Of a DNA stretch of 64,000 nt, positions 1 to 64,000 are shown one piece after another. The stretch spans positions 182,693-246,692 of the forward strand of contig CACPDB010000001.1 in the NCBI GenBank assembly GCA_902632605.1, given 5' to 3'. A program made the translations under genes and the position numbers. Origin of the DNA: an uncultured SAR86 cluster bacterium (lineage in GTDB: Bacteria; Pseudomonadota; Gammaproteobacteria; Magnimaribacterales; AG-339-G14). The stretch's first letter is position 1, and each line of letters begins with the position of its first letter. Under the pieces are notes generated by a model. That model was given only the letters and a program-made list of their open reading frames with translations. It did no database searches and was not told the origin of the DNA.

Positions 1-1
1 T

Positions 2-1225
2 GTCGGTAACTTAGGAACAGATGCGGTAGCAGCAGTTGGTACAGGAGGTCGAATCTTTTTTGTCATTCAATCCATTATGATGGCAATTTCAACAGGAACG
101 ACTGCATTGGTTGCAAGAGCATACGGCGCGAGACGATATCAAGAAGCTAGTCAAGTCTTATACGACTCAATTTTAATAAGTATCTTTTTAAGTTTTATCT
201 CTATCTTTGTTATTTGGGTTGCCGGTGAGGATTTGATGAATCTTTTTGGCTTGGAACTAGAAGCAAAAGATTTAGCTGTTAATTATTTAAAAGTTTTAAT
301 CTTATTTGCTCCAGCTTTTGGAGTTTCAATTGTTCAGGGTGCTGCAATTAGAGCTGCAGGAGATGTGAAGACACCACTTTATTTGGGTTTAATTCAAAAC
401 ATAATAAACATTTTTCTTTTAATAGGATTAGTTAATGGCCGATTTGGATTTCCAGAACTTGGTGTCGTTGGTGCCGCATACGCGGGAGGTATCTCTTTCG
501 CTATCGGTGCAATATTAGGAATTTTAGTATGGATTTCTAAAATCATTACTATTCCTTTGCCAAAACTTGCCAACTTTTCCTTCTCCAGATTTAGAGAATT
601 GATTCATGTATCAACTCCAGCTGGACTAGAACAGGGCGTATTTCAGTTGGGACTTCTTCTCTATTTTTGGATTATTTCCTTATATGGAAATGCACCAATT
701 GCTGCTTACAATGTAGGTATAAATATTTTGATGCTTTCTTTCATGGTCGGTCAAGGCTTTACTGTCGCTGGTGCTACATTAACCGGACAATTTATAGGTG
801 CAAAAAACCCTAAAGAAGCAAAAAGAAGCGGGTGGCGTTCTGCAGGACTAACTATGGTTTCCATGGGAATCTTAGGGATCATTTTAGCTTTAGCATCTCG
901 TCCTATCGCTAGTTTTTTTGTAGATGATCCTGAAGTCATTCGTTTGACGGTTTTATTCGTTTGGCTCTTAGGAATCATGCAACCGCTTATGGCTTTGGAA
1001 TTTGCTTTAGGTGGAGCTTTACGAGGTGCGGGTGATACTAAATCTCCGCTATACATTATTACGATTAGTCTTATTTTCTTCAGACTGACTTTCGCTGGCT
1101 TATTTGTTTGGCTTAATTTCCCAATTGAATACATTTTTGGTAGTCTGATTATCGACTATATCGTTAAAGGAATTCTCTTTACATATCGCTTTGAATCTGG
1201 TCGGTGGATAAAGCTTAAAACCTAG
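2..1225 (+). CDS. MATE family efflux transporter (5' truncated by window edge)
   Basis: Frame open from base 2 (VGNLGTDAVAAVGTGGRIFFVIQSIMM...), multi-TM, MATE-like repeats such as GAAIRAAGDVKTPLYLG and GGALRGAGDTKSPLYI. The listed ORF start at 77 is an internal Met. Confidence 0.9.
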   Translation, partial: VGNLGTDAVAAVGTGGRIFFVIQSIMMAISTGTTALVARAYGARRYQEASQVLYDSILISIFLSFISIFVIWVAGEDLMNLFGLELEAKDLAVNYLKVLILFAPAFGVSIVQGAAIRAAGDVKTPLYLGLIQNIINIFLLIGLVNGRFGFPELGVVGAAYAGGISFAIGAILGILVWISKIITIPLPKLANFSFSRFRELIHVSTPAGLEQGVFQLGLLLYFWIISLYGNAPIAAYNVGINILMLSFMVGQGFTVAGATLTGQFIGAKNPKEAKRSGWRSAGLTMVSMGILGIILALASRPIASFFVDDPEVIRLTVLFVWLLGIMQPLMALEFALGGALRGAGDTKSPLYIITISLIFFRLTFAGLFVWLNFPIEYIFGSLIIDYIVKGILFTYRFESGRWIKLKT

Positions 1226-1276
1226 AGTTTTTTAAAAAATCCGTATATCATCTAAGACATAACTCATTTAGGAGAG

Positions 1277-1292
1277 TTAATTTATAAATTAA
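1277..1292. promoter_or_regulatory. 16-bp perfect AT-only palindrome TTAATTTATAAATTAA just upstream of the proteorhodopsin SD
   Basis: Read directly; lies 20 bp before the ATG at 1312. Function unknown. Confidence 0.5.
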
Positions 1293-1311
1293 ATCACTTT
1301 TGGGAGGATTT

Positions 1312-1998
1312 ATGAGCTATTTAGCTACAAACGATTACGTAGGTATCTCGTTCTGGATTGCGACTGCTATTATGTTAGCGTCGACAGTATTCTTCTTTGT
1401 AGAGAGACAAGACGTATCTGGTAAGTGGAGAACTTCTCTTACCGTTGCAGGTCTTGTTACTGGTATTGCTTTCTGGCATTACCTTTACATGAGAGGAATG
1501 TGGTCAGATATGGGAGCTTCCCCTACGGTATTTAGATACATTGACTGGTTAATCACAGTTCCACTTCAAATCATTGAGTTTTACTTGATTGTTGCAGCTG
1601 TTACAGCGGTAAGCGCAGGAATATTCTGGCGTTTACTAATTGCATCAATAGTAATGCTTGTTGGTGGCTATCTTGGTGAAACAGGACTATGGGCACCTTC
1701 AGTAGGTTTTGCTGTAGGAATGATTGCTTGGGTATACATCATCTATGAAATATTTCTTGGTGAAACTGCCGCAGCCAATGCCTCTAGCGGGAACTCTGCG
1801 AGTCAAAGCGCATTTAACACAATTAAATGGATTGTAACTGTAGGTTGGGCAATTTACCCAGTTGGTTACGCGCTTGGCTACTTCGCTGGCGGAGTTAACA
1901 ACGAAGCATTAAACATTGTTTATAACCTTGCTGACTTGATCAACAAAACAGCATTCGGTTTAGCAATTTGGGCAGCTGCTAAAGCAGACTCAGCTTAG
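1312..1998 (+). CDS. Proteorhodopsin, proton-pump type, blue-tuned (Q at position 105 equivalent)
   Basis: RYIDWLITVPLQIIEF gives D97/T101/Q105/E108 equivalents; retinal Lys in LADLINKTAFGLAIW. ATG at 1312 is preceded by SD TGGGAGG, so the listed TTG at 1300 is probably not the start. Confidence 0.97.
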   Translation: MSYLATNDYVGISFWIATAIMLASTVFFFVERQDVSGKWRTSLTVAGLVTGIAFWHYLYMRGMWSDMGASPTVFRYIDWLITVPLQIIEFYLIVAAVTAVSAGIFWRLLIASIVMLVGGYLGETGLWAPSVGFAVGMIAWVYIIYEIFLGETAAANASSGNSASQSAFNTIKWIVTVGWAIYPVGYALGYFAGGVNNEALNIVYNLADLINKTAFGLAIWAAAKADSA

Positions 1999-2014
1999 TA
2001 TCAGCCGGATAAAG

Positions 2015-2049
2015 AAAAACCCTAGCTTTTTCAAGCTAGGGTTTTTTTT
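2015..2049 (+). terminator. Rho-independent terminator after proteorhodopsin
   Basis: aaaaaCCCTAGCTT-tttc-AAGCTAGGGtttttttt: 9-bp perfect stem (2020-2028 / 2033-2041) plus U-tract. Confidence 0.93.
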
Positions 2050-2160
2050 ATGAGCCCCTTGCACATGTCTCCCCCAAGAGCACAAGGGACAAGACAAAAT
2101 CATATAAAATTCTTTCTCAACGGTCAAAAGAAAATAAAAAAAATTATAAGGAGAAAATCA

Positions 2161-2898
2161 TTAGAGAATGGCATCAAAAGTTTCACTGATACTGGCATTG
2201 ATGACTAAATCTGCAAATTGATCCATTTCGGTAGGCTCATTATTTAAGATGACAAACTTAGCACCGCTTTGCTTTCCAAGCAAAGGAATTGTTGCGGCAG
2301 GATAAACTACAAGAGATGAACCTACTGCAATCATAAGATCGCAATTGGCTGCCTCATTTTGAGCGCGCATCATTTCTTTTTCTGGCATAGGTTGCCCAAA
2401 GGATATCGTTGCTGTTTTTATAAACCCTTTGCAATCCTCGCAAGAAGGCGGCTCCTGATTTTCCTTAAAAGCTTGATGTATAGGTTCAAGGTTAAATTTT
2501 TTTTCACAGTTCAGGCATACTGCATATGTTGCATTGCCGTGAATTTCGGTAACTTGATTATTTGATAGACCAGCAGCTTGATGTAAGTTATCAACATTTT
2601 GGGTAACGCAATGACCGTTTTCTTTTTCCCGAATAATTTTTGCAATTGCTTTGTGTCCCTTATTGGGCTCAAATTGAGAGAAATTACTTTTGAAATTTAT
2701 ACTTTGTTCCCAATATTTTCTTCTCATGTCATCGGATGACATGAAATCTTGAAAATAAATTGGTGTATTTTTTTTCCAAAAACCATTTGGTCCTCTAAAA
2801 TCGGGAATACCAGAATCGGTACTTATTCCAGCGCCTGTAAAAAATACTGGATATGATGAGTTCTCTATGAGCTTTTTAAATTCTGTAAGATTCGTCAT
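2161..2898 (-). CDS. cobB: Sir2 family NAD-dependent protein deacylase
   Basis: GAGISTDSGIPDFRG, TQNVDNLHQAAG, HGN, CxxC...CxxC zinc ligands (CLNCEKKF...CEDC). Confidence 0.93.
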   Translation of the reverse strand: MTNLTEFKKLIENSSYPVFFTGAGISTDSGIPDFRGPNGFWKKNTPIYFQDFMSSDDMRRKYWEQSINFKSNFSQFEPNKGHKAIAKIIREKENGHCVTQNVDNLHQAAGLSNNQVTEIHGNATYAVCLNCEKKFNLEPIHQAFKENQEPPSCEDCKGFIKTATISFGQPMPEKEMMRAQNEAANCDLMIAVGSSLVVYPAATIPLLGKQSGAKFVILNNEPTEMDQFADLVINASISETFDAIL

Positions 2899-2990
2899 AA
2901 AATAAAACTTTCATCTAGATTTTAAATTTTTCTTAAAAAAAATTCTATCAAACTTGAAATAACTTATTTCTCAGAGTAAATTGAATTTTT

Positions 2991-3066
2991 GCGAGTATAG
3001 CTCAGCTGGTAGAGCGCGACCTTGCCAAGGTCGAGGCCACGGGTTCGAACCCCGTTACTCGCTCCA
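2991..3066 (+). tRNA. tRNA-Gly(GCC)
   Basis: Cloverleaf: acceptor GCGAGTA/TACTCGC, anticodon loop TTGCCAA, GGTTCGAACC T-arm, encoded CCA. Confidence 0.95.
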
Positions 3067-3158
3067 TTTCAAAGCTTACGAATTTTTATTTGTCTTAGGA
3101 CAAGCTAAAGTCAGGGGTACTGTTCAGATGTATATTAATCCGATAGCAATTAAATAGA

Positions 3159-3800
3159 TTAGATTTGGTCAGCAAATTCGTGATTCTTATCACGATGTCC
3201 GGCTTCATCAGCTCTGACAGCAATAATTACATCTCGGAGAGTTGCTTCAGATCCTAGACTCCAATATTCAATGGCAATTTGAGGAGCTGGGCGATTTAAA
3301 ATCTTACCATTATCTATTTCAGCTAAGTATTCTGAATAAGACATAACTGCTTCTTCTTCAAAGTAACCAATCATTCTGTGAGCAGTTTTTTTGAAAAAGA
3401 TGTAGAGAAGTGTATAAAAAATTCCAAAAGAAATTTGCGCCAGAAGAATCAAGAACCTTTCCAGCTTTGAGGGTTTGGCAATCTCAATAAAAGTCATTAA
3501 ATGCATCCTTTCATTTTCTGCCTCGTCTAGAAGTTCCTTAATCATGCCATTGTCATCTTTCATGTTTCTAAGTGACCTTAGGTGATGCACAACACCTGCT
3601 ACCATACCAGGCACACCCGCAACGGTTTCCAATACAACGGCACGATGACCATATCTTTTACGAAATAGGGTGTCAGCAAAGAATCTTAAAGATTTAGTTA
3701 TAAAAAGCGCGAACGAATCGCTGAAACTCTGAGGGGGAGTATGAAGCTGAGCTCCAACTGATTCGTTCGATACAAATTTATTATTATCTGTATTTAGCAT
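3159..3800 (-). CDS. Alternative oxidase (AOX, di-iron quinol oxidase)
   Basis: Di-iron motifs LETVAGVPGMV, NERMHL, YFEEEAV, RADEAGHRDKNH. Confidence 0.93.
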   Translation of the reverse strand: MLNTDNNKFVSNESVGAQLHTPPQSFSDSFALFITKSLRFFADTLFRKRYGHRAVVLETVAGVPGMVAGVVHHLRSLRNMKDDNGMIKELLDEAENERMHLMTFIEIAKPSKLERFLILLAQISFGIFYTLLYIFFKKTAHRMIGYFEEEAVMSYSEYLAEIDNGKILNRPAPQIAIEYWSLGSEATLRDVIIAVRADEAGHRDKNHEFADQI

Positions 3801-3910
3801 GTAAGTAATATATATTCTCCTGAGTTATATTAAATATTTCAAACCTAATTATTAGATATATATAGCTTTTTTGCATAAGTGCTAAAGTTTGAAGAAAAGC
3901 AGAGGTAAAG

Positions 3911-4720
3911 ATGAATTCATTGAAAACTGAAATAAAAGAAAAGGGAGTCTTTGTGATTACCTTGAATAGACCTAAAGTCTTAAATAGTCTTAATAAGGAA
4001 ATCATAGATGAACTACTTGAAGCATTTGATAAAGCATATGATGACCAATCAATCAGAACTGTTGTGCTTACTGGAGAAGGTAGGGGATTTTGCAGCGGAG
4101 CTGATCTTGCGGGTGGTGGATGGCCCAGTAATCCAAAATGGTCTCCCGGGGAATCAACGGCGAATGCCATGGAAATCGGCTTTAACCCCTTGGTTAGAAA
4201 AATTGTAAATTGTCCAAAACCTGTAGTGAATGCGATTAACGGTATTGCTGCTGGAGGTGGCGTAGGCTTGGCTCTCTGTGGAGATTTAATTCTAGCTGCT
4301 GATTCGGCGAAGTTTAAGTTGGTATTTGGTCCTCAACTAGGCATCATTTCTGATGTAGGAGCCTCGTGGTTAGTGCCTAATCTTTTGGGTCGAGCCAAAG
4401 CCAATGGTATGGCTTTATTAGGCGAGGATATCAGTGCTTCTCAAGCAGAAGCTTGGGGATTGATTTGGAAAGTTATTCCTGAAAAAGATCTGTTGGATGA
4501 AGCTTGTAAATTTGCGGGTCAAATGGCAGACGGGGCTATTACCGGCTTGAAAGCCATTGTAAAGGCTCATGATAACGCTCTTCAAGTATCGTTATCCGAT
4601 CAATTGGATTACGAGAGAGATACACAACGCATTTTATGCGACGGAGAGGTTTTTAAAGAAGGTGTTCAAGCTTTTTTAGAAAAAAGAAAACCAAATTTCA
4701 GAGATATTGAAGAAGTTTAG
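3911..4720 (+). CDS. Enoyl-CoA hydratase/isomerase family protein
   Basis: Crotonase fold motifs: LTGEGRGFCSGADL, NGIAAGGGVGLALCGDLILAAD. Confidence 0.9.
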   Translation: MNSLKTEIKEKGVFVITLNRPKVLNSLNKEIIDELLEAFDKAYDDQSIRTVVLTGEGRGFCSGADLAGGGWPSNPKWSPGESTANAMEIGFNPLVRKIVNCPKPVVNAINGIAAGGGVGLALCGDLILAADSAKFKLVFGPQLGIISDVGASWLVPNLLGRAKANGMALLGEDISASQAEAWGLIWKVIPEKDLLDEACKFAGQMADGAITGLKAIVKAHDNALQVSLSDQLDYERDTQRILCDGEVFKEGVQAFLEKRKPNFRDIEEV

Positions 4721-4726
4721 CTGTGG

Positions 4727-5857
4727 CTAATTAGAATTGAGTCTTTCTAAAAGATTTGTATAAATTCCTTTAAGTGTTTCTAAGTCTTGAAGACTTACAT
4801 TCTCATCGGTTTTGTGAATGGTTTCGTTTAATGGACCAAGTTCTACAATCTCTGAACCCATAACCTGTAAGAAGCGTCCATCAGAAGTGCCGCCACCATT
4901 GTTAATTATTGGCTCATAGCCAGTAATGGATTTAACTGAGTCAACAATCTGTTCGATAAAATATTTTTTTTCAGTTAGATAAGGTAGACCGCTTAACACC
5001 CATTCAATCTCATATTTAAGATTAAGTTTTTTAAGAACAGCCTCAAAGGTTTCTTTTAGATAAGCTTCATTAGATTCTGAACAAAATCTAAAATTAAACA
5101 TCATCTCTAGAGCCCCGGGCACGACATTGGTTGCTCCAGTTCCAGATTTGATATTGGAAATTTGAAAAGATGTAGGCTGAAAATGTGTATTACCTTCATC
5201 CCAAGTAATGCTTTCTAGTTCAGAGATTAATTTGGCAGAAGTAAAAATAGGATTTTCGACCTTTTCGGGATAGGCAACATGACCTTGCTTCCCTATAACT
5301 TTTAATGTTCCGCTTAACGAACCACGTCTACCTATTCTGATGGTATCACCAACTTTTTTGTTTGAAGACGGTTCACCAACCAAACAGAAGTCAATGTGCT
5401 CTCCATTGTCCATAAATTTTTTAATGATTACATCAATTTTGCCATCTTCAGGCTCACCTTCTTCGTTGGATGTTAAGAGCACTGCCAATCTATAGTTCAA
5501 AGTGGGATTGGTGCTTAAGAACTCCTTTAAAGCCAGAAGGTAAGCAGCAATGTTTCCTTTCATGTCCGCAGTACCCCGTCCATACATATGTCCATCTATG
5601 GTAACTGCTGAAAAGGGCGGTTGACTCCAATTTTCAACTGGCCCAGTTGGAACTACATCGGTATGCCCTAAGAAACACATTAAAGGACCTTCATTTCCAA
5701 GAACTGCGTAGAGATTTTCCACATTGTCGTAATTAATGCGTTCGCATCTGAAGCCCAAATCTTCTAAAAATGGCTCGATTAGATCAAAGCAGCCTTCATC
5801 TTTAGGCGTGATCGATTCAATTTTAATTAGGTCTTTGAGTAAACTTTCTATTTCCAT
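4727..5857 (-). CDS. dapE: Succinyl-diaminopimelate desuccinylase
   Basis: M20 family; FLGHTDVVPTGPVENW, GRGTADMKGNIAAY, NEEGEP, NNGGGTSDGRF. Confidence 0.92.
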   Translation of the reverse strand: MEIESLLKDLIKIESITPKDEGCFDLIEPFLEDLGFRCERINYDNVENLYAVLGNEGPLMCFLGHTDVVPTGPVENWSQPPFSAVTIDGHMYGRGTADMKGNIAAYLLALKEFLSTNPTLNYRLAVLLTSNEEGEPEDGKIDVIIKKFMDNGEHIDFCLVGEPSSNKKVGDTIRIGRRGSLSGTLKVIGKQGHVAYPEKVENPIFTSAKLISELESITWDEGNTHFQPTSFQISNIKSGTGATNVVPGALEMMFNFRFCSESNEAYLKETFEAVLKKLNLKYEIEWVLSGLPYLTEKKYFIEQIVDSVKSITGYEPIINNGGGTSDGRFLQVMGSEIVELGPLNETIHKTDENVSLQDLETLKGIYTNLLERLNSN

Positions 5858-5952
5858 CTGACGCTATTATAAGTTGATTAACAAACTTGTTTTAAATTTT
5901 ATTACTGCTGCTAAAATCATTCTTTTAATAGAACAAAATCATAGGAATCAAT

Positions 5953-8109
5953 ATGACAATTCGTATCCAAAGAGGCGATCTTCAAGTTAGTGAAGAATTA
6001 GACAAATTAATAAGTGAAAAAGTTTGTGTAAACATTGATGTTGAGCCTGAGCAATTCTGGAATTCTTTCAATGAAGTTGTTAAAGAATTTACCCCCAGAA
6101 ATAAAGCTTTGCTTGCAGAAAGAGAGGAACTACAAACCAAAATAGACAATTGGCATAAAGAAAATAAAGAGTTTGATAAAGAAACATATAAGTCCTTTTT
6201 AAAAGAAATTGGATATTGGGTTGATACCAATGAAGACTTTAAAATAGAAACAACCAATGTAGATGCCGAAATATCTACTATCGCAGGGGCACAACTTGTA
6301 GTGCCAGTCATGAATGCAAGATTTGCTTTAAATGCTGCTAATGCCAGATGGGGCAGTCTTTATGATGCTTTGTACGGTACGGATATGATCTCAGAAGATG
6401 AGGGCGCTGAACGCGGGGGTGCTTATAATCCTGTTAGAGGAGATAAAGTCATTGAGTTCTCTAAAAACTTTATGAATGAGAACTTTCCCTTAAGCAATGG
6501 TACTTATCAAGAAATTGCTGCATTTCAAATTAATGATGGTAATTTGGAAATAACGCTTAAAGATCAAACCAAAGTGACTTTGGCAGATAACGAAAAATTT
6601 GTTGGCTACTCTGGAGATGTTGAAAATCCTACAGGCATTTTGATGAAAAACAACAATCTTCACGTTGAAGTCCAAATTGATCGTGATGACTCGGTCGGCA
6701 AAGATGACTTAGCTGGTATTAAAGACATCTTGGTTGAGTCAGCAGTAACCACCATTCAAGATTGCGAAGATTCAGTTGCTGCCGTTGATGGTGAAGACAA
6801 AGCAACTGTTTACAGAAATTGGCTTGGTTTGATGCAAGGTAACCTGGAGGAAACTTTTGATAAAGGTGGAAAAGCCATGACCCGAAAGCTTAATCCTGAT
6901 CGAGACTATTCAAATCCTGAAGGTGCAGAATTCACTTTGCCAGGCAGAAGTACAATGTTGGTTAGAAATGTTGGGCACTTAATGACTACTCCTGCCATTT
7001 TGGATGCTGAAGGTAATGAGATTTTTGAAGGAATCATGGATGCTATGTTTACCATCACCATTGCCAAACATGATTTACTAAGCAATGGTGCTTTTAAAAA
7101 TAGTCGTACTGGAAGCATTTATATTGTTAAACCCAAAATGCATGGTCCAAAAGAAGTGCAGTTAACATGCGATTTATTTGCGGCTGTGGAGAAAGCAGTA
7201 GGACTCGCACCATTAACAGCAAAGATTGGCATCATGGACGAGGAGCGTCGTACGACAGTCAATTTAAAAGAATGCATAAAGGTTGCTAAAGATCGAGTTA
7301 TCTTTATTAACACCGGCTTTTTAGATCGAACTGGCGATGAGATTCATACTTCCATGGAAGCAGGCCCAATGATAAGAAAAGCGCAAATGAAACAAGAGCC
7401 TTGGATACTGGCTTACGAAGATTGGAATGTAGACAAGGGATTGCAAACTGGTTTTAAAGGTAAAGCGCAAATTGGAAAAGGGATGTGGGCTATGCCGGAT
7501 GAAATGCTCAGTATGTATGAAAATAAAACCGTGCATCCAAAAGCAGGCGCCAATTGCGCTTGGGTGCCTTCGCCTACGGCTGCAACATTACATGCGCTGC
7601 ATTATCATCAAATCAGCGTACCGAGTGTTCAGGAAGAGTTGCAAAAAAGAAAAGAAGCAAACATGGATGAAATTTTGGAAATTCCTCTTTTAAAAGAGGA
7701 GTTATCAGCTGAGGAAATCCAAGCTGAGCTAGATAACAATGCTCAAGGAATTTTGGGTTATGTAGTTCGTTGGATTGATCAAGGTGTGGGATGTTCCAAA
7801 GTTCCAGATATCAATAATGTTGGTTTAATGGAAGATCGTGCAACTTGTCGAATTTCTAGTCAACATATTGCAAATTGGTTGCATCATGGTTTGTGTGATG
7901 AAACACAAGTTTTAGAGACCATGAAAAAAATGGCTGTCATAGTTGATGGACAAAATTCTGGTGATCCAGAATATGAAAACATGGCGCCTAATTATGATGG
8001 GGATGCTTTTCAAGCTGCTTGCGACTTGGTTCTTAAAGGCCGCATACAACCTAGTGGTTATACTGAGCCAATTCTGCACGCACAACGATTGGTTAAAAAA
8101 GCCCACTAA
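5953..8109 (+). CDS. glcB: Malate synthase G
   Basis: 718 aa; [56 protein letters not shown]. Confidence 0.95.
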
Positions 8110-8115
8110 AGCAAG

Positions 8116-9129
8116 ATGAGCAATCTTTCTCAAGCAGATTGGTTGGCTCAAATATCTGAAGAGATCATTGATCCAAAGCAAAGGATAATTGATCCACATC
8201 ATCATCTTTGGCCTGGTGCCTCAAAAGAAACTCAATATCTGTTAAATGATCTTTGGGCTGATACCGGCTCGGGACATAACGTGACGAATACGGTTTTTAT
8301 CGACTGCAGTCAGTGTTATTGGAATTTAGAAGATGCAGCGTTGAATCCAGTAGGGGAGACGGAATTTGTCAAAGAATTGGCAGATGCATCTAAAGCAGAT
8401 CCAAATCAAGCAACCATTTCAGGAATCGTAGGACATGTTGACATGTTATTGGGCTTTGAAGCAGAACGAATTCTGGAAAAGCATTTGGAAGTTGGACAGG
8501 AATTATTCAAAGGTATTCGGCATGCTGGTGGTTGGGATCCACATTCTAATGTTCGTAACTCACATCATGATGCTTGCGAAGGTTTGTATCTCTTGCCAAA
8601 TTTTTTAGATGGATTGCAGACTCTATCCAAATTGGGCTATGTTTTCGAAGCTTGGCAGTATCACCATCAAATTCCGCAAATCACTGAGCTAGCTAAAAAA
8701 TTTCCAGATCTCATTATCATCTTGAATCACTTTAGCGGTCCCTTAGGTATCGGTCCCTATGAAAACAAACACTCTGAAATTTTTCCCACATGGCAAAAAG
8801 ATTTGAAAGAGCTAAGTCAACACGAAAATGTTTATGCCAAACTTGGCGGGTTAGCTATGCCAGTAAACGGTTTTGGCTTTCACACGCAGATAATACCACC
8901 AACATCTGATGAGTTTGTAAGTAAACAAAAAGCTTATTATGAAACAGCGCTTGACTTTTTCACGCCCACAAGATGTATGTTTGAAAGCAATTTTCCAGTC
9001 GACAAAGCTTCCATTTCTTATTCAGTTCTATGGAATGCCTTTAAAAAAATAGCGAGAGACTATAGTTCTGCTGAAAAAGATCAGCTCTTTTATCAAACGG
9101 CTGCAAAGGTTTATCGAATTACTGATTGA
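8116..9129 (+). CDS. Amidohydrolase family (TIM-barrel metal-dependent hydrolase)
   Basis: IIDPHHHLWPG N-terminal metal motif, GIRHAGGWDPH, ILNHFSGP, MFESNFPVD. Confidence 0.85.
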   Translation: MSNLSQADWLAQISEEIIDPKQRIIDPHHHLWPGASKETQYLLNDLWADTGSGHNVTNTVFIDCSQCYWNLEDAALNPVGETEFVKELADASKADPNQATISGIVGHVDMLLGFEAERILEKHLEVGQELFKGIRHAGGWDPHSNVRNSHHDACEGLYLLPNFLDGLQTLSKLGYVFEAWQYHHQIPQITELAKKFPDLIIILNHFSGPLGIGPYENKHSEIFPTWQKDLKELSQHENVYAKLGGLAMPVNGFGFHTQIIPPTSDEFVSKQKAYYETALDFFTPTRCMFESNFPVDKASISYSVLWNAFKKIARDYSSAEKDQLFYQTAAKVYRITD

Positions 9130-10213
9130 AGCCTTGAATTTCGGCTGCTTCTTCGCGAATCAATTCCGGACCGCCTAAAAGCTGACGGTTTAGACCAATT
9201 CTCTTGAACCAGTAATGCAGTCCTAAAAGATCGGTAAAGCCCATACCACCATGCACTTCGGTGGCTTTTTTGGAAACCATTTTTGCGACTTCAGAAATAT
9301 GCGATTTTGCTTGACAAGCTTGCAGACGAGCTTCATCTGGCTCGTGATCGAAAGAATGCGCTGCCTGCCACAGCATGGCATAACAAGGCTCCAAGTCTGA
9401 AGCCATTTCAGCACACATATGTTTCACTGCCTGAAATGAGCCAATTACTCGATTGAATTGTTTTCGTTCTTTAGCATAAGAAACTGCTTTTTCGATCATA
9501 GTCTCAGAAGCACCTAAGCTATCTGCAGCAAAAATTATTCGTCCAGCATCTAAGACTTTTTTTGCAATCTCAGGATTGTTTTCTGAACCAGGTAAGACTT
9601 CAGCAGCTACGTTTTTTAAATTTAATTCCAAATAGGATCTGGTTTTATCAACGGAGGTAAGCTTGGTGATTTCAAGACCTTTATCTTTTGGATCTACCAA
9701 AAACAAAACACCTCCTTTATTGGATAGCAGAAAATAATCTGCTTCATCACCATCGATGACAAACAAAGCTTTTCCGTTTGCCTTACCACTTGCCAAATCA
9801 ATTCCTGCATCCTCTCTAGCTGCTACATACTCACTCAAACCTACTCCAAATTTAGTTTCATTGGACACGATTTGTGGCAAGTATTTAGCTTTTTGCTCAT
9901 CAGAACCTGCTAGGTTAATTGCAATTGGTGCCATCACATAAGCACCCGCAAACGGAATAGGTCCTACTCCAGAACCCAAACCTTGTGCTACTGCAACAGC
10001 GGATAATAGGCCTGCTCCCAAACCACCATGTTCTTCAGGAACTAAAAGAGCATTAATACCTAAATTAATAAGTCCACTATAGATTTCTTTTGCTAATGCC
10101 TCATCTTCGCCGTTGGCAATTTTTCTGATTTCATCAACAGTTACATTGTCAGCTAAAAACTTTTTAACGTAATCTTGAAATTGTTCTTGTTCTTCTGATA
10201 ATCCAAAAAACAT
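9119..10213 (-). CDS. Acyl-CoA dehydrogenase (small ACAD, 364 aa)
   Basis: ACAD family: EEHGGLGAGLLS, YAKERKQFNRVIGSFQAVKHMCAEM, EVHGGMGFTD. Confidence 0.9.
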   Translation of the reverse strand: MFFGLSEEQEQFQDYVKKFLADNVTVDEIRKIANGEDEALAKEIYSGLINLGINALLVPEEHGGLGAGLLSAVAVAQGLGSGVGPIPFAGAYVMAPIAINLAGSDEQKAKYLPQIVSNETKFGVGLSEYVAAREDAGIDLASGKANGKALFVIDGDEADYFLLSNKGGVLFLVDPKDKGLEITKLTSVDKTRSYLELNLKNVAAEVLPGSENNPEIAKKVLDAGRIIFAADSLGASETMIEKAVSYAKERKQFNRVIGSFQAVKHMCAEMASDLEPCYAMLWQAAHSFDHEPDEARLQACQAKSHISEVAKMVSKKATEVHGGMGFTDLLGLHYWFKRIGLNRQLLGGPELIREEAAEIQGFNQ

Positions 10214-11460
10214 TACGAAGCCTCCGTGATCTTGGGTTCTTTAGGCATTCCCAAACCGCGTTCGGAAATGATATTTTTTTGAATTTGATTTGTTCCACCA
10301 CCAATAATCAGACCAAGGAAATACATATAAGTGAATTGGAAAGAACCGTCTTCTTTTAAATAAGGACTATCTTCGTATAAAGTACCAATTTCTCCGAGCA
10401 CATCAATTGCGAGGCCTTCAAGTTCATGACGCAACTCAGTTCCGACTAATTTTTGAATCATGCCACCCAGTTTTACATTTTGTCCTGGATTAATTTTTGA
10501 GGAGAGCAACCTCAAGGAATGAGCTTGACTTGCCATGACTTTTCCTTGAACTTGCATCAAGCGATCACGATAAGAAGGAATGTCTATCAAGCGCCTACCA
10601 TCAATGGTTTGTTCTTTCATCATGTTGATTAAAGTATTTAGTCTATTCATGGTGGCATTAGGATCGGCCAAGGAACCACGTTCGTGACCTAAAACTGAAT
10701 TGGCAACTGACCAACCTTCACCGCGTTTGGCTACGATATTTTCTTCCGGGACGGTGACGTCATCAAAGAAAACTTCATTGAAGCCAGCCTTCAGTGTCAT
10801 ATCCACTAAAGGTCTAATTTCAATACCAGGAGTATCCATCGGAATTAAAATGAAACTGATACCGGAATGCTTAGGCGCTTGCGGCTCGGTTCTTACTAGA
10901 CAAAACATCATTTGCGAGTATTGTGCGGTACTGGTCCAAATTTTTTGACCGTTGATTACCCAATTCCCATCAATCAGTTCACCTTTGGTTTGTAGACTTG
11001 CTAAGTCACTTCCGGCATTGGGTTCTGAATAACCCTGACACCAAATCATCTCACCATGCAAAGTAGGGCGGATGTATTTTTGTTTTTGTTCTTCGCTACC
11101 CCATTCAAGTAAGGTTGGTACCAACATATCAATACCTTGACCACCCATTCCTCCCGGCACTTTAGCTTTGGAAAATTCAGTCGCAATGATTCTACTTTTG
11201 ATAATGTCGGTTTCGCCACCATATCCACCATATTCTTTAGGAATTGCTCTAGCGATGTAGCCTTTTTCAATTAAAATTTGTTGCCACTCAGAACGAGTAA
11301 CCTCTTTTTTTGATTTTTTAGTCGCTGAAGAACCGCTCAAAGCATCTGACATATTGTTGTCGTTGCTCTCGCTCTTGAAAGAGACACCTTGATATTCCTT
11401 ACAAAAGGCTTGTACCTCCTTGTGAAAATCTTCGTATTCTGCACCATAGTTTAAATCCAT
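10213..11460 (-). CDS. Acyl-CoA dehydrogenase (415 aa), adjacent to the 364-aa ACAD
   Basis: WCQGYSEPNAGSDLASLQT, NGQKIWTSTAQY, GGGTNQIQKNIISERGLGMPKEP. Confidence 0.92.
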   Translation of the reverse strand: MDLNYGAEYEDFHKEVQAFCKEYQGVSFKSESNDNNMSDALSGSSATKKSKKEVTRSEWQQILIEKGYIARAIPKEYGGYGGETDIIKSRIIATEFSKAKVPGGMGGQGIDMLVPTLLEWGSEEQKQKYIRPTLHGEMIWCQGYSEPNAGSDLASLQTKGELIDGNWVINGQKIWTSTAQYSQMMFCLVRTEPQAPKHSGISFILIPMDTPGIEIRPLVDMTLKAGFNEVFFDDVTVPEENIVAKRGEGWSVANSVLGHERGSLADPNATMNRLNTLINMMKEQTIDGRRLIDIPSYRDRLMQVQGKVMASQAHSLRLLSSKINPGQNVKLGGMIQKLVGTELRHELEGLAIDVLGEIGTLYEDSPYLKEDGSFQFTYMYFLGLIIGGGTNQIQKNIISERGLGMPKEPKITEAS

Positions 11461-11586
11461 TTGTTTCTCCTTATTTTTGATGAATGGCGTTTAAATATTC
11501 TAAGGCTAAAAAACACAAACGCCAACCAGAGAGTAGGGGAAAAGTATTGTTGGCGCTTGGAATGCAAACTGGCTAAAATCAAAAAA

Positions 11587-12267
11587 ATGACTCGTTTGTT
11601 TCTTATATTCATTACTTCTTTGTTGGTTGTTTTGATAGCGCGCTATGGAACTTACTCACCGCTGCCAGGTGAGGTTTTTGATGATTGCGAGTCTCCAGTT
11701 ATTGAAAATAAACTCCTAGGTCTTTGGGAATTGAATCGTATTGATAATTATGAGGCTTTTCATGAGGGACTAGCTGAAAACTTAGGATTTTTAAGTTATT
11801 TGGAAGTGTTTGCCTATCCATTCGTTTTGGAGCGCAGTCAACTTTACCGTATTGAGCAGTGTGGTTCCAAACTAGCGCTTTCAGTAAATTATTTGAGAAC
11901 TTGGCTCGTCGCAACAGCAGAAATTGAAGAACCAAATATTCAAGTTGAAATGAAAGATTTTGCAACGGAACTGAAAGAAACTCTTGAAGAAACTTTTGAA
12001 GAAGTCCTAACGGATGTCAAGGATGCGCTTGCCATTGAAGCAAAACCAAAGATAAATAAAAATTTAGAATTTTTACGAAAGTCTAATAATTTAGATCTTG
12101 TTGCAGAATTGAATTTCTCAGAGGATGCAATCACTCTCTATGGCACCCTCAATGGCAAGAACTACAAAGAAAAAATTTATTATGATGCCGGTGAGCTGGT
12201 AAGGGAAATTGCTTTTGTTGATTCTACTTTGGGTTCGACTGACTTTATTTATCGACGTTATCCGTAA
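11587..12267 (+). CDS. Uncharacterised exported or membrane-anchored protein
   Basis: N-terminal hydrophobic segment MTRLFLIFITSLLVVLIARYG. Start placed at internal ATG 11587 rather than listed 11461, because the first 42 codons lie in the divergent intergenic region and lack a signal. Confidence 0.6.
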   Translation: MTRLFLIFITSLLVVLIARYGTYSPLPGEVFDDCESPVIENKLLGLWELNRIDNYEAFHEGLAENLGFLSYLEVFAYPFVLERSQLYRIEQCGSKLALSVNYLRTWLVATAEIEEPNIQVEMKDFATELKETLEETFEEVLTDVKDALAIEAKPKINKNLEFLRKSNNLDLVAELNFSEDAITLYGTLNGKNYKEKIYYDAGELVREIAFVDSTLGSTDFIYRRYP

Positions 12268-12889
12268 TCTCCCAAGGGTGAGTTTCTTGTAGGATACGTT
12301 CTATTACTTTATCCCTTTGCTCATTGGGTATATCGACTACAACAATATTTTTAGCTAATTTTTCAAAAGCTTCTTTTTCCGATAAATCGCCGTCGACTAT
12401 TTGTTGAATTGCACCCATTGCTGCCCATTGCACATAATGGCGCGAAAGACGAAAGTCCATTAGATCCTCAATATCGGTATTTTTAATTTGTTTGGCTTTT
12501 ACAGCATTCAGAAAGGTATTTTCCATGTTTGGCTGAGTTATTTCTTTAAAGACTTGAACAACCATTTGGATATCGTCTAGTAACCAGTTAATTGAAGGGG
12601 AATTAGACAACAAATTCAAAGCTCTTAGTAAGGCCAAATAAATGATATACACATAATCTTTTTCGTTTATCACATTGAGTTTGAAGTCTATCAACATGTC
12701 TTTTACGGTTTTGCTCAAAGCTTCAAATTGAATGTCTTCAATGCTATCAAAGTGGTTGTAAAAAGTTCCATAACCTACATCGGCTATTTTAATGAGTTTT
12801 TTGACACTCATTTTCGCTTTACCTTCAGAATTTAAGTAGGTAATTGCGGCATCAACTAACTTTGCTTTGGTTTTACTCATTTCTGACAC
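12245..12889 (-). CDS. TetR/AcrR family transcriptional regulator
   Basis: N-terminal HTH: KLVDAAITYLNSEGKAKMSVKKLIKIADVGYGTFYNHFDS. Confidence 0.88.
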   Translation of the reverse strand: MSEMSKTKAKLVDAAITYLNSEGKAKMSVKKLIKIADVGYGTFYNHFDSIEDIQFEALSKTVKDMLIDFKLNVINEKDYVYIIYLALLRALNLLSNSPSINWLLDDIQMVVQVFKEITQPNMENTFLNAVKAKQIKNTDIEDLMDFRLSRHYVQWAAMGAIQQIVDGDLSEKEAFEKLAKNIVVVDIPNEQRDKVIERILQETHPWEITDNVDK

Positions 12890-12940
12890 AGTGTACAGAA
12901 AATATGACAGACATCACAGATTTTGCTTAAATAGCTACAT

Positions 12941-15900
12941 ATGAAGATAAAAATTAAATTTTTATCTCATCAAAGTACCAAAAACATCTTTATAAAACTT
13001 TTTGTCACCTTGGTGGGATTGTCTGCGGGACTCTTAGCCTATACCCAAGAGGAGATAGGTGTAGCTGCTGCAGTAAACACTACGACAACTGATAACTTTT
13101 ACGATCCTTCGGGGATGTTCGCTGAACGTCGTCTGGTTGATGAGGGTTATAAGATCATCCAAAACCGAACCATTGAAACCGATGAGAAAGGTAAGGCGCA
13201 AATGATTCTTATCGATGGAACTGCATTTACCATAGGTCCAAATTCCAAAGTTATTTTGGATAAATTTGTTTACAACCCTGAAACCAACGATGGTTTTCTA
13301 GAAATGCAAGCAACTGGCCTTTTAAGATTAGTCGGAGGAAAGGTCACCAAGAAAAATGCTGCAACCATTAATACCAGCGTTGCCACAGTTGGTATTCGAG
13401 GCGGTATTGTTATTGTTGATTCCGATGCTGAAACAACCTCAGCTGCTTTTGTCTATGGCCAGGAAATGGAAGTCATTCCATTAAACAACCAAGACGGGAG
13501 AACTCTTTTAACCGAAGATGGTTTTGTTGTTGAAGTAAATGACCCCTATGACGATATTGATACTCCTGAACTTTTAACTGCTGAAGCTTTAGCTAGTTAT
13601 TCGGCAAGTCTTGAAGGAAGTGAGGAAGAAGAAGAGGAATCAGAAAGCGAATCGGAAGACGAATCTGAAGAAGAGGAAGAAGAATCAGAAGAAGAGTCAG
13701 AAGAATCAGAAGAAGAGCCAGAAGAATCAGAAGAAGAATCAGAAGAAGAGTCAGAAGAGTCAGAAGAATCAGAAGAAGAGTCAGAAGAGTCAGAAGAAGA
13801 ATCTACAGAAGAAGAATCTACAGAAGAAGAATCTACAGAAGAAGAATCTACAGAAGAAGAATCTGCAGAAGAACAAAGTGAAGATTCTGGAGATGGCGAG
13901 TCAAGCGATGGTGATTCTGAAAGCGAATCATCAGATGAACAAGCACCCGCTGAAGATTCAGGATCTGATGATAGCGCTCAAGAGGATACTCCAGATTCTG
14001 AAAAATCAGAAGATGGTCCTGCTTTAGAAAAGGAAGAAGGTGAAACCGAACAACCTAGAAGTTCAGACACAACTTCAAGCGATGAAAGCACTACGCCGAT
14101 CGAAACTGAGGATGATAAACCTGCAGCTGATTCAGAAACACCTGATGTTGATAGACAAGAAGGTAGTGGTGAAGTTGATTTAAATAATGAGTTTAGTGAA
14201 GTATCGGAAAAAGAAGAGCCGGAAATTGTAATCGATGAAGACTCTCTTTTAACAGATTCAGGTATTTCAGATAATAGTTCCAATGTAGCTCCTGACCAAC
14301 TGACTACTTCTGATGATATTGGAGGTGAATTGGGAGCTAGCGATTTATTTGAAGTTGAACAAGAAGAAGAGGAGCCGGCAGAAGAGACTGCCGATGAGGT
14401 TCAAGACACCACTTCAGAAACTGTGCAACAAGAAGCTATTGAAGAAAAAATGTCAGCTAACGTATCTGTCCGAGCGGATTCATTTATTGAAAGTTCTCCA
14501 AAAAATACTTTAGTAGCTACTACTGCAGTTGAAGGACAAGGCATGACTTATGCTTTGGAAGATGACTTTGGAGTGTTTAAGGTAAATCGCCGAGGAAAAA
14601 TCAAAACCAAAGATTTCTTAGACTTTGAAACCAATGAAAAATATGATTTGGTGCTCTTGGTCACTAATAAGAGGGGTGAAACCATAAGAGTTCCTTTCAC
14701 GATCAATATAGCCGATGTTTCTGAATTGTCTGCTACATCGTCGGTTAGAGCAACAAATTATCATGAAGGAACAACTTCTGTTAATACGATTGTTGCAGAC
14801 ATTAATCCTGTCTCAGATGAGACGCCAAGTTATGAAATCACTGGTGAAGGTAAAGAGTATTTCCGAATCAACAAAAATGGAAAAATTAAACTGGACAAAG
14901 CTTTTGATTCCACTGACCGTAAAGTATTCAATTTAGTGGTAAAAGTTACTGCTGGAACAGAAACCGTTGATGTACCTTTAAAAATTGACGTTCTAGAAAA
15001 TATTGCACCTGATTTTACTACCGCCTGTCAAAGTTCTTGTTCTTTAGCTGAATCAGCAGCTACCGGAACAGTTGTGATAAATTCCTCCAGAACCGATACC
15101 GATATAGATGATCTGACTTATTCCTTGGAAAACAATTTCGGTAACAAATTTGCCATCAACCAAGACACCGGACAGGTAACTTTAAATAGCGCTTTGGATT
15201 ATGAGTCTACCAATTCATATACTCTAAATGTCATCGCTACCGATTCAAAAGGAATCACCAAGAACCGAAGTTCAACCTTTAATGTCACAGATGTAGCAGT
15301 GGGCTATAGCGGTACTTTGGCATCAGCCAGTAAGGCAGAAAACATCGCCACTGGCACAGTGATTTTGAATTCTTCTCTAAGCGGAAGTTTTAGCAATCCA
15401 ACTTATTCGCTATCAGGCGGTAATAATAAATTCGCTATAAATTCATCTACAGGACAGGTGACATTAGCTAATGCTTTAGATTATGAAACGGCAACTTCTC
15501 ATAGCTTTACGGTTACCGCTCAAGCAGGAGGCGAAACACAAAGTCAGAACTTTACTTTAAACGTATCTGATATCAACTTGGGTTTCAGCGGGAGCCTTGC
15601 TTCTGCTAGTAAAGCCGAAAACGTTGCTACCGGAACAGTAATTTTAAATTCTACGGTATCAAATTTTTCCAATCCAACTTATTCGCTATCAGGCGGTAAT
15701 AATAAATTCGCTATAAATTCATCTACAGGACAGGTGACATTAGCTAATGCTTTAGATTATGAAACGGCAACTTCTCATACTTTTACCGTGACTGCTGCAG
15801 CTGGAGGCGAAACACAAAGTCAGAACTTTACTTTAAACGTCGATAACATTACTTATACTGTTTCAGCTCCAGCTTCAACTACCAGCAGTTTTGTGAAAAA

Positions 15901-18900
15901 AGGGGAATTTTATAGAACCGGCTCCGCCAATTTCACTTATTTGATAGATGAAGATATTACGAGCAAAGGAGCTTCAGATAGGGTTATTGGTGATTTTTCA
16001 ACTGGCGTTGCGGGTACAACCTATAGTTTAGGCGGAACAAATCAAACTTATTTCAGTATAGATTCTTCAGGTATTTTGAGGATTGACGATTGTATGATGT
16101 GTGAAGCCACCATCAGAGTTAATGAAGAAGCAACCGGATCTAATCCGACCGTACCTGCACAAAATTTCATTTTAGATTTGGAAGTCATAGCCTCTATTCC
16201 AGGTGAAGGCAACGTAAGTAGCGGGAACTTTACATTAAAAGGTAAGAATGTTGAGGCCAACGAAAATCTGGTGATGAAATTTGCCAGTGGTTACAGCAGT
16301 AAGACTCACAATTTTCAGGGAGCTAATCCGTTTACTGCAATAGCTACTCGTAATTCCAGTGGAACTGGTGGCTTAAACAACGCAGTAGTCACTGAATCGG
16401 TTTTAACGGTAGCCGATCGAGTTAGCAGTCCGCATATAGCCTCAGCCAACGATGAGTTTTATACGCGCTATGGTCAAAATGGTGGTAAATCTTATTATCG
16501 AACTAGCACAAGATCTAACGGCGATAACGAACACGGTACCGAAATTTTGGATTTTGAATATTGGTTCCCAATTGATTCCAATGCCCACTCTGGAAACGTC
16601 ACTGCTCGACAGTATGCTCCTATGTCCGATTTAGCTGCTGCTTGGGATGACCGAAGACCCACTAGAGAAGAGGCTAAATATGCTTGCTTGGACTCCGGAC
16701 AAGGTTGTGGTGGTGGGACCACCGAAGTCGACATAAATGGAAATTGGACTTCTACCACAGAAGGTTCCAATTTTTCTGGTTATACAGTCACACAAAGAAA
16801 TTTTAGCCGATCTGTGGATAATCTTTTGAATGCCAACGCGAATGGTTCGTCCACAGGAAACGGAACAGGAACCAATACTCTTTTGGGTGAGTACAATCAA
16901 GGCTTTGGTGGGACTAACAATAATTACGTTTCAGAATTTGAAATCGTGGCTCTACCTGAAACTTTTAAGTATTTTGGCCAATCTTTTTCTCACATTTATG
17001 TAAATGAAAATGGATTTTTAACTTTCGGTAATGGTGGCGCTAATTCTAATAAACCATGGCACCAAGTAAATCTTTCGCAAGCGCCAGCTGCGCATAACGG
17101 TGGTGGTAGGCCTTTGATGTATTTGCATGAGTCGGGTTCCTATACCGCTATTAACGGCAACGGCAATACTTTTCCCGATGGCTATCAACTACCTGACGTT
17201 TATGGAAAACCTGGAACAACCCATGCAGATAATCTGGATAACACGATCTTTGCTCTCTGGAATGACTACTATACAGATAGTGTCAACAATAATTGGTCAA
17301 TACGTCAATTATGGAATAGTACGACAAAAATCCTTACCATTGGTTGGTACAACATCAGAAGTTATAGCCAGTCGAATAATAATGCGGAAGCCAACTTCGA
17401 AGTCCAGTTAGATTTCAATGACGACTCTTTCCGAATCGTTCATGGAGATTTTGGAAATAGTTTCCCGCATCAATCAGCAAATAATGCATTTGTTGGTATT
17501 TCTAAAGACGTCTCTTGTGCAACAAATGGTGAAGACATTTCCATGTGTGAGGGAAAAGATTACATCCAGCTTTATTTTCACGATAACCATTTTGGCAAAT
17601 ATGAAAGCCCATCGCCTCAATATGATACTTTTCAAAATCCGGATGGAAATAATACGCCCAGTAGCATCGACCATATGTGGAACTCCTATTTTACCAATTC
17701 TCAAACTGTTAATGGGACAAAATATTGTTATTCCACTGACTTAAACTTAAGTTCAACCTCTTGTGCCAGCTCTTATAATCAAAATCAAGCCAAGGCTGGT
17801 ACTCATTTTAGTTTTGTTCCTCAAGGTACGGGCGGAGTAAAAAATGTTCTTCTGCCTTCGGACATTAAACAATCTTATCGTTCCGGTCGGATGGCAGAAT
17901 TCATGTGGATGCATTTGGATAAAGATCCAACCACTTTGGTTTACACGCCGCCAGCAAACAATGCAACCGGTTTTGATGCTGCAGGACCCAATTCTCGAGA
18001 CGGCGTAACCGGTGGCTCGCTGAGTGCAGGAAGTGCAATCACGCATACCACGGCACTTGATGAGATTGTCATTGCAGGGGAGGTTTACGCCAACAGAAAG
18101 CTAGAAAGTTTCTTAGGCAATGCCAAGAAGGTAGTTGCCTACGCACCCATTCCTTTGTTGCACACCAACAAATACGAATTGCCACAACTTACAACAAATC
18201 ACAGCTATGGTCCTTGGTACGATGATCGATACAAACGTGTCCACACCATTATGCCGCCCTTTATTTCCACCGATTATATGGAAAGCAAAGACAACGGTAC
18301 GGATGCCAATTTTGATTTCCACCAATTGAACGATAACAGTTATTTCAAAGGCAACATCCACGGTATTGTCTACAATACCATTGGTTCCACTTTTAATAAT
18401 CAGATTTGTTGCCACAATTGGCAAAACGAAAGTCGCCTTGACAGCATGTACGGTTATGCGGCTAAGGTATTGGATCACAATACGCATGTTTCCTCAGAAC
18501 GTTTTGGCGATTTAGCCAATAATGCTGATTTCGTGCCTATAGGACAGTCGCTTTGGTATCAAGTTTTCAACCCAACGGGTAGAGGCGTGGGACTTTTTGC
18601 TCAGCTCAATTGGAGTTGTGGGCAAGGCGGTGATAACCCCAATGCTTGTCACCATGGCATGCATGGCACAGAAACAACGGTTGCTCCGCACCATTCTCAA
18701 CAAAGTTTGTTTTCCGTCTTGATTGTAGACTCCGGTGACAAATCGAATTTTGCCAAGACTAATAACCCAGCAGGTTATTCGGCAGCATCCACTGGAACAG
18801 TCGTTGATGGTTCGCATTATTGGAGTTACAAACGTCGAGACGGAAGGACTGCGACAACCGATGGCGAATATGCGGGTGCAGAAAAAGCACCACAAATTGC

Positions 18901-20473
18901 TTTTGGTATCAACCCAATTGCTTGTGTTTCTGGACCTGATAACGGGTGTTTCTTTGGTGACAATCAAGGTGCGAATTCCAGTACGATTGGTGCGCCCTCA
19001 ACTGCAATCATTACCACCAGTGATCCTTGCAGCAGCACTTCAGCGCATAACTATACTAGGTGTTATCAGCCAAATTCATCCAACATGGAATTGGGTGTAA
19101 TGTACTCCATGGAAGCCAATAGCTCTGCAACCTTAGCGGATCAAAAATACAAAACTGAAACCTTTTATCAAGGTATAGCTCAGCAAAAACAATACGACGG
19201 TACTAACTATGTGGATGCCATAAATCTAAACGGTTCCAACAGTTGGCGAACTGGAAACAATTCCACAGCGAATACTTGGACTGGAAGATTCTCAGGACAT
19301 TGGCTGACCGATGTTGCATCAAACCAAAAAAGCATGCCACAGTACTTTCGATCAGGTTTAACGGCTTCTTTTGATGAAACCAACGACCGAGTCAAAGTTA
19401 CTGCCACCAATATCTACATTCATGCCGATCCAGATTGGAATGAGAATACTAATGTAGGGGAAAACACTTGGTACCATTCAGAAACAGGCTGTAGTTTCGG
19501 CAATGTATCTTGGAGTGCTGGCAGTTGTGTTGCTGTACTTCCCACGAACAATGGCGCAATTGGAAATTCTGGATTCACTTTGCAATTCGGTGACGATGAT
19601 AATCAAAAAGATTCGGCAAATTTTGCTAACTCTGCTTACATCAATAAAAAAGTTTTCGGTGCCATGCTTAAAAATGAATCAAAAAATCTTAAGTGTGGTG
19701 CGCTTTGCTCTGTGAATCTTTTAGCAACAGCAAACGTTGATAATGCCGGGGCACTGGTTACTTGGGATACCATCGACGAGAAAGATAAAGACTGGATGAG
19801 TCCTTGTAATAACAACTACAGCCATAATTGTGCTGACCCTGAACCTTCTTTGGAATACATGACTTGGGGGGTTTGGGGCTTTGCTACTAATGACGGTCTT
19901 GAATACATGGCTGGCGAACAACCCAGTGCCGTGCACATGGGTACTTGGTATGCCGGTGATTTATTGGATGCCAGCGATTGGCCAGTCAGTAGAACTGCAA
20001 CTCTTGCCGGAATGGCAATGTTTAACATGTGGAAAAGCCAAACCGTAAGTGGCGTTACGACCAATTACGCTTGGACCGAAGGCTCCAGAGCAGATGGTTC
20101 TGTTGTCTTTGATGGTTCGGGAAATTATGGCGTAACCATTAATGTTCACGATCTCGGCCAAACCACTTGTGGTGCTGGCGGTGCTAGCGGATACCCTTGT
20201 AGTTCAGGTGCTGGTAGTTCCGCAAGTTCTTTCGATAACGGACAAAGGATGGGTACTATTACTTGGACGGCAACCAACACTAGTGGAAATCCCAACTTCA
20301 GTGGAGGAGATAGTACTGCTAGTGTTAGCAATGGGGTGAGTACTTGGAAATACATGCAAGGCAGTCTTTACGGTACTTCTTCGCACGTCGAAGCAGGCGC
20401 AGAGCTAATTTATTCCAAACAGGACGCGAACAATTATATTCAAGCGATTGGTACAGTCATTTTATCGGAGTAA
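12941..20473 (+). CDS. Giant exported protein A: signal peptide, FecR-like domain, Glu/Ser-rich linker, cadherin-like repeats, NIDO-like module, large conserved C-terminal region
   Basis: 2510 aa. FecR-like block DGTAFTIGPNSKVILDKF...VGGKVTKK...TSVATVGIRGGI. Cadherin-like KFAINQDTGQVTLNSALDYESTNSYTLNVIATDSKG. NIDO-like FKYFGQSFSHIYVNENGFLTFG. Co-linear with the gene at 20784-28163. Confidence 0.85.
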   Translation: MKIKIKFLSHQSTKNIFIKLFVTLVGLSAGLLAYTQEEIGVAAAVNTTTTDNFYDPSGMFAERRLVDEGYKIIQNRTIETDEKGKAQMILIDGTAFTIGPNSKVILDKFVYNPETNDGFLEMQATGLLRLVGGKVTKKNAATINTSVATVGIRGGIVIVDSDAETTSAAFVYGQEMEVIPLNNQDGRTLLTEDGFVVEVNDPYDDIDTPELLTAEALASYSASLEGSEEEEEESESESEDESEEEEEESEEESEESEEEPEESEEESEEESEESEESEEESEESEEESTEEESTEEESTEEESTEEESAEEQSEDSGDGESSDGDSESESSDEQAPAEDSGSDDSAQEDTPDSEKSEDGPALEKEEGETEQPRSSDTTSSDESTTPIETEDDKPAADSETPDVDRQEGSGEVDLNNEFSEVSEKEEPEIVIDEDSLLTDSGISDNSSNVAPDQLTTSDDIGGELGASDLFEVEQEEEEPAEETADEVQDTTSETVQQEAIEEKMSANVSVRADSFIESSPKNTLVATTAVEGQGMTYALEDDFGVFKVNRRGKIKTKDFLDFETNEKYDLVLLVTNKRGETIRVPFTINIADVSELSATSSVRATNYHEGTTSVNTIVADINPVSDETPSYEITGEGKEYFRINKNGKIKLDKAFDSTDRKVFNLVVKVTAGTETVDVPLKIDVLENIAPDFTTACQSSCSLAESAATGTVVINSSRTDTDIDDLTYSLENNFGNKFAINQDTGQVTLNSALDYESTNSYTLNVIATDSKGITKNRSSTFNVTDVAVGYSGTLASASKAENIATGTVILNSSLSGSFSNPTYSLSGGNNKFAINSSTGQVTLANALDYETATSHSFTVTAQAGGETQSQNFTLNVSDINLGFSGSLASASKAENVATGTVILNSTVSNFSNPTYSLSGGNNKFAINSSTGQVTLANALDYETATSHTFTVTAAAGGETQSQNFTLNVDNITYTVSAPASTTSSFVKKGEFYRTGSANFTYLIDEDITSKGASDRVIGDFSTGVAGTTYSLGGTNQTYFSIDSSGILRIDDCMMCEATIRVNEEATGSNPTVPAQNFILDLEVIASIPGEGNVSSGNFTLKGKNVEANENLVMKFASGYSSKTHNFQGANPFTAIATRNSSGTGGLNNAVVTESVLTVADRVSSPHIASANDEFYTRYGQNGGKSYYRTSTRSNGDNEHGTEILDFEYWFPIDSNAHSGNVTARQYAPMSDLAAAWDDRRPTREEAKYACLDSGQGCGGGTTEVDINGNWTSTTEGSNFSGYTVTQRNFSRSVDNLLNANANGSSTGNGTGTNTLLGEYNQGFGGTNNNYVSEFEIVALPETFKYFGQSFSHIYVNENGFLTFGNGGANSNKPWHQVNLSQAPAAHNGGGRPLMYLHESGSYTAINGNGNTFPDGYQLPDVYGKPGTTHADNLDNTIFALWNDYYTDSVNNNWSIRQLWNSTTKILTIGWYNIRSYSQSNNNAEANFEVQLDFNDDSFRIVHGDFGNSFPHQSANNAFVGISKDVSCATNGEDISMCEGKDYIQLYFHDNHFGKYESPSPQYDTFQNPDGNNTPSSIDHMWNSYFTNSQTVNGTKYCYSTDLNLSSTSCASSYNQNQAKAGTHFSFVPQGTGGVKNVLLPSDIKQSYRSGRMAEFMWMHLDKDPTTLVYTPPANNATGFDAAGPNSRDGVTGGSLSAGSAITHTTALDEIVIAGEVYANRKLESFLGNAKKVVAYAPIPLLHTNKYELPQLTTNHSYGPWYDDRYKRVHTIMPPFISTDYMESKDNGTDANFDFHQLNDNSYFKGNIHGIVYNTIGSTFNNQICCHNWQNESRLDSMYGYAAKVLDHNTHVSSERFGDLANNADFVPIGQSLWYQVFNPTGRGVGLFAQLNWSCGQGGDNPNACHHGMHGTETTVAPHHSQQSLFSVLIVDSGDKSNFAKTNNPAGYSAASTGTVVDGSHYWSYKRRDGRTATTDGEYAGAEKAPQIAFGINPIACVSGPDNGCFFGDNQGANSSTIGAPSTAIITTSDPCSSTSAHNYTRCYQPNSSNMELGVMYSMEANSSATLADQKYKTETFYQGIAQQKQYDGTNYVDAINLNGSNSWRTGNNSTANTWTGRFSGHWLTDVASNQKSMPQYFRSGLTASFDETNDRVKVTATNIYIHADPDWNENTNVGENTWYHSETGCSFGNVSWSAGSCVAVLPTNNGAIGNSGFTLQFGDDDNQKDSANFANSAYINKKVFGAMLKNESKNLKCGALCSVNLLATANVDNAGALVTWDTIDEKDKDWMSPCNNNYSHNCADPEPSLEYMTWGVWGFATNDGLEYMAGEQPSAVHMGTWYAGDLLDASDWPVSRTATLAGMAMFNMWKSQTVSGVTTNYAWTEGSRADGSVVFDGSGNYGVTINVHDLGQTTCGAGGASGYPCSSGAGSSASSFDNGQRMGTITWTATNTSGNPNFSGGDSTASVSNGVSTWKYMQGSLYGTSSHVEAGAELIYSKQDANNYIQAIGTVILSE
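13615..13880 (+). repeat. Low-complexity GAA/TCA-rich coding tract (Glu/Ser linker of giant A) incl. four perfect 15-bp repeats ATCTACAGAAGAAGA at 13801-13860
   Basis: Read directly; encodes EESTE repeats. Confidence 0.93.
15394..15840 (+). repeat. Intragenic tandem duplication (276-bp period) of a cadherin-like module; 110 bp identical at 15394-15503 vs 15670-15779, 38 bp identical at 15527-15564 vs 15803-15840
   Basis: Direct comparison of the two copies, same offset of 276 for both identical blocks. Confidence 0.9.
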
Positions 20474-20732
20474 TTATTGAATAGGGAGAAACAGAATTTG
20501 AATTGAGCATGAGAACGGAGATCAATAACCTTTCTTTTGGAACCTTCTTTGGTTCTTTGTTGTCTTTTTGGTACTTTGACAGCAGAAAGGCTATTCATCA
20601 CCCGATCTTGCTCGGCTGGGCTCGGTGGCTTCCACCGGGTTCAGTCCAAGTCATTGATTTTATTTGGAAAAAGCTGAGCAAAAAGATTGAAAAATGGGCA
20701 TATTTTGCTAATTTTCACCTTGGCTTTTTGCT

Positions 20733-20767
20733 AAAACCTCAAAAAATTCGGTTTTTTTGGGGTTTTT
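20733..20767 (+). terminator. Likely stem-loop/terminator between giant genes A and B
   Basis: AAAACCTCAAAAAA-ttcgg-TTTTTTGGGGTTTT (one G-U pair), overlapping the listed ORF start at 20757. Confidence 0.55.
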
Positions 20768-20783
20768 GGCGTTGGTTATTAGA

Positions 20784-23700
20784 ATGTATATGAGACAAAA
20801 ACATATGAATCTTTTGAAAACTGCACTGATTGCAGTGAGTTTCATCGTCTATCCGTTGTCTTATGCACAAGATGAAATTGGGGTGGCAGCAGCAGTAAAC
20901 ACCAAAACTATTGATATGGTGGCTTATCCCGGAGGCAGTATTGAAAACCGTAATATTGATCCTGGTTACAAGATCATCTCGAATAGAACTATCCAAACAA
21001 ATAAAAGTGGAAAAGCCCAAATGCTCCTAGTTGATGGAACTGCCTTTACTATTGGGCCAAATTCAACGGTAACTTTGGACAAATTTATCTACGATCCAGC
21101 AACAGCATCTGGAAGCTTGGAAGTTTCCGCTAAAGGTTTAGTCAGACTGGTTGGAGGAAAAGTAACCAAAAAAAGACCTGCAATTATTAAAACAAGCACA
21201 GCTACTGTTGGAATCAGGGGAGGAATTGCAATCGTTGAGGCAAGTCCGGAAGAAACCAAAGCATCATTTGTTTATGGAGTAGAAATGGAGGTTGCTCCAT
21301 TAGAAAATCCTGATAACAGTCTGGTTTTAACTCAAGTTGGATTAAGTGTAGAAGTTGAAGCTGGTTCCGATGAAGTTGAAGATCCTGAAGTTTTAACTTC
21401 AGAGGAATTAGATGATTACTCTGATGATTTTGAAGGAAACGAAGAGCCTGAAGATGAATCAGATTCTGAAGAATCAGAAAACGACTCATCAGAGTCTGAT
21501 GATGAATCTGAGACAAGTAATGATAGTGAGGACTCAGAAGAGGAGTCTGAAGAAAGTGAAGAATCGGAGGAGGATTCTGAAGAAACCGAAGAAACCGAAG
21601 AAAATGAAGAATCGGAAGAGGATTCTGAAGAAACCGAAGAAACCGAAGAAAATGAAGAATCGGAAGAAGATTCTGAAGAAACCGAAGAAACCGAAGAAAA
21701 TGAAGAATCGGAAGAAGAGTCTCAAGAAACTGAAGAAGCGGAAGAAACCGAAGAAATTGAAGAATCGGAAGAGGATTCTGAAGAAACCGAAGAATCTGAA
21801 GAATTAGAAGATACTGAAGAAACTGAAAATGAGGAAGTAGAAGAGGAAACTGAAAGCGAAAATGTGGATGATTCCGAAGAGACAAATGATTCATCGACTG
21901 AAGAAGACACATCCGAGACTGATGAAACTGATTCAAACCAATCATCAGATTCAGAAACTCAGGATGACGAAAATTCTTCAGATGCTTCAAATGATTCTCA
22001 AGAAGAAACTACACCCCAAGAATCTGCCGATACGGAAGACGAGCCATCAGACAATAATACTGCTGCAGAGACAACAAGTTCAGATGAAGATCCAACATCT
22101 AACGATAGTAGTGAAAAATCTGTTATTGATACAGATGATGATTCTCAAGAACAATCTTCTAACAACGTTGAATCAAATGATGGCGTAGCAAATGAAACCA
22201 CATCATCGGATACATCAGGAAATACTTCTGATAGTGACTCTGCAAACGATCAATTCTCAGAAGGTTCAGAAAGTGAGGTTGAAACTCAACCAACTTCAAA
22301 TAAAAATCAATCAACTCCAGATGTTCAGCGTCCAACAGCAACAAGTACGTCATCAAGCGATGAAGCTAGTCCTCCTATTCAACCGAATCAAGGTAGAGAA
22401 ATTAAAGATACTCCATTAACTAGACCAGCTGAAGAGCCTACAACTTCACCTAGTCAAGTGACAACAAGCACCTCTTCAGATCCTGTAACTGTGACACAGC
22501 CTGTAACTGCGACTTCTTCCTCGGATTCGGTTCCATTGGTACAACCCTCGACATCAACATCATCATCTGATTCAGTACCTTTGGTTCAACCGCCAACAAC
22601 CACGTCTTCTTCAGATTCTGTTCCGCTTATTCAACCAGCTGTAGCTACATCATCTACAGAAACAATAACGCTCGAACCTTTAACTCAAGAGACTGACCCT
22701 GTGATTCCTGAAATAGACGAAAGCTTATTGGATAATTTTGATATATCAAAAAATACTTCAGATACAGGTATTGATGATTTGACTACAGCCTATGATCAAG
22801 GAGGGGAGTTATTTTTTGATGATACGCAAATTGAAACTCAAGAAGAAGAATTCATAGAGGAAGCAACTGAAGCAAATGAGGAAGTGCAAATAGAAGAGGT
22901 ACAGCAAGAACAAAAAGTTGAAGTAGTAATCGAAGCTCAACTTTCTGCGAGTACTTCTTTCATCAAAAATGACATTGAAGAAGATTTGTCAATAGGATCA
23001 TCTTTAGGAAAAATTGACGTTAACTATACCGGTTCGGAAGAGCTGAGATTTGTTTTGGGAGGAAACGGTAGCGAAAATTTTGAAATTGACAATCAAGGAA
23101 ATATTATCTTAAAAAATAATTTAGATTATGAAGCTAGACAATCTTATGACTTATTGGTTTTTACCTTCCTTGGAGATAAATCAATTACTAACGATCTCAA
23201 ATTTAAAGTTGTTGATATTGATGAAGAACCAGTTGTAGATTTAAATTTATTAGTAAACTCTCTGGCAGAAAATACCGCAACAAGCTTTAAAATAGCTGAT
23301 ATCCAGATAGACGATCCAGAAAAAAATGGTATATCAACATCCATATCCGGTGTAGATAGCGCTAAAGTTTCCATTTCAAATTCCGGAGAAATAACACTAA
23401 AAGAATCTTTGGATTTTGAAACCAAAGAAAACTTAGAGTTTGTTGTTTCGGTATTTGATGGCAAAAATACCGTGGAAAAACCAATATCTATTCAAATTAG
23501 CAATATCAATGACTTAACAGCGAGCGTTAACTTATCAAGCAATCAATTACACGAAGGTGCAGACATTGATTCAACAGTCGCTAATATCAATGTTGTCGGC
23601 GACTCTACTCTCAAATACTCTATTTTAGGAACAGATAGTTCAGATTTTTCTGTGAGTTCGGATGGAAAAATTAAATTAGCAAAGACTTTAAGTTACAGCT

Positions 23701-26700
23701 CAAAAAATATTTACGATCTTAAACTCAAGGTAGAAGGCAGGAATGATAGCGTCGAGGTACCTTTTACGGTAATTATTAAGGAAAATGAAGCCCCAGTAAT
23801 TTCTCCTAATTGCTTAAATGGATGTAGCTTTGATGAATTAACTTCTATAGGAACAACGTTAGTAGAATCTTCCAGACAAGATAATGATGGCGATAGCATC
23901 TCTTATGGTCTAGTAAATGATTTTGGAGGAAAATTTTCAATTGATCAAAACACTGGAAAGGTTTCTTTATCCAATAAATTGGATTTTGAATCACAGAATT
24001 CATATACCCTTCAGGTTAGAGCTACAGATTCCAAGAATCTCACTGATACAAAATCAGTTTCGTTGTCAGTAGGTAATATTAACATTGCTCCTTCAGCTTC
24101 CTTTAACACAGACTCTGTCGCTGTGTCTAAAGTAAACAACATAATTCTTATCGAAGAGGATATTGATGAGATAAATGATAGTAATCAAAAAATTCTTCAA
24201 GCCAGTTCAAATTTTACTGATTCATCTTCAACTTTTTCTTTATCTGGACCCGATGCAAGTAAATTTGAAATCAATAATCTTGGCGAAGTAAGAGCAAAAG
24301 ATCTCTCAAATGCAAGTTCATCGGGAGGTATCGACGTTGAAGTCCAAAGAGCTTATAACATTACTGTTACCGAGTCTCGTCCAGATGAACCTGATGGAAC
24401 TCAAAACATAACTATGTTTTCTCAGAATGTAGAAGATGATGCGGCATCTGTAGCTCGATATTCAGGAGCTTTTAATAGCGACAGTAGAGTTAGATTTAAA
24501 GCTTCTGCTGATAGGGGCGTTATAGGAACTCAGGATAATAAAGCTTTTCGAGAGACCATTTTAAGTAAAGATGATTTAGCTCGAAACAACGGCGTTACAT
24601 CTGTTTCTTCCAAGGGGCACATGCGAGTCAACAGTGGCAAAATAGAAGTTTTCTCAAGCACCATAGAAAATGGCAATAGTGAAAATGATGTGACCTCTTC
24701 GGATTGGAAATATGAGTTTCCCATTGATACCGATAGCTCAGAAGAAAGTATAAACACTTATGCTCCAAATCATGACAAATTTAATGAAACAGCTTCTTTC
24801 TCTCCAATTGATAATGATCCAACTCAGAATATTATTGAGCGAGTAAACCAAGGAAATTACTACGAGGCAGGAGAGGGTATTCAAACTGTTCTTACACATA
24901 AACTAAATGTTTCTGGTAGCGGAAAAGTTACAAACTTACAATTGCCACAGAACTTTACTTATTACGGTGATACATTTACTCACATCAATGTCTCTGAAAA
25001 TGGCTATATAAAATTCTCTACAAATAGTTCTGTGGCCGATGATGTATCCGGTTGGCAACACGGAGTACCATTGATGTATCTTTTTGATGCAGCTGACTAC
25101 GATACAGCTAATGGGTGGCCAGATAGTTATCAAGTCCCAACACAGTATCGAGGATCAAATTTAAGCAATACTTTATTTCCAATTTGGTCATACTTTCGAG
25201 CAGAAGCCAATGAAAAAACCGATATAAGAACTTTATGGAACCCTACAACTAAAAATTATGTAATAGGATTTTATAATTTAAGCTCCACAGATCATGAGGA
25301 TAACAAAGTAAATGTGGAAGTTGTTTTAAACACAGTTTCAGGTGAAATTAAATTTATATACGGAGACTTTGGCTCAAATTTTCAAAAATTTGATAGTGGA
25401 AGTAATACCCTGATAGGGATTTCAGGAGATTTATCTCAGTCAGAATACACACAAATATATTATTGCGATCAAAACGAGGATTGTTCAAATTTTGGTGAAA
25501 ATGACGCAACTAGTACATTTGCGGACCACGCATCCAGAACTACCGATAGAGGTGTGATTAATAGTCTTTACAATTCATCTCTTTTTACAAATCATGGAGC
25601 AAAAAAAATAACCGACTTTTCAACATTAGTCTTTTCTCCTAATGGAGGGTCTGCATATAACTTTTCATATAATGATGTCACTTCAAATTCATTTTTAAAT
25701 GCAACAGATGACGGAAGTCTTTCTGGACCAACATTTACCAATTCTGAAATTACCTCTTCTGGTAGACAGGGGAATAATTTCAATTTTTTATGGATGAATT
25801 TAGATAAATCAGCGGTAAATATTTCCTATAGAGCCGCATCAGAATCAAATCCAGGAGGCTACAATAATAACTCTCCTAATTACAAGGACGGATCTTTTGG
25901 AACTGCTGACTATGCAAATGCGAGCTATAATTTGCTCGAAGACCAAATAACTATTGCTGGAATCCCATATTCAACCTCTGACTTTGAAAAACTCATAACC
26001 CAGTATGGTTCAAACTCAAAACGAGTTGTTGCTTTTGCACCAATACCTATTGAATACACATCTAAAAGGAAAAATCCTAATTTAGAAAGTCTTAGTTATA
26101 CAAATGATAAAGAGCATTTGAAATATTTCTTACCTCAATTTTTCTCTACGGATTATTTAGACCCCCAATTTGATGGAAGTGACAAACTATTCGATTTTGA
26201 TGTTCTGCAAGAAAATGATTATTGTCAGATTCCTAGTTCTCTCAATTGTACTTATGCAGTTAATGATTTAAAAAATAGAGATTTGCAAAGACCTAGCTCC
26301 AGCGTAAATGCTTCTTCAGCTTATAATGATAATTACAGCTGGGTTTCTATCGCTTTATCTGGCCAAGGCACTAATGAATTTATAAAAACTAATAGATTTT
26401 CTGGTTCAAATAATTATGTGCCCGAAGGTCAGTCTCTTTGGTATCAAGTATTTAAACCAACAGGAAAAGGCGTTGGTTTATTTGTCCAATTAAATTTTAA
26501 TTGTGAGAGCGGAGGTCCTTGTAGTTCTGCTAAACCTTCTTATTCAACTCAAAGTAGTTATTTATCTATTTTACTTAGCGATACAGACTCACGCTCCAAT
26601 ATGCCGGGATACTATATAGGAGATACCGGTTTGGCTATCTCTGGCTCACAATATTTCTCTTATCAAAGGAAGTCTTCAAGAAACATAACCAATGATGGAG

Positions 26701-28163
26701 AGCTTGCAGTTAAATTTGATACTCCTCAAATTGCTTTTGGCATCACTCCCATTAGTTGTGCCTCTACTGCAGATTATGGATGTTTTTGGGGGGAGAATAC
26801 CAGCTCAAGTAATTGGATAAGTCCCACAGGTGCAATGATAACTTCATCGGATCCTTATAGAGGAAGAAATGATAATGATTTAAGTGGAAACATGACATTG
26901 GGAGTGATGCATGCAATGTCAGAAAATAATTCTCAGCAACCTAATGCTAAAAACTATCAAGTTGGTACGTTCAATCAAGCAGTGGTAAAACAAAATCAAA
27001 TTGATACTTCTGGAGCAGTCGTAGATAGCATTTCTTTAGATAATGGCTCCAATAGCTGGAGAGGATCTGTTGTTTCTTCATCAGATTCATGGAATGGATT
27101 TCTAAATGGCTTTCTTAATATTGATGATGGATACACACAATCAATAGAAGGAGAGCTGCAAATTAGTTTTGATGGTTCTAATGATAGACTTAAGGCAGTT
27201 TCCAATGATATTCAATTTTACAAGCTACCTTTTTTAGGTTCATCTGGACAACAAAATACATGGTTTAGGACAGGTGCAAATTCCACTCTTTTACCAACCT
27301 CGTATGGAACTCAATCTGCACAAAATTTAGCTCCAAAATCAAAAGGGCATTTTGTTTTACAATTTGGAGACGATGAAATAAATAATAGCAATAATGATTT
27401 TGCTCGTTCTGCTTACATAAATAAAAAAGTATTTGCAGCATCACTAAAAGATGACAATAAAGTCATTCGTTTTGGAGAATCAAATTTACAAGACAATGTT
27501 ATTTCACAAACCACTTCAGATAAAGCGGGTGCACTTGTAAGCTGGGAAACTCTAGACAATCCTGATAAAGACTATATAAGCACTGGGACTAATATTCCCG
27601 AACTCGATTATATGAGTTGGGGATTTTGGGCAATGGCTACCAATGATATTGCAGATAACTTATACAATGGAAATTTCTCTGGGGCTGGAGAACAAACAGC
27701 TGCTGTTCATTTGGGTACTTGGTTAGCTGGAGACTTACTAGATCCAACTGACATGCCGGTTAATTATCAGGCAACAATGGTTGGTGCTGCTATATTCAAT
27801 GTTTTCACCAGATTAAATGATAGTTCATATAGCTATACAACGTCTGGAAAGGCAGAGGCTACTTTAGATTTTTCTAGTACCGGTTCTTGGAACGGAACTA
27901 TGGTAATTAGTGAGGCAGATAAATTTGGACCAGATGCATATAAAAATTGGTCAGCCTCTTTTAATTTAGGAAATAATTCTTCCAATAAATTCAATAAAGC
28001 TTTCACATGTGACTCCACTGGAGGAAGTTCGGTTTGCTCTGCATTAAGAGGAGCACTCTATGGTACCAAGTCAAATTTAGAAATGGGAACACAATTCATC
28101 TATTCCAAAGAATCTCAAGATTCAATTTATATGGCGGAAGGAATATCTGTGCTTTCTGATTAA
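20784..28163 (+). CDS. Giant exported protein B, paralog of A (FecR-like, acidic linker, Ser/Thr spacer, cadherin-like, NIDO-like, conserved C-terminal region)
   Basis: About 2459 aa from ATG 20784 (signal peptide MNLLKTALIAVSFIVYPLSYAQ). Shared motifs with A: DEIGVAAAVNT, DGTAFTIGPNS, RLVGGKVTKK, ATVGIRGGI, SLWYQVF(N/K)PTG(R/K)GVGLF(A/V)QLN. Confidence 0.85.
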   Translation: MYMRQKHMNLLKTALIAVSFIVYPLSYAQDEIGVAAAVNTKTIDMVAYPGGSIENRNIDPGYKIISNRTIQTNKSGKAQMLLVDGTAFTIGPNSTVTLDKFIYDPATASGSLEVSAKGLVRLVGGKVTKKRPAIIKTSTATVGIRGGIAIVEASPEETKASFVYGVEMEVAPLENPDNSLVLTQVGLSVEVEAGSDEVEDPEVLTSEELDDYSDDFEGNEEPEDESDSEESENDSSESDDESETSNDSEDSEEESEESEESEEDSEETEETEENEESEEDSEETEETEENEESEEDSEETEETEENEESEEESQETEEAEETEEIEESEEDSEETEESEELEDTEETENEEVEEETESENVDDSEETNDSSTEEDTSETDETDSNQSSDSETQDDENSSDASNDSQEETTPQESADTEDEPSDNNTAAETTSSDEDPTSNDSSEKSVIDTDDDSQEQSSNNVESNDGVANETTSSDTSGNTSDSDSANDQFSEGSESEVETQPTSNKNQSTPDVQRPTATSTSSSDEASPPIQPNQGREIKDTPLTRPAEEPTTSPSQVTTSTSSDPVTVTQPVTATSSSDSVPLVQPSTSTSSSDSVPLVQPPTTTSSSDSVPLIQPAVATSSTETITLEPLTQETDPVIPEIDESLLDNFDISKNTSDTGIDDLTTAYDQGGELFFDDTQIETQEEEFIEEATEANEEVQIEEVQQEQKVEVVIEAQLSASTSFIKNDIEEDLSIGSSLGKIDVNYTGSEELRFVLGGNGSENFEIDNQGNIILKNNLDYEARQSYDLLVFTFLGDKSITNDLKFKVVDIDEEPVVDLNLLVNSLAENTATSFKIADIQIDDPEKNGISTSISGVDSAKVSISNSGEITLKESLDFETKENLEFVVSVFDGKNTVEKPISIQISNINDLTASVNLSSNQLHEGADIDSTVANINVVGDSTLKYSILGTDSSDFSVSSDGKIKLAKTLSYSSKNIYDLKLKVEGRNDSVEVPFTVIIKENEAPVISPNCLNGCSFDELTSIGTTLVESSRQDNDGDSISYGLVNDFGGKFSIDQNTGKVSLSNKLDFESQNSYTLQVRATDSKNLTDTKSVSLSVGNINIAPSASFNTDSVAVSKVNNIILIEEDIDEINDSNQKILQASSNFTDSSSTFSLSGPDASKFEINNLGEVRAKDLSNASSSGGIDVEVQRAYNITVTESRPDEPDGTQNITMFSQNVEDDAASVARYSGAFNSDSRVRFKASADRGVIGTQDNKAFRETILSKDDLARNNGVTSVSSKGHMRVNSGKIEVFSSTIENGNSENDVTSSDWKYEFPIDTDSSEESINTYAPNHDKFNETASFSPIDNDPTQNIIERVNQGNYYEAGEGIQTVLTHKLNVSGSGKVTNLQLPQNFTYYGDTFTHINVSENGYIKFSTNSSVADDVSGWQHGVPLMYLFDAADYDTANGWPDSYQVPTQYRGSNLSNTLFPIWSYFRAEANEKTDIRTLWNPTTKNYVIGFYNLSSTDHEDNKVNVEVVLNTVSGEIKFIYGDFGSNFQKFDSGSNTLIGISGDLSQSEYTQIYYCDQNEDCSNFGENDATSTFADHASRTTDRGVINSLYNSSLFTNHGAKKITDFSTLVFSPNGGSAYNFSYNDVTSNSFLNATDDGSLSGPTFTNSEITSSGRQGNNFNFLWMNLDKSAVNISYRAASESNPGGYNNNSPNYKDGSFGTADYANASYNLLEDQITIAGIPYSTSDFEKLITQYGSNSKRVVAFAPIPIEYTSKRKNPNLESLSYTNDKEHLKYFLPQFFSTDYLDPQFDGSDKLFDFDVLQENDYCQIPSSLNCTYAVNDLKNRDLQRPSSSVNASSAYNDNYSWVSIALSGQGTNEFIKTNRFSGSNNYVPEGQSLWYQVFKPTGKGVGLFVQLNFNCESGGPCSSAKPSYSTQSSYLSILLSDTDSRSNMPGYYIGDTGLAISGSQYFSYQRKSSRNITNDGELAVKFDTPQIAFGITPISCASTADYGCFWGENTSSSNWISPTGAMITSSDPYRGRNDNDLSGNMTLGVMHAMSENNSQQPNAKNYQVGTFNQAVVKQNQIDTSGAVVDSISLDNGSNSWRGSVVSSSDSWNGFLNGFLNIDDGYTQSIEGELQISFDGSNDRLKAVSNDIQFYKLPFLGSSGQQNTWFRTGANSTLLPTSYGTQSAQNLAPKSKGHFVLQFGDDEINNSNNDFARSAYINKKVFAASLKDDNKVIRFGESNLQDNVISQTTSDKAGALVSWETLDNPDKDYISTGTNIPELDYMSWGFWAMATNDIADNLYNGNFSGAGEQTAAVHLGTWLAGDLLDPTDMPVNYQATMVGAAIFNVFTRLNDSSYSYTTSGKAEATLDFSSTGSWNGTMVISEADKFGPDAYKNWSASFNLGNNSSNKFNKAFTCDSTGGSSVCSALRGALYGTKSNLEMGTQFIYSKESQDSIYMAEGISVLSD
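21561..21704 (+). repeat. 48-bp near-perfect tandem repeat, 3 copies plus degenerate continuation (encodes ESEEDSEETEETEENE)
   Basis: Copies at 21561-21608, 21609-21656, 21657-21704 differ only at a few GAG/GAA-type positions; diverged copy follows from 21705. Confidence 0.93.
22512..22690 (+). repeat. 45-bp degenerate coding repeats (TSSSDSVPLVQPSTS, about 3-4 copies)
   Basis: Protein-level repeats TSSSDSVPLVQPSTS / TSSSDSVPLVQPPTT / TSSSDSVPLIQPAVA / TSSTETITLEPL. Confidence 0.85.
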
Positions 28164-28207
28164 ATTAAGGTTGAAAAAATAAGCGTTATCTATATTATTT
28201 CTGCTTC

Positions 28208-28969
28208 ATGAATAGATTCATAGATTTTTTCTTATCTATTAGGGATAGTAAGTTTTTTACCGGTCTTGTGATTGCAGTAATTGTTGCTTCAGCAATCTAT
28301 GCCGGAGCAAGCTCTTATAATATTCCTGCTGAATATATTCTAATATTGGATTACTTTGATTACGCTATAACGGTCTTCTTCTTAATAGAAATTCTGATAC
28401 GTATTTTTGCCGAAGTTAATCACCCAATTCGTTTTTTTAAAAATGGTTGGAATATTTTTGATTTAATTATTGTATTAGTAAGTCTAGTTCCTGTTGACGG
28501 AGCGGAAAGTGCTTTTGTTGCTCGTTTGCTGAGAATAGTTAGAGTACTTAGAATAATTACAGTCGTTCCTGCTTTTCGTCATATTGTTGAGTCCCTATTC
28601 AAATCAATGCCTCGTGTAGCTTTTATTGCTTTATTAATGTTCATCGTCATATATATTTGGGCTGCTATTGGTACCTTAATTTTCAGTGAAACCGATCCTG
28701 AGCACTGGCGTAATATTGGAATTGCAGCTCTGACACTAGCTCAGGTTGCAACATATGATGACTGGGCTGCCATAATGAGCAACGTCTTTGAAGTACACCC
28801 TTATTCTTGGATTTATTTTATAAGTTTCATTTTGGTTACCTCAGTAGTACTACTCAATATGGTTATAGGTATTATTGTGGATGTCATGAGTCGCGATGCC
28901 AGAGAAAATCTCTTTGATAATATCGATGCTAATGATCACATGGTGACTAAAGAAAACGAAGGTTTATGA
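28208..28969 (+). CDS. Bacterial voltage-gated ion channel (BacNaV-like, 6TM) with filter TYDDWA
   Basis: S4 RLLRIVRVLRIITVVPAFRHIV; pore LAQVATYDDWAAIM aligns to NaChBac/NavAb LFQVVTLESWA; S6 VLLNMVIGIIVDVMSR. Confidence 0.9.
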   Translation: MNRFIDFFLSIRDSKFFTGLVIAVIVASAIYAGASSYNIPAEYILILDYFDYAITVFFLIEILIRIFAEVNHPIRFFKNGWNIFDLIIVLVSLVPVDGAESAFVARLLRIVRVLRIITVVPAFRHIVESLFKSMPRVAFIALLMFIVIYIWAAIGTLIFSETDPEHWRNIGIAALTLAQVATYDDWAAIMSNVFEVHPYSWIYFISFILVTSVVLLNMVIGIIVDVMSRDARENLFDNIDANDHMVTKENEGL

Positions 28970-29730
28970 CCTTCATTACTTACAGCACTTTTAATTATCT
29001 CCTCATTGCTTGGCTTGCTGTTGGTTTAATCGCTTTCGTTTATTTGTTCTTTCAAACCGCGCCTTATGGAAAACATGTTTCCAAAGGTTGGGGACCAGAA
29101 ATTTCAGCTAAAGCAGGTTGGATTATAGAAGAGTGCCCAGCTTTCTTCTTGATGTTAATCTTTTTCATCGTTGCTGGGGATTACACCAACCCCATACATG
29201 TTATTTTTACTTTTTTATATTGTGGTCATTATTTTAATCGAAGTTTTGTTTGGCCCATGCGCGCACAATCGACCGATAAAAAGATGCCTTTGATGGTGGT
29301 GTTCTCAGCCATTGGCTTTAATTTTGTAAATGTTTTTTTTCAAGGTACTTGGATATTCCTTTTGAGTGACTATAGTCACGGTTGGATTCAAACTATTCCT
29401 TTCTTTTTGGGCTTGTTTATATTTTTTATGGGTTTTTATATTAACGTTAGGTCAGATGAGATTATGATTAATTTGAGGAAAGAGAAGGGCGAAGGCTACC
29501 ACATTCCTGAAGGTTTTTTATTCAATAAGGTCAGTAATCCAAATTATTTGGGAGAATTTATTGAATGGTTAGGTTGGGCTATCATGACTTGGAGTTGGGC
29601 AGGACTAGTATTTTTCTTATGGACTGTTTGCAATCTATTCCCACGTGCTATTTCCAACCATAAATGGTACCAAGCAAAATTTGAAGATTATCCCAAAGAT
29701 AGAAAAGCAGTCATCCCTAATATCATTTAA
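28966..29730 (+). CDS. 3-oxo-5-alpha-steroid 4-dehydrogenase (steroid 5-alpha-reductase) family membrane protein
   Basis: C-terminal GYHIPEGFLFNKVSNPNYLGEFIEWLGWAIMTWS...NHKWYQAKFEDYPKDRKAVIP. ATGA overlap with the channel gene. Confidence 0.88.
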   Translation: MTFITYSTFNYLLIAWLAVGLIAFVYLFFQTAPYGKHVSKGWGPEISAKAGWIIEECPAFFLMLIFFIVAGDYTNPIHVIFTFLYCGHYFNRSFVWPMRAQSTDKKMPLMVVFSAIGFNFVNVFFQGTWIFLLSDYSHGWIQTIPFFLGLFIFFMGFYINVRSDEIMINLRKEKGEGYHIPEGFLFNKVSNPNYLGEFIEWLGWAIMTWSWAGLVFFLWTVCNLFPRAISNHKWYQAKFEDYPKDRKAVIPNII

Positions 29731-29777
29731 TTAATACGCTTTAAGTTTAGGTATAATTATTTGCTGAGGGACTGACA

Positions 29778-30179
29778 ATGACTAGACTCATTAGATATTC
29801 GTTGGGATTAATGTTTGCTTTTTTTAGCATCATGTCGTTCTTTATGATTTTTATTCCAGATGCAATTTTAGTCTTTCCTGGATCTAATTGGACTAGTGAA
29901 CAAATGGCTGAGTGGCGTTTGCGTACTATTTTACCCGCTTTTTATTTAACAATTTGCTATTTCATTTATCGTTATTTTTCTGGAAGAAACCCAACTTCAA
30001 CTATTTGGCCAATTTTAATTGTTATTTTCTTTTTCATGATGACGCAAATCATCAGTCTATTTAATAATTATTTTAGTTGGGTGCAGCTGTTTTCTTTATT
30101 CTTAACAATTTTGGTATTTTTATTATTGCGAGAAGCTCATAATCGCCGTAAAAATGAGATTTTTAATAAAGCGCTATAA
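29778..30179 (+). CDS. Small multi-TM membrane protein, uncharacterised
   Basis: 133 aa, hydrophobic, co-directional and overlapping the next gene by 1 bp. Confidence 0.65.
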   Translation: MTRLIRYSLGLMFAFFSIMSFFMIFIPDAILVFPGSNWTSEQMAEWRLRTILPAFYLTICYFIYRYFSGRNPTSTIWPILIVIFFFMMTQIISLFNNYFSWVQLFSLFLTILVFLLLREAHNRRKNEIFNKAL

Positions 30180-30598
30180 TGAATAATGATCCTTTAAGAA
30201 CCGGAAGTTGTTTGTGCAAACAAGTAACTTACTCTTTTCCTGCTGAAGACGTAGTTTCCGCTCATCATTGTCACTGTGAGGATTGTAAAAAATCTACAGG
30301 CTCAGGTAAGGCAACAATTATCTTGGTTCTTGATCAAGCCCTAAAAATTTCAGGAAAAATTAAATATTTTTCTGTGCTTGGCTCAGGCGGTAATAAAGTA
30401 AGTCGCGGATTTTGTGAGGCATGCGGCTCACCTTTAATCAGTAGCGTCGAAGGCTATGATGGTACTAAGTTTATTAAAGCAGGCAGTCTAGATGATTCTG
30501 CTTGGGTAAAAATAAATTCAAGTTTTTGGGGTGATACGGCTATGGACTGGTCCCCTTTAGATAATTCAATAGATAGTTTTAAACAAAATCCTGATTAG
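30179..30598 (+). CDS. GFA (glutathione-dependent formaldehyde-activating-like) family zinc protein
   Basis: GSCLCKQVTY, HCHCEDCKKSTGS, FCEACGSPL. Confidence 0.88.
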   Translation: MNNDPLRTGSCLCKQVTYSFPAEDVVSAHHCHCEDCKKSTGSGKATIILVLDQALKISGKIKYFSVLGSGGNKVSRGFCEACGSPLISSVEGYDGTKFIKAGSLDDSAWVKINSSFWGDTAMDWSPLDNSIDSFKQNPD

Positions 30599-30600
30599 TC

Positions 30601-30888
30601 ATGTATCAAAGAATAGATTTACTAATCAAATATTATTTAAGACTTGTTGCAGCCATTTGGGTTGGGTTTGTCCCATTTTTATATTTGATTACTTATCTAT
30701 CGGGAGTGGAAAATATTTCCTTTATAGTTTTTCTTAATAGTGTTTTTGAATGGGTAATACTTTTGCCTTTTGGTTTTGATCAAAATATCCCTGAGGATTT
30801 TGTACCACTTATTAGATTTTTCTTTTGGTCTTTTTGGGTGCTGACTATCTCACGCTGGATTATAACTGGAAGACATTTTTACCAGTAA
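30601..30888 (+). CDS. Small membrane protein, uncharacterised
   Basis: 95 aa, 2-3 predicted TM segments, 2-bp gap from the preceding gene. Confidence 0.55.
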   Translation: MYQRIDLLIKYYLRLVAAIWVGFVPFLYLITYLSGVENISFIVFLNSVFEWVILLPFGFDQNIPEDFVPLIRFFFWSFWVLTISRWIITGRHFYQ

Positions 30889-30906
30889 AATTTCTAATAA
30901 TTCTCT

Positions 30907-31113
30907 CTATAGCAAGCCATTTATTAACTCCAAGACAATGTAGGTTAAGAAGCCAACAACCAAAGAACCAAAAAATAACATTAATGCAAAGAATACAATC
31001 TCCGTCCAGAGCCAGACAGTCTTCTTATCATTGAGTCTGATGTATATTTCCACAGCACCAAAGCAAATGGCAAATAGCGTTGCTAATAAAACTATAACAA
31101 TTACCTGATCCAT
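30907..31113 (-). CDS. Small membrane protein, uncharacterised
   Basis: 68 aa, two TM segments; fits the gap between flanking + genes. Confidence 0.45.
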   Translation of the reverse strand: MDQVIVIVLLATLFAICFGAVEIYIRLNDKKTVWLWTEIVFFALMLFFGSLVVGFLTYIVLELINGLL

Positions 31114-31133
31114 AGATGGATTATAATTGATTA

Positions 31134-31352
31134 ATGGGTGGATATGATTTTATGGTGGTCCTTTGGATTATCTTTATTGTGGTTGGTTTATTACGTATTA
31201 AAGATGATTACAAAGATTATAAGAATACAACGGCAAAAATGACTATCTCTATGGGAACTAAATTGAGCATGTTTACCGGCGGAATCGCAATGACGCTATT
31301 TGGAATAGGAGGCTTGGTTTACTTGCTCAATAATCCTAGTCTATTTTCTTAA
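31134..31352 (+). CDS. Small membrane protein, uncharacterised
   Basis: 72 aa, two hydrophobic segments around a charged middle. Confidence 0.5.
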   Translation: MGGYDFMVVLWIIFIVVGLLRIKDDYKDYKNTTAKMTISMGTKLSMFTGGIAMTLFGIGGLVYLLNNPSLFS

Positions 31353-31401
31353 TAACAAAATAATTCTCGTAGATGTATAATCATTGCTCGTTTTGAGATT
31401 T

Positions 31402-31476
<75 letters not shown>

Positions 31477-31479
31477 TAA

Positions 31480-32790
31480 TTAATATTCTTTAAATAAATA
31501 ACCGGAAGTTAAGTGTACAAAAGCCTTAGCGCCTGTATCTAGGGATTCATCGCTTACTTCAAAATATGGGGAATGATTAACCGCAGCTTTTGTCCAATCC
31601 TTTCCTTCTGCAGTGACTCCTAAAAAGAAAAAGAAACTAGGTACTTGTTGAGCATAATAAGAAAAATCTTCTGCTCCCGTAGAAAGATCAGTTCGAACTA
31701 AAAATTCGTCTGAATCTATAACTTTTTTTAGCACAGGTAATACGCGCTCAGTCAAGTCAGGGTCATTAATTGTAACCGGATAATTATTACCATTAGGAAT
31801 AATTACTTCTACTGAAGCACCATTCATCATTGCTATGCTCTCTGCTAGGACAGTCATTTCCGAAATAATTTTATCTCTCATTTTAGGATCATAAGTTCTT
31901 ACTGTACCTTCCATAACAACTTCATCAGGAATAATATTACTCCTGACACCACCATGAATACTTCCAACCGAGATAACTGCAGGTAATTTTCTAATATCTA
32001 ATTTTCTAGAAACAATAGTGTTAAATGCATTGACTATCTGAGAACTTATCATAATAGGATCTACCCCAGACCATGGTGATGAACCGTGAGTTTGTTTACC
32101 TTTGATAATAATTTTCCAGGAATCTGCTGCAGCCATCGTGGGACCTTCTCGATAAGCAATGACCCCATCTGGAGCAGGATTAACATGCAATCCAAAAACT
32201 ACATCAGGTTTATTTTTATCAAAAATACCTTCTTTCAGCATCAATTTTGCACCACCTTCTTCTCCAACAGGAGGCCCTTCTTCGGCAGGTTGAAAAATAA
32301 ACATGATACTTCCCGCTATTCGGTTCCTATGTTTTGAAAAAAATTCCGCAACACCCATCAGAATTGCCATATGAGCATCGTGTCCACAGGCATGCATAAC
32401 ACCAACATCTAATCCATTAAAAATTGCTTTTTCTTTTGAGGCATAGGGTAAGCCTGTCTTTTCTACTACTGGCAAAGCATCCATATCAGCTCTCAAAGCG
32501 ACCATGGGACCAGGTTTACTTCCCTTAAGAATTGCAATTAAACCAGTTTTTGCAATACCTGTTTTTACTTCTAAGCCAAGAGACTTCAAATGATTTTCAA
32601 TATATTTAGCAGTCTTAAACTCTCTATTTGATAACTCAGGATATTGATGAAGATGATGTCGCCAAGTAGTAATTTTCTCTAAAAGAGCATCTGATTCGCG
32701 ATCGAACGCGTTAATCAAATATTTAGATGAGGAAAAAGATTGAAAAGATAATAAAAGAGAAATTATTAAAAAAGTTAATTTTTTTTTCAT
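31480..32790 (-). CDS. M20 family amidohydrolase with signal peptide
   Basis: WRHHLHQYPELSNREFKTA, LRADMDALPVVE, MHACGHDAHMAILMG, FIFQPAEEGPP. Confidence 0.92.
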   Translation of the reverse strand: MKKKLTFLIISLLLSFQSFSSSKYLINAFDRESDALLEKITTWRHHLHQYPELSNREFKTAKYIENHLKSLGLEVKTGIAKTGLIAILKGSKPGPMVALRADMDALPVVEKTGLPYASKEKAIFNGLDVGVMHACGHDAHMAILMGVAEFFSKHRNRIAGSIMFIFQPAEEGPPVGEEGGAKLMLKEGIFDKNKPDVVFGLHVNPAPDGVIAYREGPTMAAADSWKIIIKGKQTHGSSPWSGVDPIMISSQIVNAFNTIVSRKLDIRKLPAVISVGSIHGGVRSNIIPDEVVMEGTVRTYDPKMRDKIISEMTVLAESIAMMNGASVEVIIPNGNNYPVTINDPDLTERVLPVLKKVIDSDEFLVRTDLSTGAEDFSYYAQQVPSFFFFLGVTAEGKDWTKAAVNHSPYFEVSDESLDTGAKAFVHLTSGYLFKEY

Positions 32791-33440
32791 TTGAATAATT
32801 GGTCCGCAACATAAGGATTAGTTAAACGTTCCTGTCCAAAAGTTGAAATAGGACCATGACCAGGAACAAAAGTGACATCATCTCCTAGAGGCCATAATTT
32901 ATCTCTTATTGCATCAAGTAAAGCTTGCATGTTACCTCTGGGTAAGTCAGTTCTGCCAATTGAACCTTGAAATAAAACATCACCTACGATGGCCAATCTC
33001 GACTCAGGATGATGGAATATAACATGTCCTGGAGTGTGACCAGGACAATGATAAACATCTAATTTTTCACCATCAATATCAATTTGATCTCCCTCAACTA
33101 ACCATCGATTTGGCACAAAGTTTTTTGCCGCATCCAAACCAAAGCGTTTCGCTTGTTCCTCTAGAGTGCTGACGAGAAATTCGTCTTCTTTATGAGGTCC
33201 TTCGATCTCAACTCCATATTTTTGAGCCAATTCTAAAGCTCCTCCTGCATGATCTAAATGACCATGGGTAATAAAAATTTTTGATAATGTTAGGTCTTGT
33301 TCTTGGATAAAATTTTCGATAGCGGGTAGATCGCCTCCAGGGTCATTAACAACTGCAATTTTTGAACCTTCTTTCCAAATGACGCTACAGTTTTGTTGTA
33401 AAGGTGTAACAGGAATGATCGCCGCTTTTAATGTAGCCAT
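32787..33440 (-). CDS. MBL-fold metallo-hydrolase (hydroxyacylglutathione hydrolase-like)
   Basis: THGHLDHAGG, HCPGHTPGHVIFH, GDVLFQGSIGRTDLP. Confidence 0.92.
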   Translation of the reverse strand: MATLKAAIIPVTPLQQNCSVIWKEGSKIAVVNDPGGDLPAIENFIQEQDLTLSKIFITHGHLDHAGGALELAQKYGVEIEGPHKEDEFLVSTLEEQAKRFGLDAAKNFVPNRWLVEGDQIDIDGEKLDVYHCPGHTPGHVIFHHPESRLAIVGDVLFQGSIGRTDLPRGNMQALLDAIRDKLWPLGDDVTFVPGHGPISTFGQERLTNPYVADQLFK

Positions 33441-33470
33441 AGTAAAAAAAAACTGACATTATTATAACCT

Positions 33471-34457
33471 ATGAATTTTCAAGTGTTAGATGGTGATAAC
33501 TTAAAAATAAGAGCTGTAATTGAAGGCGAAGGACCCCTGGTTATCTTAGTTCACGGTTGGCCAGAAAGTTGGTACAGCTGGCGTCATCAAATAGAACCTC
33601 TTGCGAAAGCAGGTTTTAAAGTAGCTGCTATCGATGTCCGAGGCTATGGTGGCTCGGATAAACCTCACGAGATAGCAGCTTATTCTTTAAAAAACTTAGC
33701 TGCCGATATAGCTGGTGTAATTGATTCACTTGGTTACAAAGAAGCCTATCTTTTTGGTCACGATTGGGGAGGACCAATAGTCTGGACTACAGGATTACTA
33801 TACCAAAACACCATCAAAGCAGTAGGCGCACTTTCTGTACCGTATACGCCAGTTGGTGAAAAATCTTTGATTCAATTGTTCAGAGAACTTTATAAAGATA
33901 AATTTTTCTATCAACTGTATATTCAAGAAGAAGGTATTGCCGAAGCTGAGTTTGAAGCAGATGTCCGTAAAGCTTTAGAAATTACTTATTTCAGTAGTGA
34001 TGGCAGAGGCATGCAATTCATGATAGAAAATATTGGTAATCCTGAATATCAAAAGACTCCTGATTCGACAATGTTAGAAAAATCTCCTAGATTTGATAGT
34101 TTTCCTGAATGGCTTACTCAGGAAGATTTAAACTATTTCATCAATGAGTTTGAACATAGTGGCTTTCGTGGCCCTTTTAATAGGTATCGAGCTCAGGATA
34201 TCGATTTTGAGGAATTACAAGAATTTAAAAATGTTTCTTACCCTTTACCTGCTTGTTTCATTACTGGTACTTTAGACCCGGTAAATTTCTTTGCAAGAGA
34301 TGAGAGCGCTTCAGAGGAAGATATTCTCAGAGCTTTCACAAAGAATTATGATGATTTGAGGAAAGTAGAAATTTTGGATGGCATTGGTCACTGGACCCAA
34401 CAAGAAAGTCCAGAAGCAGTAACCGCCCACATGATAGATTTTTTAAAAAATATTTAA
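33471..34457 (+). CDS. Alpha/beta hydrolase (epoxide hydrolase-like)
   Basis: HGWPESWYSWRHQ, FGHDWGGPIVW, GIGHWTQQESPE. Confidence 0.9.
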   Translation: MNFQVLDGDNLKIRAVIEGEGPLVILVHGWPESWYSWRHQIEPLAKAGFKVAAIDVRGYGGSDKPHEIAAYSLKNLAADIAGVIDSLGYKEAYLFGHDWGGPIVWTTGLLYQNTIKAVGALSVPYTPVGEKSLIQLFRELYKDKFFYQLYIQEEGIAEAEFEADVRKALEITYFSSDGRGMQFMIENIGNPEYQKTPDSTMLEKSPRFDSFPEWLTQEDLNYFINEFEHSGFRGPFNRYRAQDIDFEELQEFKNVSYPLPACFITGTLDPVNFFARDESASEEDILRAFTKNYDDLRKVEILDGIGHWTQQESPEAVTAHMIDFLKNI

Positions 34458-34475
34458 ACACAACGGAGAACGAAT

Positions 34476-34856
34476 ATGACATCAAAATTACAGGGCTATT
34501 CCACTATAGGAACCAACAATAAAGAAGCTGCTGAAGCTTTTTATGATGGCTTGTTATCACAAATTAATGCAGTAAAGTTTCCAGCCAACGACAGGATTAC
34601 AATGTGGATGTCTGAAGACAGCAGTAAAGTGATATTAGCTATAGCTATACCTTATGATGGAAAAACCGCCTCACATGGTAACGGCACAATGAAAGCAATT
34701 CCTCTTGATTCGCACGAAGCAGTACACGAAATGTATGCCAAAGCAATTGAATTAGGCGCTACTGATGATGGAGAACCTGGTCCTAGGGCAGGGAATTTCT
34801 ATGGAGCTTATGTCTATGATTTGGACGGTAACAAACTTTGTTTTTTTAACTTTTAA
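34476..34856 (+). CDS. VOC family (glyoxalase-like) protein
   Basis: STIGTNNKEAAEAFYDGLL ... GNFYGAYVYDLDGNKLCFF. Confidence 0.85.
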   Translation: MTSKLQGYSTIGTNNKEAAEAFYDGLLSQINAVKFPANDRITMWMSEDSSKVILAIAIPYDGKTASHGNGTMKAIPLDSHEAVHEMYAKAIELGATDDGEPGPRAGNFYGAYVYDLDGNKLCFFNF

Positions 34857-34868
34857 TGCACTAAAATT

Positions 34869-36440
34869 TTATCGTTGTCTTAATTTTTTAAAAGCATAAA
34901 AAATAAGAACGATAAATAAAAAAACAGTTGCCAACTGATATTTAAAAGCTTGAATTAGTATCCAAAGAAAAATAAAAAAACTTGATATTACAGAGGGAGG
35001 ATTATTTAACTCATAGTCTCCATCCATCCAAGGTGAACCCAATTCAACACCACCTTGTCGGTCGTCACCATGCAAATAGGCATGTGCAGGATTTATATTG
35101 CCCACTGCGTCTCTCTCAATATAAGAAGTGATTGTTTTTTTCATCGCATTGAATATTTCGGGTTCTTCTTCAGCCAAGTTATTTTTTTCGAAAGGGTCTT
35201 CAATGATATTGAATAGTTGATACGAAGCTGAAACAGGAACTAAAACAGGTTTTACGGAATAAAGTTTCCACTGATTATTGAATAAGGCTCGTTCATCGGA
35301 AATAATTCTAGCCCCAATAAATGCATTTTTTGGAGGGATAATTTTCCCGGTAAGTAAATTTGACCATTTATCTTCACCGTCAAATTTATCTGAATTAGAA
35401 GTTTTAATATTTGCAGCAGTTAATAAAGTTGGCAGTACGTCTTGGACAAAGAAAAACTGATCGGATTTCTCATTTTCGATGATGCCTTTCCACCAAATTA
35501 CAGCAGGAACCCTAATTCCACCCTCTAATGCAGAAGATTTACTTCCACTTAAACCAGCGGTACTGCCTCTTGCATCTATTAAATTTGGTGCAATAACTTT
35601 TACAATAGGATTAATATCAAAAACTGGTCCGTTATCACTAAAAAAAAGAATAATGGTTTCTTCTAATAAACCTTCAGCTTCAATTGCATTGACAATTCTG
35701 CCTATTTCATTGTCCAAAGCATTGACATTGGCCGCGTATACCTGATCACTTTCTTCCTCTAGATAAGAAAATTTTTCAATATTTTCTGGAGGCGCTTGTA
35801 TCGGTGTATGTGGAGCATTAAAAGCTACATATAAAAACAAAGGACGACTTCGATCTTTATTTTTAATAATATTTATGGCTTCGTTAGCAATTAACTCAGT
35901 CGAATAACCATCTTCTCTTAAAGTGCTTTCGTTTCTATGCCAATCCAATCGACCTGCTGCAGTATGATCAAAATATCCGATACCGCCGGTCATATGACCA
36001 TAACTTGTTTCAAAACCTCTATTCGTTGGCCAAAATTCTTCTTTTGCTGTTCCTAAATGCCATTTCCCAGACAAGGCTGTTTGATAACCAGCTTCTTTGA
36101 AATATTGTGGCATGATTTTTAATTCAGGAGGCATACCCGTTTGTTCAGCTGCTGGATTCATGAACGGTCTCACTACCCCATGATTAAAGATGTGCAAGCC
36201 AGTTAACAAGGAAGCTCTGGTAGGGCTGCAAACAGGGTTAGAATAAAATCTGTTCAATTCCATTCCTTCCTTAGCCAGTCGATCGATGTTAGGGGTCGGA
36301 ATATGACTCCCATGGTATGAAACGTCTCCCCATCCAAGATCGTCTGTAAGAATGATAACCACATTGGGTTTGTCTGTAGCCATCAAATTCATAGAAAAAA
36401 AGATAAAAAACAGAAGATAGTACATATTCTTTCTCCCCAT
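34869..36440 (-). CDS. Sulfatase (arylsulfatase family, Cys-type) with signal peptide and C-terminal TM segment
   Basis: PNVVIILTDDLGWGDVSYHGS; formylglycine motif CSPTRASLLTG; GKWHLG; C-terminal hydrophobic helix plus KKLRQR. Confidence 0.93.
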   Translation of the reverse strand: MGRKNMYYLLFFIFFSMNLMATDKPNVVIILTDDLGWGDVSYHGSHIPTPNIDRLAKEGMELNRFYSNPVCSPTRASLLTGLHIFNHGVVRPFMNPAAEQTGMPPELKIMPQYFKEAGYQTALSGKWHLGTAKEEFWPTNRGFETSYGHMTGGIGYFDHTAAGRLDWHRNESTLREDGYSTELIANEAINIIKNKDRSRPLFLYVAFNAPHTPIQAPPENIEKFSYLEEESDQVYAANVNALDNEIGRIVNAIEAEGLLEETIILFFSDNGPVFDINPIVKVIAPNLIDARGSTAGLSGSKSSALEGGIRVPAVIWWKGIIENEKSDQFFFVQDVLPTLLTAANIKTSNSDKFDGEDKWSNLLTGKIIPPKNAFIGARIISDERALFNNQWKLYSVKPVLVPVSASYQLFNIIEDPFEKNNLAEEEPEIFNAMKKTITSYIERDAVGNINPAHAYLHGDDRQGGVELGSPWMDGDYELNNPPSVISSFFIFLWILIQAFKYQLATVFLFIVLIFYAFKKLRQR

Positions 36441-36453
36441 AACTCAGAATAAT

Positions 36454-37617
36454 TTATTTTAGAGCTTGTTCAATATCCTCAATCAAATCATCTAAAGATT
36501 CTAAGCCAACGGATAACCTCACAAGCCCATCAGAAATCCCAATCTTTTCTCTGCGGTCTTTGGGTAATGAAGCATGGGTCATTAAAGCGGGATGTTCGAT
36601 TAAACTTTCTACTCCACCTAGACTTTCGGCAAGAGCAAAAATTTTTGTTTGCTCAAGAAAACTTTTTGATTTTTCCAAACCACCTTTGATATTCATTGAA
36701 ATTATGCCGCCAAAACCATTCATTTGTTTTGATGCCAGATCATGCTGCGGATGATTTGTGAGTCCGGGATAAATAACTTCAGCAATTTCTTTATGACTTT
36801 CGAAATGTTTGGCAATGGTCAAAGCATTTTCACAATGTCGTTCCATCCTTACGGCAAGAGTTTTTAAACTTCTGAGAATTAAGTAGCTATCAAAAGCACC
36901 GGTAATAGGACCCAAGGAATTAACAATATTTGCCATTCTTGAAACTAACGCATTATCTTTTTTACCAATGACTAAAGCACCTGCTATCAAGTCAGAGTGA
37001 CCTCCTAAATATTTCGTTGCAGAATGCAAAACAATATCGATGCCATAATTCAAAGGCTGTTGCACATAGGGCGAAGCAAACGTATTGTCACACACGCTCA
37101 AAATATTCTCCGCTTTGGCAAAGTCAGCAATTGCCGATAGATCAACGACTCGAAGTAAAGGATTAGTTGGTGTTTCAACAAATATCATTTTTGTTTTATC
37201 CGTTTTTGCTTCAAGGACGTTTTGCATGTCAGTCATATCGACATAAGTCACCTCGATACCTTGTGAGATCGTTTTGATTTCATTAAAAAGACGAACTGTG
37301 CCACCGTAAAGATCATTCATAGCAATCACGTGATCACCAGGAGAAAGTAATTCAACACAAGCGGAAATGGCAGCTACACCAGAAGAAAATCCGAAACCAA
37401 CTTCACCATTTTCAAGACTTGCAATACATTCTTCAAAAGCCTTTCTAGTTGGATTGATCGAGCGAGAGTAATCAAAACCTTTGTGTACTCCAGGACTTTC
37501 TTGTTCAAAAGTTGAAGATGTATAAATTGGCATCATCACCGCACCTGTGGTCGGATCAGCTTTTTGACCAGCATGTATTGCTCTGGTTTCAAAACCTTCT
37601 TTATTTTTTTTACTCAT
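36454..37617 (-). CDS. Cystathionine gamma-synthase/gamma-lyase family PLP enzyme
   Basis: FETRAIHAGQ, YSRSINPTRKAFEECIASLE, DNTFASPYVQQPL, HSATKYLGGHSD. Confidence 0.93.
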   Translation of the reverse strand: MSKKNKEGFETRAIHAGQKADPTTGAVMMPIYTSSTFEQESPGVHKGFDYSRSINPTRKAFEECIASLENGEVGFGFSSGVAAISACVELLSPGDHVIAMNDLYGGTVRLFNEIKTISQGIEVTYVDMTDMQNVLEAKTDKTKMIFVETPTNPLLRVVDLSAIADFAKAENILSVCDNTFASPYVQQPLNYGIDIVLHSATKYLGGHSDLIAGALVIGKKDNALVSRMANIVNSLGPITGAFDSYLILRSLKTLAVRMERHCENALTIAKHFESHKEIAEVIYPGLTNHPQHDLASKQMNGFGGIISMNIKGGLEKSKSFLEQTKIFALAESLGGVESLIEHPALMTHASLPKDRREKIGISDGLVRLSVGLESLDDLIEDIEQALK

Positions 37618-37622
37618 GATTA

Positions 37623-38600
37623 TCAGTCAATTAATTCATTTTCTTTTAACCAATCTTTATTGAAAGCTTTGGATAAATATTTATTACCAGTATCACATAT
37701 CAATGTTACTACTTTTTTTGGTTCTGTTTGTTTTTGACACCACTTTATTGCTGCATCTACTAACGTTCCACAAGAAGTCCCAGCTAAAATGCCTTCCTTT
37801 CTTAGCAGTTCGTCTACTCTTGCAAAAGCTTCTTTGTCGGAGACGTAAATTCCTTCGTCGATGATATCTAAATTTAAGTTATCAGGAATGTAGTCTTCAC
37901 CAATACCTTCTACAAGCCACGAACCACCTTCGTACTTATAATTACCAGTATTAACTGCATCCGCAACAACCGAGCCAATTGGGTCTGCAATGACGATTTG
38001 AATATCTTTATTTTGAGACTTTAAGTATTTTCCAACACCGCTGATAGTACCTCCAGTTCCTACTCCTGCAACGAAAGCATCAACATCACCATCCATTTGC
38101 GACCAAATTTCAGGTCCGGTTGTAGTTTCGTGTACCAAAGGATTAGCTGGATTGCTAAATTGATCAGCAAAAAAAGAACCTGGAGTTTTTTTTACGATAG
38201 CAGCTGCCATTTCTTGATAATGCTCTGGATGTCCTTTCTCAACATCAGAGCGAGTAAAAACAATTTCGACTCCCATAGCTTCTAAATGCATCACTTTTTC
38301 TTGACTCATTTTATCTGGAATAACCAAGATCAAATCATAGCCTTTTAACTTTGCCGCTAATGCTAAACCTAAGCCAGTATTTCCTGCGGTACACTCAACG
38401 ATTGTACCTCCAGATTTAAGGACACCGTTTTTTTCAGCTTCTTCAATAATCTTAATACCTACCCGGTCTTTAATAGATCCACCTGGATTTAGATTTTCAA
38501 GTTTTACGTATAACTCGCAAGGACCGGTATCAATGTTATTAATTTTAACAACTGGAGTATTGCCTACCATTTCCAAGAGATTATTAAAATTAGCCTTCAT
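37623..38600 (-). CDS. Cystathionine beta-synthase / cysteine synthase family PLP enzyme
   Basis: KLENLNPGGSIKDRVG, TAGNTGLGLA, GTGGTISGVGKYLK, VEGIGEDYIP. Confidence 0.92.
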   Translation of the reverse strand: MKANFNNLLEMVGNTPVVKINNIDTGPCELYVKLENLNPGGSIKDRVGIKIIEEAEKNGVLKSGGTIVECTAGNTGLGLALAAKLKGYDLILVIPDKMSQEKVMHLEAMGVEIVFTRSDVEKGHPEHYQEMAAAIVKKTPGSFFADQFSNPANPLVHETTTGPEIWSQMDGDVDAFVAGVGTGGTISGVGKYLKSQNKDIQIVIADPIGSVVADAVNTGNYKYEGGSWLVEGIGEDYIPDNLNLDIIDEGIYVSDKEAFARVDELLRKEGILAGTSCGTLVDAAIKWCQKQTEPKKVVTLICDTGNKYLSKAFNKDWLKENELID

Positions 38601-38727
38601 CTTTTTTAATTTTTTTCCTGTCGTATTTTGTTTTGTCTTTAAACACTACTGCTCGATTAAATTTGGCGGCATTTTTAGCAACCGGATTTAATCTTTTTTT
38701 CTTTTGTTTGTCTTTTTCCTTTGACAC
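38590..38727 (-). CDS. 45-aa basic small protein not in the ORF track (GTG start)
   Basis: Reverse-strand translation: (M)SKEKDKQKKKRLNPVAKNAAKFNRAVVFKDKTKYDRKKIKKDEG*. TAA immediately precedes the GTG; 3' end overlaps the start of the downstream CBS-like gene by 11 bp. Confidence 0.7.
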   Translation of the reverse strand: MSKEKDKQKKKRLNPVAKNAAKFNRAVVFKDKTKYDRKKIKKDEG

Positions 38728-38796
38728 TTAAAACTGTGTTTTATTCGAATAGATTAACGATCGAAATATTTAAAAACCACGCTATTTTGCTTGAGG

Positions 38797-40140
38797 CTAT
38801 GATAAACGTCTATTGATTTCTTCCTTTAGCAACCACATTCGATCTTGTCCCCAAACGTAATATGGATTCAAACCATCGGCATCGGTTATTTTAAAGCTTG
38901 GCACGCCCCAACAATTACCTTGATACATGTCATTGACATTATCATTTAGAACTTTTTTCCATTTAGAAGTATTCAAATCTTTTTTAACAGAATTCCAATC
39001 TAGACCTAATTCTGTAACGGTCTTTCTTAAGTAGTCATCATCACCAATATTGATTCCGTCCTGAAAAGAAGCTTTTAATAATTCATCTATGTATTCAAAT
39101 CCTTTTCCTAAAGAGTCAATTAAAGGAAAAAGGGAGTATGCTTTTCTTGCAGGTTTGCCGATAGGCGAAAAGACCTCTTTCATTTCATAGCCATATTTGC
39201 GACCTTCTCTGGCAGCATCTGAGATGATGTATTTCCCCTTGAAGGTTGGAATAACCATCATTCTCATCAGCATTGGAAGGACAGGCTTAGTAATGAGATT
39301 GATCGGATATTCTTTTCGAAATTCTTTTACTCTTTTGGCGCTGACGAAGGTATATGGACTATTCAAAGAAGGGTAGTAAGTTAAATTAACAGTTTTTTCA
39401 GCAGTTAAAGTGTCAGGCGCTTTGGTTTGCAGTAAACATATAGGTTCGTTATCACTTGATTTATTGACTCCCAACTCTGTCAATCGGTTTTCCAAATGAT
39501 TTAAGCGATCTACACCCCAGTAGAGTTCCTTTTCGTAATAAAAGGCCGAACCAAAATAATAGTCGCAGCCATTTCTTATCTCATTACCTCTTTTAAGGGT
39601 TTGAATGACCTCTTGTTCAGAAGATTTATGAGAAACTTCAAGTTCTTCGAGTTTAGCTAAATTGCCACTCCAGAGAGCATGGCTTACGGTTTTTGCTATA
39701 GAACCAAACTCTTCGGGATTGACCGCGGTTAGAATGGAATTGGCTTTATCAACTAATTTTTTATCAGGATAGCTTTTACCTGGGAAGTCAACATCATAAT
39801 AAGATGCAATTCTTATGACGTCTTCCAGACAATAATCTGTATAGAGCGTAGGTTCATGTAAAGCTGCGGGATTCTCCTCTCCGACTAAGATTGGTTTGAA
39901 TTGAACATCATAGGCTTCTTTAAACTTATCAATATAATGAATAGTTAAGTGAGAATAGGGGTCATCCACTTTATGAAAATACAAAACTTCATGAGGGCGA
40001 TTTTCTGCTTTTCGGCTTGCCTCAGCTTTTTCTCTAATCAAATTAAAGTTTTCAAAGCTTGAAAACATATTCATAGCTTTATTTCTCAGCTTATAGGCAA
40101 AGGTTCTTCGCGTTATAAAGTTTCTAATGGCCTGGATCAT
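38797..40140 (-). CDS. Tandem DsbA-fold / 2-hydroxychromene-2-carboxylate isomerase-like protein
   Basis: Two thioredoxin-like halves (LYFHKVDDPYSHL; LTYYPSLNSPYTFVSA) and a cis-Pro segment GVPSFKITD, no CxxC. Confidence 0.75.
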   Translation of the reverse strand: MIQAIRNFITRRTFAYKLRNKAMNMFSSFENFNLIREKAEASRKAENRPHEVLYFHKVDDPYSHLTIHYIDKFKEAYDVQFKPILVGEENPAALHEPTLYTDYCLEDVIRIASYYDVDFPGKSYPDKKLVDKANSILTAVNPEEFGSIAKTVSHALWSGNLAKLEELEVSHKSSEQEVIQTLKRGNEIRNGCDYYFGSAFYYEKELYWGVDRLNHLENRLTELGVNKSSDNEPICLLQTKAPDTLTAEKTVNLTYYPSLNSPYTFVSAKRVKEFRKEYPINLITKPVLPMLMRMMVIPTFKGKYIISDAAREGRKYGYEMKEVFSPIGKPARKAYSLFPLIDSLGKGFEYIDELLKASFQDGINIGDDDYLRKTVTELGLDWNSVKKDLNTSKWKKVLNDNVNDMYQGNCWGVPSFKITDADGLNPYYVWGQDRMWLLKEEINRRLS

Positions 40141-41903
40141 TAAAAACGTTCCTCACCAGATTGGATTCTTTGATACAAAGAATTATCAATTTCTACATAA
40201 TTTCCTTTTTGATAAAAATACAATTTATCTTCAATTGCAGATGGATCGAAACCCTGTTTTTTTAGGTCTTCTTTTTGATGTTTAAAAGTCCCGGTAGTTT
40301 TCATTTCCTCTGCAATTCTGATAAAACAAGGCCTCTGAAACGCATTTAGATTTTTTTCAACGTGTTCGGAAAAAACTCCAAAATCAAATTCATCTGAGAC
40401 ATTCATCAATGCCATTCCAGCTCTGCCGTCTGCAGATTCTACTTCTACTCCGTAAACGTTAGAATCCAAAACTTCAGGATATTTATTTATTATCGCCGCT
40501 ACCTCCATGGTAGAAACGTTTTCACTTTTCCAACGATAAGTATCACCTACTCTGTCAGCAAAAGAGAGCCAATTGTTTTCATGTCGAGTCAGTAAGTCAC
40601 CTGAGTTGAACCAAGTATCCCCATCTTTCATTACATCGGCCATGATCTTTTTATTTGATGCTTGCTTATCTAAGTATCCTTCAAAAGTTGCAAGTTTGGA
40701 TAATTCAGAAATGAATAATCCGGTTTCTCCAATATCTACAGATTCACAGTAGCCTTCAGAATTTCTGATGGGCTCACCAGTTTCTAAATCACACTTTACG
40801 ACTAGTGAACCTCTCATATATCTACCTACCATGCCAGGTCGACCGTGAGTATTAACTAATGCGCCAACACCCTCAGTTGCTCCATATAACTCTCTAATTT
40901 TTGGTATTTTGAAACGTGTTTGAAATTTCTCCCATATATCTGGTCTTAGGCCATTTCCCGAAATTACTCGAAGTTGATGATTTTGATCGTCGTCGTTAGG
41001 AGCAACGTTCATTAAATACCGACATAGTTCTCCAACGTAACCAAACATAGTAGCTTTGTGTTTTCTCACGTCGGGCCAAAATTCAGATGCAGAAAATTTT
41101 TCTTTAATAACGGTTGTGGAACCGGCTCTTAGACAACCAGCCCAAGACCATAATAATCCTGTAGCATGATAAAGCGGCAAAGTAAGATAAAGTACATCTT
41201 TTTGCTTCGCTCTAAAGCCAAAAAATTGACCTGCATAACTGGTTTTTACAGCTCGGCCATTTGTAATCAAAGCTGCCTTTGGTAAGCCTGTAGTTCCCGA
41301 AGTATAGATATACATACCAACATCTTTAATTTTTAAAGGGTGCGGAACCACTTCTCCTGCGCTTTGAGCAGCAGTATTTATATTTGTATATCCATCTGGG
41401 ACTGCCATGGAGTCTTCCACTAAAAAAAGTTTGAGCGACTGTAATTCAGCTTCTGGCATAGATGATTCGAATTTTTCAAGATGAGAGGCACCTAGTACTG
41501 TTGCCTTTGCATCAACAATTGTGACAACGTGTTTCAAACCTTCGCCAGTAACGGTTGTATTAATTAAAGCTGCTATAGCACCTATTCGATGTGCGGCAAG
41601 AAGAAGCATTAAAAAATCTGCTGAATTGTCCATCAACAATGCAAAACAGTCTCCTTTTTTAATACCTTGAGATTGCAAATAAGCCCCATACTGAGAAACT
41701 TTTTTGTCAGCCTCTTGCCAAGTTGTAGATTGATCTTTAAAGACAAAAGCAATTTCGTTGGGATATTTTTTTACATTCTTTTCAAAAAAATTGAGAATGG
41801 ATAGTTGATTTTCAGGTTTCCAGGTAAAGAGAAGACGCGGTAATCCTTGCGCCATAAAATAAATATCGTCTAGTACCCCATTAATTGCCCATTTTAAACT
41901 CAT
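40140..41903 (-). CDS. Long-chain acyl-CoA synthetase (FATP-like AMP-binding enzyme)
   Basis: YIYTSGTTGLPKAALITN, ELYGATEGVGALVN, DRVGDTYRWKSENVSTMEV. Confidence 0.92.
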   Translation of the reverse strand: MSLKWAINGVLDDIYFMAQGLPRLLFTWKPENQLSILNFFEKNVKKYPNEIAFVFKDQSTTWQEADKKVSQYGAYLQSQGIKKGDCFALLMDNSADFLMLLLAAHRIGAIAALINTTVTGEGLKHVVTIVDAKATVLGASHLEKFESSMPEAELQSLKLFLVEDSMAVPDGYTNINTAAQSAGEVVPHPLKIKDVGMYIYTSGTTGLPKAALITNGRAVKTSYAGQFFGFRAKQKDVLYLTLPLYHATGLLWSWAGCLRAGSTTVIKEKFSASEFWPDVRKHKATMFGYVGELCRYLMNVAPNDDDQNHQLRVISGNGLRPDIWEKFQTRFKIPKIRELYGATEGVGALVNTHGRPGMVGRYMRGSLVVKCDLETGEPIRNSEGYCESVDIGETGLFISELSKLATFEGYLDKQASNKKIMADVMKDGDTWFNSGDLLTRHENNWLSFADRVGDTYRWKSENVSTMEVAAIINKYPEVLDSNVYGVEVESADGRAGMALMNVSDEFDFGVFSEHVEKNLNAFQRPCFIRIAEEMKTTGTFKHQKEDLKKQGFDPSAIEDKLYFYQKGNYVEIDNSLYQRIQSGEERF

Positions 41904-42008
41904 TGCAGTTCTCCCAAAAAAAAGAAGTTTATTTTGTCAGTTTCTGCCTTTAATTTCTATCTCCAGTTGGGAGATAACCTAGTGAAATTTAAGTAAAGAA
42001 ATGGAAAA

Positions 42009-42728
42009 TCACTTAAGTTTGTCCCTCAGATAAAAGGGAGAGTAAATTATGTAGAACATTGCAACGCCAAGTATTATAAAGAAGATGTAATGAAAAGGCG
42101 GATCCGGCATCAAATCAACAATTGATTGTCCAGCAGGACGTTGCATCATAAACCAATAATTTGCAGGTTCTCCTTCGGCAAAGAAATTAATGATAACGTT
42201 TATTAAGTAAACCAAAAATAAGACCGGGAAGGTGACTTTCAAAACATCTGTAATTGATTTTAGAGTAGGGCGATTATTCAGTCCTATGGAAATGAACCCA
42301 ATACCTAACCACATCAAGCCGTGACTAATGAAAAAAAGTAAAAAATGTAGATGCGGAAAGTCAAATTTCACATCCGGCTGGGTATTTGCCATCAGACCGC
42401 CGCCAATTCCCCAGAAAAAAGCAATTTCAAAAAATATTCTTTTCCGTGTCAACATATAAATCGCCGCAGAGAAACTTGCTAAATGACAAAAATGCATTGG
42501 CAGCATTTTTAAAAATGGAAAATCTTCTGGCCAAACGCTTGAATAAATAAATGGTTTTAAGAGTTCATTGGTTATCAATAAAACTGCCAAACCTTGTCCA
42601 AATCTTGTTTTGATAGTTTCGGATTGATTTCTTAAAAAATAGGGAATTAAGATAGACAGGGATAAAATAAAGATCAAAACCGAAAGATGATCAGTACCAA
42701 ATATTTGAAAGGGTTCAATCTCAAACAT
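42009..42728 (-). CDS. YwaF/TIGR02206-like integral membrane protein
   Basis: 239 aa multi-TM; FGTDHLSVLIFI, LPMHFCHLASFSAAIYMLT, GIGGGLMANTQPD. Confidence 0.75.
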   Translation of the reverse strand: MFEIEPFQIFGTDHLSVLIFILSLSILIPYFLRNQSETIKTRFGQGLAVLLITNELLKPFIYSSVWPEDFPFLKMLPMHFCHLASFSAAIYMLTRKRIFFEIAFFWGIGGGLMANTQPDVKFDFPHLHFLLFFISHGLMWLGIGFISIGLNNRPTLKSITDVLKVTFPVLFLVYLINVIINFFAEGEPANYWFMMQRPAGQSIVDLMPDPPFHYIFFIILGVAMFYIIYSPFYLRDKLK

Positions 42729-42758
42729 AAAAAAGTTTTTTTAAAAAAAATAGTTCTG

Positions 42759-43094
42759 ATGATTATTCTATGCCAGTTCTTTGCTTGTTCAAACGACTAT
42801 CAGATTAAGAAAACCTCTTGGGATTCTTCTCTGGATTATTTTTCAGAGAATCTGGAAAACTACGAGGTAACTTATTTTGTTGATGTTGGGACAAAAGAAG
42901 CTTATTTAGGAGGAATTCTAGAAATTTATAAACTGCCAAAGATGGATTATCTGGATCGCATCAAAGTTACCGAAATAGAGTTTTTTAATAGAGTAGATGG
43001 CTTGCAAATGTGTAGAATCTGGGGCGAAAGTTCCAAATCAGGAACTCTGAATCATCTCTTAGCAAGAAACTGCAAAGATCTTACTGATCTTTAA
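42759..43094 (+). CDS. Small putative lipoprotein
   Basis: Signal-like MIILCQFFACSNDYQ. Start moved from 42687 because the longer ORF overlaps the divergent gene. Confidence 0.5.
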   Translation: MIILCQFFACSNDYQIKKTSWDSSLDYFSENLENYEVTYFVDVGTKEAYLGGILEIYKLPKMDYLDRIKVTEIEFFNRVDGLQMCRIWGESSKSGTLNHLLARNCKDLTDL

Positions 43095-43866
43095 AATCTT
43101 CGTAAAATTCTTCAAAGCGATCTTGAAGTCTTTGCATACCGGTAATCCATCGATCGTAATCGGTGGTTTTTCTTTTGATATATTCAAGCACTTCTTCATG
43201 AGGGGTAACAAGAAAACGTTCTTTTTGAATCGCATCGATGACATCTTTGGCGCATTCATCGGCTTCAATCATGCCATCAACACCAGCAACTCCGGGACCT
43301 TGTGCAGTCATTGCAGTTTTCACCGCTTGCGGACATAGACAGGAAACTCCAATACCTTTTTTACCATAGGTTATTTTTATCCATTCTGCGAGACTGACTG
43401 CTGCAGCTTTCGTGACTGAATAGGGCGCAGCACCAATTTGCGTTAGTAAACCAGCTGCGGACGCAGTATTGACCAAATACCCAGAGCCTTGGTCTAACAT
43501 TTGAGGAATTAAATGTTTTGCCGCATGAGCGTGTGCCATAAAATTCACATCCCAAATGGTCTGCCAAGCTTCAGTTGAGACATCCAATAAACCAACTTCT
43601 CCTCCAATGCCAGCATTGGAACAAAAAATATCAATGCCACCCATTTTTTCATTTGCAAAACTTATTAAGTCTTTGACTTCATCTTCCTTGCCAACATTTA
43701 CTACAAAACCAGCAAATCCCAATTCCTCTGCAACTTTTAAAACTTCTTCATTCAAATCAGCAAGAACGACATCTTTGGCTTTTTCATTTTTAAATTCAGT
43801 GGCTAATGCCTTTCCTATGCCGCTGGCAGCACCGGTAACCACAACTCTTTTATCAACAATATCCAA
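43081..43866 (-). CDS. SDR family oxidoreductase
   Basis: VTGAASGIGKAL, NAGIGGEVG, YSVTKAAAVSLAEW. Confidence 0.92.
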   Translation of the reverse strand: MDIVDKRVVVTGAASGIGKALATEFKNEKAKDVVLADLNEEVLKVAEELGFAGFVVNVGKEDEVKDLISFANEKMGGIDIFCSNAGIGGEVGLLDVSTEAWQTIWDVNFMAHAHAAKHLIPQMLDQGSGYLVNTASAAGLLTQIGAAPYSVTKAAAVSLAEWIKITYGKKGIGVSCLCPQAVKTAMTAQGPGVAGVDGMIEADECAKDVIDAIQKERFLVTPHEEVLEYIKRKTTDYDRWITGMQRLQDRFEEFYEDFKDQ

Positions 43867-43868
43867 GA

Positions 43869-45578
43869 TTAGCCTCCTAGTTTTTTAATAGCTTCTTCGC
43901 GCATTTGTTTTTTTGCAATTTTTCCTGAAGCAATTCGCGGTAGTTGCTCGGTTTGGAACCACATGAATTCCGGGATTTTAAATTTAGCTAACTTTTCTGC
44001 TAAGAAAGAGGATAGTTCAGTTTCATCAATATTTTGATCTTCTCTACATGAGACCACTGTTGCTAATTTTTCACCAAGTCTTTCATCAGGCACACCGAAT
44101 ACTGATGCTTCCAAGATGGCAGGGTGCTCAGTAATTGCTGCTTCAACTTCTAAGCACGCAATGTTTTCTCCGCCACGAATGACGATATCTTTTTTTCGAT
44201 CCTTAATATAAAGAAAGTCATCCTCGTCTAATAATCCAACATCACCTGAACGAAACCATCCTTCGGAATCGAGTACTTCATCTGTAGCTTCCTGATTTTT
44301 CCAATAACAACGAAAAGTACAAGCTCCTCTGATGCAAACTTCACCAATTTCTCCGGTAAGAAGTTCATTGCCGTCATCATCAACTATTTTTAAATCAATC
44401 AGTTTAGGAACAGCAAAACCGGTACTATCTGGTTTTTGCAGATATACATCACCAGTATTGTTTGCAGCTAAGGCATTCGTTTCTGTGAGCCCATAGCCAA
44501 TTCCAGGATTGGTATCTTTCATATTGGCTTTCATTTCTTTGACTTGTTCAGGCGGTCTAGCTGCTCCGCCACCAGTTAAGTCTTTGAGCGAAGAAATATC
44601 TCTGGGATTTTTCTTTTGTGCTTCAACTAATTCGTAGGACATAGTTGGCACTCCGGTGAACATGGATATTTTTTCACGCTCAATCAAATCCAATGCCACT
44701 TCTGGATCCCACTTGTACATCAAAACAGTTTTTCGAGCGACTGGTATAGAAAGCAGAAAAATGGCGTGACACCCCGTGACATGAAAAAGGGGCACACTAA
44801 CCAGTGTAGCTATTTGTTGTTGATCGGCTTCGGGTGCAGCCTCACCAAGCGCTGCCTTACCCATAGTTGTTAGGGTAATCCAATAGTAGGGTGCGAAAAT
44901 AATAGAACGATGAGTTGCGACAACTCCTTTGGGATAACCTGTGCTTCCTGAGGTATACATGATAGAGGCATCGTCCTCAGGCAAGATTTCAACAGGATTT
45001 TCAAGTTTATCGCTTGCACCTTCAATCACTTTATAAAAATCAAATTCCTGGTGATCTGGATTATTGGAACGCACAGATATTTTTGCTACATCCGAACAAC
45101 GATCTCCAAGACGATCTAAACGTTCTTCATCACCGATGAACAGTTTTGATTCACTATTGGTAATACCATATTCGAGTTCATCGCCTTGCCACCATGAATT
45201 TAGTGGAACAACAATTCCTCCGATTGAAGTAATGGCCATGTAACAAAACATCCACTCGGGATAGTTACGCATGGAAAAAGAAACTTTATCTCCTTTCCCA
45301 ATACCATAAGTCTTTTGTAAGACATTACCTAATTGATTAGCTCTTGCGAAAGTTTCTGGATAAGTGATTCGATCTTCTTCGTAAATGATGTGTTCCCAAT
45401 CACCATGCATGAGACCAATTTCATAAAATTCTCTGAGATTATTAGGGGCCTCAGCAAAAACATGATATTCGTTGCCTCTGATTGTATCTTTTTTTAACGA
45501 CAACATGCCTTCAGCTGTTACTTGCTCTAAAACAGCTAAACGATTAGCTGGATCAATAAAATCCATTGCATTTGCCAT
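43869..45578 (-). CDS. Class I adenylate-forming acyl-CoA synthetase
   Basis: MYTSGSTGYPKGVVATHRS, GYGLTETNALA, GWFRSGDVGLLDEDDFLYIKDRKKDIVIRGGENIACLEVE. Confidence 0.93.
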   Translation of the reverse strand: MANAMDFIDPANRLAVLEQVTAEGMLSLKKDTIRGNEYHVFAEAPNNLREFYEIGLMHGDWEHIIYEEDRITYPETFARANQLGNVLQKTYGIGKGDKVSFSMRNYPEWMFCYMAITSIGGIVVPLNSWWQGDELEYGITNSESKLFIGDEERLDRLGDRCSDVAKISVRSNNPDHQEFDFYKVIEGASDKLENPVEILPEDDASIMYTSGSTGYPKGVVATHRSIIFAPYYWITLTTMGKAALGEAAPEADQQQIATLVSVPLFHVTGCHAIFLLSIPVARKTVLMYKWDPEVALDLIEREKISMFTGVPTMSYELVEAQKKNPRDISSLKDLTGGGAARPPEQVKEMKANMKDTNPGIGYGLTETNALAANNTGDVYLQKPDSTGFAVPKLIDLKIVDDDGNELLTGEIGEVCIRGACTFRCYWKNQEATDEVLDSEGWFRSGDVGLLDEDDFLYIKDRKKDIVIRGGENIACLEVEAAITEHPAILEASVFGVPDERLGEKLATVVSCREDQNIDETELSSFLAEKLAKFKIPEFMWFQTEQLPRIASGKIAKKQMREEAIKKLGG

Positions 45579-45580
45579 GA

Positions 45581-46405
45581 TTATTTTCCTGTGAAGTTTG
45601 CAGGACGCTTTTCAATGAAATGCTTTACACCTTCCTTGAAATCTTCTGAACCAAAACTTTTTACCATTTCTTCCATAGATGATTCAAGATTGGTTTTAAT
45701 ATCTTCACCTAAAGCTGCATATATTTGACGTTTCATGATTTGTACTGATCTTGGAGAGACGTTCTGAGCAATATCTTCTGCATAAGTCATAACATCTTCC
45801 ATAAAACTTTCTGCAGGAAAGCAGCGATTAACTAAACCTATACGTTCTGCTTCTTTGGCATCAAATTTTCTAGCAGTCATCATGATATCCATAGTGTGGG
45901 CAACTCCAATGATTCTTGGCAGTATCCAACCTACACCCCATTCAGCAATGAGTCCTCTTTTGGAAAAAGCTGTTGAGAATACGGCATCCTCAGAAGCAAC
46001 ACGCATGTCGCAATACAAAGACATGATTAAACCAACTCCTGCAGCAGGACCATTGATTGCTGCTATTATTGGCTTTGGTACCGAAGGAAAGTAACTATAA
46101 GTACCTTCCCATTCTGATAAACCATTAGTTTCATAGTTACGGTCTTCAGGTTGGTCTGGATTTTCTTCTCGATTGTTGGCTGAAATATCAGAAAGATTAT
46201 CCATATCAGCACCAGCACTAAAGCCTCGACCCGAGCCAGTAAGTACGATCACTTTTACATCATCATCTTTACAAGCATCGTCAATTTTTTCTTTCAGTCT
46301 GGCAGTCAACTCTCCAGTGATTGCGTTAAGTCTATCCGGACGATTAAGTGAAATTAAAGCCACTCCCGAATCTTTCTTGTCATATAAAACTACTTCGTTA
46401 CTCAT
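45581..46405 (-). CDS. Enoyl-CoA hydratase/isomerase family protein
   Basis: LTGSGRGFSAGADMD, NGPAAGVGLIMSLYCDMRVASEDA. Confidence 0.92.
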   Translation of the reverse strand: MSNEVVLYDKKDSGVALISLNRPDRLNAITGELTARLKEKIDDACKDDDVKVIVLTGSGRGFSAGADMDNLSDISANNREENPDQPEDRNYETNGLSEWEGTYSYFPSVPKPIIAAINGPAAGVGLIMSLYCDMRVASEDAVFSTAFSKRGLIAEWGVGWILPRIIGVAHTMDIMMTARKFDAKEAERIGLVNRCFPAESFMEDVMTYAEDIAQNVSPRSVQIMKRQIYAALGEDIKTNLESSMEEMVKSFGSEDFKEGVKHFIEKRPANFTGK

Positions 46406-47163
46406 TAGACTACTGTGCCTCCATCTATTACTAAAGTGTGTCCATTTACAAAACTTCCTGCTTGGGATGCCAAAAATACTGCTGCGCCACCGATTTCATC
46501 TGGTTCACCTATTCTCTTCATAGGACAAGTTGCAGTAGATTGTTTCAAAATTTCTGGGTTTTCCCAAAGTGCCTTTGCAAAATCCGTTCTAAAGAGTCCA
46601 GGAGCTATCGCATTGGTTCTGATATTGTACTGACCAAATTCCAAAGCATAATTTTTTACAAGCATGATATCTGCTGCCTTGGAAATATTGTAAGCACCTA
46701 TTACAGGGCTTGCGTTTAAACCTCCAATAGAAGAAACAATAATGATACTTCCATCTTTGCGTTCCATCATTTCAGGAATAACCATCTGGCATAGATTATG
46801 ATTACTTTTAATGTTGTTATTCATGATTTTTTCAAAAGCATCATCAGGAATGTCTTTGATAGAACCAAAGAAAGGATTACTTGCTGCATTGCAAACCAAG
46901 ATATCTATTTGTCCCAATTGTGATCTAGTTTCTTCAACCAGCATCTCCAAAGCCGTTTTATCGGAGATATTGCATGGAATGACAATTGCTTTTCCAGGGA
47001 AACCCTTAGAATTAATTTCTTCTGCCGTAGCTTCACAGACATCTGCCTTTCGACTTGAGATGACCACATTGGCACCTTGTTGAGCCATCGCAGCAGCAAT
47101 GGACTTTCCAATTCCTTTTGATGAGCCAGTGATAATGGCGTTTTTTCCAGTTAAATCAAACAT
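46405..47163 (-). CDS. SDR family oxidoreductase
   Basis: ITGSSKGIGKSIA, CNAASNPFFG, YNISKAADIMLVKNYALE. Confidence 0.92.
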   Translation of the reverse strand: MFDLTGKNAIITGSSKGIGKSIAAAMAQQGANVVISSRKADVCEATAEEINSKGFPGKAIVIPCNISDKTALEMLVEETRSQLGQIDILVCNAASNPFFGSIKDIPDDAFEKIMNNNIKSNHNLCQMVIPEMMERKDGSIIIVSSIGGLNASPVIGAYNISKAADIMLVKNYALEFGQYNIRTNAIAPGLFRTDFAKALWENPEILKQSTATCPMKRIGEPDEIGGAAVFLASQAGSFVNGHTLVIDGGTVV

Positions 47164-47181
47164 AGTGTTTTCTCCTTGAAT

Positions 47182-47973
47182 TTATTTACCTTTCCAATTT
47201 GGCAATCTTTTTTCAGCAAATGCGACAGGTCCTTCAATAAAGTCTTCACTACCGAATAATTCTTTAACCGCGGAGTAATGCGCTTTCATTGATTTCTCTA
47301 AGTCCGGCTCATTGAAATTTTCATAGGCAACTTGTTTGGTTGCTCTAATGGACATTGGGGAACATTCTTCAATTTGTTTCGCCCAAGCTTTGGCAGCTGA
47401 GATGAGATTTTCTGGTTCGACCACTTCGTTAACAAAGCCAAGTCGCATGCCTTCTTCAGCAGAGACGTGTCTACCAGTTAACATCATACCAAGCGCATTT
47501 TTCATTCCAATTTGCCTAGGGAGTCTTTGCATACCGCCAGCAAGAGCAGCAAGACCAACTTTAGGTTCTGGTAAAGCAAATTTTGCATTGGTGGAAGCCA
47601 CAATCAAATCACAGGCAAGTGCAATTTCAAACCCTCCACCCATGGAAACACCATTTACTGCAGCAATCAGAGGCTTGGTTAAATTAAATCTTGAAGTTAA
47701 TCCAGCGAAACCTGAAGAGGCCATATTGATATCCATTTTTCCGCCAGCTTCAGCTTGGAACTTAAGATCGTTTCCTGCCGAAAAAGCACGATCACCCTCT
47801 CCGGTGACAATACCAACCCAGAGATTTTCGTCTTTATCAAATTCATTCCAAACTTCATCAAATTCTGCGTGCGCAGGTGGATGCAAAGCATTCATTCTGT
47901 CTGGTCTATTTATGGTGACGGTTAAGATGTGACCGTCGATCTCGGTTTTTAAAAATTCGTAATCGGTTTTCAT
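47182..47973 (-). CDS. Enoyl-CoA hydratase/isomerase family protein
   Basis: TGEGDRAFSAGNDLK, NGVSMGGGFEIALACDLIVAS. Confidence 0.92.
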   Translation of the reverse strand: MKTDYEFLKTEIDGHILTVTINRPDRMNALHPPAHAEFDEVWNEFDKDENLWVGIVTGEGDRAFSAGNDLKFQAEAGGKMDINMASSGFAGLTSRFNLTKPLIAAVNGVSMGGGFEIALACDLIVASTNAKFALPEPKVGLAALAGGMQRLPRQIGMKNALGMMLTGRHVSAEEGMRLGFVNEVVEPENLISAAKAWAKQIEECSPMSIRATKQVAYENFNEPDLEKSMKAHYSAVKELFGSEDFIEGPVAFAEKRLPNWKGK

Positions 47974-48097
47974 ATTTTCTCCCTAAAAAGTGGACCTTAA
48001 TCTTAATAAAGGTTAACGCTTGAGTCCATAGGAGATGGGTTACTTTATTTTTTCTTCAAAACTGCAATAATGCTAGTCACTTTTTTGAGGAGAGTTT

Positions 48098-48865
48098 ATG
48101 AATATACAAGATAAAGTTGCCGTAATTACCGGTGGAGCCTCCGGACTGGGGTTGGCTACTGCCAAGGCATTAAAAGAAAAGGGCGCAAAATTAATGTTGT
48201 TGGATTTAAATGAAGATAATGCCAAAGCAGCGGTTGCAGAATTGGGCGATGATGCAGATTACTGCATCACCAATGTCATTGAGGAAGATAATGTCAAAGC
48301 CGCAATGGATAAAACTGTAGAAAAATTTGGTGCCATTCACATTCTGGTCAATTGTGCTGGAATAGGAAGTGCTTCCAAAACGGTTGGTAAAGACGGTCCT
48401 CATCCATTGGATTATTTTAAGTTGGTGATCGACATCAATCTTAACGGAACTTTTAATTGCTTGAGACTTGCTGCTGAAGTCATGGGAAAAAACGAACCAG
48501 AACAAGATAACGAATGTGGGGTTATTATCAATACGGCATCTGTTGCTGCTTATGACGGTCAAATTGGTCAAGCTGCATATAGCGCAAGTAAAGGTGGAGT
48601 TGTTGGTATGACCTTACCCATAGCAAGAGACTTAGCAAGAATGGGAATTAGGAACAACACCATTGCTCCAGGAATTTTCGATACACCTTTGATGGCAATG
48701 GCACCTGATGCAGTTAGAAACCCTCTTATTGAAATGACGCAATTTCCAAAACGTTTGGGTAACCCTGATGAATTTGCGATGTTGGCAACACAAATAATTG
48801 AAAATCCATTTCTTAATGGTGAGACGATTCGTCTCGACGGTGGAATCAGGATGCAACCGAAATAA
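48098..48865 (+). CDS. SDR family, 3-hydroxyacyl-CoA dehydrogenase type-2-like
   Basis: VITGGASGLGLATAKAL, NCAGIGSASKTVG, YSASKGGVVGMTLPIARDLA. Confidence 0.9.
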   Translation: MNIQDKVAVITGGASGLGLATAKALKEKGAKLMLLDLNEDNAKAAVAELGDDADYCITNVIEEDNVKAAMDKTVEKFGAIHILVNCAGIGSASKTVGKDGPHPLDYFKLVIDINLNGTFNCLRLAAEVMGKNEPEQDNECGVIINTASVAAYDGQIGQAAYSASKGGVVGMTLPIARDLARMGIRNNTIAPGIFDTPLMAMAPDAVRNPLIEMTQFPKRLGNPDEFAMLATQIIENPFLNGETIRLDGGIRMQPK

Positions 48866-48867
48866 AT

Positions 48868-49752
48868 ATGAAACTAGTAACTTATTCCAATAGCGATATG
48901 CCGGCAATTGGGGCATTGCTCGATGACAGCATTTGTCCTTTTACAAACGATTCTTCTTTACCAAACGAAATGAAAGCATTTCTTGAGGGCGGAGAAGTGA
49001 ACATGAATAAGGCGACAGACTTGCTTGAAAAGGCAGAAAATTTAATACCAGTGGATTCGGTTACTTTATTGTCGCCAATTTTAAATCCCCAAAAAATACT
49101 AGCTATCGGTTTAAATTATGCTGACCACGTAAAAGAATCTGGGATGGAAACTCCTAAGATTCCAATGGTCTTTAATAAGCAATCTTCTTCGGTAACAGGT
49201 CACAATGGTGTTATCCATTTGCCAAGGGCTTCAGAAGCTTTGGACTATGAAGCCGAAATGGCATTTGTGATTGGCAAGCAATGTCGACATGTTTCCAAAG
49301 ATGAAGCAGCATCTGTGATTGCAGGTATCACCATATGCAACGATGTCAGTGTTAGAGATTGGCAATTGGCTGTCCCAACTTTCACCATGGGTAAAAGCTT
49401 TGATACGCATTGTCCTTTGGGACCCTGTTTAGTAACCATGGATGAAATTGGCGATCCGCATAACTTGGATATCAAACTTTTCTTAAATGGCGAAGAAAAA
49501 CAAAATTCCAATACCAAGGAACTCGTTTTTAACTGTTACGATTTGATCGAACATTTATCAACAGCTTTTACGCTTATGCCAGGGGACGTTGTACCTACTG
49601 GAACTCCAGGTGGTGTATTGGGCGTTGAAGTCATGGCAGGAAGAGCAAGTTGGCTCCAAGAGGGCGATGAAATCAAAATTGAATTGGAAAAAGTAGGAAC
49701 TCTTAGCAATAAAGTTGTTAAAGAACCGGATTCGACCAAATTCATTGCTTAG
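48868..49752 (+). CDS. Fumarylacetoacetate hydrolase family protein
   Basis: ILAIGLNYADHVKESG, LDYEAEMAFVIGK, GKSFDTHCPLGPCLVT, GTPGGVLGVE. Confidence 0.92.
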   Translation: MKLVTYSNSDMPAIGALLDDSICPFTNDSSLPNEMKAFLEGGEVNMNKATDLLEKAENLIPVDSVTLLSPILNPQKILAIGLNYADHVKESGMETPKIPMVFNKQSSSVTGHNGVIHLPRASEALDYEAEMAFVIGKQCRHVSKDEAASVIAGITICNDVSVRDWQLAVPTFTMGKSFDTHCPLGPCLVTMDEIGDPHNLDIKLFLNGEEKQNSNTKELVFNCYDLIEHLSTAFTLMPGDVVPTGTPGGVLGVEVMAGRASWLQEGDEIKIELEKVGTLSNKVVKEPDSTKFIA

Positions 49753-49755
49753 TAT

Positions 49756-50235
49756 TTGAAACTTTTCTTTTTAAGGCACGCAAAGTCCGATTGGGGTAAT
49801 CCCGCATTGAAAGACTTTGATCGGCCACTTAATAAAAGAGGTTTGAGAGATGCTCCTCTAATGGGAAAGAAATTACACCATTATTTCCCAGATAATCTAA
49901 AAGTAATTTCCAGTCCTGCTAAAAGAACCAAAGAAACTTTGGATTTATTTTTTTCTGACTATGACCGAAATTTTTCCATTGAATTTGATGATGCCCTTTA
50001 TCACGGTTCGCCGATAAATTATCTAGAACATGTGATCAATAACGATAACGGTGAGGCAATTCTATTTGTCGGTCACAATCCTGGCATATCAGAATGTGCT
50101 TCGCAGTTTTCTCCCGAACCTATTTTTTTCCCTACTTGTGGATGTGCAGGTTTTTCAATCAATGCAGCATCTATAAAAGAAAATAATCTCCATTTAGCGG
50201 AGAAAATTTTTTATCACTATCCAAAAGAAATGTGA
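49756..50235 (+). CDS. SixA-like histidine phosphatase (TTG start)
   Basis: KLFFLRHAKSDWGNPALKDFDRPLNKRG, FVGHNPGISE. Confidence 0.85.
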   Translation: MKLFFLRHAKSDWGNPALKDFDRPLNKRGLRDAPLMGKKLHHYFPDNLKVISSPAKRTKETLDLFFSDYDRNFSIEFDDALYHGSPINYLEHVINNDNGEAILFVGHNPGISECASQFSPEPIFFPTCGCAGFSINAASIKENNLHLAEKIFYHYPKEM

Positions 50236-50321
50236 ATTCTTAAACAGCAAAGTTACCGAATTGAAAATTTAAATATAAAAAACTTATCCAAAAGAACGAA
50301 TATAGTAAAATACCCACGCTT

Positions 50322-51020
50322 ATGAAAAAAATTCTTGTCATCGAAGACGAAGAGGACCTTAATCAGACCTTAAGTTTCAATCTTGAAAACGAAGGCTACA
50401 AGGTAACTTCTGCACTTAAAGGTTCTGAGGCCCTTGAAATTCTAGAAAATTCACCACCTCCAGATCTGGTAATTTTAGATTTGATGTTGCCGGATATGCC
50501 AGGATTGGATATTTGTCGTCATATCAGATCGAAAGACAATCTAAAAAACATCAGCGTGATAATTGTTACCGCTAAGGGCGAGGAGGTAGATCGAGTTGTG
50601 GGTTTTGAACTCGGTGCGGATGACTATATTGTTAAGCCATACAGCGTCAGAGAATTGATGTTAAGAATTCAAGCTCAACTAAGAAGAAACGACTCAAGCG
50701 AAGTGACTGAAGAAAATTCGGAAGAGAGTAATATTTCTTTTAAAGATTTACTTATTGATAACAGTAAGCATAAGGTGTTTCTTTCTGACAAAAAAATATC
50801 TCTGACTGCAAAAGAATATACTCTTCTTAAATACCTTTTGACAAAAGCAGATAAAGTCCAAACACGAGATATTTTATTAGACAAAGTCTGGGGCTATGAT
50901 AATTCTGTCACCACTCGAACCGTAGATACTCACGTTAAAAGATTGAGATCAAAATTAGGAAAATATGGAAAAAACATTGAAACCATTCGAGGTGTCGGAT
51001 ATATATTTAATAAAATTTGA
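50322..51020 (+). CDS. phoB: Phosphate regulon response regulator PhoB
   Basis: OmpR-family receiver plus winged helix (LGADDYIVKPYSVREL; TRTVDTHVKRLRSKLG), next to a PhoR-like kinase and phosphate genes. Confidence 0.88.
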   Translation: MKKILVIEDEEDLNQTLSFNLENEGYKVTSALKGSEALEILENSPPPDLVILDLMLPDMPGLDICRHIRSKDNLKNISVIIVTAKGEEVDRVVGFELGADDYIVKPYSVRELMLRIQAQLRRNDSSEVTEENSEESNISFKDLLIDNSKHKVFLSDKKISLTAKEYTLLKYLLTKADKVQTRDILLDKVWGYDNSVTTRTVDTHVKRLRSKLGKYGKNIETIRGVGYIFNKI

Positions 51021-51029
51021 TTTCAATTT

Positions 51030-52376
51030 ATGAAGCTCTCTTTAAAAATTAGAATATTTATACTGATAGTTTTTACTGTTCTTGCTTCATTTTTTATTAG
51101 CGCGATAATTTTAAGGGGAAATGAATACTTTAGTGAAAACATAATTGCTGGTATTTCTCTATTTTTGATTCTTATACTTGCCGCTGGCACTACTCTGTAT
51201 CGGTTTTTAAGAGATGTTGTTGTTCAGGCTGCAAGGATAATTTCAGGACCGGACAACAATGAAGAAATTGATTCTGAATCAGCCTTTGACACTTTGAGGA
51301 CATCAACTGCAGTTGTTCAAAACGAATTAGAGAGTTATTCAAAACAACTCTCATTTATCAGTAATTTATTATCAAGGATGGGTCAGGGAGTTATCTTAGT
51401 GAACGAAGATCTGAACGTGATGTATTTCAATCAGACTATTACAAAAGATTTTTTTCCGGAATTAAAAATTGGTGATGATTTATTTCAAAATATTTCTTAT
51501 CCCGCGTTTAAAAAATTCATAAAGAAAGCCTGGGAAAAAGATGAATATACCAAAGAAATATCAGGTCCAAGAACGATAAAAACAGTTTATCTTGTCAGTT
51601 CGCAGAAATTTTCAAATGATAATCAACTATTAATTGTTTTTTCCGATATTTCAAAATTAAAGACCCTTGAAAAGATGCGTGAGGACTTTATCGGTAATGT
51701 CTCACACGAATTAAGAACGCCGATTAGTGTAATAAAAGCAAATTCTGAGACTTTATTATCCACTAATTTAATCAAAGATGAGAATGCGATAAATTTTACC
51801 AAAGCAATTCAATCTCAAAGCGAAAGAATGGCGACAATTGTGAACGAGTTACTTTCAATTTCTAGTATGGAGTCAGGAGACTATCCGATTTCTTTAGATA
51901 AGCTCAATATCAAAAATATCGTTGATTCTGCCATTAAAGAATTAAATCCTACGACTGAATCAAGTAACATAAAACTCGTAAATAAGATCTCAGATGTAAC
52001 CCATATCATTGGAGATGAATCAGCAATAAAAATAATAATTTCCAATTACATAACTAACGCAATCAAACATAGTCCTGATGACGAGATTATTGAGATAGAT
52101 AACGAAAAGATAGATAAAGATTTTTGTCGTATCAAGGTTATAGACAATGGCATTGGGATAGCCAAAAAATACCGTGAGAGAGTTTTCGAAAGATTTTTCA
52201 GAGTAGACAAAGGCAGATCTAAAAAAATTGGTGGTACTGGTCTTGGGCTCTCAATCTCTAAAAATTTAGCACTGATGATGGGTTATTCCGTTGGGGTAGA
52301 ATCTAATGAACCCAAAGGATCAATTTTTTACATTGATGTAAAAATACATCAAGAAACTTCTAAGGAAGTAGCCTGA
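51030..52376 (+). CDS. phoR: Phosphate regulon sensor histidine kinase PhoR
   Basis: Two N-terminal TMs, FIGNVSHELRTPISVIKANSETLL, GGTGLGLSISK; follows phoB. Confidence 0.88.
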   Translation: MKLSLKIRIFILIVFTVLASFFISAIILRGNEYFSENIIAGISLFLILILAAGTTLYRFLRDVVVQAARIISGPDNNEEIDSESAFDTLRTSTAVVQNELESYSKQLSFISNLLSRMGQGVILVNEDLNVMYFNQTITKDFFPELKIGDDLFQNISYPAFKKFIKKAWEKDEYTKEISGPRTIKTVYLVSSQKFSNDNQLLIVFSDISKLKTLEKMREDFIGNVSHELRTPISVIKANSETLLSTNLIKDENAINFTKAIQSQSERMATIVNELLSISSMESGDYPISLDKLNIKNIVDSAIKELNPTTESSNIKLVNKISDVTHIIGDESAIKIIISNYITNAIKHSPDDEIIEIDNEKIDKDFCRIKVIDNGIGIAKKYRERVFERFFRVDKGRSKKIGGTGLGLSISKNLALMMGYSVGVESNEPKGSIFYIDVKIHQETSKEVA

Positions 52377-53245
52377 GAGATTTCAGCATTCTTCTTAAAA
52401 ATATAGCCATCGCTTATATTCCAATTTGATGCAAAGAATTTTGCATTTTCGAAACATAACAAAATATATTCAAAAATGTTTGCAGCGTGTTCAATGATAT
52501 CTGCTCTATCCGAAGGAAAATTGTAATCGGATATTTTTTCTTCAAGAGATAATTTACCTAGTCGGGATCTTATTTCCTGGAGTTCCTCTAAATTTAAGGA
52601 ATCTTTTAAAACTCCAGCAGCTTGAATAATCTGTCTAGCATTACCTCCAATGCCAATGATATTTTGTATTTGTTCGGAATTAATATTTGCTAAAAAGTTA
52701 GATAACTCCTGCCAATTTTTTTCTTTATCTAAGCCTTTTAAAATTCTTACCGCACCCAAATTGAAAGATTTAAGTTTTTCTTCATTTTTATCACAAAGGT
52801 AAAGCTCTGTGCTTCCACCACCAACATCCACTAAAAGACTTTCTGAATCGACGAATTCTTTGTAGTTAAAAAATTTTAATAATGAAGCTTCTTCATTTCC
52901 AGAGAGAATTTCAATTTCTAAATTCAACTCTTTTTTTATTTTTTTAATAATTTCTTCTCTGTTGGAAAAAGTGCGCATTGCAGAGGTGGCAAATATTCCT
53001 AGTAAAGCAGCATTCTTTTTTTTTGCATGCTTTTTTAGTTTTTTTAAAACTGTTAAAAAATCTAGATAAGTTTCATCTGTCATTTTCCCGCTACTAAAAG
53101 CGTCAGACCCTAACCTTAAGCTAACTCTTTTAAAGGTATCTAATTCAAGATGGCTATTCGGCAACAAACGGTATTGTCGATACTTAATGGCATTTGAGCC
53201 GATATCTATGCAAGAAACTTTCTTAGATTGTTTATTCATCAGCAA
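52349..53245 (-). CDS. Ppx/GppA phosphatase family (exopolyphosphatase-like)
   Basis: CIDIGSNAIKYRQ, LLVDVGGGSTELYL. Confidence 0.9.
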   Translation of the reverse strand: MLMNKQSKKVSCIDIGSNAIKYRQYRLLPNSHLELDTFKRVSLRLGSDAFSSGKMTDETYLDFLTVLKKLKKHAKKKNAALLGIFATSAMRTFSNREEIIKKIKKELNLEIEILSGNEEASLLKFFNYKEFVDSESLLVDVGGGSTELYLCDKNEEKLKSFNLGAVRILKGLDKEKNWQELSNFLANINSEQIQNIIGIGGNARQIIQAAGVLKDSLNLEELQEIRSRLGKLSLEEKISDYNFPSDRADIIEHAANIFEYILLCFENAKFFASNWNISDGYIFKKNAEISQATSLEVS

Positions 53246-54080
53246 AAACTCTTAAAGTTTTATACTGTTGATACGATAAATTTTCAAAAAGTACCTTATT
53301 GATTTCAACTCTGTAATTGTTCAAACCTTCTGACCAGATTTTTGGCTTAGGTAAATCTTTATCTGGATAATCAAAGGCATTCAAGATAAATCTGAGGGCA
53401 CTTAATATTGCAACTTTTTTATTATTGGCATTTAAAACAATCCATGGGGCCTCATCATATGAAGTTCTTTTGAACATTTGTTCTTTGTATAGAGTGAAGG
53501 CATCCCATTTATCAAGCATCTTCAAATCATTTTCACTTATCTTCCAATAAACGAGTGGGCTAGTAGCTCTTTTATCTATTCTTTTTTGTTGAGTATTTTT
53601 TTCGATTGAGAGATAAAACTTAAAAAATTCAACACCTTCTTCAATCTGTTTTTTTTCCCAGGGAATTACATTTTTCATGAAGTAGGTATATTGTCTTTTC
53701 GTGCAATAACCCATAGTCGCTTCAACTAACGCTCGGGTATACCAAGAACGATCGAAGAAAACAATTTCACCGGTATTAGGTAAATGCTTTTCATATCTTT
53801 TGAACCATTTTTTAGACTCTTTCTCAGTAGGCTTGCCTAAAGCAACGAGCTTGCAGTGGTCTGGTATCAAATATTTAGTAAGCACCGAGATGCTTCCGGT
53901 TTTACCTGCGGTATCTCTACCTTCAAAAACTAAAGCAATCTTTCGCTTTGACTTAATAATCCAGTTTTGCAGTTTTACCAATTCAATTAAAAGCTTTCTT
54001 TTCTCTTTCTCATAAAGCTCTTCGTTTATTCGTTTGTAATCTGGAATATCAAACTCGATCATTATTTGATTGTAAATCAA
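53232..54080 (-). CDS. ppk2: Polyphosphate kinase 2 family
   Basis: Walker A FEGRDTAGKTGSI, FDRSWYTRALVEATMGYC, EEGVEFFKFYLSI. Confidence 0.92.
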   Translation of the reverse strand: MIYNQIMIEFDIPDYKRINEELYEKEKRKLLIELVKLQNWIIKSKRKIALVFEGRDTAGKTGSISVLTKYLIPDHCKLVALGKPTEKESKKWFKRYEKHLPNTGEIVFFDRSWYTRALVEATMGYCTKRQYTYFMKNVIPWEKKQIEEGVEFFKFYLSIEKNTQQKRIDKRATSPLVYWKISENDLKMLDKWDAFTLYKEQMFKRTSYDEAPWIVLNANNKKVAILSALRFILNAFDYPDKDLPKPKIWSEGLNNYRVEINKVLFENLSYQQYKTLRVFADE

Positions 54081-54099
54081 AGAAAATTAAATAAGCAAA

Positions 54100-54117
54100 T
54101 TGTCACTTAAATGTCAC
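54100..54117 (+). promoter_or_regulatory. Pho box upstream of porin
   Basis: TTGTCAC-TTAA-ATGTCAC: two 7-bp direct repeats with 11-bp period, TATAAA-like -10 about 6 bp downstream. Confidence 0.82.
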
Positions 54118-54210
54118 AAAATCTATAAAATTATTTACTGTAAATGTATCTAATTTGTAATTTTCATCGTCTATGATTCTCAAAATAAAAAATCTTAAGG
54201 AGAATACTTA

Positions 54211-55200
54211 ATGAATAAATTTAAATCTTTATTTGCATCCTCTTTGCTCTTGATTTCATTGAGCGCAATTTCAGCTCCAAAAGTTTACGGTAAATTAAAC
54301 ATTGCTCTTAATAACAACGGATCTGATGGCGTTAATGAAAAAGAGATGGATCTTATTAGTAATTCTTCAAGGTTAGGATTAAAAGGCCAATTAGAAATGC
54401 AAGATAGTTTAGTAGGTCTATATCAGATTGAATACCAAATAGATCCTGTTGATGGACATGCAAGAGACGAAGTGAGAGGAGAAAATGGTGAAATAGAGGT
54501 TACCGATAGCACATTCACTCAAAGAAATTCTTATGTTGGATTAAAAGGAAGTTTCGGAACTTTAAAATTGGGTAAGCATGATACTCCTTTAAAAAAAGCT
54601 TCATTAAAAGTTGACCTTTTCAATGACCTAAAAGGTGATATCAAAAATATAACAGATGGTGAAAATCGAATAACCTCATTTTTGGGTTACGATTCTCCTG
54701 TTTTTGGCGGAGGAGTAAGTATTTCAGTTAGTCTTAGTAAAGGGAAAGACGATGGTGTTATAGGTACTGACTTAGATGGTGAGTTTGGAACCAACTTATC
54801 GGCATCTTTGAAATACGATATTGAGGTCATTCAATTTGTTATTGCAACGGAAAAAGCATCCATTAAAGGATTTGACCACAATAGGTTAGGCATGATGATA
54901 CCTGCAGGTCCAGTCACTATTGGCTTTATACATACCACTACTGAATCAACTGTTGGAAATTCTGTGGATTATGATGCAACAACAATAAGTATTGCTGGAA
55001 AGGTGGCAGATGGAAATGGCAAGGTAAAATTTCAATATGGAACATCAGACAAATCATCTGGCTTATCACAAACTCAAATTGGATATGACCATAAGTTGTT
55101 TAAAAACTTTAAAATTCTTGCTTATCATACTGTGCGTTCACAAGATGCAGCTAACAGTGATGATGCTCATACTGGCTTAGGAATAGAATATAAGTTCTAG
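54211..55200 (+). CDS. Gram-negative general porin, likely phosphate-starvation inducible
   Basis: Signal peptide, VYGKLNIAL..., SRLGLKGQLEMQDSLVGLYQIEYQ, YVGLKGSFGTLKLGKHDTP, C-terminal Phe (LGIEYKF). Confidence 0.9.
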   Translation: MNKFKSLFASSLLLISLSAISAPKVYGKLNIALNNNGSDGVNEKEMDLISNSSRLGLKGQLEMQDSLVGLYQIEYQIDPVDGHARDEVRGENGEIEVTDSTFTQRNSYVGLKGSFGTLKLGKHDTPLKKASLKVDLFNDLKGDIKNITDGENRITSFLGYDSPVFGGGVSISVSLSKGKDDGVIGTDLDGEFGTNLSASLKYDIEVIQFVIATEKASIKGFDHNRLGMMIPAGPVTIGFIHTTTESTVGNSVDYDATTISIAGKVADGNGKVKFQYGTSDKSSGLSQTQIGYDHKLFKNFKILAYHTVRSQDAANSDDAHTGLGIEYKF

Positions 55201-55270
55201 CTGTCGGAAAAATAAATATTTGTAATAAATTTCTACTTTTTAGGCTTTGACCCAAGTTTATTTTGCGATT

Positions 55271-55288
55271 GTGACAATTAAGTGACAA
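55271..55288 (-). promoter_or_regulatory. Pho-box-like site in reverse orientation
   Basis: GTGACAATTAAGTGACAA; reverse complement TTGTCAC-TTAA-TTGTCAC. Confidence 0.65.
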
Positions 55289-55333
55289 AAAACAGTAGCT
55301 TTTTATTGTCTTTTGGTTTAATGTGTCTTTTGT

Positions 55334-55351
55334 GTGACATATTTATGTCAC
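55334..55351. promoter_or_regulatory. Inverted arrangement of Pho half-sites GTGACAT-ATTT-ATGTCAC
   Basis: 7-bp perfect inverted arms, 18 bp upstream of the small ORF at 55369. Confidence 0.55.
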
Positions 55352-55368
55352 TATAGAAACAACTCAAA

Positions 55369-55494
55369 ATGACTAACATTAAGAAAACTTTAAAAAACAA
55401 AGGATTGATGCCAGGCAGTTCAAAAGCTCAGGAAATGCACTTTGTAGGCTTTTTATCTGCTTGTGTTGTCCTAGCTGCAGTAATTCTTTCTTAA
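55369..55494 (+). CDS. 41-aa single-TM peptide not in the ORF track
   Basis: MTNIKKTLKNKGLMPGSSKAQEMHFVGFLSACVVLAAVILS*: basic N-terminus plus one TM segment. Confidence 0.6.
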   Translation: MTNIKKTLKNKGLMPGSSKAQEMHFVGFLSACVVLAAVILS

Positions 55495-55648
55495 GAAATT
55501 TTTCCCTTTTTTAAATTCCTTAGCGAGCTTAAATAGTTCACTTAAATTTTACACAAATATACAAAACTGGTCACAACTAGTTAATAGATTCTCCATCTGA
55601 ACATTGTTTAATGGGTTCACTAAATGAACTTTTTTAAAACTTTAAGAT

Positions 55649-56899
55649 ATGGAAAATTTATTTACAGATCCCTTTAATATTCTTCTGATTGCAGCATTCA
55701 TAGGGTTTTTTATGGCCTTTGGTATAGGAGCTAACGATGTTGCTAATTCCATGGGAACGTCTGTTGGAGCTAGAGCGCTTACGATAAAACAAGCTATTTT
55801 AATTGCAGCTGTATTTGAGTTTCTTGGTGCCTTTTTAGCTGGAGGAGAGGTTACATCTACAATTCGAAAAGGTATTGTCGATCCAAATCTTTACACTGAT
55901 CAGGTAAATATATTTGTCATAGGCATGATGTCTGCTTTACTGGCCGGCGGCACTTGGCTTTATATCGCAAGTTTAAGAGGTTGGCCCGTCTCGACAACAC
56001 ATTCTATTGTAGGCGCCATCATTGGCTTTGTTTTAATTACGAAAGGAGTTGATGCAGTTTCTTGGGGTAAAGTTAGTAACATTGCAATGAGCTGGGTAAC
56101 TTCTCCTTTGTTTTCTGGAATCCTAGCTTTTTCCTTATATATTTCTGCTAAAAAACTAATTTTGGATAGAGCAAATCCTGGCAAAGCAGCAATTACTTTT
56201 ATTCCTTTCTATAGTTTTTTAGTAGCAGTTGTTATTTCTTTAGTAACCGCAAGAAAGGGGCTAAAACATGTCGGTATCGAGTGGACTGAAAACGAAGTTT
56301 ATCTTTTTACTTTTATATTCAGCATAATTGTCGCCATAGGTACTTCGTATTTTTTAAGAAGAAATAAAGAAAAGATTAGCGGCGTTGGCGGTATCGAATT
56401 CGCATTCGGCTTACTTATGATTGTTTCTGCAAGCGCAATGGCTTTTGCTCATGGCTCAAATGACGTGGCAAATGCAATTGGTCCTTTAGCAGCCATTGTT
56501 AGTGTTGTTGATACGGGAACAGTAGGTTCAAAAGCAACCATAAGCCCTTGGGTTTTATTCATTGGAGGAATAGGTATCGTTTTTGGTTTAGCTACATTAG
56601 GTTCAAGAGTAATTGCTACTGTCGGAAGAAAAATAACAGAACTTACTCCAAGTCTTGGATTTTCTGCTGAAATGGCAACAGCTTCAACAGTGGTTGCTGC
56701 AACTTACTTAGGATTTCCAATATCAACAACACACACGCTTGTTGGCGGAGTTATTGGCGTAGGTTTAGCTAAAGGGGCAGAACATTTAGATTGGTCCTCT
56801 GTCGGTAGAATCATAGCTTCGTGGTTAGTAACAATTCCTGCTGGAGCAGCTTTCACGATAATGTTTTTCTATATTTTGAAATATTCAGTGGGTGTCTAA
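55649..56899 (+). CDS. Inorganic phosphate transporter, PiT/PHO4 family
   Basis: FGIGANDVANSMGTSVGARALT and AFAHGSNDVANAIGPLAAI, the two PiT signature repeats; VSTTHSIVGAIIG / ISTTHTLVGGVIG. Confidence 0.95.
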   Translation: MENLFTDPFNILLIAAFIGFFMAFGIGANDVANSMGTSVGARALTIKQAILIAAVFEFLGAFLAGGEVTSTIRKGIVDPNLYTDQVNIFVIGMMSALLAGGTWLYIASLRGWPVSTTHSIVGAIIGFVLITKGVDAVSWGKVSNIAMSWVTSPLFSGILAFSLYISAKKLILDRANPGKAAITFIPFYSFLVAVVISLVTARKGLKHVGIEWTENEVYLFTFIFSIIVAIGTSYFLRRNKEKISGVGGIEFAFGLLMIVSASAMAFAHGSNDVANAIGPLAAIVSVVDTGTVGSKATISPWVLFIGGIGIVFGLATLGSRVIATVGRKITELTPSLGFSAEMATASTVVAATYLGFPISTTHTLVGGVIGVGLAKGAEHLDWSSVGRIIASWLVTIPAGAAFTIMFFYILKYSVGV

Positions 56900-56905
56900 A
56901 AATAT

Positions 56906-57676
56906 TTAAAAAAAATTAATTTGCAGAATAGGATAAAAGTTTATTAATCCAAGATATCCCGCTATTGATAGGTGAGATCCGAATGCAATCTCAGAATCTT
57001 TTTTTAGTTTCGTACTGACCAAAAATTCTACGATTCCCAGAAGAGATGCAGTAAGCAACAGTATTGGAACCATATTCATCGGCACCATTAAAGTTAGTAT
57101 TGGAAAGAGGATAACATCTCCAAGACCAAGGCCTTCGCGGTTTTTAAATTTTAGGTAAAACCATCTAAGACTTAGAAGAATTAATCCAGAAATCAACGTA
57201 ACAACAAGTTCTGATAAATTTAAAATATTTGTCTGTTGCGAAAGTACTATCGCAAAGATCGTCAAGAATAGAAGAGAGCTTTGTGGAATGACTTTATGCT
57301 CGTGATCAATCAAAGCAATAAATATTAGATTTAAAGTTATTAAGCTTTTAAGGAAAATGAGACCAAAGTTATCATTTGTTATAAAAATAAATAAAAACAA
57401 AGAAATGACCAATATTTCTATCAAGAAGTATCTTGAGGAGATTGTTGCACCACAGCATTTGGCTTTTCCTCTTAAAAACAAGTAACTCAATACAGGAATG
57501 AGGTGATACCAATCAATTTTAGTCTTACACACAGGACAAAAAGAGGGTTCAGTATAAATATTAATGCTTCCCACATAAGCATCTCCTTCGATATTTTTAT
57601 TAGCGTAGCGATAGATAAAGCTTGCTAGAAAACTTCCTAAAAGGGCAGAAAAAATAATATATATAGAGGCAATCAT
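56906..57676 (-). CDS. Prepilin peptidase (A24A family)
   Basis: CPVCKTKIDWYHLIPVLSYLFLRGKAKCCGATISSRYFLIEI; LIDHEHKVIP; GLGLGDVILFPIL. Confidence 0.92.
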   Translation of the reverse strand: MIASIYIIFSALLGSFLASFIYRYANKNIEGDAYVGSINIYTEPSFCPVCKTKIDWYHLIPVLSYLFLRGKAKCCGATISSRYFLIEILVISLFLFIFITNDNFGLIFLKSLITLNLIFIALIDHEHKVIPQSSLLFLTIFAIVLSQQTNILNLSELVVTLISGLILLSLRWFYLKFKNREGLGLGDVILFPILTLMVPMNMVPILLLTASLLGIVEFLVSTKLKKDSEIAFGSHLSIAGYLGLINFYPILQINFF

Positions 57677-57728
57677 TGCTACAAATCTTTGTCAATTTGA
57701 CTAAATATGACATAAAATCAAAGGGTAT

Positions 57729-58583
57729 ATGGTATTTGACTACTTAAAGGGTATCAATTTAGAAAGATACAAAAGTTACTTGAATGAGAAAAATCTTAAA
57801 TTCTCTATTTCTGGTGCACTTTTATTAGTTTTTTCTTTAGAGTTTTCCTCGATATTACTCGGTTTGATTTTTAATAACCAATTAAGTTCAAATAACTTTA
57901 ACAACTCTTTTGCATCTAGTGATGCTCCTAGAATCATAGACAATCCATTTTCATCTGATGTTGAAATTGATGGGCTATCTATCTATGAAAGTCTTGTTAA
58001 AGCTCCTGAAACTTCATTATCTTTGAAACTTTACGGTGTTACTTCTTCTGATGAAGTTAAATCGGCAATAATTGGCTTCAATCAAAACGATCAAAAAACT
58101 TATCTCGTGGGAGATATGATTTCCGATAATGTTTACTTGGATTCAATTAACAAAGATTTTGTCACCATCAAGCGTTCTGGCATAACCGAAAGCTTGTCCT
58201 TTTTTAAGGGCTCAGTAATTAAGGGAATGGAAAGAGTTGTTCAGGGCAATACCTCTATAAAAATTGTATCTCAGCAAAAACCCACCATCAGCAAAGAGTG
58301 GATTGAAAATCAGGAAATTGCGAAGTTAATAACTTTTGCTCCTGTTTTTGATGATGGAACTTTTTCCGGTCTTGAAATAAGTCCAGGGGAGAGTACTGCG
58401 CTTTTTGATTCTTCGGAATTGAGACCTGGGGACATTGTGAAGTCCATCAATGGACTTTCCGTTGCAGAAATTGACCTCTCTGATCAAGATTCAATTAATT
58501 CTTTTTTCTCTGACTTGGCATCGCTTAACCTCGATTTAGTTAGAGACGATCAAGTTGTATCCGTCGATATAAACATTAACTAA
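57729..58583 (+). CDS. gspC: Type II secretion protein GspC
   Basis: Single N-terminal TM, HR-like domain (LKLYGVTSSDEVKSAIIG...YLVGDMI), C-terminal PDZ-like; directly upstream of gspD. Confidence 0.82.
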   Translation: MVFDYLKGINLERYKSYLNEKNLKFSISGALLLVFSLEFSSILLGLIFNNQLSSNNFNNSFASSDAPRIIDNPFSSDVEIDGLSIYESLVKAPETSLSLKLYGVTSSDEVKSAIIGFNQNDQKTYLVGDMISDNVYLDSINKDFVTIKRSGITESLSFFKGSVIKGMERVVQGNTSIKIVSQQKPTISKEWIENQEIAKLITFAPVFDDGTFSGLEISPGESTALFDSSELRPGDIVKSINGLSVAEIDLSDQDSINSFFSDLASLNLDLVRDDQVVSVDININ

Positions 58584-58596
58584 ACCAAAAAAAATT

Positions 58597-60513
58597 ATGA
58601 TTTATTCAATTTATAAGAATTGTTGCGCCTATGCGCTTATTTTTGGACTTTCGTCTAGCTTATGGTCTGTGACGATCAATATGCGAGATGCAGACATTAA
58701 ATCCTTTGTCTCAGATATTTCATCTTTGACGGGTAAGTCTTTTGTCGTAGATCCAAGAGTAAAGGCAAACGTAACTGTTATTTCAAGAGATGATTTAACG
58801 ATCGAAGAAGCTTATGAAATTTTTCTTTCAGTTCTCAGTGTTCATGGTTTTACCGCAGTTGAACAAGCAAATGCAGTCAAAATAGTTCCTGCCTCAATGG
58901 GTAGGCAAAGCTTTACTGAAGTATCAAAACCCGTTTCACCTGAAGATGCATTGGTTTCGACCATTATTAGACCGAGTCAAACATCTGCAAATGCTTTGAT
59001 TCCTTTAATAAGGCCACTCATAAATTCTCAGGGACACATTGCCGTCTATGCGCCAAGTAACAGTTTGATACTTACCGATAGAAATGCCAATGTTAAAAGA
59101 ATAAGACAGCTTGTCGATGAGCTGGATAAAAACCCTGCCGATGTTTATGAAATCGTTAAATTGAAAAACTCTTCTTCCACTCAAATTTCTAAATTGATTG
59201 ATAAAGTTTTTTCGGAAAACTCTGGCGGCATGGCACAAAATGATTTTAATGCTTATGCAATCGAAAGGAGCAACAGCGTTTTACTCTTTGGTGATCAAGA
59301 AATTGTAGAGCGAATGAAGGCCGTCGTTATCAAGCTGGATGTAAAAGATCAAGGTACAAGTTCCCTAAAGGTAGTTTATTTAAAATATGCTGACGCCACT
59401 GCCCTGGTTGAAATTCTTAATAAGATGACACCAAATATTGATGAAAAAAGTTCAAACAAAGGAAATACTTCCATTACAGCTCATGAAGAAACAAATTCAC
59501 TCATAATTTCAGCCGAGCCAGATGTAATGACTTCCTTAACTGGAATAATCAGTCAGCTTGATATTAGAAGAGCACAAGTACTAGTTGAGGCCATCATTGT
59601 CGAGATTTCAGATCAGCTTTCAAAAGACTTAGGTTTCCAATTTCTATTTGGCGGCGAAGGATCTAATTCACCGATTGCATCTCAAAGATTTGGTAATCCA
59701 ACGCCTGATCTTTCAGCTCTTGTTGGTGGATTAACCCCTGGTGGAAGCACTACTGCTGTCTTATCAACCTTATTGAGTTTAGATGGTTTTGCAACCGGTG
59801 TTGGTAAGTATAAAAAAGGAGGTGACAGCTTTGCGGCGATTCTGAACGTGCTTGCAAAAAATAGCGACTCAAATGTACTTTCAACTCCCTCAATATTGAC
59901 TATGGATAACGAAGAGTCATCCATTATTGTCGGTCAAGAGATTCCGATTACCACTGGAGAATCTTTAGGAACTAATAACTCAAATCCTTTTAGAACAGTT
60001 ACGCGTCAAGAAATTGGAATAAAATTAAGTGTTAAACCTCAAATTAATGAAGGTAATTCAATCAAACTGGATATTGAACAGGAAGTTTCCTCTTTGTCTG
60101 GACCAATTTCTGCAGGTTCATCAGAAATTGTTACCAATAAAAGAGCTATCGAAACCGTCGTTATGGTTGAAGATAACCAAACTATTGTATTGGGAGGGTT
60201 GATCGATGATGACATCCAAGAGTCAATAAGAAAGGTTCCTTTACTAGGTGATATACCAGTTATCGGTAAAGCTTTTCGTCAGGAGCAAACCACCATTAGT
60301 AAGAAAAATTTAGTAGTATTCCTTAAACCAACAATCATCAGAACCTCTCAAGATATGAAAGCTTTGACAAATACAAAGTATGACTTCTTGAGAGCTCAAG
60401 AAATGCTTAGAAGCAAAAAAGGAAAAACTTCTCCTGACTTAGACTTACTTGAAAAATTAATTTTTGATGCTGAGGAGGAAAATAAACCAAAAATCGAGGA
60501 AGAAGAAGTTTAA
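58597..60513 (+). CDS. gspD: Type II secretion secretin GspD
   Basis: N-domains (VNVTVISRDDLTIEEAYEIFLSVL-like), secretin core VLVEAIIVEISDQLSKDLGFQF, VPLLGDIPVIGKAFRQ. Confidence 0.95.
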   Translation: MIYSIYKNCCAYALIFGLSSSLWSVTINMRDADIKSFVSDISSLTGKSFVVDPRVKANVTVISRDDLTIEEAYEIFLSVLSVHGFTAVEQANAVKIVPASMGRQSFTEVSKPVSPEDALVSTIIRPSQTSANALIPLIRPLINSQGHIAVYAPSNSLILTDRNANVKRIRQLVDELDKNPADVYEIVKLKNSSSTQISKLIDKVFSENSGGMAQNDFNAYAIERSNSVLLFGDQEIVERMKAVVIKLDVKDQGTSSLKVVYLKYADATALVEILNKMTPNIDEKSSNKGNTSITAHEETNSLIISAEPDVMTSLTGIISQLDIRRAQVLVEAIIVEISDQLSKDLGFQFLFGGEGSNSPIASQRFGNPTPDLSALVGGLTPGGSTTAVLSTLLSLDGFATGVGKYKKGGDSFAAILNVLAKNSDSNVLSTPSILTMDNEESSIIVGQEIPITTGESLGTNNSNPFRTVTRQEIGIKLSVKPQINEGNSIKLDIEQEVSSLSGPISAGSSEIVTNKRAIETVVMVEDNQTIVLGGLIDDDIQESIRKVPLLGDIPVIGKAFRQEQTTISKKNLVVFLKPTIIRTSQDMKALTNTKYDFLRAQEMLRSKKGKTSPDLDLLEKLIFDAEEENKPKIEEEEV

Positions 60514-60515
60514 AG

Positions 60516-61883
60516 ATGACCGATAAAGATTTTAGTTATAAGTTTTGCAAGGATAACCAACTTCTTCCGGAAGTTAGTAGCGACTCGATATTGATTTTTC
60601 ATACTGACGATTGCGACATCAATGCGATTGCTCATATTCAATCTAAATACAAATTACCTGTTGAAACCAAACAAATAGATTTTTCTGAGTTTAATAAAAA
60701 ACTTTCTGAGTCTTATTCCGATAAAACACAGTCGTCGGAATCATTAGCGGAAAATATTCATGAAGACGTTGATTTGGATTCTTTGGTGCTTGATTTACCA
60801 AAAACCGAAGATTTATTGGATGACAGTACAGATTCTCCAGTAATCAGGCTAATCAATGCAATTTTGTCTGAAGCTATCAAGGACGGAGCCTCCGATATTC
60901 ATATTGAACCCTACGAAGAGAATATGATTATTAGATTTAGAACAGATGGAATTCTTAAAGAAAAGATAAGACCTAGCTCTAGAATTTCACCATTATTGAA
61001 TGCGCGAATAAAAATTATGTCTAATTTGGATATTGCAGAGAGAAGAATACCTCAAGACGGCAGAATGTCACTCAAACTTGGAGAAAGATGGGTGGATATT
61101 AGAGTTTCTACTTTGCCTTCCAGTTATGGAGAAAGGATAGTTTTGAGATTACTTGATAAAGCAGATTCCAGCCTCGATCTTAAAGAACTTGGCATGACAG
61201 AGAGTCTTTTAAGAAATTACAAAACCGAATTAAAAAACAACAGCGGCATTGTTTTGGTCACCGGTCCTACTGGATCGGGTAAGACAACTACTTTGTATTC
61301 AGGCTTGAACTTTTTAAACGATCAAACCAGAAACATTTTAACTGTTGAAGATCCTATTGAGTATGCAATTGAAGGAGTAGGGCAAACACAAGTAAATAAT
61401 AGAGTTGGTTTAACTTTTGAAAAAGGCTTAAGAGCAATTTTAAGACAAGATCCGGATGTCGTTATGGTTGGAGAAATCAGAGATAAAGAAACCGCTGACA
61501 TTGCAATTCAAGCAAGTTTAACTGGACACTTGGTTTTGTCTACTGTACATACTAATGATTCGGTTGGAGCAATTACAAGACTTCTGGATATGGGTGTGGA
61601 ACCCTATTTAATTGCCAGTTCACTGCGAATGGTAATCGCACAAAGATTGGTCAGAAAAATTGATCCTACTAGTCAGGAACTCTCTGGAAGAATCGGTATT
61701 TTCGAATCTATCTTGATTAATGACGATATCAAAGAGCAGATTCACATCAAGGGCTCGGAAAGTGAAATAAAGAACATTGCTTTCAAAGATAACAATATTT
61801 TAGAGCTTGATGGACAAGAGAAAGTTAACTTAGGATTGACTACGGAAGATGAGATCAGAAGAGTTCTGCAAGAGAAAAATTAG
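60516..61883 (+). CDS. gspE: Type II secretion ATPase GspE
   Basis: DGASDIHIEPYEENMIIRFRTDG, Walker A GPTGSGKTTTLYSGL, RAILRQDPDVVMVGEIRDKETADIA. Confidence 0.95.
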   Translation: MTDKDFSYKFCKDNQLLPEVSSDSILIFHTDDCDINAIAHIQSKYKLPVETKQIDFSEFNKKLSESYSDKTQSSESLAENIHEDVDLDSLVLDLPKTEDLLDDSTDSPVIRLINAILSEAIKDGASDIHIEPYEENMIIRFRTDGILKEKIRPSSRISPLLNARIKIMSNLDIAERRIPQDGRMSLKLGERWVDIRVSTLPSSYGERIVLRLLDKADSSLDLKELGMTESLLRNYKTELKNNSGIVLVTGPTGSGKTTTLYSGLNFLNDQTRNILTVEDPIEYAIEGVGQTQVNNRVGLTFEKGLRAILRQDPDVVMVGEIRDKETADIAIQASLTGHLVLSTVHTNDSVGAITRLLDMGVEPYLIASSLRMVIAQRLVRKIDPTSQELSGRIGIFESILINDDIKEQIHIKGSESEIKNIAFKDNNILELDGQEKVNLGLTTEDEIRRVLQEKN

Positions 61884-61885
61884 TA

Positions 61886-63091
61886 ATGCCAAATTATTCT
61901 TACAAAGCCTTAGATCCTGCCGGAATAACAGAAACCGGAGTTCTGATTGCTGAGAATTTAAATGAGGCTAAGGAAGAATTAAAAAACAGAAGACTTATTC
62001 CCATAAACCTAAAAGAGTCAAAAAATAGATTCAATATCTCTTTATTTCGAAAAATATCTTCATCAAAGTTAAGTCTGATTACCCGTCAACTTTCAACTTT
62101 GATCAATGGCGGCATTCCAGTAGATCAGGCCTTAGACTCTGTAGCCAAACAAATAGATTCACCTTTGATTAAAGGCAAACTTTCTAATATTTCCAATAAG
62201 GTAAAATCGGGTTTCAAGCTATCTGAATCGCTTGAAGACCATCCGGAGAGCTTTGACCGACTTTATTGTTCTTTGGTAAGAGCCGGCGAAACTTCAGGAG
62301 ATTTAGGTATGGTTTTAGAAAAAACATCTGATTTTCTAGAGAGAAAATCAAAAATATCTCAAGACATTATCGGTGCCCTGGTATACCCGTTTATTCTTTT
62401 TTCCATAGCGATAGTCGTGATTGTTTTGCTTTTGTCTTTTGTCGTCCCAGAAGTGGTAAGTCAATTTTCTTCTTTGAATAGAGACTTGCCATTCATTACA
62501 AAATCTTTGCTGTTCTTATCATCTGTATTTACTAGTTATCTCTTTTACTCGGCTTTATTCATTATCGGTTTGATTGGTTTTATCAGCATAAGATCAATCG
62601 GTTATGAGTTATTCAGATCAAAACTAGACAAATTTCTTCTCTCTGTTCCCGTTCTAAAAAATTCCTTAATAGATTCGGATTTATCTAGATTTACCAATTC
62701 TTTGAGTATTTTAAGATCCAGTAACATTTCCATAATCAACGCGCTAGAAATCTCAGCTGACACCATTTCAAATAGTTACTTACGCCAACAAGTTAAATCA
62801 ATAGCTAATAAAGTTGCCGAAGGGGAGTCTTTGGCGTCAAGCTTAGAAAAAATTCAAGTTATCCCGCCTTTGGTGACGCAAATGATAGAAAACGGAGAAA
62901 GGTCAGGAAGACTTGAAGAAATGCTTGAGAAAGTATCGGTTTATTTAGAAAATAAATTCCAAAGCTCTACAAAAATCACCATGAATTTACTCGAGCCGCT
63001 AATTGTAGTATTCCTTGGCATGTTTGTAGCTCTTATCGTCCTTGCAATCCTGTTACCATTAATTCAATTAAACACTTTAACTTTAAATTAA
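61886..63091 (+). CDS. gspF: Type II secretion inner membrane protein GspF
   Basis: YSYKALDPAGITETGVL, LTRQLSTLINGGIPVDQAL, repeat MIENGERSGRLEEMLEKVS. Confidence 0.95.
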   Translation: MPNYSYKALDPAGITETGVLIAENLNEAKEELKNRRLIPINLKESKNRFNISLFRKISSSKLSLITRQLSTLINGGIPVDQALDSVAKQIDSPLIKGKLSNISNKVKSGFKLSESLEDHPESFDRLYCSLVRAGETSGDLGMVLEKTSDFLERKSKISQDIIGALVYPFILFSIAIVVIVLLLSFVVPEVVSQFSSLNRDLPFITKSLLFLSSVFTSYLFYSALFIIGLIGFISIRSIGYELFRSKLDKFLLSVPVLKNSLIDSDLSRFTNSLSILRSSNISIINALEISADTISNSYLRQQVKSIANKVAEGESLASSLEKIQVIPPLVTQMIENGERSGRLEEMLEKVSVYLENKFQSSTKITMNLLEPLIVVFLGMFVALIVLAILLPLIQLNTLTLN

Positions 63092-63095
63092 TACT

Positions 63096-63530
63096 ATGAA
63101 AAAAATCGTTTCAAAAAAGTTATCAGGTTTCAGCTTGATAGAAATTCTTGTGGTACTAATGATCATTGGCTTGTTAACTGCTGTTGTTGCCATCAATGTA
63201 CTCCCTAGCCAAGATAGAGCTAGAGCAGATAAAGCATTGGCCGACATAAGAATTTATGAACAAGCTTTGGAACTTTATCGATTGGACATGTTTTCTTATC
63301 CGACCAGCGATGAAGGCTTACAAGCTCTTACTCAAGCTCCTGCAAACCATCGTTTTAAAAATAGATATCGCCAAGGTGGCTACATCAGAAAACTAGAAAC
63401 AGATCCTTGGGGCAATGAGTATCAATACAAAAGACCCGGAGATAATGGACCGTTTGATTTATTTTCTTATGGCGCCGATGGTCAGCAAGGAGGCGAGGGC
63501 ATGGACCGAGATATAGGCAATTGGGAATAA
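63096..63530 (+). CDS. gspG: Type II secretion major pseudopilin GspG
   Basis: SGFSLIEILVVLMIIGLL prepilin N-terminus; SDEGLQALTQAP, DPWGNEYQYKRPG, SYGADGQQGGEG. Confidence 0.96.
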   Translation: MKKIVSKKLSGFSLIEILVVLMIIGLLTAVVAINVLPSQDRARADKALADIRIYEQALELYRLDMFSYPTSDEGLQALTQAPANHRFKNRYRQGGYIRKLETDPWGNEYQYKRPGDNGPFDLFSYGADGQQGGEGMDRDIGNWE

Positions 63531-63883
63531 TGAAAGGATTTACTTTAGTAGAGGTTCTTGTTTCGCTTTTTATTCTGTCACTGGTTGCAGTCACAGGAAT
63601 AACATCCCTCTCGTATAGTACAAAAACCATTTCTTCATTGAGCGATGATTTTTATCGAGGGACTTTGGCAGAAAACATAATCATAAGATCTTATTTTGAT
63701 GAAAACTACCTGACCAATAATTTACTCACCCAAAGAGAAGAATTCATGGGTTATCCCTATATTTGGAATAGAAAGATAACGATTGATCCAAAGCAGAATT
63801 CTTTAAATATCGAAGTAGAAGTCATCTCCGAAGAGACTGAAAAATCAACTAAATTGGAAATATACAAAGCATTCAATGAATAA
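63530..63883 (+). CDS. gspI: Type II secretion minor pseudopilin GspI
   Basis: KGFTLVEVLVSLFILSLVAVTGI. ATG at 63530 overlaps the gspG stop by 1 bp; listed TTG start at 63521 is less likely. Confidence 0.82.
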   Translation: MKGFTLVEVLVSLFILSLVAVTGITSLSYSTKTISSLSDDFYRGTLAENIIIRSYFDENYLTNNLLTQREEFMGYPYIWNRKITIDPKQNSLNIEVEVISEETEKSTKLEIYKAFNE

Positions 63884-64000
63884 TTTAAAAGGCTACACTC
63901 TCGTTGAAGTTTTGATTGTAATGTCATTATTTTCATTGATAAGTCTTTTGTCTATAACATTTCTTAATACTTCGGTTTCATCTTCAATTGGCATCAGTTC
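63876..64000 (+). CDS. gspJ: Type II secretion minor pseudopilin GspJ (3' truncated by window edge)
   Basis: ATG at 63876: MNNLKGYTLVEVLIVMSLFSLISLLSITFLNTS... open to the window end. Confidence 0.82.
   Translation, partial: MNNLKGYTLVEVLIVMSLFSLISLLSITFLNTSVSSSIGIS

Follow-up and report, generated by a model that had tools for sequence, protein, structure and literature searches.

The window analysed here, a 64,000-nucleotide stretch of an uncultured SAR86 genome (1.2 Mb, 92.6% complete), carries on its forward strand two giant genes that are co-directional neighbours, encoding protein A (2510 aa, 12941..20473) and protein B (2468 aa, 20757..28163). As an earlier note on this DNA had described, the tandem pair is real, each reading frame running uninterrupted from start to stop. 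Since the listed start codon of B is TTG, its real start may be an ATG some 10-17 codons further in. By inspection both proteins have a signal peptide, that of A (aa 1-36, 12941..13048) probably being of type I, with no visible lipobox cysteine. Next comes a FecR domain (PF04773), matched by Pfam at 13169..13453 in A (E-value 9.7e-6) and 20988..21272 in B (1.3e-7), then an acidic linker of approximate limits, Glu/Ser-rich in A (13613..14491; 35% Glu, 18% Ser) and Glu/Ser/Thr-rich in B (21429..22943; 25% Glu, 18% Ser), and then cadherin modules (PF00028), again with approximate limits, in five stretches of A (14468..15940; 2.2e-43) and four of B (22974..24431; 2.4e-27). The architecture of B is that of A, with 54% identity over the first ~226 residues and about 29-36% over the long shared region that includes the C-terminus. 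FecR heads, cadherin modules, acidic linkers and a common C-terminal region had all been read from the letters alone, and each is borne out. A NIDO-like module, also claimed for both giants, is not: Pfam returns no NIDO domain at E<=1 in A or B and none at E<=0.1 in four relatives, and the structure model has low confidence over the supposed NIDO part of A. NCBIfam has no match to either protein. The gene after B (28208..28969, forward strand) encodes a 253-aa Ion_trans channel with a TYDDW pore-like motif, and an Ion_trans gene comes after the giant gene in most relatives with flank sequence. In the stretch between A and B, Rfam gave four weak matches, all far under their gathering scores. 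Promoter and terminator scans found sites no commoner than in shuffled sequence.

With the C-terminal 1358 aa of A as query, 25 of 61 relatives (those with names being chiefly SAR86 single-cell genomes and MAGs) have a match; these belong to four genera, the window's own among them. Scanning genome contigs yielded 72 loci with giants, mainly in SAR86, with others in Woeseiaceae and two alphaproteobacterial MAGs, and the giants were found again in independent SAR86 and Woeseiaceae assemblies. Because several SAR86 genomes of independent assembly also have such adjacent pairs, the pair is not an assembly artefact, a possibility that the earlier note had raised. In AH-321-K11 (L073, the contig of G015) A and the first copy share 98% identity over the C-terminal region; for B and its best partner there the value is 30%. 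Contigs with a giant gene also occur in MAGs assigned to Opitutia, Flavobacteriales, Euryarchaeota, Flammeovirgaceae and Cryomorphaceae (L085, L086, L087, L101, L131-L133); we suspect these contigs to be misbinned SAR86 or Woeseiaceae sequence. At L044 and L089 (G003) the giant matches are broken over several frames with internal stops, reflecting decay or read errors. Two loci (L034, 4799-7948; L041, 1119-4244) carry a gene of 1042-1050 aa that converges on the gene for a shorter FecR protein of 1224 aa; Pfam finds nothing at E<=0.1 in the L034 copy of the former.

The C-terminal half of A bears on how such proteins might leave the cell. The model of residues 1361-2510 has a mean pLDDT of 61, low over the first ~350 residues and better over much of the remainder. 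It covers the conserved C-terminal ~700 aa (18371..20470), and eight strands are predicted in the last ~160 residues (19991..20467), a candidate T11SS-type barrel. In Foldseek searches against the PDB the best 20 matches of this model are TbpB structures (best E 4.2e-6) and the C-terminal domain of NHBA (rank 15, TMt 0.54). fHbp, HpuA, hemophilin and HphA appear with weaker E-values amid unrelated proteins, and global TM-scores against full TbpB are low, at 0.17-0.26 by target. At the level of sequence, B has a weak match to TbpB_B_D (PF01298; 27744..28115, 14.3 bits against a cut-off of 26), FHBP_C matches weakly in L141 and L144, PDB sequence searches with the C-terminus gave a chance-level match for B alone and none for profile A2, and when profiles of SAR86 C-termini were set against FecR proteins from elsewhere in the Gammaproteobacteria the alignment was weak, at 38 columns. 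As modelled, the C-terminal half of A would adopt a TbpB-like fold finishing in an eight-stranded barrel. In T11SS cargo, according to two surveys, N-termini vary and a shared C-terminal barrel targets secretion (PMC12282271, PMC8406197). Since the cargo share this barrel under varied N-termini, the C-terminus common to A and B would tell more of export than of the ligand.

A candidate exporter is found beside the giants of other genomes. In many SAR86 loci the giant lies directly downstream of a gene for a 440-460 aa protein with TPRs and a barrel, referred to here as the gate; of 19 loci in which the spacing was taken, 16 have the giant's first ATG at -13 to +32 bp from the stop codon of the gate and 3 have it at 285-289 bp, with earlier alternative start codons present at some of them. 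Slams consist of TPRs and a predicted 14-stranded barrel, and their substrates share an eight-stranded barrel (PMC5449769). The gate model from L140 (pLDDT 80) has 14 strands and helices of a TPR-like kind; the PDB entries that it matches best are CymA, BcsC, PelBC and OmpG, and a Slam structure is absent from the best 50. Pfam finds SlipAM (PF04575) in 6/19 members of the gate family (best 6e-7), the cut-off of 22 being passed by L141 and L118 (23.8 bits), and TPR_Slam in 5/19.

HMM scans of all loci recover a recurrent order, with DUF481 and a CHASE2-cyclase on one strand and, on the opposite strand, the gate, one or two giants and Ion_trans in succession. At L070 Ion_trans, gate, cyclase and DUF481 occupy one site, where no giant was matched. 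Whereas the gate gene adjoins the giant in many relatives, it does not do so in the window's own genome. The window's genus keeps giants and Ion_trans together and has gate, cyclase and DUF481 elsewhere (L067, G000:C4); in the window's genome a separate contig carries gate and cyclase, next to a cyclic-nucleotide-gated K+ channel. The gate copy there, of the 446 aa family, has an altered TPR stretch; a PF04575 search of this genome gave no match, and the controls were equally silent. The TPR region of this gene (L067, 8144-9484) holds an 82-bp stretch that occurs unchanged in its divergent neighbour, the CHASE2-cyclase gene, and the same comparison in eight relatives found at most 16 bp shared; the stretch reflects either gene conversion or an assembly or amplification chimera. 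At the same locus a gene for an MscS-type mechanosensitive channel (12471-13568) lies between DUF481 and the cNMP-binding channel.

The CHASE2 protein of the window's genome combines PF05226 (1.4e-48) with a class III cyclase domain, PF00211 (5.9e-23). By eye it retains the DIRGF, DKYMGD and GDAVNLASR motifs, of a type that an active adenylate cyclase should have. A single protein, encoded about 3 kb away from the CHASE2 match, unites an Ion_trans/Ion_trans_2 channel, a TVGYGD filter and a cNMP-binding domain (PF00027). PF00211 and PF00027 have one match each in this genome, making these the sole class III cyclase and the sole cNMP-binding protein detected. CHASE2 and PF00027 matches occur together in 22 genomes, and in every one no more than about 4 kb separates them. 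Of the 61 relatives, 20 have giant, gate and CHASE2 together and 35 lack all three (Fisher p about 1e-11 to 1e-13, uncorrected for kinship), and genus g8 is split, with the three together in G040 and G049 and none of them in G043, G046 and G055. In 25 gammaproteobacterial genomes, selected for CHASE2 matches from a class-wide search, SlipAM has FecR within 2 kb in 13/18 cases (0.09 expected from spacing), and FecR has CHASE2 within 5 kb in 17/64 (0.56 expected likewise).

The reading that we favour, to which we give a probability of roughly 0.6, is that A and B are surface cargo of a T11SS-like kind, with a FecR head in the periplasm that signals to the cyclase. A and B would be exported by Sec and placed on the surface in the manner of Slam/T11SS substrates, the TbpB-like C-terminus with its eight-stranded barrel serving as the export part that the TPR and 14-stranded-barrel gate recognises. 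The cadherin modules would extend outside the cell, the acidic linker may traverse the gate, and the FecR head would remain in the periplasm and touch the CHASE2 domain of the membrane adenylate cyclase. Either binding or tension on the outside would in turn alter cAMP and so open the cyclic-nucleotide-gated K+ channel. Both export and signalling are read here from structure models, from the order of the genes and from their co-occurrence. That the Slam-like gate exports the giants is likely, and the arrangement of the genes and their joint occurrence support a coupling of giant and cyclase. Topology, the FecR-CHASE2 contact, the direction of signalling and the nature of whatever is bound outside are inferred, and of all the steps output through the channel is the most speculative. 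A bolder proposal is a whole circuit from the surface to the membrane potential, in which a gate-exported giant receptor drives the one class III cyclase detected and the resulting cAMP acts on the one cNMP-binding protein detected, the K+ channel; the Ion_trans gene beside the receptor would supply a second channel. This wider scheme is tentative and would more probably fail than hold.

It is possible, though unlikely, that the giants are simply passive adhesins exported by type II secretion and that cyclase, gate and channels are chance neighbours or have another role. Genes gspC, D, E, F and G do lie in the same window (57729-63530), and cadherin modules are common in adhesins. However, gate and giant follow one another as near-touching genes at many loci, giant, gate and CHASE2 have almost the same pattern of occurrence across relatives, and the C-terminus resembles Slam cargo. 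Capture of iron or haem, by a TbpB-like binding protein whose FecR head is tied to iron regulation, is a more doubtful proposition still. FecR is named for iron signalling, and the top fold matches are to TbpB, with HpuA and hemophilins more weakly. However, the annotated neighbours include neither a TonB-dependent receptor nor a sigma factor, and the shared C-terminus, judged against the T11SS surveys, points to export more than to ligand (PMC12282271, PMC8406197). Least probable is that the giants are large proteins of the periplasm, or associated with peptidoglycan, and are never exposed at the surface, the FecR domain working in the periplasm as in the LysM-FecR proteins known from FecR-CHASE2 operons in Burkholderia (PMC5192318), since Pfam finds no LysM in A or B and both the cadherin arrays and the Slam-cargo-like C-terminus speak against it.

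With a C-terminus like that of Slam/T11SS cargo, a gate upstream in many relatives, and cyclase and channels in association, the earlier description of a candidate undescribed surface system in a streamlined marine cell stands. Its basis, that the proteins are large, conserved and exported-looking, is retained, and its open range of surface functions narrows to a putative sensor or adhesin with a Slam-like export gate and cAMP signalling through a CHASE2-cyclase and channels. Predation and phage interaction, also suggested there, neither gain nor lose support from these results. If the surface-cargo reading is true, an abundant uncultured ocean group gains a defined means of sensing surfaces or ligands, T11SS-type export is widened to giant FecR-headed cargo, and bacteria have a compact cAMP-to-ion-channel pathway of few parts. 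Literature searches on SAR86 surface proteins, and on CHASE2 with cyclic-nucleotide-gated channels, gave nothing relevant among the matches listed.

Several known systems resemble parts of this arrangement. The PF04773 domain of A and B is that of FecR in FecIRA, but here it heads a giant exported-looking protein, and the annotated neighbours include no FecA-type receptor and no sigma factor. The earlier remark that no FecI-type sigma factor is nearby agrees with these annotations, and as far as the neighbours show FecR would not be part of a FecI regulator here. The BiofilmReg operon of Burkholderia likewise sets a FecR protein beside a CHASE2 receptor, but there a CHASE2 histidine kinase is paired with LysM-FecR and here a cyclase with a giant cadherin protein (PMC5192318). 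In Campylobacterota, CHASE2-cyclase, FecR and TPR genes are clustered, the same three gene kinds as in SAR86, but the available text of that study mentions a phosphodiesterase and is silent on any Slam-like gate, giant cargo or ion channel (PMC9239204). The arrangement also resembles T11SS (Slam/DUF560) with TbpB-type cargo: the gate here has TPRs and a 14-stranded barrel, the cargo ends in a predicted eight-stranded barrel, and gate and cargo genes adjoin in many cases (PMC5449769, PMC8406197). FecR, CHASE2 and adenylate are absent from the main texts of the two surveys (PMC12282271, PMC8406197). Unlike T11SS, most of the gate members here fall under the PF04575 cut-off or have no match, and the cargo, mostly about 2,000-2,700 aa long, carries a FecR head and cadherins.
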